From assembly GCA_963969365.1 (NCBI GenBank), contig OZ017763.1, positions 1,426,001 to 1,490,000 on the forward strand: a stretch of 64,000 nucleotides of DNA, written 5' to 3'. The stretch is from Asterochloris sp. CNOR1. Taxonomy: Eukaryota > Chlorophyta > Trebouxiophyceae > Trebouxiales > Trebouxiaceae. Every line of letters begins with the position of its first letter. Within the stretch, counting starts at the first letter, position 1. Below are positions 1-64,000 of this stretch, piece after piece. A program made the position numbers and the translations under genes. The notes beneath the pieces are model-generated. The model searched no databases, was not told where the DNA came from, and worked only from the letters and a program-made list of their open reading frames with translations.

Positions 1-105
1 CACTGCATGGGGCTGTACTCCACGCCTAGGCCAGCCTGCCTGCTGCTTGTATTGCCCACCCCTCTGCAAGGTGGCCCAAGATGAGTCCCTCTGCTTCTCA
101 TGCAG

Positions 106-840
106 CTGGACGCAGTCACCCAGCAGCACCACAGCTGGCCTGGGGAGGGCCCACAGCAGGCCTGGCCTCAAGCAGCAGAGGCAGACAGGCAGCAGCCCCT
201 GGGCGGGGGCAGCATGCTGGATGAGTGGTCTCGACGCAGCACTCGGGCTGGCATGTTGGCCAGCAACAGTGCTGCACTGGCACAGCTGAGGCAGCGGCTG
301 GGGCTGCCTGCACAAGGCCCTGCTGAGCTGAGTGGGGAGGCAGGCTCTCAGCTCTATGAAGAGGTACTGGCTGTAAGCATTTTTGGGAAGCATGTTGTGA
401 CGTTTGGATCTGCTTCAGCGGAGTGATCATTGCATGTTATCTGGCTATCACTCTTGCAAAGGCTCTGAATGACCAAGCAACATGCTGCGTCTTGCCTGGT
501 GCAGGGTGGACCGCCACAAGAGCAGCAGGTGGCTCCTGATGCACAGCAGTGTCATGCGCTGGCTGACGCTGACGTCCAGGCAAGGCTTTGCCAGTGCATT
601 TGCTGTGTTCCATGTCGGACCTGCAAGTGAAAGTCATCTCTTCTGCAGGATCTCTGCCTTGGGGATGTACCAGATTTGCTGAGCAGCTACAAGGCACTTT
701 GTCGACAGGCTAACACTTCAAGCAGCACAGAGCACGGACGTTTCTGCCATCTTGAGACCCCTCAGCTCTCACTCTCTGATGTCCAGCTGCTGCACAATGA
801 GTACAGACACCTCACTCTGCATCAGTTGAAGGCCAGTTAA
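106..840 (+). CDS. 3' end of an unrecognised intron-containing gene
   Basis: Three exons join without a phase conflict: 106-363, 505-579 and 649-840 (TAA at 838-840), giving about 174 residues of a C-terminus. The first exon is rich in Gln, Ala and Gly and contains the run SMLDEWSRRSTRAGMLASNS; the last has a helical look with DLLSSYKALCRQ and ends LHQLKAS. The gene must start left of the window, because the first exon opens with a clean acceptor (tgcag at 101-105). The 505-579 exon appears to end at a GC donor (CAG|gcaagg). I do not recognise a family; a cytoskeletal or coiled-coil protein is possible but unsupported. Confidence 0.5.
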
Positions 841-910
841 GCACTATAGTCCTCACTTTGACAACGTATAATGGCATCGCCTCGACTGGCAGCACCGGCA
901 GCCGACTAGC

Positions 911-1143
911 AACGTCATGCTGTTTGCCTGGTTGCAGTTGAAAGTGCCTATGCATACTAGTGGCAATCTGCTGATCTGCACAGCTATGTCCTGTGGCGGC
1001 AGCACCTGACACTCCTGAAACTCAAGCAATGTCATGTTGTTTACCTGCTGAGTTGTTGAAAGTGCCTATGCATACTAGTGGCAATCTGCTGATCAGCACA
1101 GCTATGTCCTGGGGCGGCAGCACCTGACACTCCTGAAACTCAT
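911..1143. repeat. Tandem duplication, about 117-bp unit, two copies
   Basis: The stretch containing gttgaaagtgcctatgcata starts at about 939 and again at about 1056, and similarity runs over the whole unit with few substitutions (gatctgcac/gatcagcac, tgtggcgg/ggggcgg). It lies between the gene ending at 840 and the SppA gene; no coding potential is evident. Confidence 0.85.
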
Positions 1144-1864
1144 TTGGCCAGGACAGCTTTTGGAACCAGGACATTGCTAGCTGTTGCTGCCGTTGGAGCT
1201 GGTCAACAGGGGTTCTATTACTGTTAGATCATGCCGTCACTAATGAGCCCCAGATAGACCAGCACAGCTCCCCATCTGTACAGGCATGACTTGGCTGCTG
1301 TGAGGGCTGCAGCCAGTCCTGCAGCCAGTCCTGCGACCCCTACCCAGAACCCTTTTATGATCTGCCGCCCTTTGACATGGAGCTCTTCCCCTTTGAAGAG
1401 ACGTTGCCTAAGAGAGCCGTGACGTGTTCTGAGTAGGTGGATTGTGACCGCCAAGAAAGACCAAGTTGGAACCAAAGGGTACGTGGCCGGTGGCGACCCA
1501 CAAGTCAACAGCACCGCCATTTCTCAGCATGACCCTGGCAATGTTTGGGCAGTCCCACATCCAAGGCCACAAATTCACCAGACCTCTGCCCAGATTGGTA
1601 AGTGTTTGTGAGCTTCCATGCAACGGCGTCATTCTTGAGTTTTCTGTGCTGTGCTGCAGCTCCCTGCTGCCATCGTGCACACAACACCCTCAGGCGCCAA
1701 CGCCTTGCCGTTCAAGCTGAGGTGGGCTGGCATGCTGTCCTGTTCACCGTTCTGGTCTGCTTCGAGCAGCATGGGTGTTGGCCCTGCACACAGCTGTCTC
1801 TCAAGCAGCAGTGCAACGCTCCTCAACATGTGTGTTTTGCCAAGCCCCTCTCCCCAGCGTGCAG
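1144..1864. other. No recognised gene; probable SppA 5' exons
   Basis: Short open frames only. The SppA transit peptide exon or exons must lie here. One candidate is the Ser-rich reading from ATG 1732 (MLSCSPFWSASSSMGVGPAH), but it is not in the frame of the first recognised SppA exon, so an intron would be needed and I could not fix it. Confidence 0.4.
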
Positions 1865-4800
1865 GCAGTGCAGACCGAGCAGAAACCAGCGGCAACAAGC
1901 GAGGCCTCTGCTCATGACCAAGAAGCCCTCAAGGGGGCTGAGCTGCCCAACCATGCTCTGGCAGAAGGAGTCCTGCAGTACAGGGCCCCGACGGTGCTGC
2001 AGCGCATTCTGACATCCTGGCGTCTGCTCAGGGCCCTGCCCTGGCGGCGGTTTGCCTCTGGCTCCGTGCTTGTGATTGAGGTGAGGTGCAGGATGCAGGC
2101 CAGGTGCTCTTGTGCTGACCTGTGTTGATTCTCATGTACTGGAGGTGGGACAGGGGCGCGCCTTGCCCTGTGCTGCTCTGAGGCTCTTACCCAGCCAAAG
2201 ATGCACTGCGTTGTCTAGACACCTCTTCCAGAGCAGCCATTTGGCCACTGTGGTGTTCACGTAGTGCTGAAGGGGCTGGAGCTGCCTTGGCCTGGGCTGC
2301 TCCGGCGGTGTCAGCGGTCACAGTACATCCCTGGCTGACCATCTGTGGTTTGCACGGCTGCCTGCAGATTGAAGGCGAAATTGCTGCTCTGAAGCAAGAT
2401 GGATTCAGGGCGCCAGTGCAGAGCATGCCCCAGATCTGCGAGGTAAGAGCTGCGTGCATGTGCTGCATAGCCCTCCAGCTTTGCGCCGGCTCACGTGGCA
2501 TACCTGGTGCCTCAGCATCAAGTTGCAGCATGTGCAAAGACTTGATGTGCCGTTTGGATGCTGCCGCCAGGCCACTCAACTGCTCGCCTTCTGCAGGCCT
2601 TGCTGAAGGCTGCCCGCGACCCCCGCATTGTGGGGGTATGCCTCAAGATCAGCCCCCTGCAGGCTGGCTGGGCCAAGCTGCAGGAGCTGCGCCAGTACAT
2701 CAAGTACTTCAGGTGCACTTCTTGGCTGGGTGCTGTGTGTTGTGAATACACTGTGACGGTGCGTTGATGTAGAGCCCCATGCTGTGGCCTGCTGCTGGCT
2801 GCAATCTGCACCAGCAAGTTTGCCCTGCAGCTCGACCACAGCATCTTGCACCCGGGGCTGTGTGCCCCCACCTGCCAGTCTGCACTCAATGTGCTGCTGA
2901 TGACCATAGCCCAGATGCTCATCTGCAGGGGCTCTGGGAAGTTCACGCTGGCCACGCTGTCCAGGGGAGGGGAGAAGGTGCAGCAGCTGCACTCGCTTTC
3001 TGCGCTCTGCTGTCTGGCAGGTGGTAAAGATGTCGGGCAGGCACTGCTTTCTGCAGGTTCACCTCCTGCGTACCCGAGGTGCCGATGCTACTGTCCTTGG
3101 CGCTCATGGTGCAGGCGCATGGTGCTGGAGTCTCCAGACTGCAGGTGCAGTTCTGATGCCTCCTGCTGCTGCCTGCAGGAGTACTTTCTGGCCTGTGCCT
3201 GTGAGGAGATCTACATGCCACCCACAGCCAATGTCTACCTCACAGGGTTTTCAGTGGCAGGTGCGTTGCGGTCCTTCCGCAGTTGAGCCTGGCGTCCAGT
3301 GCTGGCTGCTGCACTGGCAAGCGTAGCAATCAGCAGACTTGCGTCTGGCCTGTGACAGCATGCTTTAATGCCCTGTGATGCCTGCTGCACCTAGGCTTTT
3401 GCACACAGGCCTCGTAGGCAGTGCCCACGCTCAAGATTGTTGTTCCTGCTGCCAGGCACTTTTCTGAGAGGGACACTGGAGAAGATTGGCATCGAGCCGC
3501 AGGTCAAGAGGATAGGAAAGTTCAAATCAGCTGGTGACCAGCTGCTGCGGGCCGACATGAGCGAGCCCCAGAGGGAGCAGCTGACAGCACTCCTGGATGA
3601 CGTCTATGAAGGCTTCACTGAGACAGTGGCTGCAGACAGGGGCAAAACCGCACAGGAGGTGGGAATGTGCTTCTATTTTCAGTAAAGTGCAACTAGCTGG
3701 GCCATCTGCCTGGCTGCCGCCGACCGTACTGGGCTGCTGTGGGGCGAATGAATAAGTTGGGCAGCTGCTTGGCCTTTGCGCGAGGGCACTGCAGTGGGCC
3801 GCTGTGGCTGCGGCAGGCCCCTCAGGCCTGCACATGCTGCTGCGCGGGAATGCAGCTTACATGTCTGGCTCATGCCGCCAGCATCTCTGCTGCAGACCCC
3901 CAGCTCTGTATGTGCCCACTCTAATGCACTGCAGCTTTGCTGATGTGCAGCCTCAGCTCGTCTCGCCACACCTTGGCCTCTTGTTGCCAGGCTGGACGAG
4001 TGTGGCCCTTGCTCGCTCCGTAGGCAGCCTCCCCGCATTCTGCACCTCAATCAGCTGCCCTTCTGTGCTGTGCACTCCATAAAGTGAGGTGCACTGCCCC
4101 GCCAGGTGGAGGCTGTAATTGATGCTGGAGTGTATGACATGGAGACTTTGGCAGAGGAAAAGTGGGTGACAGGCCTCAAGTACAATGATGAGGTCATCGA
4201 CATGCTCAAGGAGCGAACAGGGGGCAAGAAGGACAAAGTTCGCTCAGTGAGGACCTGCATTCTGCCCTGCTGAGACAGCTGTCCAGAGTTGCGCCTGTGG
4301 GCTTTGGCCTACCTGCAGTGCTTGCTGCACACATCTACCTGTGCCTGGGGCCTCCCTGCCTGTGTGAACCGCCTTCCCACCTGCATGTTGCCTATGTCTG
4401 CGGACGGCCCAGCCCATCTTCTCCTGGCCCAGCTGAGGCAGCTCCTTTGCTTAGACTGTGCCTTTGGCTGCTTGCCGAGGCAGCGCAGAACAGGCACACA
4501 GGCTGAGACAGGTGCCTTCTGCATGCAGGTGGGCTTGAAGAGGTATGCCAAGGTGTCACCCTCAGCCTTTGCAGGGTTGATGGGCGGCAAGGTGATTGCT
4601 GTGGTCAGGGCAGCAGGTGGGTCTGGGGCACATGCCCGCCTCCGGCCTGCATGTCTGACTCCTGCATGATTGTGACACGAGGCAAGTCGAAGCTGTTTCT
4701 GCACTCTGCCATTCAGTCCAGCGCATTGGCAACATAGCGCATTGGCAACATGGCCTGCAGCTTGCTTTGAGCAACAGACGCCTCAGCCACCTCTGCGCTC

Positions 4801-5396
4801 TTTTATTTGAACCTCAGTGGACGCCAACTACAGGTGCCATTGTCTGTGGGGATGGCAGCCTACACTTTTGTTTCATATCAAAGCTAATTTGGCTCCCTGC
4901 AGGTGCCATTGTGGGTGGTGGTGGCGGGCCCTTGTCCTCTGTGATCATTGCTGACAAGGTCATCAAGCAGCTACGCAAGCTGGAAAAGAGCAAGAACATA
5001 GTAGCTGTTGTGCTGAGGGTGGACAGCGGGGGAGGGGATGCCCTGGCCTCAGACCTCATGTGGCGTGAAATCAGGTGAGGCATGTTGCCTGCTGACTGCT
5101 ACAAGGCCGCAGTGCTGGCCCGCAAAGACAGCATTGCCATTGGACTCCTGTCATGGCTGTTAATGGAATGCTGACTGCTCCTTGATGCCCCTGTGTGGAA
5201 GACAGCACGAAAAGTGTTGCATGTTCCTCAATGCAAGTTAACTGTAGCAGGCACAGAGCTCTGTCCATGACACCAGCTGATACTCACAGCTGCTGATGAT
5301 CAAACATGCTGACAACTGTCACGTCTGCTGCAGGCAGCTGTCCAAGAGCAAGCCTGTCATTGCCAGCATGGGCGATGTGGCAGCCTCAGGAGGGTA
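1865..5396 (+). CDS. SPPA: Signal peptide peptidase SppA (protease IV), plant type, 3' part lost in gap
   Basis: Membrane-associated Ser/Lys peptidase, in plants a light-induced thylakoid enzyme. Exons found: 1865-2080 (LLRALPWRRFASGSVLVIE), 2368-2442, 2597-2712, 2929-2977, 3179-3260, 3456-3658, 4106-4246, 4529-4616, 4903-5074 and 5334-5396; all join in phase. The first S49 domain carries the general-base lysine motif GKFKSAGDQ (exon 3456-3658); the second has DSGGGDALASDLMWREI and the nucleophile motif MGDVAASGGY, whose serine is encoded just before the Ns. The order matches plant SPPA. The usual roughly 200 residues after ASGGY are absent: no SppA-like sequence is visible after the gap, so real sequence, not just 200 bases, is probably missing. 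The transit peptide exon is unresolved. Confidence 0.9.
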
Positions 5397-5596
5397 NNNN
5401 NNNNNNNNNNNNNNNNNNNNNNNNNNNNNNNNNNNNNNNNNNNNNNNNNNNNNNNNNNNNNNNNNNNNNNNNNNNNNNNNNNNNNNNNNNNNNNNNNNNN
5501 NNNNNNNNNNNNNNNNNNNNNNNNNNNNNNNNNNNNNNNNNNNNNNNNNNNNNNNNNNNNNNNNNNNNNNNNNNNNNNNNNNNNNNNNNNNNNNNN
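5397..5596. other. Assembly gap (200 N)
   Basis: Exactly 200 undetermined bases, a usual placeholder length. It falls immediately after the SppA catalytic serine codon region, so the SppA C-terminus and 3' UTR are in or lost at this gap. Confidence 0.99.
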
Positions 5597-6008
5597 TCTC
5601 CAGGTGGATGGTGTCTCCAGTGCTGCCTTGCAATCAGACAATGTTGGACTGCCCCCATCCCTTGACATCCTGCAGTGACTTGAACTTCGCTTTTCGGCAC
5701 CATTACGCAGAGACTTCAGAACTTTAGGTCTTAATCTCTGAACGTGGTCAAATACATTGAACAGCAAGGATGAGCTTTTCGCTGAGTTCAAAAGCTGGCT
5801 GCTCCAGTTTAGTACCAGATCGCCAGGTGCGCTGGTGTGGTCTGAATGTGCATCTGGCAGCCAGGTCGGAGCTGCTGCTGCTGTGCCCAGCTTTTGGTGT
5901 GATACGCATGTGCAGTGGTGCAGGTCGCCTTATCCAGAGGACCACCAAGGCAACACCACACTTTGCACAGATGCTGGTGTTCAGGTGTGCAGTGCTCTGC
6001 AATCACAG
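5597..6008. other. No recognised gene between gap and PSA2
   Basis: Short open frames only; no SppA C-terminal motif (such as the TGSIGVV region) can be read in any frame. It presumably holds the SppA 3' UTR and the PSA2 promoter. Confidence 0.4.
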
Positions 6009-7002
6009 ATGAGCCTCAGTCTGCCAGCTGTCATCAACAAGGTCCTCTTTTGTGCAGGGAAACAAGATCAGTCTGGCCACCAGAGTGGTGCTGAGGATGC
6101 ACATAGAGCTGGGCGCAGAGAGATCATGCTGGCCAGTGTGCTGGCCACTCTTGCAGTGCAGAGCGGGTTAGCAGAGGCCGCAGCTCCTGCAGGCGCAGAC
6201 GGTCAGTCTGCATGCACCGGCTGTTTCGACCACCATCAAACAAGTAGCCTGGTGTTAACCTGCAGAACTTATTGAGATGGCAGCTGCTTCTGGGAGCCCC
6301 CTGTTTGTGTGCAAGGCTTAGGCCCCTGCTGCACCATGGCAGGGCATGCATGTCAAGGCAGGGACAGCTGGCTTCATGCACTGGCAGGGGCAGCAGACGC
6401 TCATTGCTCATGTGCACTGCCTGCAGAGCCCCGGTGCCGGGAGTGTGCAGGCACAGGGGCAACCCCCTGCGACATGTGCGGCGGCACCGGCAAATGGCGA
6501 GCCCTGAATCGGAAGCGGGCCAAGGATACATACGAGTTCGTGGAGTGCCCCCAGTGCTTTGGGCGTGGCGTCCGTGTGTGCGGCGTGTGCTTTGGCACTG
6601 GGCTGCGCAATGTGCGCGGCCTGCTCAGGCGGCCTGAGGCCACAGGCCTTGTCCAGAAAATGCAGCACGGCGAGCTGCGGCCAGGTACGCAACACATGTG
6701 TGACAACAATGGCCTTCTGCTTGCATGCTGTGAAGCCTGCAGCAACTGCGTTGCTCAGAACACGCAGCCCGTGAGCTGCAGCCAGGCGTGCAGCCTGTGA
6801 ACAATCAGCAAAGGGTGCTTGACGCCCTGGGCACACTGCACTGGCCTCTCTGCATCTGTCTGTGCAGTTTCAGGCTGTGTATTTGCAGTATGCAAGCGTT
6901 GGCTATAATTTCATTTTTGGGGCTGCAGGTGAAGCGCAAGACATCCTGCGTGCAGCTCAGGACAAAATGAAGAGTCAAAGTCTGCATGAAGCCCAGGTCT
7001 AA
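6009..7002 (+). CDS. PSA2: PSA2-like thylakoid-lumen DnaJ-type zinc-finger protein
   Basis: PSA2 is a green-lineage lumenal protein needed for photosystem I assembly. Three exons join in phase: 6009-6201, 6427-6684, 6929-7002 (TAA), giving 174 aa. The first exon encodes a bipartite targeting region: a short N-terminus, then a twin-arginine motif [17 protein letters not shown] and an alanine-rich cleavage region AEAAAPAGA, which is the Tat route to the lumen. The second exon holds the cysteine-rich DnaJ-type domain: [24 protein letters not shown] and CGVCFGTG, i.e. four CxxCxGxG-like repeats, followed by [12 protein letters not shown]. No J domain. Start chosen as the first in-frame ATG upstream of the Tat motif; an extra upstream transit-peptide exon is possible. 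BSD2 or other zinc-finger plastid proteins are the alternative, but the Tat signal favours PSA2. Confidence 0.85.
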
Positions 7003-7058
7003 TGCATCGTGCTGAAAACATATATATCAGACAGTCATTCGATTGGTGTGAGTCACAG

Positions 7059-10000
7059 TCAAGCAAGTGCCCTCTGTTGTTGTGATGGACCAGACCAGTA
7101 GGCTTTCAGATAGGCAAGCCACGTCGCAGCTTTCAGGAGGGTCACACGCCACTCGACATGCCACTCCATCCATGACGCAGACAGTTGGGACCTCAGTCCT
7201 TTCCCCTCTTTACGCTTCATGTCAGCCAGGGCCCTTGTGCACTCCCGCGCTGTGATGACAAAGGTGTTCACAGGCTGCAGCACAGGCAAACATCAGTGTC
7301 CTGTCCAGTGGCTCTGTGCAGTAACTTCTGAAGCGTGGTGTGCAGCTGCAGGAATGGTCGTCTAGCCACAACGGGCCATCTGACTGGTGGGTGCTGGACA
7401 ACACAAGCCTGCCATTGACAGTGCCTCACCTGTCCTAGTGCAACATCGATGGCCCGCAAGCAGTCATTGGTCTTCAGCAGGAGCAGCAGGGCTCTCGGCA
7501 CCCGTTGCAGCAGGGCGCTGATCTCCTTGGCAAACTGCTGGCTGGTGGACATAATCATCTGCAGCCCCAGCTTGGATGCCTGTTGTGGTGCAATTTGAGC
7601 AGACAGGGTCCTGAGGAGCCGTCTGCTGTGTTCCAGGCCCGCTGTGCCCCTGGCAGACAGCTCAGGGTGCATAATTGAGCGTAGCTGCCAAGCAGGCGCC
7701 CTGCACTTGCCCTGGCCGACTTCCACAAGCCAGGCCTGAATAGCTCACCTCCCGTTCAGCATCATCACGTTTCAAGTTCAAGTGGTCCCAGCTTCTTCTG
7801 GTCACCTGCAGATAGCCTCACATTGTAGCTGGTGCAGCACTGACAGGTAGTCCACTAAAGCAGCACCCTGACAATTTGGCTACATTGAGCAGCAGGAGCA
7901 GCACGGGTGCATTGTGCCACAATACAGCAGCAAAACGCACCTGGTCCCAAGGTCTCTGTGTGAGCATGCCAGCAAAGAGGGGGTACATGTCACCGGCGTT
8001 CATGGCTGCGCTGTACTTCTTGATGCCCTCCACATCGCTGAAGATGAGGGCCTGCAGCTGAAGGGCCTGCTCAATGCCTCACAGAGGCAGATAGCCAGCG
8101 CAGGCACCTGCAGGCAAGCACGTGCGCCCCGGAGATCCAATGGGGAGTGCCCCAGGTACCTCATGCAGGCTGGCGCCTGCCACTGGCAGCCTCCACGTCT
8201 GCACAAGTTCCGCAGCCTGGCAGGGGACGCACCTGACACATGTTGATAAATTACCTGCACTGACCTCACCGCACAGTGCTGCTCACAAGCACTAAAGGTC
8301 ACCGCGGCCCCTATCTGAGCATCTGAAGACAATTAGCCAAGCCATGCCAGTACAGGTTGGACGACCTGCCACAGGCGGGCATAGTCACACCTGGTATGGT
8401 GAATGATGGATCATTGCAGCACGCTGAGGCCCACCCATGTGCATGCACGCATGATGGTTAGAAACCGCTCTAGGCGACCCCATATGCACACATGAGGTCG
8501 TATGCTTGCACAAGCAGCTGGTGCAACCACGCAAGCACAGGCAGGCCCACCTGCCACAGGCAGGCATAGTCATGCCTGAACTGGTCAGTGATGGATCGGT
8601 ACAGCCCATGGTCCAATAGAATGAGCTGGGGGCGCCCCTTGTGCACGCGCACAAACAGGTTGGCGGCGTGGGGGTCGCAGTGCACGTAGCCGTGCAAAAA
8701 GATCATTTCGTTGAAGGTCTGACTGACCAGCTGCGCAATGGCCTGGGGGCGCAGGCCCGCCTCCTGCAGCCTCTGCCTGCGGGGTGGTGCAGGCAGCATT
8801 GCTTTGATGTGGTTGGTTGCTGCTGCACAGTGCATGCCTGCCTGGTCTGACAGCAAGGAGGCTGTCTCAGTACAAACTGCTGGGGGCCCCACCTCCTACA
8901 TCCTCTGCCTGCAGGCCAGCATGGTACATGATGGTCAGTCAGACAGTGTAGGGGAGGTGCCACACCATCTGGTGCAGCTCACTGCCAGGCAGGCCCATCT
9001 TCCGCGGGGCAGGTCCTGTTGCAGGGCAGCGCAGGCAAGGATCAGAGCTGACTGCAGGTGAGTGCTGACTGGCTGCACACCAGCACAGGTTGCAGGTATA
9101 CCGTGTGCAGATGCTGCTGCAGGGGCAGCATTTGTGAAATTGGCTGCCTGACTTGGAGAGAAGCACCAGACCTGGCGGCAAGGTGCAGGAGGGGCATGTC
9201 CATTATCTGCAGCTTCTGCCTGGGAGCAGGACGGCAAGGGCTCAGCTGTCAAAGGCTGACAGCATGCAGACATGCTGCACAGGGTGGCCTGAGGCCCACC
9301 TGCTGTCCTGCCTGCTTCAGGAAAACCCCACTGTGGCCCACAGCTAGCAGTGCTGCAGCGCTGTGTAGTCAGGGGTCTGGCCAGAAGAATGCAAAGGTTC
9401 TGGTCTTGACCACCGCTGGTGGCCCTGTCTAAGCCTGACACCTAGCACAGTGTGCCACGACAGTGGGCGACTCTGGCCTTTGTCATGACCTTGACGCAGC
9501 TCCCACACACATCTAGGAAAGGTGAAAGAACTGATGGCACATGTTGCGAGCATGCCAGGAGTCCATGGTACTACCTGCTGGACAAACCCCCCTTCACTCA
9601 GAACTGCCACAGTGCTCTGCACCCATGTACAGGCAGGGAGCCCAGCTCATATGGGCAGGCTAAGTACTGCAGCACACTGGCTCCCTTGGCAAGTCATCAG
9701 AGCTGTGACTCACCTGTTCGCGGCCTTGACCCCCTCAACCAAGTCTATGGCCACAGCAATTGCCCTTTGGGCCAAGTGGACGACTTTGCCCATCTTGCCA
9801 GCTCAGCAGTGCAAGGACCCCCGCCAGCCCGACCTTGACCTTGACCCAGTTGCTGCTGGGGCTGCATGCATCAGCACTGGGTCCCCATTGACCCACCTGT
9901 CAGTGACCTTGATCCCCTCGACGAACTCCATGGCCAGCACGCGCTTGGACAACATACCCTGCTGGAGGCGGGGCACCACCACCTGCCCCCGCACCTTGCT

Positions 10001-11835
10001 GCGCGGGTGCAGCAGGTGCGCCTGGCACCGCAGCAAGTTGGCAGCCTCCAGCTCAAAGTCCAGCTCCTGCATGGAGAGCAGCAGTAGTCAGCAGCCCGCA
10101 GCCTTCAGGGCTGAGCAGAGCGCAGGCCTGGCTCAACATTCAGGATTCAGTACGTCATCCCCAGATGAAGGTGACGACCTCAGTACTTTGGTGGCACGCT
10201 CAGGTGCAATCTGCCAGCGATCGCGCTCAAAGGCCGGTCCAAGCACATGCTTCCGAAGGGCTGCCACTTGTAAGAAAAATGACATGTCCTGCTGCTGACA
10301 CGGTTGTCTGAGGTGGGCAGCTTGCACTGGTCCACTGCTACATGAGTGCCTGTGCTTGGGCAGGGTTCCCCTGACCAACACTAGCACAACACCAGTGCCA
10401 AGTTTCCAGCACTTCTCCACAGCGCTGGGCCCCACACCCAGGCCTCGCGTGCACCGCACCCCAGCTAGACAAGACCCTCCAGCACTCACCTGGGGTAGGC
10501 TCTCTTTGACTTCGTCTATCAGCCACTGGTAGTTGAAGTCAGGGAAGGCCCACCGCAGCGCCCGCACAAACACCTCTACCACCAGCGTGTCTGCTTGGCA
10601 GGTGTCTCGCAGGCCTGTGTGCTGCACCTTGACTGCCAGCTGCTGCCCGTCATGGCTGACTGCCCTGTGCACCTATGGTGCAGCCAGAGCGCGTACAGTT
10701 GTCAACAAGCAGCAGATAGGATGATACCTGCCGAGGCAGGCCGCAGCTAACTGCCACAGCGGCATGCATGCACACAGGGTATGTTATTTGAGATATGGCA
10801 CCTGCTGCAAGCTGAGGCATGCAAGTGAAGCGCTGCCCAAGTCGAGGCAGGGCAGCAGTCAAATGACCAGCATAGCACTCCGATACCTGAGCCAGAGAGG
10901 CACTGGCAATCGGCGTATCTTCAAAGGAGCGAAACAGCTCCTCAGGCCCTGCCCCCAGGTCTTCTCGCAGGGTCTTGGCCACTTCAGCAGGGCTGGATAC
11001 TGGGCACTTGTCCAGCATGTGGTCCCGCATGGTGTGCACATACTCTGGGGGCAACAGGTGGTCCTGCGTGACCATGCCGAGGGAGGGTCATTACAAAGGG
11101 TCAGGGCACTGCTCTGCAGGCTCTGCACAGGCTTGCACACAGCAACGATGCACAGATGTGCTCAGATGCAGCTGCAGACAGCATGCAGCCCCTGTGACAA
11201 GACAGCTGCAACTCCAGCTCACCAGCTGTGCAACGTGCTGTCCCAATTTGATGTAGATGCCTGCAGCAGTACACCTCTTGGTCATTCTCCCAGAACAGGC
11301 AGTGCACCTCAGCTCTGCAGCACTGCCTCCTCACCTCCATTGGCAAAGCAAAGCTTCTGTAGCTGCCATGCGCCCCTGCTGTGGCAGGCATTCATGGCAT
11401 TCTGCCTCTCCTCCCCTTCTTTGCCTTGGAGGCTGAACTTGTAGTCTGCAGGCCACCAGCAGGACACCTCAGCAGGCACCAAGCGAAGCATCTCCAGGGT
11501 GCAAAGGGCAAGACAGCTCAGCGGCACACTGCAAGGCTGGTCAAGCATCAGAGCGGCTATGCACCCGCAGCGATGGAGGTGATGGTGACGGCGTCCCGAA
11601 TGACCCGCACAGGGATCTGATAAGCAATATGAAATGAGCGCTGTGAGTCCTCTGATGCTATGATCCAGGCTGCAACAGCCACTGGTGCTCCCGCTAGGAG
11701 CAGCTTGGTTTTGCTCCACCGTCGATTGCTGGTCTGCAGCTGATGTGCTGCTGATGAGAATTGGCTGGCGTATGCATTGCCTGCTGACTGGTTGACCAAA
11801 AGACCAACCAGCCTGGGCAACCTGCTGGCAAGCAT
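7059..11835 (-). CDS. ADCK1: ABC1/aarF-domain atypical kinase, ADCK1-like
   Basis: UbiB/ABC1 family ATP-binding protein of mitochondria or plastids, linked to quinone and lipid homeostasis. Ten exons on the minus strand join in phase (543 aa): 11565-11835, 11335-11445, 11223-11260, 10887-11063, 10490-10672, 9897-10066, 8551-8776, 7941-8051, 7430-7558, 7059-7274. Motifs in order: ANGGIYIKLGQHVAQL (KxGQ region), SFEDTPIASASLAQVHRA (the ABC1 Ala-rich loop), QLAVKVQHTGLRD (ATP-binding Lys), FELEAANLLRC, YVHCDPHAANLFV (catalytic loop; canonical HCDPHPGN here is HCDPHAAN), ILLDHGLYRSI (metal-binding DxG-type), GDMYPLFAGMLTQRPWD. These match human ADCK1 in order and length. An N-terminal segment with VAVAAWIIAS may be a membrane anchor or part of a presequence. 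Start ATG at 11835-11833; the gene is divergent from SQD1. Confidence 0.93.
8364..8421 (-). pseudogene. Intronic partial copy of the ADCK1 catalytic exon
   Basis: The plus-strand stretch cgacctgccacaggcgggca and the following bases to the gatggatc at about 8420 repeat, with changes, the 3' end of the 8551-8776 exon (acctgccacaggcaggcata ... gatggatcgg). The copy lies in the next intron and is truncated, so it looks like a tandem partial-exon duplication rather than an alternative exon. Confidence 0.65.
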
Positions 11836-11951
11836 CAGGCCCCTGCTCCTGAGCGGCAGTCAGCAAGAGTCACAACGCATTGCAGTGTCAGATGTCTGGG
11901 GTAACCTAACACAAGCTACTTAGCCTTCTTGCAGCATCTCGCTTGCACATC
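11836..11951. promoter_or_regulatory. Short bidirectional intergenic region (ADCK1 / SQD1)
   Basis: Only 116 bases separate the ATG of the minus-strand kinase and the proposed ATG of SQD1, so both 5' UTRs and promoters must share it or extend into each other. No TATA-like box is evident. Confidence 0.5.
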
Positions 11952-16745
<4,794 letters not shown>

Positions 16746-18627
16746 TGCCCTCTGCAGCAGCTCCCCACCATAGTGTTTGACTCAGGAACTGGCACATCGC
16801 TCTGCTCAGACGCCAAGCGCTGTGTGTACTTTCCACGTAGGGCAGCCAGCTCACAGGCTTGGCTGGGTAGCCTCATCTGCTTGCTGCCAGCCATGAGTGC
16901 ATGCAATGGCTGGGTTGGTGAGCAGATTCTTCAGTACCAACCCAACACTGTAGCTGAGGCGTGAAAGCTGTCACAGGCACCTGAAATGTCCATACAGACC
17001 AGATCTGAAATCTGCAATGAGCTGATGTCAGGGAACAACTATCAAGTCTATGGTGCATACATGCTTGCGTGTTGAGTTCTTGTCACTCCAGTCTTAAGCA
17101 GCTGCTGCAGGCAGACAAGACGCTGACCATACTGCAGGATGGGCTGCAGTAGTTGAGGCGCATCAGGCAGCATGGCATGCATGAGGACCAGGTCGGCTTG
17201 TAATGTCATGTTACCAGGCATCTCTCTGTAGCGTCTTCAGGCTTGGTGGGCTGTGCTGTCTCTAGCAGAATGCAGTAGTAAGGCACAGTACCAGGCATTC
17301 GGTGTGGCTACCAGTGAGTATGCTCTCCACCGTGGGACGTCAACGTTGCTGCTGACTTGCCCAGAGCCATATGCTGACAGGTCTGTGGGTGGCAACACAA
17401 CTTAGTATATTAGCAGTCCTCGCCTCAGAGGAGCACCCATTGCGGTGCAGTTTGCAGGATGGCTGGATGGCCTCCCTCACCTGTCTTCCAGCACACACAA
17501 GCACCCCAGCAGTCCTTTCAGTGCCACTGACTCCTGTGCATGCTGCAGCATTTTCGATCTCCATTGGGAGATGCATCCTCATGTGAATAGCAGGAGGATC
17601 ACTTCAAGCTACAGCCCTGCTATTGCATGTCAGGCAGCAGCGAGCAGCTGTGCTTGTAATGGACATCATTCTGCAGTTAAGCCTTTCTCCTGGCTTCCAT
17701 TCCAGAGCAACAGGCTCCAGTGTCAGCCCAGGAAGCGTCTAATTTAACACTCTGGCAATTCATGAGGTGAAGGTCCAAATCGAGTGCCCTCATGAATTTG
17801 CATGTGTATGTTCCAACAGATTGGGAATGGGCCCTACTGAGCAGCCTAGTTTGCCTTCCACAGTGCTGCTCATGTCACACCAAATGTCACTCATGGATCA
17901 GCCACGCCTGACAGGTGCTGCAAAATGTTCAGGTTCGACTGCTCCAATGTCACTCATCACAGAAGTGAGGAGCCACATAGCGAGTGTGGGTCCACTGCTG
18001 AAAGGCCTCTCACCTAGGTGCAGCTGCCTCTGTGCAAGGCCTGCACGTTCATGTGCTTGCCGCACAGCCACTTGTTGTTCCCATGCCACAGTAAAGTCCT
18101 CTTGATGGCCCTCCTTGGCTGCAGCTGCACTTGTGTTTTCACTCTATGGGCAGTCATGCTCCCTGGCATACTGGAGAACCTCCAAGTGGCCCCCTTGCGG
18201 CTGCTCCCCAGCAAGTCAGCTCAGTCCTTTTTAATCCTTGCTCATTTGCAATGGCAGATAGTCCAGCTGGCCCCTTTCGAGGGCTGCTTCCACACATGTG
18301 CAGGGCTCTAAATCGCCGTTCAACATATGCCCAGGACAGCACGGCAAGAAGGCCTCCAGCAGCTGCCTGCTCACAGACTTGAGGTCTGAGGTTCCATCTG
18401 AACAAATCTGTAGCGGCAGCAGGCGTTGACCCACTTGCCGCAATCCAGCCTTGAAGATCTCACAAAATCTCAATGGTGTCAGCGGCCCTCATGGTCACGA
18501 GACGCGACCAGTAGACACAGCTGTTGAAAGGTCTTTAGAGCCGCACCTCAGGGGCACACTTCTGTCTTCTGCCACCTCCTTTGAAAGTCAGGACCCCACT
18601 CAAAAGCACAGGTGGTCTTCTACAGCA
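16746..18627. other. No recognised gene (SQD1 to KUP)
   Basis: Several open frames below 100 codons on both strands, none with a recognisable motif. A TGTAA element near 17200 could serve SQD1 polyadenylation. The rest is probably the KUP upstream region. Confidence 0.4.
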
Positions 18628-21600
18628 ATGCCATCCAACGGAAGTACTGCCTCTGGGCCTCCAGCATCAGGGCTGAAACAGAAGCTGAGCAAACTAACTT
18701 CCAGGCAAGCTTGAGGCTTTGCTCTGCCTGAGTGCACACCACGTGGCTGCTGATTCAGATCAGCCAATGTGACACACAGGCCCCAGGTTGTGCACACATA
18801 CCTCCATATGAAAATGCAGGGGAGCTGCTGGCAGGAAAACAGCGCCAAATACTTCGCTCCCTGATCTTGCCGCCAGCAAGTGGGAGGGAGACACGGACTT
18901 GGAGGCTCAGAAGGCGTTGCTAGATCCCAAGGTGTGCAGACTGTAACAAACAGATGAGGACAGAAGCTGCAGCAGGTCAGCTGTAGATGCTCATTGCTGT
19001 ACATGGCAAGCTGCACATCTCTTTGTCCTGTTGGCTGCAGAAGCTGAGAGGGTGGAGCTTGCTGCTATTCTCTTTTGGAATATTGGGTGTGGTTTATGTC
19101 GAATTGGGTGAGTCAAGTTCAGTGACGTTGCACATGTGAACCACTGCAAAAGCCATGACAGCGCAATCAACAGCAGCTGTAGTGTGAAACACTGGTGCCT
19201 GTGGCTGTGCACTTGGTTTGTCTGTAGAAACATAGCCAACTGCAAGGCAGTTCTTGACATGCCAGGGGCTGCTTGCCATATACGCAGGTTTGCTCTTACG
19301 AGCAGCTGTCATTTTACCCAGTGGTTATGCGCAGAGATATCCCGTTGTATGTCTTTCCCACCATCTTTCATGAAGCCCCTACAGAGGCAGATGTCGTGGG
19401 TGCTGTATCCCTCATCATCTGGACCCTCAGTGCCATCCTGATCACTAAATATGCTTTGATTGTAATCAGAGCTGACGACAATGGCAGGTGGGAGGCATGC
19501 TGTTGTCTAAGCTGAACTGGCAGTGACATTGATGTAAGCATGTGGAGCGTCATCTACGTTGCTTTGTAGCCCGTCTACACCTTTGATGGCCAAGCCATTG
19601 GTGAGCGCTTTCAGCCTGGTCAAGGGTGGGAGGTTGATGCCCACCCTGTCGTGCTTCAGTGTGTCTTGCTGCAGGCTTCTTCAACTGCCTGAGGCTCACT
19701 GGAGTGCGGTGCTGGTGCTTAGCAAGGTCTAAAACCTGCAACTGTGGTTGACCAGCACCCAGCACCAAATAAGGCATTGCCGACCAGATTCATCACCGTT
19801 GCAGCAAGCATTGATGGCCTGTGCCTGCATTTGAGACATGCCTGCCTCCATGCAGGGAGGCGTTGTTGCACTGTATCCCCAGCTGAAGAGAGCAGGCAAT
19901 GTTTGCGTCTGCAATCAGGTCAAACAGGAGGAGCCTGATGTGGTCGGGTGCGTGGGCATATGCTGAATGCACAGCATTGGCTCGTCAAAGGCGTGCTAGG
20001 CCTTCTTTGACAGTTCTAGTGACTGCCTCAGCCCCATCTGCTGGATGAAGTGGTCCCAAACACATCGCAATGTTGCTGCCCGTGATATCGACTCAGCATG
20101 GATAGGGTTGTTGAGGGCATCACCTTCGAAGGAATTCCAGTCTGCGGTTGAAAGCTGAAGAACGTTGCAATGTGAGCCTGCAGCTACAGCTCATATGGGC
20201 TCTGCTTGCTGCAGAAAAATGCCAGTTGGTGGGGCAGAGAAGCTCAACAAGCTATGTTCAGCCAGCCATGCCACTCATGGATGGCGTACCAGGCTGGCTT
20301 GCAATGGCACTTACCAGAGGGTGAGCACGGGGCAGTGCTGTTGATGCACACATCTGCTAGGTCTGCCTTGTCAAATAGCTGCAGGCACTAACAGCTTTGC
20401 AGATCTAGCTCCTCCGTCTTCCATAAGGCGATGGGCCGGCTGGGTTTGGTTTCCTCTGATATTGCAAAGCTGCATAACAGTTGCTGCTATCGTTGGAGGT
20501 CAGTGGACAGCAGCTTTCCCATGCGCATGGTCTGCTCATGGCTCTGCCCATTCAATGCAGGTGATCATGGTTCTGGTGGTATTTGGCGTGGGGGCCATCA
20601 TGGGAGATGGAGTCCTAACCCCAGCAATCAGCATTGTGTCAGCCATTGACGGCGTTCAAACCTCATTCCGTTCCGTCACAGGAAGTAAAGCATGTTGACT
20701 GATCCTGAGAAAGACTGATTCAATGGGCCTAAGTTGCTCAGCAACACTGTCAGCTCAGTTGGTGCTTGATTCCTTGCTGATTCACAGCAAATGTGGAGCA
20801 ATCATCAGCAGAGAGGCTGATTGCTGTCAGCTGTCTCAAAGTTGCTCTGTGGGTGCAGACACGATTGTCATCATCTCAATAGGCATCCCGCTTGTACTTT
20901 TCAACATTCAGCGGTGAGCCAGACCTTTTGTCAATGTCTTCAGCTGTAGCAAGCCATCGACGGAAGGCACACAGCACAGCTCCAGGCTACAGAGCGCTGC
21001 AGTTAGCTGAGTCTGTTAGCATGTGCAGATTTGGGACCAAGTTCATCCCTGTTCAGTCCAATAATATTCATCTGGCTTTCTGCGAATGGAGCGGTGAGGA
21101 GTTCTCAGAGCAACTGCCTATATGCACTGCTATTGTCGCTGGATTTGTAGTGCAAATGCTTGGTGTCTGCTGGTCATACACTGGCGCCATGCAGTTGTAG
21201 TCAGTATTGCTTGATGAGGTGCTCTGGACTGTATGCTGCAGATTGGGGTCTACAATATCATCAAGCACAATCCCGCGGTCCTCCGCGCATTTGGGCCAAA
21301 TTACTGGTAAACAGGCTGTGCCGCTTTCAATAGTTTTCTGACTCCTGCACAGTCTGACCGGGCTGGTGTCCACTCTTGCTCACCACCACCCTCCCTTATG
21401 TTGGCACTTCTACAGTTCTCAAATGCTGTGCAGGTTTGACTACTTGCTGCTGCGGGGATCCGAGGGATGGAAGTCACTTGGAGTCGTGCTTTGCATCACA
21501 GGAGTGAGTGACACTCTGCCTGGGCAGCACAGCCCTCAAGGGAACCTTGCGGTCCTGGTAGCTGGCTTGCATGGAGTATCGAGGATAGCTGACTGGTGGC

Positions 21601-24600
21601 ACTGCCTGCAGACTGAGGCGCTATTTGCTGATCTCGGCCACTTCAGCCGTCATGCCATCCAGATCAGCACATTCTGCTTGTTGTGGCCCTCCCTGATGCT
21701 GACGTACCTGGGGCAGGCGGCGTACCTCACGAAGCAAGTCACTCTCAGCATGTTGCCCTTTTGCAGCATGCAGTGTGCAAGCTAGTGCCTGCTAGCAGAG
21801 AGGACAGCGCTCACAGCTGATTGTCTGCTTGCTGGCATTGTAGCTAGACCATAGAATCGTGCAATCGCATGCTATGCACCAGAGATGTAATGCTGGCAGG
21901 TACCCTAAGGACTGGAGCCTCGCTTACTTCCGCTCTGTCCCCCACTCCTTGCACTGGCCAATGTGGGCAATCTCAATCATGGCAGCAATCATAGCAAGTC
22001 AGGTTTGTGGCTGCTTGAGACCAGTTTCAGAAGACTGCCTGCAACCGCCTCAGACGGCACCTGCTCTTTGTTTGGTCACTGACCTGTCTGAATCCGGTCT
22101 GACTCTGGCAATCATCTCCCTGCAGAGATTGCTGTTATCACAGTGTCAGCACTATTGATTCTCTTCATGAAAAGACACCATGCATGCCTCAGAGACACCA
22201 TGCATGCCCAGGCAGCTCAAGGGACATGTGACGCATTGCAAGGTTGTGTCACTCCAACGCTTATCTCTGTTTTGCACTGCTGCAGGCTCTTATCTCAGCT
22301 GTGTTCAGCATTGTCTCAAGCCATAGCTCAGGTGAAATGCAGCTGCTGACACTACACAATGTTGTACAGTCACTGACAGCTCAGGCTGATGATGCAGGGC
22401 TTCTTCCCGCAATTTCATGTGTATCACACATCAGACCACGTGATTGGCCAGGTCTGCCTGCCTTTGCTGGCAGCCTGGGGCCGAGCTTTGGACCCTCACT
22501 GATCCCCCATACACCTGCTTCCTGTCGTTTGTTGCATTGTGCAGGTTTATGTGCCAGTCATCAACTATCTACTGATAACTCTCTGCCTGATAGTTGTTGG
22601 AGTTTTCAGGACAAGTGCCAAAATGGGATCAGCCTATTGTGAGCTTGCTCTGCCTGTCTCTCAGCCAGGATCCATATGTCTGGGAGGCATGCACTCAAGA
22701 AAATTTGCTTGTGTGTGAGGCACTGACTGGGGTCTGCTGGGCAGCAAGGCGCCCTCCATAGTTCATATTTGAAATGGCATAGGCAGACCAGAACACCTGT
22801 ATCTAGATTTAACATGCCTAGACTCTGGCTGCAGGATTGGCTGTTGTTTGGGACATGCTGCTGACCACCAACTTTGTGACTATGGTCATGCTAACAGTCT
22901 GGAACATCCCCGCAGCCATCGCTTTCACCTTCTATACTGTGTTTTTCATGATTGAGGCTGTGTACTTCTCTTCTGTTCTGGTGAAGATTCCCACAGGCAT
23001 GCCTGCCGTTCTGTCATTGCACTTTGCTGATATCATGCAAGCCAACCTTGAGACCAGTGTGCAATCATACATTGCATGCTTGTTATAGTTATAGCTTCGA
23101 GAGCTGATATGTTGGTCACAAAGCTCACATATCATGACCCCAACATTGTTTTTTGGTCACCGCACCACCACCCTCACACTGCATTCTTGCTCATGCAGGC
23201 GGTTGGTTCTCCATCATGCTGGCTGTCATCTATGCCAGCATCATAATGCTCTGGTTTTGGGGCAGTCGCCAGAAGGACTATTACTTTGGCCACAAGTTTT
23301 TCTCTAGCATCAAGACGCTGCCCCAGCTGATCCACAGCATGCCACCTGTGGGCAGGAATGACTTTCAAGTTGGCGGTGACGAGGAGCAGGAGCGCCTGTT
23401 TGTGGCTCCCAACTAGCAGTTGGTCAGCATGCCTTGCTCAGGACACACTGTCATGCACCATGCACAATCTTGGCTGCTGGACGGGTTCAAGGTCTTTGAT
23501 GCCAGCAAGAGGCGCCTCTTCATGGGTGCACTGCACTAAGCAGCTATCCACACTGTAGCCATTGCTTTGCAAAGCTCATTTTTGTGATGCAAAAGTCTGG
23601 CGGTTGTTGCGCTATCAGAAGTGTATGCTTTTGGAAATGATCATTGCACCCAGTGTTTGCTTCACGCAAATGTGGACCTGAGTCTTCATGCTGTGGGAGT
23701 GATTGCGCTTTCTGAAGCGCTCTGTGCTGCTTGCAAACCACAAGCTTGCCTGACCCTTGTCAGCCTGCAGGTGTGAGGGAAGGCAACGTCAATGGTTTAC
23801 TACGCCATAATTAGCAGCATCTGCTGCAGGAACAGCCCTGCCATTGCAAACTTTCATTGGAACTGTACCTGGCTGCAGGTCCCCCAGATTCCTGGCACTG
23901 GGCTGTATTACTCAGAGACCATTGATGACTCCCTCCTGTGCTGGTCCAGCACCTGACAACGTTACCAACGTTACACAAGGTTTGTTATTGCACTGTACCC
24001 TGAACCCTCTGCTGTATGACGGCTATATCTGTGCCCAGACCCCTGGCTCCCATGTCTGGTCTTCCTCTCACGTGATGCTTCTTTCTCCCCTGGTCTCCCA
24101 TACTGAGCTTGCTGTCAGCGATTGCCCAAGAAGGATGCCTGGCTGTGCACAGCCTGCATGAGCATGGCTTTCACAGCAGTTCCACAAACACATGTCAAGG
24201 TCAGGACCGATGCAGGTCAACATAGTAGTGACCAACAGGTTTGTGACGCTTCCAGTGGTCTTCGAACATGAGCGTTTCCTGGTGGAGTACTCTCTCCCTG
24301 TCTGGTATGTATCATGTCATTGCTCGCTACGGCTACAACCAAAATGTTCAGCAGGATGCAGCCTTTGTGCGGGGCATGCTGGAGCACACAGGGATTCTGC
24401 TCTACCAGTTTCTCAAGATGAGCATCGGCGCATCAGAGGATCTGGAGCCAGTGCTGGCACAAGGGCCGATTTCCTTGAGCACTCTGGTTGCAGCAGGTAG
24501 ACTGTTGCATAGCTGCAACTTCGCTCTAGCAGCGCCCCGTCTGCAAGTATATCATGAGAGACAGCAATTGCTCCTCTCTTGCAGCTGCACTTCTGCAACT

Positions 24601-25202
24601 GATGCCAGTAGCATGCATTTTTATGTTGATGAGGTCCAGGAACTGCAAACAGCATTTCTGGGCGCCGACCTGAGATGGTGACGGTTACATTGCAGGCACT
24701 GAGACAGAGGCACCTTTGAATACTGCTGCCATCAGTGACAATATCAAGCAAAGCCTTGCAGGTGAGCTGTGTTGCAACCTCTCTCTCCCAGTACAATTTC
24801 AAAATGAGCTGCATCAAGTTGGCATGCAATTGGCTTCTGGGCTCAGCAGCTGCTCTGCTGCCGGCAGCTCAAGTTATCCTAGTTCTATTTTCTGCTGTCT
24901 AGCAATTGTGCAATGCGTGACATCATGACGTGTTGCCTGGCGTTCTGCTTGTTTTTGGACAGGTGCACACTGCTACATGTTGCCTGACAGAGTCTGCTTG
25001 TGGCTGTGCAGATGTGCCTCAGGCCTCCCCCCGCCAGTCTATGCTGGCAGAGGGCGCAAACCCTCATGGGCACCTCCTGGCAGAACTGGGCAGGCTGAGT
25101 CTGAAATTCAGCACACTGGAGGCTCGTTACAGCATGACTCCAAGGAGCAACCAGCACATGTCCACTTTGCCAAGTGTTGAAGGATTGGCGGTGGCTGGCT
25201 AG
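18628..25202 (+). CDS. KUP/HAK/KT potassium transporter, C-terminus interrupted by a copia insertion
   Basis: K+ uptake permease (TC 2.A.72) of the plasma membrane. Recognised exons: 18628-18704 and 18877-18931 (N-terminus, joined by a GC donor, inferred), 19041-19107 (WSLLLFSFGILGVVYVEL), 19337-19487 (IPLYVFPTIF, then VSLIIWTLSAI, ALIVIRADDNG), about 19856 (GGVVALYPQLKRAGNV), about 20562-20687 with the signature GAIMGDGVLTPAISIVSA, about 20852-20914 (VIISIGIPLVLF), 21242-21310 (IGVYNIIKHNPAVLRAFGPN), then WKSLGVVLCITG, ALFADLGHFSRHAIQ, the exon with GFFPQFHVYHTSDHVIGQ, VPVINYLLITLCLIVVGV, LLTTNFVTMVMLTVWN, YYFGHKFFSSI, and the cytoplasmic tail with HVIARYGYNQNVQQDAAF. The exon starting at 25012 runs into the copia LTR after 25174 and stops at 25202 after nine foreign residues. 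About 119 C-terminal residues are displaced beyond the element. The joint 19487/19856 is out of phase as read. Confidence 0.85.
25170..25174. repeat. Target-site duplication CCAAG, left copy
   Basis: CCAAG immediately precedes the TGTTG terminus at 25175 and recurs at 29755-29759 directly after the other terminus. It comes from the KUP exon. Confidence 0.95.
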
Positions 25203-25432
25203 CAAATGTGTTACAGAAGTTAAGTGTGTGTGTGGCCCAAGGCCCTTATATACACTGGTCAACGGTCAAGCATATTAGTTCATGGAAGCTGCTATGAGTT
25301 GATGTGAAGGCTCCAGAAGAGTCTGTTCCAGAAGCTTCTTGAACATGCAGGGTAGATTGCAGAATGTTCTTGACCAGTGTGGGACACTCTCACAGGCTGG
25401 ACTGGCATGTCTGGTCTGACTGCCTCTCAACA
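25175..25432 (-). repeat. Copia-1 3' LTR
   Basis: 258 bp, terminal TGTTGAAGG...CTCAACA on the plus strand. It contains a TATA-like ttatataca on the plus strand (tgtataa on the element strand) about 90 bases from its U5 end. Its U5 end reads CCTTCAACA, unlike the 5' LTR. Confidence 0.95.
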
Positions 25433-25479
25433 CTCCCACGCAGGCTGTGATGGGTGTCCAGGACTTTGAGGCCGTGTTG

Positions 25480-27501
25480 TCAGTTAAGTAGCCCCAAGCC
25501 GTCGCGACAGAAGGTGTGCTTGCCTTCAGCCACAGGCTTGGTCAGGGAGTCTGCCAGCATGTGCTCTGTTTTCACATACTCGAAGGCCACCTCCTTGCGT
25601 GCCACTCTCTCCCTTGCAAAGTGGTAGATGACGTCAATGTGCTTGGACCGTAAGGATGTGATGGGGTTCTTGAGGAGCTTGACAGCCCCTTGGTTGTCTG
25701 CACGGATGGTGATGGTGCTGACTGTCCTCTGTAGGTCATCGATGAGCTTGCGAAGCCAGAGGGCCTCCTTGGTAGCAGCTGCTACTGCCATGTACTCTGC
25801 CTCTGTTGTGGATGCCGCAGCTGTCTGCTGGCGCCGGCTTGACCAGGTGATGGCACCTCCGTTGAGTATGAAGACGTAGCCGGTGGTTGAGCGTCTGGTG
25901 TCAAGGTCTCCAGCGTAGTCTGAGTCACAGTAGCCCAGCAGCTGGTTGCTGCTGTTGCCTCTGCCAAAGCAGATGCCTTGGCCTCTGGTACCAGCGAGGT
26001 AGCGCAGAACTCCAAGGGCCGCTGCCCAGTGGATGGTGGTTGGTGTTGTCATGTATCTGGCCAGGGCTCCCACGGCTTGCGCAATGTCTGGCCGTGTGCA
26101 CACTGCCAGGTACATGAGGCTCCCAATGAGCTGGCTGAAGCCATACTTGTGCTTGTCCAAAGGCTCCCCCTCGTCCTTGGTCAGCTTGGTGGAGGCTGTG
26201 AGCGGCACTGACTTGGGCTTGGCATCTTGCATCTGGTACTTGGAGAGCAGCTGGGTTGTCATGCGCTGCTGGCTGAGCTTGAGGCTCTGCCTGGTGCGGT
26301 CGCGCTCGATCAGCATGCCCAAGTAGATCTGTGCCTCCCCCAGGTCCCTTGCCTCGAAGGCTGTCATGACCTTCCTCTTGGCCCACTCCACAGAGGAGAG
26401 GCTCTGAGCCGCAATGAGGATGTCGTCGACGTAGACCAGCAGGTGGATGGTGTCTTCTTTGCTGTGGTAGCTGAAGAGGCCAGGGTCAGCTTCTGACTCT
26501 GTGAAGCCAATGGCCTCCAGCTCCTGCTTCAGGCGAGCATGCCACTGCCGCGGAGCTTGGCGCAATCCGTACAGAGCGCGGTGCAGGTGGCAGGCCAAGT
26601 TGCCGGGTCCCTCCTTGTAGCCAGGTGGCTGTTGCAGGTAGAAGTCCTCCTCAATGGTGCCGTTGAGGAAGGCTGTTTTGATGTCCAGCTGGTGCAGCTC
26701 CAGGTCCTCAGCCGCCACAATTGCCAGCAGTGTCCTCAGCGTGGCGTACTTGCTGACTGGTGCAAAGACCTCATCGAAGTCGATGCCTTCACGTTTTCTG
26801 TAGCCCTTGGCCACCAGCCGTGCCTTGTAGCGCTCTGCTCCGCCGTTGGCTGCTGTCTTCACTTTGAAGACCCACTTGACTGGGATGGCTTGAAGACCAG
26901 GTGGTAGCTCCTCCAGCGTCCAGGTTTTGTTTGCCATGAGAGAGGCAATCTCCTCGTCCATGGCTTGCTGCCACTGCTCCGCTTCCTCTGAGGCCATAGC
27001 TTCTTCGTAGGTGTCTGGCTCCATGAGGGTGGCTGACGTGGCGTTTGCTGTGTCACACTTGGAGCTGAAGCTGGCATTGGTTCCAGCAGCAGTTGGCTGC
27101 TTCCACCATTCAGATGGCGGGCGTGGCTCTGGTGGATCGGCGCAGAGTGGTCTGAGGCTGAGGTGCTGGTGGTTGGTCTGAGTCTGGCGGCTCCTCTGGC
27201 AACTCCTGATGCACCAGCACTTGCTCTTCTTGAGCTTGCTCCTCAGGGTCTGACTCAGAGTCGTCAGCCTCCCACTGTGGAGCATGTTTGCTACCGATGC
27301 TGGTGACTCCAGTGCCCTCATCAAAGATGACACTTCGGCTGATGATGACTGTCTGGTTGTCCAGCAGTATGCGGTAGCCCTTGGTGCTGTCTGGGTAGCC
27401 CACCATGACTCCACGGATGCTGCGGTTGTCCAGCTTCTGCCTCTTCTCCTCAGGTAGGTGGCTGTAGGCTGTTGCTCCAAAGGTTCGCATGTGGGAGACA
27501 T
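25480..27501 (-). CDS. pol: Copia-1 Pol part: RT and RNase H
   Basis: The frame after the frameshift encodes the reverse transcriptase and RNase H: VKWVFKVKT, RLVAKGYRKREGIDFDEVFA, QLDIKTAFLNG, GLRQAPRQWHARL, LLVYVDDILIAAQ (the YVDD polymerase site), VLRYLAGT, then RNase H with GYCDSDYAGDLDTRRSTTGY, WSSRRQQT, AEYMAVAAATKEALWL and the tail DSLTKPVAEG. The useful reading begins near 27125 where the 2-base deletion moves the frame; residues encoded before that are out of frame. Confidence 0.93.
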   Translation of the reverse strand: MSPTCEPLEQQPTATYLRRRGRSWTTAASVESWWATQTAPRATAYCWTTRQSSSAEVSSLMRALESPASVANMLHSGRLTTLSQTLRSKLKKSKCWCIRSCQRSRQTQTNHQHLSLRPLCADPPEPRPPSEWWKQPTAAGTNASFSSKCDTANATSATLMEPDTYEEAMASEEAEQWQQAMDEEIASLMANKTWTLEELPPGLQAIPVKWVFKVKTAANGGAERYKARLVAKGYRKREGIDFDEVFAPVSKYATLRTLLAIVAAEDLELHQLDIKTAFLNGTIEEDFYLQQPPGYKEGPGNLACHLHRALYGLRQAPRQWHARLKQELEAIGFTESEADPGLFSYHSKEDTIHLLVYVDDILIAAQSLSSVEWAKRKVMTAFEARDLGEAQIYLGMLIERDRTRQSLKLSQQRMTTQLLSKYQMQDAKPKSVPLTASTKLTKDEGEPLDKHKYGFSQLIGSLMYLAVCTRPDIAQAVGALARYMTTPTTIHWAAALGVLRYLAGTRGQGICFGRGNSSNQLLGYCDSDYAGDLDTRRSTTGYVFILNGGAITWSSRRQQTAAASTTEAEYMAVAAATKEALWLRKLIDDLQRTVSTITIRADNQGAVKLLKNPITSLRSKHIDVIYHFARERVARKEVAFEYVKTEHMLADSLTKPVAEGKHTFCRDGLGLLN

Positions 27502-29380
27502 CCGGCTTCTGACCGAAGAACAGCTCCCACGGGGTCCTTAGCTTCTTAGCAGCAGGTGAGCGACACCTGATGTAGTTGGCTGTGTTGACAGCTTCTGCCC
27601 AGAGCTCCTTGGGCAGCCCAGCGTCACTGAGCATGGCCCTGGCCCGCTCCATGAGTGTGCGGTTGAGCCTTTCGGCCGCGCCATTCTGCTCTGGGGTGTA
27701 GGGAACGGTTGTCTGGTGGAGTATGCCTCTGGACTTGAGGTACTGGGTGAGCTCTGTGTTGACATACTCGCGCCCGCTGTCTGTGCGGATGGCTTGCACT
27801 CTCCTTTTGGTCTGGTTCTCCAGCAGGTGAAGGACTTCGCGGACCGTTGTGGTTGTTTCTGACTTGTAGGTGATGATCCGGACGATGGACAGCTTGGAGA
27901 AGTCGTCCAGGAAGGTGGCCACATACTTGCTTCCACCGAGTGAAGGTACGGGCATGGGCCCGCATAGGTCCATATGTAGAAGCTCCAGAGGTTCTGTGCT
28001 CTCCCGCTTGGAAGCTGGGAATGGCGCCTTGTGGTGCTTGGCCAGGATGCAAGGCTCGCAGACTACTGCCTTTGCAGCCTTGAAGTCCCTCTCAGGGACC
28101 TTGATGCCATCCACCATGTCCTCACGGACCAGCGCCTCCAGGTTGTGGTAGCCAAGGTGCCCAAAGCGGCGATGCCAGAGCTCTGCTGTCTCTGGCTTTG
28201 GGGTGGCCGCCAGTGCTGTGGCTGCATCCCTCAGGCTTGGGATGTAGTAGAGGCCATTGGGCCCGCGCTTGGCGGCACCAATGTCTCTGCCATGCTGCCT
28301 GATGGAGCAGCATGTGGGCCCAAAGTTGAACTTGGTGCCCCGCCCAGTTGCCGTGGTGATGGAGAACAGGTTGGCGGCTGCTGTTGGGATGTAGAGAACA
28401 CCCTTCAGCACAATGGTTGCTCTGTCTGTCTCCAAGAGAGCATCGCCCATGGCCTGGGCCTCGCCAATGGTGCCATTGGCAAAGCAGACCGTGATGTTGC
28501 GGTCTGCTGCCCTGACGTTGCTGAGCAGGTCCTTGTTGCCTGTGATGTGGTTGGATGCTCCTGAGTCCAGCACCCAGTCCATGTCCCAGTTGACGACTGT
28601 GGCCCCCATGGCAGCCACGTTGCGGTGGCCACTGTCTCCCATGCTGGGATTGGGGCCACTGGAGCTCCAGCGTGCCCAGCTGTGCCCTCTCTGCTCGTCC
28701 CGCTTCTTCTTCTGACACTCTGCCTTGAGGTGTCCCCGCTTGCCACAGCACCAGCACTCCTTGGCATTGCCTGAGCTGCCAGTGCCAGCTCTGTGCTGTG
28801 GCTTGCTGGCCTTGTTGGTGAAGAGGGCACGGTTGTCAGCCCTTTCTCCGCCGCCCAGTCGCTGCTCTGCTTGCAGCAGGTTGGCCAGCACGGCCCCCAG
28901 CTCCAGCTTGCTATCTGTAATCTCCAGGACAGCCACGACGGTGTCAAACTCCCTGGGCAGCCCAGCCAGGATGCACATGATGAGCTCCTGATCCTCCACA
29001 GTGTGGCCAGCGGCCAGCAGCTGATCCCGCATGTCTGTGGCCCGGTTCACGTACTGGACCAGAGGCTCATGGGGCTCCTTGCGTAGGCTGTTGAGCTCTC
29101 TCTTGAGGTGTAGCTGCCTTGCTGTGCTCTTGGCTTGGTAGACTGCCTCCAGCTTCTGCCAAGCCTCTGCTGCTGTCGTTGCCTTGGACAGCATATGTAG
29201 GTGGTGGTCCTTGACGTGGAGAGACAGCTGAGCCAATGCCTTCTCGTCTGCTCCAGCCTTGGGCTCACCCTGCCCGGACACAGCGCCCCAGAGGTCCTTG
29301 ATGGTGAGGAAGGCCTCCATCTTGACGCTCCATACAGCATAGTTGTCTGTGTCCAGCTTGTCAATGTCCACATTGGTCAT
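27110..29380 (-). CDS. gag-pol: Copia-1 Gag, protease and integrase
   Basis: Start taken at the ATG at 29380-29378 (MTNVDIDKLDTDNYAVW); an open frame extends back into the LTR without ATG. Gag follows with WQKLEAVYQAKSTARQLHL, a zinc knuckle CWCCGKRGHLKAEC (CX2CX4HX4C), the aspartic protease motif WVLDSGASNHITG, the integrase HHCC region (HRRFGHLGYHN, CEPCILAKHH) and a DDE core (MDLCGPM, IRTDSGREY, TPEQNGAAERLNRT). The frame ends at 27110 because two bases are missing in the run that reads GAGCCCCACGCC in copia-2. Confidence 0.93.
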   Translation of the reverse strand: MTNVDIDKLDTDNYAVWSVKMEAFLTIKDLWGAVSGQGEPKAGADEKALAQLSLHVKDHHLHMLSKATTAAEAWQKLEAVYQAKSTARQLHLKRELNSLRKEPHEPLVQYVNRATDMRDQLLAAGHTVEDQELIMCILAGLPREFDTVVAVLEITDSKLELGAVLANLLQAEQRLGGGERADNRALFTNKASKPQHRAGTGSSGNAKECWCCGKRGHLKAECQKKKRDEQRGHSWARWSSSGPNPSMGDSGHRNVAAMGATVVNWDMDWVLDSGASNHITGNKDLLSNVRAADRNITVCFANGTIGEAQAMGDALLETDRATIVLKGVLYIPTAAANLFSITTATGRGTKFNFGPTCCSIRQHGRDIGAAKRGPNGLYYIPSLRDAATALAATPKPETAELWHRRFGHLGYHNLEALVREDMVDGIKVPERDFKAAKAVVCEPCILAKHHKAPFPASKRESTEPLELLHMDLCGPMPVPSLGGSKYVATFLDDFSKLSIVRIITYKSETTTTVREVLHLLENQTKRRVQAIRTDSGREYVNTELTQYLKSRGILHQTTVPYTPEQNGAAERLNRTLMERARAMLSDAGLPKELWAEAVNTANYIRCRSPAAKKLRTPWELFFGQKPDVSHMRTFGATAYSHLPEEKRQKLDNRSIRGVMVGYPDSTKGYRILLDNQTVIISRSVIFDEGTGVTSIGSKHAPQWEADDSESDPEEQAQEEQVLVHQELPEEPPDSDQPPAPQPQTTLRRSTRATPAI

Positions 29381-29482
29381 CTTGGTCCCAGGTGTAGTCT
29401 TGCCTTCCTTTGCTGTGCCCACTCCTCTGGTGGTTGGCTCCTTAAGGCAGAGACGGCTTCTGTGGCTAGCAGCCGGCGAGGA

Positions 29483-29496
29483 CTGGGCCCATAACC
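29483..29496 (-). other. Copia-1 primer-binding site (half initiator tRNA type)
   Basis: On the element strand the 5' LTR is followed directly by GGTTATGGGCCCAG, complementary to the anticodon stem-loop side (CTGGGCCCATAACC) of eukaryotic initiator tRNA-Met rather than to a tRNA 3' end. Drosophila copia is known to use this half-tRNA priming. Confidence 0.8.
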
Positions 29497-29754
29497 TGTT
29501 GTATGATTGGCGGTGGCTGGCTAGCAAATGTGTTACAGAAGTTAAGTGTGTGTGTGGCCCAAGGCCCTTATATACACTGGTCAACGGTCAAGCATATTAG
29601 TTCATGGAAGCTGCTATGAGTTGATGTAAAGGCTCCAGAAGAGTCTGTTCCAGAAGCTTCTTGAACATGCAGGGTAGATTGCAGAATGTTCTTGACCAGT
29701 GTGGGACACTCTCACAGGCTGGACTGGCATGTCTGGTCTGACTGCCTCTCAACA
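29497..29754 (-). repeat. Copia-1 5' LTR
   Basis: 258 bp; its U5 end on the element strand reads ATCATACAACA, followed by the primer site. Compared with the 3' LTR it differs at one internal base (gtaaagg/gtgaagg) and in the U5 tip. Confidence 0.95.
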
Positions 29755-29759
29755 CCAAG
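29755..29759. repeat. Target-site duplication CCAAG, right copy
   Basis: Second CCAAG. Leaving out the element and one copy restores a continuous KUP reading frame across the junction. Confidence 0.95.
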
Positions 29760-30575
29760 GTCCATTCTCTGCAGCATGGGACCTGACCTTTGCGAGCAGC
29801 TGGGGCAGCTCGTCACACAAATCAACTCAGACCAGGTGGGCTCTTGCCTCGCCAATTGTTGTGCTGTCCCTGTCTATTGGCCAGCCGGCCAGTAAATGTC
29901 TGGCCGACTCTGCTTGGCAATCAGCTGCAGCAGACATGCTTCATAGCATTGTCTAGCGCCAGCCAGCTTTAGACCCTGTCTGCCCAGCCCTTCTGTATAT
30001 GGTTTGCAAGCACTTCTCACTGCTGCCTCCACTGACAAGCCATTTCCCCACTGCAGCTGCACCAGGTGCAAGGGGCCTGCAACACGTCGGTAAAAAAGAT
30101 TTGGCTGCTTGCAAGGGAGATCGCCCTGCAAGAACAAGAGCTAGAAGACGAGTCTAGGCCCACTGTCCTCATCATGGGCAGAGCTCATGTAAGGCTTCGA
30201 ATGGACAGCAACTGGTGAGTCTGTTGTACCTGTACAGTCCACACACAGTCCTCCGCAAAGCCAGCTAATGTATATAGCAACAATTGATATCAAGCAATAC
30301 CACCACGCAAGTCAGGCCAGGTTGCAATACATTGCGCAGTTTACAGGGTGCAATGTACCTCCTGAGCACATATGCCCAAACTGCATGGCATCACTGCTCT
30401 GCGTTGCCGCTTGATGAACACAACAAAGACTTGTGGTGCTGACTGCAGGTCGAGACGGTACTTGCTCGAATCCCCGTATCAATGCATAGTCAACAATACC
30501 AAAGCAGATGCCTATAGGACTTTTGGGGTCCCTGAGGCCAATTTGTCTGAGCATGGCATGGTCTATGTTGTCTGA
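29760..30575 (+). pseudogene. Orphaned C-terminal exons of the KUP transporter
   Basis: Three exon pieces follow the copia element: 29760-29835 (the rest of the split exon, GPDLCEQLGQLVTQINSDQ), 30057-30214 (KKIWLLAREIALQEQELEDE, TVLIMGRAHVRLRM) and 30449-30575 (NNTKADAYRTFGVPEANL, ending HGMVYVV and TGA). The joints are in phase with each other and with the exon before the insertion. The MVY-containing terminus is the normal KUP/HAK end. With the element present they are reachable only if the whole 4.6 kb is skipped or spliced out. Confidence 0.88.
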
Positions 30576-30654
30576 GCCAGCTTTTCAAATCGCTTCTTGT
30601 CCTCCTCACTGTTCATCGTACTTGACAGCACTTCAGGAAATCCCGGTGCGCCAG

Positions 30655-30737
30655 TGTAGCACACACAGCTACCTGCTAGAAGCTACCAGACCGGCCAGAA
30701 TCTTACACTGCACCTGCCAGAACAATCCATGAGCTTG
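30655..30737 (+). repeat. Relic gypsy family-A LTR end
   Basis: Starts TGTAGCACACACAGCTACC and continues with the divergent but colinear family-A LTR sequence (accagaccggccagaat, cactgcacctgccagaac, catgagctt). Only the first third of the LTR is present, 80 bases after the KUP stop, so it lies in the KUP 3' UTR. Confidence 0.75.
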
Positions 30738-30789
30738 ATCAATCCATTCATCCACTTATACAGAACCTTCCATCCAGTCATCACCTGTT

Positions 30790-30794
30790 TGTAA
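30790..30794 (+). terminator. Putative KUP polyadenylation signal TGTAA
   Basis: TGTAA is the usual chlorophyte poly(A) signal; this one is about 215 bases after the KUP stop codon and downstream of the LTR relic. Confidence 0.45.
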
Positions 30795-30799
30795 AGCAC

Positions 30800-32520
30800 T
30801 TGTCACTTTATTGTGACACATTTTGACCTCATGAAGTCCTGACAACCTTGCACTTCGCCACAGGGCCCAAGTCCATAGCAATCATATAATCTCTGGGCCA
30901 CAGCCAGAATAATCAGCCTTGACAAGTTGTCTCTGCCTTTCTGATCAAGGCTTCTTCAAAGAATCATAGGGACTGATATCCTTCAGATGAGCACGAATGC
31001 TGCTGAGCAGCAGTAAAGACAGCAGCAGACCATGTGTGATCTGACAAAATCCCGACTATCAAATTGCATGTATAGGGTAACGCTTCCATACAAAGCAGGA
31101 GAGCAGGCAGGGTGTACACGTTTGCTCAAGTCAACTGCTGCATCTAAGTAAGTCACAGGCAGTCAGCCTTGTAAGAGAGGCATCCTGAAGAGCACCCATG
31201 TTGCCGCTTGCTGACCGCTGCTATGTGCAATAAGAATCAGCCGATCAAGCAGTGTGCAAATGTGGAGGGGAAAAAAAGGGGCTGGCCCCTGGCCTCAACG
31301 GATGCAATGGCCTATGAAGTGCGCATTGTGCACAGGCGAAGGGTTACATACGAAACAATGATGTGATGTTGCAGCAGGCCAGCGGCCGAGAATGAGCACA
31401 GCGATCAGCTCTGCATGCTGACTAGTAGCGGGCTGACATGTGCTGGTTGCGAAGCACATCAGTGACAGCCCCCCTGCGACTTAGCTGCCAGTGAAGGCGT
31501 TCATTGGTGCCGCACAGCCTCAGCCTGCAGTGCTGCAGGCCGCTGCACCAGGGCCAGCTGCGTCACAAGCAGGCCTCAGCGTAGGTGGGTGATGCCTGCC
31601 TGTGACTAAGCTGCTCTCATCTGACTACTACACAGCTCTCGGGCATCTGTAGGCTGAGGTGACTGCTAACTATTGTATGGTACAGTAGTTTCAGAAAATT
31701 TATGTACTTGCTGCGACACCGTCAGCCTACTGCCAAACACTCTGGCCAAGGACTTGCCTCCCGCGTATCTGCAACTGCTGCCAGGGAAGTGATGCCCCGC
31801 CAAAGCACTGTCATCATGAGCATGCTGGAAGCTGCAGCCCGTTCCAGAGACCACCATGAAACCTGAATGGCCCTGCAGCAGTCATCAGGAGGTGAGGGCT
31901 AAGGAAACCTGAGAAATGCTCTTCTGTTGAGTGTCATGTTCACGTGCGACAGCGAGCAGGCTGCGAAACCTGCCGTCGAGAGAGGCTGAACCAGAGGGCC
32001 TGGCCTAGGCCCTCTTGATTGTGGCACAGTTCAGGGTGCACTCCAAAGACTCCGGGTGGCGCTAGGTTCGCAAGTTTCTGAAGCCGAGGGGGCTCCCGAA
32101 ACTCTGCGACTTTCGACCCGTGGATAAGTGTCATCTAGCTCTGCTTTTGGCAGGGCTTTTGCACAAGAACCCCCCGGTCACATGCCAGAGCTAGGTGCAC
32201 GGCCCACTTTGCAAGTTTTCGGTCCCACAATGCTACCCAAGTTTCTCCTTATATCTGCCGCTGCAGCTAAGTCTCAAGAAGATATCACGACCCCTCCGCG
32301 ATGGACCTGCAGGTGTGGTTTGCACCCGGTCGCAGCAGATCAGCATGCTAGCTGTTAAAGTTCCAGCTAAGCTAGCTCGCAGACTAAGCCTGGCTTGTAT
32401 AGGAGGCAGACGTTGTGGCCCCAGGGGACCAAGCTATGGCTCAGGGACTACATGATTACTCTGTACGTCGGTGCCTCAGCTCTGTTCAAGCATAAAGTGT
32501 TCTAGGTCAAGCAGATAAGA
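30800..32520. other. No recognised gene
   Basis: Only short open frames on both strands, none with a motif I know. A poly-purine stretch (ggggaaaaaaaggggctggccc) is at about 31267. This is the interval between KUP and the retrotransposon cluster. Confidence 0.5.
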
Positions 32521-32761
32521 TGTGGCCCAGGGGTTACATGGTTGCTACTTGGGCCCTGAGGCCAGCTACAAGGATGTGAGGTGTGTGAAGTATGAGAGGT
32601 CTGCTAGCAAGGTGAACAGAGTGCTATACATACTATGTTATCATTAATATTTTTAAAGGTAAGCTCATGGAAGGTTCTGGCAGGTGCAGTGGGAACTTCT
32701 GGCAGGTGAGTAGAAGTGTCTGGCAGGTCTGGTAGGTTCTAGTAGGTAGCTGTGTGCTACA
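32521..32761 (-). repeat. Gypsy-A1 3' LTR
   Basis: Plus-strand TGTGGCCCAGG...TGTGCTACA. It matches 34270-34506 and the two LTRs of copy 2, with a few substitutions and small gaps; it is more diverged than the copy-2 pair. Confidence 0.9.
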
Positions 32762-33034
32762 TCCTTCCCCCCCTTTGATACTGAAGCTCCTTGGGGGGGC
32801 TCCATGTTGTGTGGCGCACGTTGGGATGTGCCAAGTGCGTTCGTTGCGTTGCTGTGGTCCAATGTGGTCTGCATTGGTTGCTCAGGTCCTTGGATCTTTT
32901 CCGCAAGGTGCGCTGTACCCAGGTGATGCTCTCTGCGATGGTGTTGTCCTTGGGGTCTCATTTGGTCCACTGTGATCTGTGATGGGTGTCCAGGTCCTTG
33001 GATTCTTGTCCGCAAGGTGCTCTGTGCCCGGGTG

Positions 33035-33180
33035 GTCTCTGCGATGGTAAGGTCTCTGCGATGGTGTGGTCTCTGCGATGGCATGGCCTCTGCGATGGTG
33101 TTGTCTCTGCGATGGCATGGTCTCTGCGATGGTGTTGTCTCTGTGATGGTGTGGTCTCGGCGATGGTGTTGTCTCCGGTG
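33035..33180. repeat. 17-bp minisatellite, about 8 units (gypsy A1)
   Basis: Unit gtctctgcgatggtgtg with small variants (gcatg, tgtt ends), about eight full copies. Copy 2 has about four. Seventeen is not a multiple of three, so the three reading frames are visited in turn; on the element strand all units stay open (TIAET, PSQRP, HRRD). Confidence 0.9.
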
Positions 33181-33394
33181 TCTTAGGATGCATGATGTGG
33201 CACAAGCTGTTGTAGTCCTTGAGGTGTTGTGGTCTGGGAGTTGCTGCCCAAGGGTCACCCCTGCCTGAGCCGGTCCGCTCTAGTCTGCAAGGATGTCCCT
33301 TCTTGGACTTGGGTAGTCTTGGTCTGGGCTGTCGATATTGGCGTGGCTCTGCTGGCGCAGATCTGTGCCAAAGCTGTGTGATCAGGTTGGCCGG

Positions 33395-34219
33395 CTAGTC
33401 TCTGGGTTGCTCTTGTGCTGAAGATGTTGTTGGACGCACGGTGGCTGACGGAGTGCGCTCTCGAGCACGGTGCCCAAGTTGGTGGCAGCGGAAGCTCTGC
33501 TTGCCTCTGAGGAGGCGGTGTCGCTCTGTGGGTGGGCGTCTGGTCAGGGCACCCAGCTGCATGGATTGTGGTCCCAGGTAGGGAGGTGAAGGGGTTGGCC
33601 GGTTGATGTGGTAGGTGGGTCGTGTGTAGTAGAGAGCTGAGTCAGCGGCTTGTGCCAGGCGCATGGCGTCGTTGACGGTGGATGGCCGCTTCTGCTCCAC
33701 GTGGAGGCGAATCTGGGGCTTCAGGCCTTTCACAAACTGGTAGATGGCGTCCGCGGGGTGCATGTGTGGAACTTCCAGGTGTAGGCCTGAGAACTGGTTG
33801 GCGTAGTCTGTGACAGAGGTGCGTTGCCTGAGGTTCTCCATGTTGTCTCTGGCGATGCGCTCAGCATCAAGGGTCTGGAAGGCCTCAAGGAAGGCACCCT
33901 TGGATGTTGTCCAGGTGGTTGGTGGGCTTCCGGAAATTTCTTGGGTGCGCCACCAGGTTCTTGTAGCTCCTATGAGGAAGGACACGGCGTGGGGCACGGC
34001 CTGTGCGGTGCCCAGGAGTCCCGAGAGGGTGAGGTAGAGTGTCATCTGGTGCAGCCAGTTGGATGCTGCACCACTGCGGTGGTCTCCTTGGAACTTGTCT
34101 GGCTTGGGTGGTTTGGGTGGCTTGGGTGCTGAGTGGACAGCCTGCTGTGTGCTGAGCTGCTGTAGGGCACTGGTGGCTGTGATCAGGGAAGCCTCGAGCT
34201 CCATGATCTTGGCTTGCAT
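33395..34219 (-). CDS. gag: Gypsy-A1 Gag
   Basis: Retrotransposon Gag of the gypsy type: QQLSTQQAVHSAPKPPKPPK, SNWLHQMTLYLTLSGLLG, RTWWRTQEISGSPPTTW, RTSVTDYANQFSGL, VPHMHPADAIYQFVKGLKPQ. The start is the ATG at 34219-34217, because the ATG used in family B (MDPAAMQ) is ACG here. The zinc knuckle is degenerate (FRCHQLGHRARERT, lacking the first and last Cys spacing of CX2CX4HX4C). Confidence 0.85.
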   Translation of the reverse strand: MQAKIMELEASLITATSALQQLSTQQAVHSAPKPPKPPKPDKFQGDHRSGAASNWLHQMTLYLTLSGLLGTAQAVPHAVSFLIGATRTWWRTQEISGSPPTTWTTSKGAFLEAFQTLDAERIARDNMENLRQRTSVTDYANQFSGLHLEVPHMHPADAIYQFVKGLKPQIRLHVEQKRPSTVNDAMRLAQAADSALYYTRPTYHINRPTPSPPYLGPQSMQLGALTRRPPTERHRLLRGKQSFRCHQLGHRARERTPSATVRPTTSSAQEQPRD

Positions 34220-34269
34220 GGCTGCTGGGTCCGTGGGGAATGATCGAACAGAACCCTCCGAAACCAAGT

Positions 34270-34506
34270 TGTGGCCCAGGGGTTACATGGTTGCTATGGA
34301 CTTGGGCCCTGAGGCCAGGTACAAGGTTGTGAGGTGTGTGAAGTATGAGAGGTCTCCTAGCAAGGTGAACAGAGTGCTATATATACCAATTATGATCAAT
34401 ATTTATAAAGGTAAGCTCATGGAAGGATCTGGCAGGTGCAGTGGGCACTTCTGGCAGGTGAGTAGAAGTGTCTGGCAGGTCTGGTAGGTTCTAGTAGGTA
34501 GCTGTG
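34270..34506 (-). repeat. Gypsy-A1 5' LTR, end truncated
   Basis: Begins TGTGGCCCAGG and carries the TATA-like gctatatatacc. The last bases of the family-A LTR are missing and the sequence passes directly into TGCAGCACACTG, the start of the family-B LTR. Confidence 0.85.
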
Positions 34507-34712
34507 TGCAGCACACTGCTGCCTTCTAGACCCTACCAGACCCTATCAGAAGCTTCCACTGCACCTGCTAGAACCTTCCTTGATTTTCCTTTCCTTATGT
34601 TATAATAATATGAGAGTATATATAGCACTCTGGCACTTCACCAACATTCCTTGACACCTTTGAACACCGTCTCAGAGCCCACCGTCCACCGTACGTTGTA
34701 AGCGAGGCCACA
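34507..34712 (+). repeat. Gypsy-B left-arm 5' LTR
   Basis: 206 bp, TGCAGCACACTG...GAGGCCACA, with a TATA-like gtatatatagcac. It is followed by acttggtttcggagg, a primer region shared with family A. Confidence 0.92.
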
Positions 34713-34746
34713 ACTTGGTTTCGGAGGTTCTGTTCGATCATTCCCC

Positions 34747-36030
34747 ATGGACCCAGCAGCCATGCAAGCCAAGATAGGGGAGCTCGAGGCTTCCCTGGCA
34801 ACAGTCACCGGTGCCCTGCAGCAGCTCAGCACACAGCAGGCTGCCCACTCAGCACCCAAGCAACCCAAGCCACCTCAGCCAGAGAAGTATGAGGGAGACC
34901 GCCGCAGTGGTGCAGCATCCAACTGGCTGCACCAGATGACACTCTACCTCACCATCCTGGGCATCCTGGACACCGCCCACGCCATCCCCCACGCAGTGTC
35001 CTTCCTCATCGGAGCTGCCAGGACCTGGTGGCGTGCTCAGGAAGCTTCTGGAAGCCCACCAACCACCTGGGCAGCCTTCAAGGCCTCCTTCCTTCTTGTG
35101 CACGAAGAGGATGGGTGCTCCAAAGGGGGACTTGCTGGGCTTGATGAAGCCCTTCTCCAGCAAGTCGTCCAGCTGCTTGCGCAGCTCTCCAAGCTCCACA
35201 GGGGACATGCGGTAGATGCCCTGATATGGTTGGGCGCCGCCAGGTTCCAGGTCGATGTGGTGGTCAACGTCCCTCCTTGGTGGTAGTTTACTGGGAAGAG
35301 GCTGGAAGACGCCTTGGAGAAGTATGAGGGAGACCGCCGCAGTGGTGCAGCATCCAACTGGCTGCACCAGATGACACTCTACCTCACCATCCTGGGCATC
35401 CTGGACACCGCCCACGCCATCCCCCACGCAGTGTCCTTCCTCATCGGAGCTGCCAGAACCTGGTGGCGTGCTCAGGAAGCTTCTGGAAGCCCACCAACCA
35501 CCTGGGCAGCCTTCAAGGCCTCCTTCCTTGAGGCCTTCCAGACCATCGATGCTGAGCGCATGGCCAGGGACCGCATGGAGAACCTCAAGCAACGCACCTC
35601 TGTCACAGACTACGCCAACCAGTTCTCAGGTCTGCTCCTGGAAGTTCCAGAGATGCACCCTGCGGACGCCGTCTACCGCTTTGTGAGGGGGCTGAAGCCC
35701 CAGATCCGCCTCCACGTGGAGCTCCAGCGCCCAACCACTGTCAACGACGCCATCCGCTTGGCACAAGCTGCTGACTCAGCACTGTACTTCACGCGGCCCA
35801 CCTACCCTGTCAACCGGCCGACACCTTCACCTACCTACATGGGGCCACAGCCCATGCAACTTGGCGCTCTGACCCGCCCACCCAAGCTCTCACCAGCAGA
35901 GCGTGAGCGCCTGTACAGAGAGGGCAGGTGCTTCCGCTGCCGCCAGCCTGGACATCTTGCTGAGGAGTGCACCTACTTCAACACCACGCGCCCCACATCA
36001 TCCTCATCACATGAGCAACCAAAAAACTAG
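34747..36030 (+). pseudogene. gag: Gypsy-B left-arm Gag, scrambled
   Basis: Starts MDPAAMQAKIGELEASLATV, then SNWLHQMTLYLTILGILDTA. After 35092 the sequence becomes the reverse complement of the RT start (up to about 35314), then gag restarts at EKYEGDRRSGAASNWLHQ and runs through RTSVTDYANQFSGL, PADAVYRFVRGLKPQ to a good zinc knuckle CFRCRQPGHLAEEC and ends at 36030. The first part of gag is therefore present twice and the continuous Gag is destroyed. Confidence 0.88.
35088..35316 (-). repeat. Inverted internal insert in gypsy-B left-arm gag
   Basis: The segment is the reverse complement of about 36722-36948 of the same arm (start of RT), inserted in gag and followed by a second copy of 34885-35093. 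The first junction has a short shared tccttc; the second has a base or two. Confidence 0.9.
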
Positions 36031-36107
36031 CTGGCCAGCCTGGTCACACAGGCTTTGGGCACAGAGCTGCGCCGGCACACATCCAAAGCCACATCGGAGT
36101 CGCCACC

Positions 36108-36704
36108 ATGACAACACCACCATGCCACCCAGACCTGCTCATCCTTCAAGGCACCTGCGCCGGACACCCTGCCAACATCCTGGTGGACTCAGGTGCCTCC
36201 ATGGACTTCATCAACCACCGCTACATGGCCAAGCACAGACTACCCAAGACCAAGGAAGACCCCCATGGGCGTGTCACGCTTGCAGACGGCAGCGTGCGCC
36301 CATGCACCCAGATTAGCGACAACACCGTCACCCTCAGTGGCTACCAGACCTCGTGCCACCTCCACGTCACAGACCTCGGCCCCCATGATCTCATCCTGGG
36401 ACAACCATGGCTCCAGAGCAACAACCCTGACATCGACTGGGCACAGCGCACCTTTCGGCCAAGAATCCAAGGACCTGAACGCCCAACACAGATCATAGTG
36501 GCCCCCAGCAGTGAGGCACCAAGGACAACTTCTTCTAAGGACATCCCAGTCATCTCCTCGTTGCAAGCCTCCAGAGCACTCAGACACGGCGCCAGCGGCT
36601 ATCTTGCCCTGGTGCGCACCGCAGAGACAACCACCGCAGAGACAACCACCGCAGAGACAACCACAGTGACCCCGGCACCACAGACTTCACACGCCCAGCT
36701 CTAG
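36108..36704 (+). CDS. pro: Gypsy-B left-arm protease region
   Basis: Aspartic protease with NILVDSGASMDFINHRYM (DSG active site), then a second hydrophobic block DLILGQPWL. It ends at an in-frame TAG (36702-36704), directly followed in the same frame by the RT reading [11 protein letters not shown] 15-bp repeat (accgcagagacaacc, three units, 36622-36665) lies just before. Confidence 0.85.
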   Translation: MTTPPCHPDLLILQGTCAGHPANILVDSGASMDFINHRYMAKHRLPKTKEDPHGRVTLADGSVRPCTQISDNTVTLSGYQTSCHLHVTDLGPHDLILGQPWLQSNNPDIDWAQRTFRPRIQGPERPTQIIVAPSSEAPRTTSSKDIPVISSLQASRALRHGASGYLALVRTAETTTAETTTAETTTVTPAPQTSHAQL

Positions 36705-36707
36705 GAG

Positions 36708-38157
36708 GTGCTGAACCGGCACCAAGGCGTCTTCCAGCCTCTTCCCAGTAAACTACCACCAAGGAGGGACGTTGACCACCACATCGACCTGGAACCTGGC
36801 GGCGCCCAACCATATCAGGGCATCTACCGCATGTCCCCTGTGGAGCTTGGAGAGCTGCGCAAGCAGCTGGACGACTTGCTGGAGAAGGGCTTCATCAAGC
36901 CCAGCAAGTCCCCCTTTGGAGCACCCATCCTCTTCGTGCACAAGAAGGACGGCGGCCTGCGGATGTGCATCGACTACAGAGCGCTCAACAAAATCACTGT
37001 GAAGAACCGCTACCCCATTCCACGCATTGATGACCTCCTGGACCAACTCAATGGCGCCAAGGTGTTCTCCAAGCTGGACCTGGCCAGTGGCTACTGGCAA
37101 GTCCGCATCGCTGAGGGCGACACGCACAAGACGGCCTTCCGCTCACGCTATGGTCACTTTGAGTTCCTGGTGCTACCCTTTGGGCTCACCAATGCGCCAA
37201 GCACGTTCATGACCCTCATGAATCAAGTGCTCAGGCCCTTCCTGGACAAATTCGTCGTGGTCTACCTTGACGACATCCTCATCTACTCCAAGTCCCCTGA
37301 GGAGCACGCGCAGCATGTGGAGGCTGTGCTCAGTGCCTTGGAGCGGCACCACCTCTACGCCAAGGCCTCCAAGTGCCAGTTCGGCATGGCTGAGCTGGAC
37401 TTCCTTGGCCACACCATCAGCGGGGCAGGCATCAAGGTGGACGCAAGGAAGGTGAAGGCCATTCTTGATTGGCCTGACCCCTCAGACGCACACCAACTCC
37501 GGTGCTTTCTGGGCCTCGCGGGCTTCTACCGGCGCTTTGTCAACAGGTTCTCCCACATAGCAGCGCCACTGACCAACATCACCGGCGCCAAGGCAACTTG
37601 GCGATGGAGCGAGGTGGAGGCCAAGGCCTTTGCTGAGCTCAAGCATGCTCTGACAACCACACCAGTCCTGGCCACACCTGACTTCGCCTACCCCTTCGAG
37701 CTCTACACAGACGCCTCCCAGTTTGCCATCGGGGCCACGCTGCTTCAGGACCAAGGCAATGGACTTCAGCCCATCGCCTACGAGTCTCGCAAGCTCAACT
37801 CCGCCGAGCGCAACTACCCCATACATGAGCTGGAGCTACTGGCGGTGATCCATGCTCTTCGCACATGGCGCTGCTACCTGGAAGGATCCAAGTTCCGCGT
37901 CAACTCAGACCACCTCAACCTCAAATACCTCACCACTCAGCGCAACCTGTCCCGGCGACAAGCTCGCTGGCTGGAGACACTCCAGCAGTTTGACCTGGAC
38001 ATCCACTACAAGGCGGGCAGTGACAACCTCGCAGACCCCCTCTCCCGCCGCCCAGACCTCCATGCCATCACTGGCACCTTCCAACACAACCTTATGGAGC
38101 TTATCAAGTCGGCCTACGAAGGCGACACCTACCTGGAGGAGAGTGGAAGGCAAGTGC
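36708..38157 (+). CDS. pol: Gypsy-B left-arm reverse transcriptase and RNase H
   Basis: [65 protein letters not shown] and [13 protein letters not shown] (YLDD). RNase [48 protein letters not shown]. The frame stays open to 38258, but after about 38157 it reads the reverse complement of the other arm's integrase, so the last 30 or so residues are foreign. Confidence 0.93.
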
Positions 38158-39999
38158 CCTCAGCATCTCCTCCAAGGTGCGGTTGGCACGCTCCGTCTGG
38201 CCATCAGTCTGAGGGTGGAAGGCGGTGGACACCCTCAGGTTGGTGCCAAGGATGTTGAATTTGCTCCCAGTTGTGCTCTGGTGTTGGCAGAGGTTGAAGT
38301 AGGCCGGCGGGTGCGCGGTTGAGGGGCTTGTTGCGTTGGCAGGAGTCACAGGTCCTGACATAGTCAGCCACATCATCGCGCTGGTGTGGCCACCAGAAGT
38401 CCTTGGAGACTCCTCGAAGCAGCTTGTCCATGCCCAGGTGTCCAGAGAAGGGGGTGTCGTGGTACTCGCGGAGAATGTCTTGGCGAAGGTTAGCACCAGC
38501 TGGACGTAGACTGCACCCTCCTTGCGCCAGACGCCGTTCAACTCCTCAAGCACTTGCCTTCCACTCTCCTCCAGGTAGGTGTCGCCTTCGTAGGCCGACT
38601 TGATGCGCTCCATAAGGTTGTGTTGGAAGGTGCCAGTGATGGCATGGAGGTCTGGGCGGCGGGAGAGGGGGTCTGCGAGGTTGTCACTGCCCGCCTTGTA
38701 GTGGATGTCCAGGTCAAACTGCTGGAGTGTCTCCAGCCAGCGAGCTTGCCGCCGGGACAGGTTGCGCTGAGTGGTGAGGTATTTGAGGTTGAGGTGGTCT
38801 GAGTTGACGCGGAACTTGGATCCTTCCAGGTAGCAGCGCCATGTGCGAAGAGCATGGATCACCGCCAGTAGCTCCAGCTCATGTATGGGGTAGTTGCGCT
38901 CGGCGGAGTTGAGCTTGCGAGACTCGTAGGCGATGGGCTGAAGTCCATTGCCTTGGTCCTGAAGCAGCGTGGCCCCGATGGCAAACTGGGAGGCGTCTGT
39001 GTAGAGCTCGAAGGGGTAGGCGAAGTCAGGTGTGGCCAGGACTGGTGTGGTTGTCAGAGCATGCTTGAGCTCAGCAAAGGCCTTGGCCTCCACCTCGCTC
39101 CATCGCCAAGTTGCCTTGGCGCCGGTGATGTTGGTCAGTGGCGCTGCTATGTGGGAGAACCTGTTGACAAAGCGCCGGTAGAAGCCCGCGAGGCCCAGGA
39201 AGCACCGGAGTTGGTGTGCGCCTGAGGGGTCAGGCCAATCAAGAATGGCCTTCACCTTCCTTGCGTCCACCTTGATGCCTGCCCCGCTGATGGTGTGGCC
39301 AAGGAAGTCCAGCTCAGCCATGCCGAACTGGCACTTGGAGGCCTTGGCGTAGAGGTGGTGCCGCTCCAAGGCACTGAGCACAGCCTCCACATGCTGCGCG
39401 TGCTCCTCAGGGGACTTGGAGTAGATGAGGATGTCGTCAAGGTAGACCACGAAGAATTTGTCCAGGAAGGGCCTGAGCACTTGGTTCATGAGGGTCATGA
39501 ACGTGCTTGGCGCATTGGTAAGCCCAAAGGGTAGCACCAGGAACTCAAAGTGACCATAGCGTGAGCGGAAGGCCGTCTTGTGCGTGTCGCCCTCAGCGAT
39601 GCGGACTTGCCAGTAGCCACTGGCCAGGTCCAGCTTGGAGAACACCTTGGCGCCATTGAGTTGGTCCAGGAGGTCATCAATGCGTGGAATGGGGTAGCGG
39701 TTCTTCACAGTGATTTTGTTGAGCGCTCTGTAGTCGATGCACATCCGCAGGCCGCCGTCCTTCTTGTGCACGAAGAGGATGGGTGCTCCAAAGGGGGACT
39801 TGCTGGGCTTGATGAAGCCCTTCTCCAGCAAGTCGTCCAGCTGCTTGCGCAGCTCTCCAAGCTCCACAGGGGACATGCGGTAGATGCCCTGATATGGTTG
39901 GGCGCCGCCAGGTTCCAGGTCGATGTGGTGGTCAACGTCCCTCCTTGGTGGTAGTTTACTGGGAAGAGGCTGGAAGACGCCTTGGTGCCGGTTCAGCAC
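38158..39999 (-). CDS. pol: Gypsy-B right-arm RT, RNase H and broken integrase
   Basis: The same RT-RNase H as the left arm. It continues into integrase: in a second frame (38431-38204) the HHCC region reads [18 protein letters not shown], and near the end in the first frame [20 protein letters not shown]. The integrase is damaged: the zinc region is frame-shifted, and the segment between EHNWEQI and [13 protein letters not shown], which should hold the first two catalytic Asp, is missing. The reading then enters the left arm's reverse complement. Confidence 0.88.
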
Positions 40000-40037
40000 C
40001 TCCTAGAGCTGGGCGTGTGAAGTCTGTGGTGCCGGGG

Positions 40038-40589
40038 TCACTGTGGTTGTCTCTGCGGTGGTTGTCTCTGCGGTGGTTGTCTCTGCGGTGCGCACCAGGG
40101 CAAGCTGGCGCCGTGTCTGAGTGCTCTGGAGGCTTGCAACGAGGAGATGACTGGGATGTCCTTGGAAGAAGTTGTTCTTGGTGCCTCACTGCTGGGGGCC
40201 ACTATGATCTGTGTTGGGCGTTCAGGTCCTTGGATTCTTGGTCGCAAGGTGCGCTGTGCCCAGTCGATGTCAGGGTTGCTCTGGAGCCATGGTTGTCCCA
40301 GGATGTGATCATGGGGGCCGAGGTCTGTGACGTGGAGGTGGCACGAGGTCTGGTAGCCACTGAGGGTGACGGTGTTGTCGCTAGTCTGGGTGCATGGGCG
40401 CACGCTGCCGTCTGCAAGCGTGACACGCCCATGGGGGTCTTCCTTGGTCTTGGGTAGTCTGTGCTTGGCCATGTAGCGGTGGTTGATGAAGTCCATGGAG
40501 GCACCTGAGTCCACCAGGATGTTGGCAGGGTGTCCGGCGCAGGTGCCTTGAAGGATGAGCAGGTCTGGGTGGCATGGTGGTGTTGTCAT
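40038..40589 (-). CDS. pro: Gypsy-B right-arm protease region
   Basis: The same NILVDSGASMDFINHRY protease as the left arm. It differs by one missing Asn codon (SNPDIDW instead of SNNPDIDW) and a frame disturbance near the C-terminal repeat. The TAG before the RT frame is conserved (plus-strand cta at about 40003). Confidence 0.8.
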   Translation of the reverse strand: MTTPPCHPDLLILQGTCAGHPANILVDSGASMDFINHRYMAKHRLPKTKEDPHGRVTLADGSVRPCTQTSDNTVTLSGYQTSCHLHVTDLGPHDHILGQPWLQSNPDIDWAQRTLRPRIQGPERPTQIIVAPSSEAPRTTSSKDIPVISSLQASRALRHGASLPWCAPQRQPPQRQPPQRQPQ

Positions 40590-40723
40590 GGTGGCGACTC
40601 CGATGTGGCTTTGGATGTGTGCCGGCGCAGCTCTGTGCCCAAAGCCTGTGTGACCAGGCTGGCCAGCTAGTTTTTTGGTTGCTCATGTGATGAGGATGAT
40701 GTGGGGCGCGTGGTGTTGAAGTA

Positions 40724-40728
40724 GGTGC
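40724..40728. repeat. Target-site duplication GGTGC of the nested solo LTR, left copy
   Basis: GGTGC directly before TGTGGCC; the second copy is at 40935-40939 directly after TGCTGCA. Confidence 0.9.
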
Positions 40729-40934
40729 TGTGGCCTCGCTTACAACGTACGGTGGACGGTGGGCTCTGAGACGGTGTTCAAAGGTGTCAAGGAATGTTGG
40801 TGAAGTGCCAGTGTGCTATATATACTCTCATATTATTATAATATAAGGAAAGGAAAATCAAGGAAGGTTCTAGCAGGTGCAGTGGAAGCTTCTGATAGGG
40901 TCTGGTAGGGTCTAGAAGGCAGCAGTGTGCTGCA
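40729..40934 (-). repeat. Gypsy-B solo LTR nested in right-arm gag
   Basis: 206 bp, the same LTR as 34507-34712 and 41763-41968, bounded by the 5-bp duplication GGTGC. It interrupts gag immediately after the zinc knuckle. No internal sequence is attached, so it is a solo LTR left by LTR-LTR recombination. Confidence 0.93.
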
Positions 40935-40939
40935 GGTGC

Positions 40940-41730
40940 ACTCCTCAGCAAGATGTCCAGGCTGGCGGCAGCGGAAGCACCTGCCCTCTCTGTACAGGCG
41001 CTCACGCTCTGCTGGTGAGAGCTTGGGTGGGCGGGTCAGAGCGCCAAGTTGCATGGGCTGTGGCCCCATGTAGGTAGGTGAAGGTGTCGGCCGGTTGACA
41101 GGGTAGGTGGGCCGCGTGAAGTACAGTGCTGAGTGAGCAGCTTGTGCCAAGCGGATGGCGTCGTTGACAGTGGTTGGGCGCTGGAGCTCCACGTGGAGGC
41201 GGATCTGGGGCTTCAGCCCCCTCACAAAGCGGTAGACGGCGTCCGCGGGGTGCATCTCTGGAACTTCCAGGAGCAGACCTGAGAACTGGTTGGCGTAGTC
41301 TGTGACAGAGGTGCGTTGCTTGAGGTTCTCCATGCGGTCCCTGGCCATGCGCTCAGCATCGATGGTCTGGAAGGCCTCAAGGAAGGAGGCCTTGAAGGGC
41401 TGCCCAGGTGGTTGGTGGGCTTCCAGAAGCTTCCTGAGCACGCCACCAGGTTCTGGCAGCTCCGATGAGGAAGGACACTGCGTGGGGGATGGCGTGGGCG
41501 GTGTCCAGGATGCCCAGGATGGTGAGGTAGAGTGTCATCTGGTGCAGCCAGTTGGATGCTGCACCACTGCGGCGGTCTCCCTCATACTTCTCTGGCTGAG
41601 GTGGCTTGGGTTGCTTGGGTGCTGAGTGCAGCAGCCTGCTGTGTGCTGAGCTGCTGCAGGGCACCGGTGACTGTTGCCAGGGAAGCCTCGAGCTCCCCGA
41701 TCTTGGCTTGCATGGCTGCTGGGTCCATGG
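40940..41730 (-). pseudogene. gag: Gypsy-B right-arm Gag, broken
   Basis: Reads the same Gag as the left arm (KYEGDRRSGAASNWLHQ, VTDYANQFSGLLLEVPEM, CFRCRQPGHLAEEC) but in several frames: small indels near 41625 and near 41400 break it, and the solo LTR cuts it after the zinc knuckle. Confidence 0.85.
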
Positions 41731-41762
41731 GGAATGATCGAACAGAACCTCCGAAACCAAGT

Positions 41763-41968
41763 TGTGGCCTCGCTTACAACGTACGGTGGACGGTGGGCTC
41801 TGAGACGGTGTTCAAAGGTGTCAAGGAATGTTGGTGAAGTGCCAGTGTGCTATATATACTCTCATATTATTATAATATAAGGAAAGGAAAATCAAGGAAG
41901 GTTCTAGCAGGTACAGTGGAAGCTTCTGATAGGGTCTGGTAGGGTCTAGAAGGCAGCAGTGTGCTGCA
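41763..41968 (-). repeat. Gypsy-B right-arm 5' LTR
   Basis: 206 bp, identical in length to the other two B LTRs, with about three substitutions relative to the left LTR. Confidence 0.92.
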
Positions 41969-42327
41969 TATATACAGGCAACTCAATGAGGCAGCCATTA
42001 GTTCTGAGATAGCAGAACAGGCTTCAGCCTGCACCTCAGCATCATCTGTCAATTGTGGCCAGTCTTCTGCCAGCAGTAAATAGGGCTTGACCGAGGTATC
42101 TCCTTCTTGGGGCAAGCTGGGGATAGCTTCGAGACCATCCTGGGAGGCAGCCCGTACAAGTATTTGGCAGATGGCTTGACAAAGTCAGACCTCACGAACC
42201 CCCCCGTGGTGTTTTCTCACTGAGGAGTAGTGATGTCCCCCTGTGACTCATTTGCAGCGCCCCCCGTCTGCTAGCGTTTTTAAGGGCTGCTCATCTGCAA
42301 CAGGATCGTGACCTTTAACGCGGCTGC
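41969..42327. other. Host-like spacer between B composite and A2; nothing recognised
   Basis: No open frame with a recognisable motif. It ends in GCTGC, the target site of the next element. Confidence 0.5.
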
Positions 42328-42573
42328 TGTGGCCCAGGGGTTACATGGTTGCTATGGACTTGGGCCCTGAGGCCAGGTACAAGGTTGTGAGGTGTGTGAA
42401 GTATGAGAGGTCTCCTAGCAAGGTGAACAGAGTGCTATATATACCATATCAATATCACTATTTATAAAGGTAAGCTCATGGAAGGTTCTGGCAGGTGCAG
42501 TGGAAACTTCTGGCAGGTGCAGCAGAAGTGTCTGGCAGGTCTGGTAGGTTCTGGTAGGTAGTTGTGTGCTACA
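42328..42573 (-). repeat. Gypsy-A2 3' LTR
   Basis: TGTGGCCCAGG...TGTGCTACA, 246 bp. It matches 44055-44300 with very few changes, among them tctggtaggtag/tctagtaggtag. Confidence 0.93.
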
Positions 42574-42885
42574 TCCTTCCCCCCTTTAGTATTGAAGCTC
42601 CTTTGGGGGGGGCCTCCATGTTGTGTGGCAAACGCTGGGATGTGCCAAGTGCGTTGCATTGCTGTGGTCCCAATGTGATCTGCGTTGGTTGCTCGGGCCC
42701 TTAGATTCTTGGCCGCAAGGCGCACTGTGCTCACTCCATGACGAGGTTGTAGTATTTCGCCGCGATGACGTTGGTGTTGTCCTTGGTGTCTCACCCATGC
42801 CTGAGGTCTCATTGGGTCCACTGTGATCTGTGATGGGTGTCCAGGTCCTTGGAGTCTGGTCCGCAAGGTGCTCTGTGCCCGGGTG

Positions 42886-42962
42886 GTCTCTGCGATGGTG
42901 TTGTCTCAGCGATGGTGTGGTCTCTGCGATGGTGTGGTCTCTGCGATGGTGTTGTCTTCGGT
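42886..42962. repeat. 17-bp minisatellite, about 4 units (gypsy A2)
   Basis: The same gtctctgcgatggtgtg unit as in A1 at the same place in the element, but with about half as many units. Confidence 0.88.
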
Positions 42963-43038
42963 GTCTTGGGATCCATATTGTGGCACAATCTCTGGTAGTC
43001 ACTGAGGTGTTTTTGGTCTAGAAGCTGCTGCCTAAGGG

Positions 43039-44004
43039 TCACTCCTGCCTGAGCATGTCCGCTCTAGTCTGCAAAAATGTCCCTTGGACTTGGGTAGTCT
43101 TGGTCTGGGTTGTCGATGTTGGCGTGGCTCTGCTGGCGCAGATTTGTGCCAAAGCTGTGTGATCAGGTTGGCCAGCTAGTCTTTGGGTTGCTCTTGTCTT
43201 GAGGATGTTGTTGGACGATCGGTGGTTGACATAGTACGGTCTTGAGCACGGTGCCCAAGTTGGTGGCAGCGGAAGCTCTGCTTGCTTGTCTCTGAGGAGG
43301 CGGTGTCGCTCTGTGGGGGGGCGTCTGGTCAGGGCACCCAGCTGCATGGGTTGTGGTCCCAGGTAGGGAGGTGAAGGTGTTGGCCGGTTGATAGGGTAGG
43401 TGGGCCGTGTGTAGCAGAGAGCTGAGTCAACGGCTTGTGCCAGGCGCATGGCGTCGTTGACGGTGGATGGCCGCTGAAGCTCCACGTGGAGGCGAATCTG
43501 GGGCTTCAGGCCCTTCACAAACTGGTAGATGGCGTCCGCGGGGTGCATGTGTGGAACTTCCAGGAGTAGGCCTGAGAACTGGTTGGCGTAGTCTGTGACA
43601 GAGGTGCGTTGCCTGAGGTTCTCCATGTTGTCTCTGGCGATGCGCTCAGCATCAAGGGTCTGGAAGGCCTCAAGGAAGGCACCCTTGAATGTTGTCCAGG
43701 TGGTTGGTGGGCTTCCGGAAATTTCTTGGGTGCGCCACCAGGTTCTTGTAGCTCCTATGAGGAAGGACACGGCGTGGGGCACGGCCTGTGCGGTGCCCAG
43801 GAGTCCCGAGAGGGTGAGGTAGAGTGTCATCTGGTGCAGCCAGTTGGATGCTGCACCACTGCGGTGGTCTCCTTGGAACTTGTCTGGCTTGGGTGGTTTG
43901 GGGGGCTTGGGTGCTGAGTGGACAGCCTGCTGTGTGCTGAGCTGCTGTAGGGCACTGGTGGCTGTGATCAGGGAAGCCTCGAGCTCCATGATCTTGGCTT
44001 GCAT
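43039..44004 (-). CDS. gag: Gypsy-A2 Gag
   Basis: Closely similar to A1 Gag (VTDYANQFSGLLLEVPHM, RTWWRTQEISGSPPTTW), with start ATG at 44004-44002. The zinc-knuckle region is lost (DKQAELPLPPTWAPCSRP) by a shift after RLLRDKQ, and the frame then runs on to 43039 in a different reading. Confidence 0.85.
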   Translation of the reverse strand: MQAKIMELEASLITATSALQQLSTQQAVHSAPKPPKPPKPDKFQGDHRSGAASNWLHQMTLYLTLSGLLGTAQAVPHAVSFLIGATRTWWRTQEISGSPPTTWTTFKGAFLEAFQTLDAERIARDNMENLRQRTSVTDYANQFSGLLLEVPHMHPADAIYQFVKGLKPQIRLHVELQRPSTVNDAMRLAQAVDSALCYTRPTYPINRPTPSPPYLGPQPMQLGALTRRPPTERHRLLRDKQAELPLPPTWAPCSRPYYVNHRSSNNILKTRATQRLAGQPDHTALAQICASRATPTSTTQTKTTQVQGTFLQTRADMLRQE

Positions 44005-44054
44005 GGCTGCTGGGTCCGTGGGGAATGATCGAACAGAACCCTCCGAAACCAAGT

Positions 44055-44300
44055 TGTGGCCCAGGGGTTACATGGTTGCTATGGACTTGGGCCCTGAGGC
44101 CAGGTACAAGGTTGTGAGGTGTGTGAAGTATGAGAGGTCTCCTAGCAAGGTGAACAGAGTGCTATATATACCATATCAATATCACTATTTATAAAGGTAA
44201 GCTCATGGAAGGTTCTGGCAGGTGCAGTGGAAACTTCTGGCAGGTGCAGCAGAAGTGTCTGGCAGGTCTGGTAGGTTCTAGTAGGTAGTTGTGTGCTACA
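44055..44300 (-). repeat. Gypsy-A2 5' LTR
   Basis: 246 bp, followed directly by the GCTGC duplication; TATA-like gctatatatacc inside. Confidence 0.93.
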
Positions 44301-44305
44301 GCTGC

Positions 44306-45635
44306 TCTAGCTGAGCTCAGGTTGCTGCCATTAGTGTTTTGCAATGGGCCTTGTAACTTACGCTGTATGCTGAGGAGAACGACTTCTGGCATGATGTCCT
44401 TCTCATCAGCGGTCTCTGCACAGCCTCCAGTTGATTTGGTCAAAGTACCTTATGAGGCAGACATGGCTGCCTGTGGGCAGGCAGACCAAGGCAGAGACAG
44501 AGAACATCGCCAGCAGTAGCCACGCGTCTCTGATGACACTGCTGCAGGCATGCACAACATGCTGTTCGCAACCACAGAAGACACTCGTGCAAGAGGTTAA
44601 CGAGATTCACCAGGCAATGTCAGTATCAGTAGTGGCAACTCCCAGCTAGCCCTTCAGCCTCAAATTTGTCAACATCCCCTTCGATAATTTTCGAGATTGA
44701 CACCGTTCTGTGAGCGCTTGCGTGTGCCTGTCTTCTGCAAATGGACTTTGTGTGCCTCGGTGTTGCCGCTGTGCCCGTATGCTGAACACTTGCGATTGCA
44801 ATAGTGCTCAGTGCAGGATCGTGACATCAAGTTCGTTGTGTTGTCGTGCCTCCGCACACGACCAAAAGAACGATCAAGTCGATGATTGCCTCAGCCTTCT
44901 TCGCAAGGTCATGCATGCGCTCCTGGCCCAGCAACTCATGGTGTTTTATGCAATGCCTTCGTGGTGCACTTTAGGCAGTGAACTTGTGGAACATTCGCAG
45001 TATTGTGCAATCCTAGACATGTCCGGTAGAGACCTTGATGTCAGGCCTGAAGCTGTTATCTGGCAGCTTGACCATTGTGGCAGGGTGGAAGTGACATTCA
45101 ATGTGGCCCAGGGTTTACATTATAAGCAAGGGCCTGGAGAATCCCTGTGAAGTGCAAGCAAGGGAAACTCAGGTCAGTACGTGAGGACAGTGTTTCAAGC
45201 CAACGGTGCCAAACTTTTCGACTCAGCAGCACCATAAAATGTCAGAGCAGCAATGTCCTCATTGCGCTGCGATCCTGGCCTGAGAGGCAGGCTCAGCAGC
45301 AAAAATGGCACATGCTGTCGGTCTGCTGCTCTCACTGAGACACTGTGTTGAGCCTGACTGCAGACTGCCTTTGGACGATCAGATGATGAGCGTAGTCTCA
45401 GTAGTGTTGTGGAACTGCAGTGATCATGGCAAACCTTGTGGCAGACCAGGCAACTGACTATTTGTGAAAGGTACTAAGTTGACTTGGGAGGTAACACAAG
45501 CACCCATGCTGGTGGGCATGGTCCCAGGATGACAAGTAAATTGCAGTTGAGACCTTTGCAGGCTCTGCACACAGCACTTTGCTGACCTGACATTCAATTA
45601 CCAAGCGTTCCTCAACATTGGGGACCTGCAGAGGT
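44306..45635. repeat. Diverged segmental duplicate, copy 1 (older host sequence)
   Basis: Shares scattered but colinear similarity with 50100-51480: at 44385/50130 (ccttctcatcagcggtctct / cctgctcatcagcagcctct), at about 45180-45260/51025-51110, at 45330/51170 (ctgctgctctca), and best at 45570-45612/51391-51432 (gctgacctgacattcaa). Both copies may be one exon-intron gene, since ISGLCTA/ISSLCVA and ADLTFN readings are conserved, but the minus strand is also open (VIECQVSKVLCAEPA / AVECQVSILLCAEPA). I cannot assign a protein or strand. Copy 1 is cut by copia-2. Confidence 0.6.
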
Positions 45636-45892
45636 TGTTGAGAGGCAGTCAGACCAGACATGCCAGTCCAGTCTGTGAGAGTGTCCACACTGGTCAAGAA
45701 CATTCTACAATCTACCCTGCATGTTCAAGAAGCTTCTGGAACAGACTCTTCTGGAGCCTTCACATTAACTCATAGCAGCTTCCATGAACTAATATGCTTG
45801 ACCGTTGACCAGTGTATATAAGGGCCTTGGGCCACACACAAACTTCACTTCTGTAACACATTTGCTAGCCAGCCACCGCCAATCATACAACA
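45636..45892 (+). repeat. Copia-2 5' LTR
   Basis: TGTTGAGAGG...ATCATACAACA, with TATA box tatataagg at about 45814. The primer site GGTTATGGGCCCAG follows at 45893-45906. Confidence 0.95.
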
Positions 45893-45906
45893 GGTTATGG
45901 GCCCAG
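45893..45906 (+). other. Copia-2 primer-binding site (half initiator tRNA type)
   Basis: GGTTATGGGCCCAG directly after the LTR, the same as in copia-1 and complementary to the anticodon arm of initiator tRNA-Met. Confidence 0.8.
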
Positions 45907-46008
45907 TCCTCGCCGGCTGCTAGCCACAGAAGCCGTCTCTGCCTTAAGGAGCCAACCACCAGAGGAGTGGGCACAGCAAAGGAAGGCAAGACTACACCTG
46001 GGACCAAG

Positions 46009-49000
46009 ATGACCAATGTGGACATTGACAAGCTGGACACAGACAACTATGCTGTATGGAGCGTCAAGATGGAGGCCTTCCTCACCATCAAGGACCTCTG
46101 GGGCGCTGTGTCCGGGCAGGGTGAGCCCAAGGCTGGAGCAGACGAGAAGGCATTGGCTCAGCTGTCTCTCCACGTCAAGGACCACCACCTACATATGCTG
46201 TCCAAGGCAACGACAGCAGCAGAGGCTTGGCAGAAGCTGGAGGCAGTCTACCAAGCCAAGAGCACAGCAAGGCAGCTACACCTCAAGAGAGAGCTCAACA
46301 GCCTACGCAAGGAGCCCCATGAGCCTCTGGTCCAGTACGTGAACCGGGCCACAGACATGCGGGATCAGCTGCTGGCCGCTGGCCACACTGTGGAGGATCA
46401 GGAGCTCATCATGTGCATCCTGGCTGGGCTGCCCACGGAGTTTGACACCGTCGTGGCTGTCCTGGAGATTACAGATAGCAAGCTGGAGCTGGGGGCCGTG
46501 CTGGCCAACCTGCTGCAAGCAGAGCAGCGACTGGGCGGCGGAGAAAGGGCTGACAACCGTGCCCTCTTCACCAACAAGGCCAGCAAGCCACAGCACAGAG
46601 CTGGCACTGGCAGCTCAGGCAATGCCAAGGAGTGCTGGTGCTGTGGCAAGCGGGGACACCTCAAGGCAGAGTGTCAGAAGAAGAAGCGGGACGAGCAGAG
46701 AGGGCACAGCTGGGCACGCTGGAGCTCCAGTGGCCCCAATCCCAGCATGGGAGACAGTGGCCACCGCAACGTGGCTGCCATGGGGGCCACAGTCGTCAAC
46801 TGGGACATGGACTGGGTGCTGGACTCAGGAGCATCCAACCACATCACAGGCAACAAGGACCTGCTCAGCAACGTCAGGGCAGCAGACCGCAACATCACGG
46901 TCTGCTTTGCCAATGGCACCATTGGCGAGGCCCAGGCCATGGGCGATGCTCTCTTGGAGACAGACAGAGCAACCATTGTGCTGAAGGGTGTTCTCTACAT
47001 CCCAACAGCAGCCGCCAACCTGTTCTCCATCACCACGGCAACTGGGCGGGGCACCAAGTTCAACTTTGGGCCCACATGCTGCTCCATCAGGCAGCATGGC
47101 AGAGACATTGGTGCCGCCAAGCGCGGGCCCAATGGCCTCTACTACATCCCAAGCCTGAGGGATGCAGCCACAGCACTGGCGGCCACCCCAAAGCCAGAGA
47201 CAGCAGAGCTCTGGCATCGCCGCTTTGGGCACCTTGGCTACCACAACCTGGAGGCGCTGGTCCGTGAGGACATGGTGGATGGCATCAAGGTCCCTGAGAG
47301 GGACTTCAAGGCTGCAAAGGCAGTAGTCTGCGAGCCTTGCATCCTGGCCAAGCACCACAAGGCGCCATTCCCAGCTTCCAAGCGGGAGAGCACAGAACCT
47401 CTGGAGCTTCTACATATGGACCTATGCGGGCCCATGCCCGTACCTTCACTCGGTGGAAGCAAGTATGTGGCCACCTTCCTGGACGACTTCTCCAAGCTGT
47501 CCATCGTCCGGATCATCACCTACAAGTCAGAAACAACCACAACGGTCCGCGAAGTCCTTCACCTGCTGGAGAACCAGACCAAAAGGAGAGTGCAAGCCAT
47601 CCGCACAGACAGCGGGCGCGAGTATGTCAACACAGAGCTCACCCAGTACCTCAAGTCCAGAGGCATACTCCACCAGACAACCGTTCCCTACACCCCAGAG
47701 CAGAATGGCGCGGCCGAAAGGCTCAACCGCACACTCATGGAGCGGGCCAGGGCCATGCTCAGTGACGCTGGGCTGCCCAAGGAGCTCTGGGCAGAAGCTG
47801 TCAACACAGCCAACTACATCAGGTGTCGCTCACCTGCTGCTAAGAAGCTAAGGACCCCGTGGGAGCTGTTCTTCGGTCAGAAGCCGGATGTCTCCCACAT
47901 GCGAACCTTTGGAGCAACAGCCTACAGCCACCTACCTGAGGAGAAGAGGCAGAAGCTGGACAACCGCAGCATCCGTGGAGTCATGGTGGGCTACCCAGAC
48001 AGCACCAAGGGCTACCGCATACTGCTGGACAACCAGACAGTCATCATCAGCCGAAGTGTCATCTTTGATGAGGGCACTGGAGTCACCAGCATCGGTAGCA
48101 AACATGCTCCACAGTGGGAGGCTGACGACTCTGAGTCAGACCCTGAGGAGCAAGCTCAAGAGGAGCAAGTGCTGGTGCATCAGGAGTTGCCAAAGGAGCC
48201 GCCAGACTCAGACCAACCACCAGCACCTCAGCCTCAGAACACTCTGCGCCGATCCACCAGAGCCCCACGCCCGCCATCTGAATGGTGGAAGCAGCCAACT
48301 GCTGCTGGAACCAATGCCAGCTTCAGCTCCAAGTGTGACACAGCAAACGCCACGTCAGCCACCCTCATGGAGCCAGACACCTACGAAGAAGCTATGGCCT
48401 CAGAGGAAGCGGAGCAGTGGCAGCAAGCCATGGACGAGGAGATTGCCTCTCTCATGGCAAACAAAACCTGGACGCTGGAGGAGCTACCACCTGGTCTTCA
48501 AGCCATCCCAGTCAAGTGGGTCTTCAAAGTGAAGACAGCAGCCAACGGCGTAGCAGAGCGCTACAAGGCACGGCTGGTGGCCAAGGGCTACAGACAACGT
48601 GAAGGCATCGACTTCGATGAGGTCTTTGCACCAGTCAGCAAGTACGCCACGCTGAGGACACTGCTGGCAATTGTGGCGGCTGAGGACCTGGAGTTGCACC
48701 AGCTGGACATCAAAACAGCCTTCCTCAACGGCACTATTGAGGAGGACATCTACCTGCAACAGCCACCTGGCTACAAGGAGGGACCCGGCAACTTGGCCTG
48801 CCACCTGCACCGCGCTCTGTACGGGTTGCGCCAAGCCCCGCAGCAGTGGCATGCCCGCCTGAAGCAGGAGCTGGAGGCCATTGGCTTCACAGAGTCAGAA
48901 GCTGACCCTGGCCTCTTCAGCTACCACAGCAAAGAAGACACCATCCACCTGCTGGTCTACATCGATGACATCCTCATCGCGGCTCAGAGCCTCTCCTCTG

Positions 49001-49896
49001 TGGAGTGGGCCAAGAGCAAGGTCATGACAGCCTTCGAGGCAAGGGACCTGGGGGAGGCACAGATCTACTTGGGCATGCTGATCGAGCGCGACCGCACCAG
49101 GCAGAGCCTCAAGCTCAGCCAGCAGCGCATGACAACCCAGCTGCTCTCCAAGTACCAGATGCAAGATGCCAAGCCCAAGTCAGTGCCGCTCACAGCCTCC
49201 ACCAAGCTGACCAAGGACGAGGGGGAGCCTTTGGACAAGCACAAGTATGGCTTCAGCCAGCTCATTGGGAGCCTCATGTACCTGGCAGTGTGCACACGGC
49301 CAGACATTGCGCAAGCCGTGGGAGCCCTGGCCAGATACATGACAACACCAACCACCATCCACTGGGCAGCGGCCCTTGGAGTTGGTACCAGAGGCCAAGG
49401 CATCTGCTTTGGCAGAGGCAACAGCAGCAACCAGCTGCTGGGCTACTGTGACTCAGACTACGCTGGAGACCTTGACACCAGACGCTCAACCACCGGCTAC
49501 GTCTTCATACTCAACGGAGGTGCCATCATCTGGTCAAGCCGGCGCCAGCAGACAGTTGCGGCATCCACAACAGAGGCAGAGTACATGGCAGCAGCAGCTG
49601 CTACCAAGGAGGCCCTCTGGCTTCGCAAGCTCATCGATGACCTACAGAGGACAGTCAGCACCATCACCATCCGTGCAGACAACCAAGGGGCTGTCAAGCT
49701 CCTCAAGAACCCCATCACATTCTTGCGGTCCAAGCACATTGACGTCATCTACCACTTTGCAAGGGAGAGAGTGGCACGCAAGGAGGTGGCCTTCGAGTAT
49801 GTGAAAACAGAGCACATGCTGGCAGACTTCCTGACCAAGCCTGTGGCTGAAGGCAAGCACACCTTCTGTCGCGACGGCTTGGGGCTACTCAACTGA
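46009..49896 (+). CDS. gag-pol: Copia-2 Gag-Pol polyprotein
   Basis: One uninterrupted frame from ATG 46009 (about 1295 residues). The open reading reaches back to 45805 in the LTR but only through a TTG. Order: Gag (WQKLEAVYQAKSTARQLHL), zinc knuckle CWCCGKRGHLKAEC, protease WVLDSGASNHITG, integrase HRRFGHLGYHN ... CEPCILAKHH ... IRTDSGREY ... EQNGAAERLNRT, RT with QLDIKTAFLNG and LLVYIDDILIAAQ (YIDD rather than the YVDD of copia-1), RNase H with CDSDYAGDLDTRRSTTGYV and AEYMAAAAATKEALWL. Five residues (LRYLA) of the conserved VLRYLAGT block before RNase H are missing as a clean 15-base deletion at about 49382, so activity is doubtful although the frame is intact. Confidence 0.96.
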   Translation: MTNVDIDKLDTDNYAVWSVKMEAFLTIKDLWGAVSGQGEPKAGADEKALAQLSLHVKDHHLHMLSKATTAAEAWQKLEAVYQAKSTARQLHLKRELNSLRKEPHEPLVQYVNRATDMRDQLLAAGHTVEDQELIMCILAGLPTEFDTVVAVLEITDSKLELGAVLANLLQAEQRLGGGERADNRALFTNKASKPQHRAGTGSSGNAKECWCCGKRGHLKAECQKKKRDEQRGHSWARWSSSGPNPSMGDSGHRNVAAMGATVVNWDMDWVLDSGASNHITGNKDLLSNVRAADRNITVCFANGTIGEAQAMGDALLETDRATIVLKGVLYIPTAAANLFSITTATGRGTKFNFGPTCCSIRQHGRDIGAAKRGPNGLYYIPSLRDAATALAATPKPETAELWHRRFGHLGYHNLEALVREDMVDGIKVPERDFKAAKAVVCEPCILAKHHKAPFPASKRESTEPLELLHMDLCGPMPVPSLGGSKYVATFLDDFSKLSIVRIITYKSETTTTVREVLHLLENQTKRRVQAIRTDSGREYVNTELTQYLKSRGILHQTTVPYTPEQNGAAERLNRTLMERARAMLSDAGLPKELWAEAVNTANYIRCRSPAAKKLRTPWELFFGQKPDVSHMRTFGATAYSHLPEEKRQKLDNRSIRGVMVGYPDSTKGYRILLDNQTVIISRSVIFDEGTGVTSIGSKHAPQWEADDSESDPEEQAQEEQVLVHQELPKEPPDSDQPPAPQPQNTLRRSTRAPRPPSEWWKQPTAAGTNASFSSKCDTANATSATLMEPDTYEEAMASEEAEQWQQAMDEEIASLMANKTWTLEELPPGLQAIPVKWVFKVKTAANGVAERYKARLVAKGYRQREGIDFDEVFAPVSKYATLRTLLAIVAAEDLELHQLDIKTAFLNGTIEEDIYLQQPPGYKEGPGNLACHLHRALYGLRQAPQQWHARLKQELEAIGFTESEADPGLFSYHSKEDTIHLLVYIDDILIAAQSLSSVEWAKSKVMTAFEARDLGEAQIYLGMLIERDRTRQSLKLSQQRMTTQLLSKYQMQDAKPKSVPLTASTKLTKDEGEPLDKHKYGFSQLIGSLMYLAVCTRPDIAQAVGALARYMTTPTTIHWAAALGVGTRGQGICFGRGNSSNQLLGYCDSDYAGDLDTRRSTTGYVFILNGGAIIWSSRRQQTVAASTTEAEYMAAAAATKEALWLRKLIDDLQRTVSTITIRADNQGAVKLLKNPITFLRSKHIDVIYHFARERVARKEVAFEYVKTEHMLADFLTKPVAEGKHTFCRDGLGLLN

Positions 49897-49943
49897 CAAC
49901 ACGGCCTCAAAGTCCTGGACACCCATCACAGCCTGCGTGGGAG

Positions 49944-50048
49944 TGTTGAGAGGCAGTCAGACCAGACATGCCTCTCAACACCTTGGGCCACACACAAACT
50001 TCACTTCTGTAACACATTTGCTAGCCAGCCACCGCCAATCCTTCAACA
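49944..50048 (+). repeat. Copia-2 3' LTR, internally deleted
   Basis: Starts TGTTGAGAGGCA, then after 13 bases TGCCTCTCAACA (inverted), then resumes at ccttgggccacacac and ends ATCCTTCAACA. About 150 bases of U3, including the TATA box, are missing. Confidence 0.92.
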
Positions 50049-51565
50049 CAGACTGCTTCACAGAGGGCAGGCACCATTGCTGGTGGGTAACTCACCACGA
50101 ACTGAGAAGAAATTTGATTGCAGACTTAGTTGTGCGGGATGCCCTGCTCATCAGCAGCCTCTGCGTAGCCTTCAGGTGACGACACTCAGCATACCCACAT
50201 GGCAGCCATGGCTCTGGGCATGAAAAGGAAAGGGACACAGACCTTCCGGACTTGGCCCTCTTCCTGCAGCAGCCATGCGTCCTGAAATGCCCGTCATGAT
50301 TGCCCCGCCAACTTCTGCTGCAGGCACGCACTCGACGCATCTTGCAGCCACAGGACAAGGTTCATCAGATGTTCAGCAAGGCTCAACAGACAACAACTGT
50401 AGAACTGGTGCCAACATATGGCTGACTGGCGAAGTCTCCTTGTCTCACATATCTTCAACACTTTTATGAGACATGAGATACCAATCGTCATGCACTTGCT
50501 TTCATTAGTCTAAAACTACGACCAAGCAGAGTGACACGAGCGCCACTTTGTCACTGCTCTGCCCAAGCACTGACACTTGCAATGGCAGTCCTGCGCAGCC
50601 TTGGCTTGTAAAGAGCAAACTCGCTGTGGATCTGCGCACATTGCCTTTGTTGACTGCTGTCACGACCAGCCTTGCAGAGCCGTGCATGAGCTCCTGAACA
50701 CGGCGTGCATAGGCAGTTGGCATTGCCTGCATTGCCTCCATGTGCTGCATGATGCACTCTAGGAGCTGGCATCATCCGTACATTTGTGCAGGCCAGGCTT
50801 ATCATAAGTTTGCCAACGTAAATGTCCTTTCATATCAAACATTCGATTGGCATCTGGCAGCTTGACAAGTTGAGGCAGGGTGCAGCAAATAGTGGACGCC
50901 ATGCATCATGTTGTGATTGGCATACATGTTATAATGTACAAAGACACACATCATTTTGCCGAGTTGTGCAATGGTCATGGGGCAGGAGACCTCCCATCCA
51001 GTACATGCAAGCAGCCATTCAGGACAATACGTCAGGACAGTGCTAGGATTGAACGAAAGGGGAAAGTGCCAAAGCGGCGGCACAACATCAACATATCCTC
51101 AGTGCGCTGCTGTAATGAGCCAGAGAGACAGGCAAAGCAGCAGACTGACATAAGTTCTCAGTCTGCTGCTCTCAGCAAGATGCTGTCTTGAGCTCGACTG
51201 CAGGCTGACTCACGGCATTCACATGATTAGTGTAGTCTCTGCGGTGTTGTTGAACTGCAGTAGTTATAGCAAAGCTTCAATGGCAGAATAGGCCATGGCT
51301 TGTGGAGGTGGCTTAGCTGAATTGAGAGGCGACTCAAACAGCTATGCTGGCAGGCATGGCCCGCACAACATCTATAACATCAGCATGCAGGCTCTGCGCA
51401 CAGCAGTATGCTGACCTGACATTCAACTGCGAGGCGGTCCACGACGCCTACATCAGGGACCTGCATCAATATCTAGTTCAGACGCTTAGGCATGCAAGAG
51501 ATGGCAGCAAAATAGTGTATGGCAAAGCAACTTCCAGCCCACTTGGAGTGCCTGAGGACTGGTGA
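50049..51565. repeat. Diverged segmental duplicate, copy 2
   Basis: Right-hand partner of 44306-45635, not interrupted. It contains a plus-strand reading YADLTFNCEAVHDAYIRDLH that runs to a TGA near 51565, and a minus-strand reading AYARRVQELMHGSARLVVTA at about 50640-50750 that also looks protein-like. I do not recognise either; the two cannot both be one gene. Confidence 0.5.
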
Positions 51566-51720
51566 GCTTCAAGAATGACAGGTGTTGCCCAAGTGGAATG
51601 GAACCTGGCCAGTGGTGGCGCTGTGGGCAGGCTGCTAGAACACGGCAGCGGGATGAGATCAAGTGCGTCATAGGGCTCGCCAAACATGAAGGCTTGTGCA
51701 ACTGCGGCTTGCAGCCCCAC

Positions 51721-53501
51721 CTGGAGTTCACGGTTGGTGCCCTCCTCCCACTCAATGGAGCCGTCTGCATGCACAATCACCATCTGCAGGCAGTAGCCTA
51801 ACAGTGTCAGTCGGAGGACTGATGGAGCATGTCAGGCAGAGTAGCAGGCAGAGTGAGAGGCACAGGCAGGGCCAGAAACAGACAGGCGCCACAGCAGGCA
51901 GCATCTAGATGTGACACAAACAGCCCATCAGCACCAGGCACGCTAGCATTAAATAAGGTCAGACCAAGAGGTCAGCACATACAGATAGCGTGTAACACGA
52001 GGGCACTTCGGCCGGCACACCTTGAATGTATTCAGGTCTGGGGACAGGTTTAACTCAGCCACCCAGTCGTGGCCCTCCGTCCACTGCATGCGAACGCCTT
52101 CATCCACTGCCCATGCACCCAGGGAGTCATTGTCACCAACTATCTTGACCTGCAACCAAGTTGTGCGCCTTGGCATTGGCACCGGCATCGAGCCGCCTGG
52201 CTTCAGGGAGATGAGCAGCAGGCAGCCTGCGAAGGCGCATTGCCTGGAGGCAGATTTGCCTGAGGCGCAACCTCTGTGAAGGAGAATGCAGCCAACTTAA
52301 TTGCAGACACAACCCCAAGGCAACCTGCAGGCCAGGCATGCCATGCTGTTTGTGGGCAGATCTGAAGAACAACACCCACCTCATCCAAGAAGTCCAGCTG
52401 GCAGTTCTTCAGGGTGATGGTGCCCGGCACTGCACAAAAGCAAGTCTTGTTCGTCAGGAATGTGGCAGCCACAGTGTACAAATTGTTCCAGAACGCAACT
52501 ACAACGTGGACACATACCACACTCAGAGTGCGAATGCTGGCAGGTGGTGGCAGCGGAGGAGAGCAGAGGGTGCAGCATCAGAGGAAGCAGCGGGCACAGT
52601 GGGCATCCAGCTGTTTGGCAGCGCCAGTGGACTGCAACGGGCAAGCACCTGGCATGCTGGAATGTGGCCTGCGCTACTATGCCCCAAACAAATATCAGGG
52701 CACTTGTGCAGAACACAGCAGCCAGGAAGAGGCAAGCAGGCTGGTGGGGCTGACCTGCCAGCGCAATGCATGTTTGCAAACTGCAAGACACAGGAATTTG
52801 CATGGTCACCTTTGATATCAGCTGTGTCATCGCCTGATTTGATGTCAGCCACAGCGTCTTGAAGCCCACTGGTCCCGTTGAGACTGGGGGATGGGGTGGT
52901 CTTGGCCTTGTCACGCTTGCCATTGGTAAACGCTGTGCCTGTCATAAGAAAGTTGCATGAGTTACCTATGATGGCGGCAGCCCTCCAGTGTGCAGGCACA
53001 TGCACGGGCATGCCCAACATCACAGCCTGGCTGCTTGCACAGAGGACAGCAAGGGCATCTGAAAGCCACTCAAACACCCACAGCAGATAAGACAGCATCT
53101 TACTGTTTGCTGTGGCATCAGGTGTGGTTCCATCGATCTCCTTGTTGGGCATGGTCAGGGCTGGGCCGGTAGCCACCTGCAAGCATCATGTAACCTTTTT
53201 GGGAAACCATTCGAACCCTTTTGCAATCTATTGCATCACTGCAAGCAGATGCCTAAGTGCACTGAGTGCTAGCAGCTCAATGTTCTTTGAGCAGCTCATG
53301 AGCTGCTCACTGGTTATGACATCAGCTAAAGCGCAATGCAGTGAAAGCAGTCCCACTTTCTGGAGCTCTGCAGTTGTGAAAGCGTGGGCCACTGCCTGGA
53401 CTCACCTGCGTACCCACATAGCGGGAGTAGCTTGGGCGGGAAAGACCTGCAAAGACATGCGTGGATGGCCTTGCAGAGCTGCGGATGCTGAGGTTCAACA
53501 T
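51721..53501 (-). CDS. CBM20 starch-binding domain protein, plastid-type
   Basis: Six exons join in phase: 53406-53501, 53104-53176, 52810-52938, 52380-52429, 52021-52149, 51721-51783 (180 residues so far). The N-terminus (MLNLSIRSSARPSTHVFAG) is Ser/Arg-rich and acid-free, like a plastid transit peptide. A polar Ser/Asp/Lys-rich linker follows. Exons 4-6 make a CBM20 fold: ITLKNCQLDFLDE, VKIVGDNDSLGAWAVDEG, MQWTEGHDWVAELNL, FKMVIVHADGSIEWEEGTNR. The two Trp (in LGAW and WEEGTNR) are the usual starch-contact residues. The last exon or exons, with the end of the domain and the stop, lie left of 51721 and are not resolved. No catalytic domain (dikinase, amylase) is visible, so a small starch-binding or scaffold protein is the best call. 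Confidence 0.82.
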
Positions 53502-53622
53502 GCTGACAGAGTGATCTGAACAAAATCTGAGATGAAAACGTGGGGTCTGCAGCACTTGTTGACTCGGTCAATGCCAAGATCCTGCCAAAAGATCTCGTAG
53601 ACAGTCTTACAAACACGTCCAC
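53502..53622. promoter_or_regulatory. Short divergent promoter region (CBM20 / USP)
   Basis: 121 bases between the two proposed ATGs, on opposite strands. No clear TATA box. Confidence 0.45.
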
Positions 53623-55014
53623 ATGGCTTCAGCAGCGACAGACTTCATGGCTTGGGGCTGTGGGGCCTCAGACAGCGCATCAGTCTCAGGAGACAGCACG
53701 AGGTCTACGTATTCAGCACCAAGCAAGAAACGGTCGATCTTGCTGGCCTGCGATCTGTCACCCGACGATGTCAGCTCTGTGCAGTGGGCATTGACTGCTT
53801 TCAGGGGGCAGGTGAGCCGAAAGCTGTTGACTGCCCTGCGCATCAGTCATCGATAAACTGCTTATGCGAGGTTATGAAATTCATTGCATGTTGCAGGAAG
53901 TGGAGTTTGAGCTGCTCCATGTTGTGTGCATGCCCCAGGACAGTTGTGCCCAAGGGCAGGAGGCCCTCTCCGGCACAAGCTGGCTGTCGTGTCAGGACTC
54001 CGGCCAGGAAAAGGTGAGAGACAAGTCCAATGTTCATTGGTGTAGGCATATCAAAGCTGCACAAAAATGGACGATGGGAGCAGAGACACAGCATGTGACT
54101 GTGAACACTGAAGAAGCATCTGCACTGCCCATTCATTCAGCAGCAGCAAAGTATGCTACCTTGTGCAGGTTGCTGACCCAAGCGGTGCTGCCACTTAGCT
54201 GCAACTGCTGCTCCACAAACATTGCCTAGCCTTATTTGCTGTTCTGTCAGGGTGGCCGTGTCATGCAAAAATTCATGAGGAGGTGGCTGTGGCCCATGTT
54301 AGCAGCAACATACAGTCACTGACTGGCAGCCCTTTGCTGCAGATGATGGCTGCGGCAGGGAGCTTCCTGGAGAAGCAGTTGCGGCCAATATTTGAGCAGG
54401 CAGACATTGACTATGGAGCCATCAAAGTGAGCACCGCAGTCAAGTATGATGAGTGGTCTCATTGTGTGCCTGGTAATATTTGACTGTGCAGCTGCATTTG
54501 CTGCCGGGGACATGCAGAAGCTGCAACTCTGTCTGGCGGAAGCTCTGCCTGCAGACTACCATGGCGCCCTGACTTCTAGCTGCACCTCAAGGCAGTCCAT
54601 ACAGCATACATGCACGGCATTCACAGCTGTTGTGCCTGCGTGGCACTTGCTCTGGCCGCAAGCTACGATGCCCAGTGAGCAGAACCCCTTTGCTGCAATA
54701 CTTCAATTGTGTAAACAGCACATGAGGGGGTGTTCCACATGACATGCTCAGACACGTGACTTGTGGATCCATGATTGCCACCCTATGCCATGCCGCAAGG
54801 CTTCTTGAATGTCCTGGTGCTGCAGATGACACTCATTGCCAGGCAGCAAGACAGCAACAAGAGCCTGGGGTGCCTCATCTGCCAGCACATCAGAGATTCA
54901 TCTGCTGATGTGACGCTGGCATCCAGGCATGGCAAGAGTGTCCTTGCAACAGTGGACGGCACAATACAGTACCTGGCAGAGCACGGCACAAACCTGCTGG
55001 TGCTGCTCCCATAG
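53623..55014 (+). CDS. Universal stress protein (UspA) domain protein
   Basis: Small nucleotide-binding alpha/beta protein family. Exons: 53623-53811 (MASAATDFMAWGCG, then KKRSILLACDLSPDDVSSVQ, the first beta strand and ATP-loop Asp), 53897-54013 (VEFELLHVVCMP, the second strand), 54343-54426 (SFLEKQLRPIFEQADID, helix) and a last exon from about 54828 (ICQHIRDSSADVTLASRHGK, then VDGTIQYLAEHGTNLLVLLP and TAG at 55014). The first three recognised exons join in phase 0. The penultimate stretch between 54427 and 54828 is not fixed, and the canonical G-2x-G-9x-G(S/T) ATP motif is poorly conserved, so nucleotide binding is uncertain. Confidence 0.78.
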
Positions 55015-56495
55015 CAACACTACTGTCACAAGTGTTGCAGCCTGGTTTTCATGCCAGCTAAATTCTCTAAACGAGCTGGGCCATCTCCCTTCACCCTTTG
55101 CTTTCACACTCCTGCTTCCTGCCTCAGCTATGCAAGCCCTTCCCCTCTCCTCCTTTACTCGTGTCCTGACCCCGTAACTGCCAACCTGCTTTGCATGGTC
55201 ACTACGCACGATCTGATAAGAGAGTGAAGTAAGTGCCACATGCATGCCAGCTCCAGCCGACTGCAAGCTGCGAGTTATAGCTTAGATAGCTTGGTGCTCT
55301 GATCATGGAAATGGATGGGTCCAGACTGCAAGTAGGTGTGCAAGCAGAGAAGATGCGCAAGTGGTGGACTGCAACATATTCTGACTGGGTGTCTTGAGGC
55401 TGACACAGGGGGTTGAGAGTGCGCCTCTTGCCAAACTTCCCCTTTTTGGCCTTGCGTTGGCTTGCTTTTAGCCGGAACAGCAACGGGCTCTTCTGGTGAC
55501 GTTGTGCAGCAATGCCATGTGTCAGACATGTTTGGACAGCAATTGAAAATGGGAGCCTACATTCAGGGAGGCTTGTGTGTGGCAAGCCACCTGGTAGAAA
55601 GTGCATTGACAACTGCAATCTCAGTTTGCTGCCTTGTTTGCAATAGCTATTGGCTGCTGCGAACCCTGATTAAAGACCGCCGTCACAACTGCCTAAGCAC
55701 ACTACCCGCTGGTGCCGACAGTTGCTCATGCTCTGCTGCTCTGCACACAGAATCACCTGAGGCACTGCTCATCAGCCACTTCGGTGAGGCAGCTGCCAGG
55801 GCGGGGCGTGACAGTGCAATTTTACCACCTGTAAGCCCAGAGGTGGCCTGGGAGGACGCCATGAGGCCAGGCAGTAGTGCAAACCTTGCCAAGCTGTATG
55901 GCTGGCTGCACCACGGCCTCTGCGTCCTCTAGGCTGGAAGTATGAGGCAAACTGCCGCCCAACAAGATGTCGATCAATCCTGTCTCCTGTGACATCACTC
56001 AGGATGCAGACTCTACATGCCGCTTGGGCAAACACGCTGCCCAGCTGCAGGCCGTCAATGAGAGGCACCACAGCAGGGCGTGTAGAGGCCACTGCCGCCA
56101 GCTGACCCTCAGCCCACACCAGCAGCCTCCATGGCTGTTTTTTGGCAGCCAGCCACCTTGTTGCAAGGGGGGCAAGCGCCCTGCACATAAGGCGCCGACA
56201 AGTCTGGCATCCTCAAGAACGCTCCACATGAGGCCGGTCACTCTTTGCTTGCCTCCTGGTCCCGACGCCTGTCGACATGCTTGCCTTGACAGTAAGCATC
56301 TTGTCATATCCACATCTGCTTCACAACATTTTCGTCCACATGAGACGCCAGATGTTGCTGCCCTCAATGAGCTGCACATGCCTGACATCTCTGCCGCAGC
56401 CCTGCAGGCTTCTCAGCAGGTCCCACTTGCTGCAGCATTATTAGGTGTACACACCTTGACTGCAATGCCAAGTCAAAGTTTACCGGGGCAGAGGC
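55015..56495. other. No recognised gene
   Basis: Competing open frames on both strands: plus 55462-55932, minus 55202-55618 (basic, KASQRKAKKGKFGKRRT) and minus 55772-56188 (contains PWRLLVWAEGQLAAVAS). The last reads like real protein but I know no family. It may be a minus-strand gene between USP and the glucosidase. Confidence 0.35.

Positions 56496-64000
<7,505 letters not shown>

Follow-up and report, generated by a model that had tools for sequence, protein, structure and literature searches.

The genome of Asterochloris mediterranea, one of the closest systems described, is given in the available part of its report (PMC12542154) as 57 Mb on 18 chromosomes, most of which carry one LTR-rich locus; these loci were called centromeres without CENH3 data, and the elements named for the putative centromeres are RLG_Beelzebufo, which has a chromodomain, and RLG_Kyoko, which has gag only. 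In the main text of that report the word 'copia' does not occur, and 'RLC' occurs a single time, where the fungus is meant. Copia elements at centromeric loci are described in the available text of PMC11005252 for Chlorella sorokiniana NS4-2 and Chromochloris zofingiensis, the centromeres of C. sorokiniana being confirmed there by CENH3 ChIP. Zepp clusters are described for Coccomyxa subellipsoidea (PMC3446292), and ZeppL in Chlamydomonas (PMC8226300) is a further green-algal precedent, both as far as the available parts of these sources go. Among titles and abstract openings, in a search that mostly left subscription papers aside, no further account of a centromeric copia element in Asterochloris came up. 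Retroelement clusters as putative centromeres, made of gypsy elements, are already published for Asterochloris; the confinement of a copia family to such clusters is the addition made here.

The genome assembly comprises 56,383,464 bp in 21 contigs, 18 of them large and three small (43, 110 and 215 kb). The window, i.e. the whole stretch of 64,000 nucleotides that was analysed, corresponds to positions 1426001-1490000 of contig C18, and coordinates given without a contig refer to it. A relic of a KUP potassium transporter gene (18.9-30.6 kb) lies in it at the edge of the retroelement cluster of C18 (25-50 kb), and to the left of the relic lies a UDP-sulfoquinovose synthase (14.5-16.7 kb; a partial protein, below the full-length cut-off).

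Structure of the insertion

A Ty1/copia element of 4,580 bp (- strand) lies between two copies of CCAAG in a C-terminal exon of the KUP gene, antisense to that gene. Its 3' LTR (25175..25432, -) and 5' LTR (29497..29754, -) are 258 bp long each and read TGTTG...CAACA, and the target-site repeat CCAAG is found to the left at 25170..25174 and to the right at 29755..29759. The 5' part of the split exon (25012..25174, +) is an open frame that matches a single exon of the paralogue on C15 as well as the predicted A. glomerata protein P0241. On joining the flanks with one CCAAG the frame resumes in the 3' part (29760..29835, +), which leaves 129 codons open in a single frame from one side of the junction to the other; the C15 exon is unbroken here and spans the insertion junction with 43% identity over 79 columns. 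The penultimate exon (30057..30214, +) shows 54% identity to C15 over 52 columns, and the last exon, which contains the stop codon (30449..30575, +), shows 86% over 22 and 74% over 19 columns to two matching C15 exons. The occupied frame ends nine codons past the junction at a TAG within the LTR (25200..25202, +). The coding sequence lost amounts to 76 + 158 + 124 nt, or 119 codons, with exon ends read by eye, the spliced alignment starting one of these exons, the penultimate, 16 bases later (30073). The insertion is real and the exons on either side of it belong to one gene, so that the initial annotation, which had described a copia element with duplicated CCAAG splitting a KUP exon, a frame restored by removing it with one CCAAG, a truncated reading ending nine codons into the LTR and a loss of about 119 residues, is borne out in its geometry by the LTRs, the flanks and the C15 matches on both sides.

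Besides the TG...CA LTR pair and the target-site repeat, the element has the integrase upstream of an RVT_2-type reverse transcriptase, which places it in Ty1/copia. The open frame from gag to integrase (27110..29584, -; 824 aa) carries Retrotran_gag_2, gag_pre-integrs, rve and SH3_retrovirus, and the reverse transcriptase frame (25480..27501, -; 673 aa; RVT_2) is not in phase with it. In the copia proteins no chromodomain was found at E 0.01. The probable primer binding site GGTTATGGGCCCA (29484..29496, -) directly adjoins the 5' LTR and presumably is of the kind seen in copia/Ty5-type elements, which are primed by half of an initiator tRNA. A search of the genome for a matching host initiator tRNA gave 0 matches with the exact pattern and 0 with a longer one; a one-mismatch pattern gave 5 matches, and the four of these five loci that were scanned held no tRNA gene. 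The nearest named matches of the integrase (27.3-28.3 kb) were Rhodomonas salina (58%), Chromochloris zofingiensis (57%) and Micractinium (51%). A special tie to the centromeric copia of Chromochloris was considered for the 57% integrase match and dropped, since the integrase tree of 13 rows (12 of the listed matches and the window) does not resolve the placement. A second copia copy in the window (45636..50048, +) has one frame of 1363 aa and an internally deleted 3' LTR.

Condition of the transporter locus

The KUP/HAK/KT locus (18857..30575, +) comprises about 20 exons and encloses the copia element; it was delimited by PF02705 exon matches and by aligning KUP homologues and the C15 paralogue to it in spliced form. 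The K_trans domain PF02705 was found across the exons; K_trans_C (PF22776) gave no match at the locus, and among the five paralogues matched in C7 and C12 only. Among the 120 homologue matches listed of 4783, the best were from Trebouxia at 46-47%, and none was from Asterochloris; the homologues thus indicate a trebouxiophyte alga. The genome holds six KUP loci, that of the window and those on C7, C12, C15, C3 and C8.

Frame breaks were sought with a purpose-written aligner that places proteins on DNA across introns and penalises frameshifts; the profile used with it was made from seven of the nine homologues fetched (two near-duplicates of P0001 were left out). Compared with the C15 protein, the locus shows four frame breaks, at 21048, 22316, 23927 and 24288 (all +; numbered 1 to 4 here), and a TGA in the codon that the intron 22639-22834 interrupts (22638..22836, +), with the same count at penalties 28 to 24. 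At the strictest profile setting breaks 3 and 4 are called too, and breaks 1 and 2 are not. The profile alignment gave 2, 4, 5 and 6 breaks at penalties 28, 24, 20 and 16 for the window locus versus 0, 0, 1 and 1 for the five paralogues summed, the alignment of three of the five stopping before the tail at profile position 696 of 926; the sole paralogue break sits in C3, and no stop codon was seen in any of the five. At penalty 24 this corresponds to four breaks and one stop in 836 codons, versus 0 and 0 in 3589 codons of the paralogues, and the excess of breaks has P about 0.001 at equal rates (calculated by hand); at penalty 28, the strictest, with two breaks versus none, P is about 0.04 (likewise by hand). 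The initial annotation had proposed a search for a second intact KUP gene as a check; the five paralogous loci are without breaks or stops at penalty 24. No frame break was called 3' of the insertion in the spliced alignments. Laxer settings call a further break at 19488-19855; this stretch and that at 22332-22397 look like extra introns in places where the C15 paralogue is continuous.

A further comparison used the columns at which eight homologues and the C7 paralogue do not vary (194 covered of 196). In the window locus 26 of them are changed, versus 11 in C15; the changes unique to one copy number 17 versus 2 (p = 0.0007), or 12 versus 2 (p = 0.013) when adjacent changes count as one and the stop is excluded. 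The GDxGTSPLY motif is changed, part of these changes lying at an exon end where they may be alignment effects, and the open frame that a working member would have is lost. Because of the four frame breaks, the stop and the changed motif, the gene reads as a relic and not as a working transporter; the otherwise working transporter implied by the initial annotation does not agree with four breaks and a nonsense codon 5' of the insertion. Between the window copy and C15, Ka/Ks comes to about 0.18 (0.257/1.41; Ks is close to saturation), so the gene stood under constraint for the greater part of its past and decayed late.

Age of the insertion and order of events

Astpho2 (JGI) is the genome of Asterochloris sp. 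Cgr/DA1pho, i.e. of A. glomerata (PMC6652019, available part). P0241, a predicted protein of 180 aa from that genome and the one match among seven candidates with E up to 10, matches the KUP locus in four pieces at 96-100%. The window very probably comes from a different strain of Asterochloris. It reads through the split exon into the LTR and ends with exactly the nine LTR-read residues of the occupied frame; over its 180 residues it differs from the window by one replacement and by one more at break 4 itself. A second independent insertion at the same base and in the same orientation would be very unlikely. The insertion thus appears to be common to two strains and not private to one, as seen in A. 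glomerata in a predicted protein, and would be older than the split of the two. At the position matching 24288 the frame of P0241 is open, so break 4 of the window copy would be later than the insertion. The P0241 model begins in the exon that follows break 3, which hints weakly at a broken upstream part of the A. glomerata gene as well.

The LTRs of the element were initially described as differing at one internal base; they differ at three of 258 positions (25180/29502, 25182/29504 and 25306/29628). The two differences that lie two bases apart co-occur in only two of 30 LTRs examined, namely the 5' LTR of this element and the 5' LTR of the second copia copy of the window. The two copies differ by one substitution over element positions 213-2527, versus six before and 30 after this stretch, where some of the last few adjoin the deletion and may be alignment effects; the near-identical stretch of the two inverted copies corresponds to 27.2-29.5 kb and 45.8-48.2 kb of the window. 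Gene conversion between the two copies is probable from this pattern, and as the two paired LTR differences fit conversion, the LTR clock is set at one to three differences. Five other LTR pairs of the family lie about 4.3 kb apart; in the four that were compared (the C1 pair was left out) 5, 3, 3 and 2 differences were counted, and three of these pairs carry a matching target repeat. With 2 to 5 differences in these pairs the copy in the split exon is not unusually young, and the claim of a recent allele, which also conflicts with the junction in the A. glomerata protein, is not upheld.

Of the alternatives, the one that survives best holds that the insertion killed a working gene and that all other damage came afterwards. 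The late origin of break 4, the low Ka/Ks with C15 and the lack of any break called 3' of the insertion agree with it. At the invariant columns the window copy has 12 to 17 unique changes versus 2 in C15, more than the point estimates of the LTR clock would permit (12 changes: P = 0.0026 for three LTR differences, 0.00004 for one), whereas at the upper limits of the clock P is 0.24 and 0.04, respectively. This order of events is accordingly judged unlikely, though it keeps a real chance, and constraint on the KUP copy was probably, but not certainly, relaxed before the element arrived.

Genomic distribution of the elements

The copia family was traced with an LTR search (40 of 49 candidates scored), a reverse transcriptase search (all 25 scored) and a DNA search with the gag region (40 of 47), and gypsy elements with an RNase H search (all 47 scored) and a DNA search (40 of 46). 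With LTR, reverse transcriptase and gag pieces of one element counted apart, copia gave 89 matches on 15 chromosomes, namely all 40 LTR, all 26 reverse transcriptase and 23 of 45 gag-region matches, the other 22 repeating LTR places; none was found on C3, C12 and C13. For gypsy, 43 of 45 RNase H matches fall on 16 chromosomes in one cluster each, two divergent matches being left out, on C6 (53%, far from the cluster) and on C15 (37%, 14 kb beyond it). Taken together, the two families form clusters on 18 of 18 chromosomes, one each; no set extends over more than 50 kb, and their positions range from 0.16 to 0.82 of chromosome length. Both families are present on 13 chromosomes, and there they are located together. 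Some clusters are thin (one match each on C3 and C17, two matches 0.1 kb apart on C12). No copy of the copia family was found outside the clusters among the candidates scored, and the element therefore did not strike the gene at random.

Within the window, gypsy copies and pieces occupy 32517..44300 in both orientations, and two gag frames (33395-34267 and 43039-44052) carry gypsy gag domains. The one gypsy copy that was scanned, on C3, has an integrase chromodomain (PF00385, 26.6 bits against a cut-off of 25.1). C17 gave no match in the gypsy searches, yet a gypsy gag was found beside its solo copia LTR, and this gag was all that a search for gene remnants recovered in 5 kb around that LTR. 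A like search in 5 kb to the right of the window's cluster found one starch-binding domain only (CBM_20, within 50301-55300, -). This is too little to call the engulfment of genes at cluster edges general.

Single copia LTRs with 5-bp target repeats on C17 (L026, C17:488823) and C5 (L027, C5:1242808) are probable solo LTRs from recombination. Three copia LTRs occur in the same order at C2:2265408-2270393 (L019, L003, L015) and C10:1889150-1894131 (L018, L002, L006), with flanks that are the same or nearly so, as if the block had been copied between putative centromeres. Gypsy copies follow each other at regular steps at C2:2274413-2293440 (4625 and 3259 bp), C15:1098363-1107552 (4594-4595 bp) and C4:3177528-3187484 (4978 bp), which suggests tandem arrays built from a retroelement.

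The clusters are most likely centromeres. They might instead be safe havens of another kind, such as heterochromatic knobs or recombination-cold spots that occur once per chromosome, and their uneven extent, from single matches on C3 and C17 to 50 kb, would suit such sites. This is quite improbable in view of the single cluster on each of 18 chromosomes, of the two superfamilies sharing sites on 13 of them, and of the precedents, the same pattern having been taken for centromeres in Asterochloris (PMC12542154) and confirmed by CENH3 in C. sorokiniana (PMC11005252), as the available parts of both sources state.

Interpretation

As a whole, the observations are in all likelihood best explained by a cluster-confined copia element that hit a decaying spare KUP copy before the strains split. 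The family, all found copies of which lie in the one retroelement cluster per chromosome that is most likely the centromere, would home to centromeric chromatin or survive only there; homing to the putative centromeres is what we infer. One member integrated antisense into the C-terminal exon of the KUP copy at the edge of the C18 cluster, at a time when the sequenced strain and A. glomerata Cgr/DA1pho would not yet have separated. That copy, one of six loci, would probably have been under weak constraint already and have decayed further after the insertion, a spare gene at the edge being one in which damage may be tolerated.

It is very improbable that the element marks a recent allele which costs a KUP transporter, functional in all other respects, some 119 residues of the cytoplasmic tail while the intact allele still circulates: the few LTR differences and the correct frame geometry are as expected from such an allele, but the same junction in a second strain and the decaying state of the gene, with breaks and a stop upstream of the element and an altered GDxGTSPLY motif, speak against a young allele that knocks out a working transporter, and four other LTR pairs are about as young. 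A misassembly of the element or of the frame breaks is extremely improbable, for although repeats are prone to it and the other assembly lacks break 4, the target repeat is perfect, the same junction occurs in an independent 454-based assembly, and assembly error is an unlikely cause of the breaks since the five paralogues are clean at the same setting.

Building on the preferred reading of a cluster-confined element in a spare gene, a wider one is offered tentatively and is, taken jointly, somewhat doubtful: a copia lineage without chromodomain would home by means of its own to algal centromeres, and the window would show a centromere growing over a KUP gene, invaded before the strain split, with later conversion between the copia copies that flank the cluster. 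The copia insertion by itself is an ordinary event of a known kind, unlike its location. An insertion shared by two strains, in a decaying gene at the edge of a cluster, would amount to gene loss beside a putative centromere, with the order of events given by a second strain. Centromere growth and copia homing can both be tested in this lichen alga, whose contigs are small and chromosome-scale.

Comparison with known systems

In its domain order (gag, integrase, then RVT_2), its TG...CA LTRs and its 5-bp target repeat the element agrees with Ty1/copia retrotransposons and shows nothing distinctive, its gag-integrase and reverse transcriptase frames being out of step. The Zepp clusters of Coccomyxa (PMC3446292, available part) likewise occur once per chromosome; Zepp is a LINE, whereas the elements here are LTR elements. 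As in Chlorella and Chromochloris (PMC11005252, available part), copia elements are concentrated at centromeric loci, putative ones in the present case; copia is a main component there, whereas here gypsy is prominent too and three chromosomes (C3, C12 and C13) are without a copia match. A. mediterranea, as described in the available text of PMC12542154, has the same genome plan: 18 chromosomes and 57 Mb there correspond to 18 large contigs and 56.4 Mb here, and both genomes have one LTR-rich locus per chromosome (on most chromosomes there), gypsy elements whose integrase bears a chromodomain, and gag frames that lack a pol frame. The gypsy families of the two are likened by description. Gypsy only is given there, whereas here a copia family is added to the elements confined to putative centromeres in Asterochloris.
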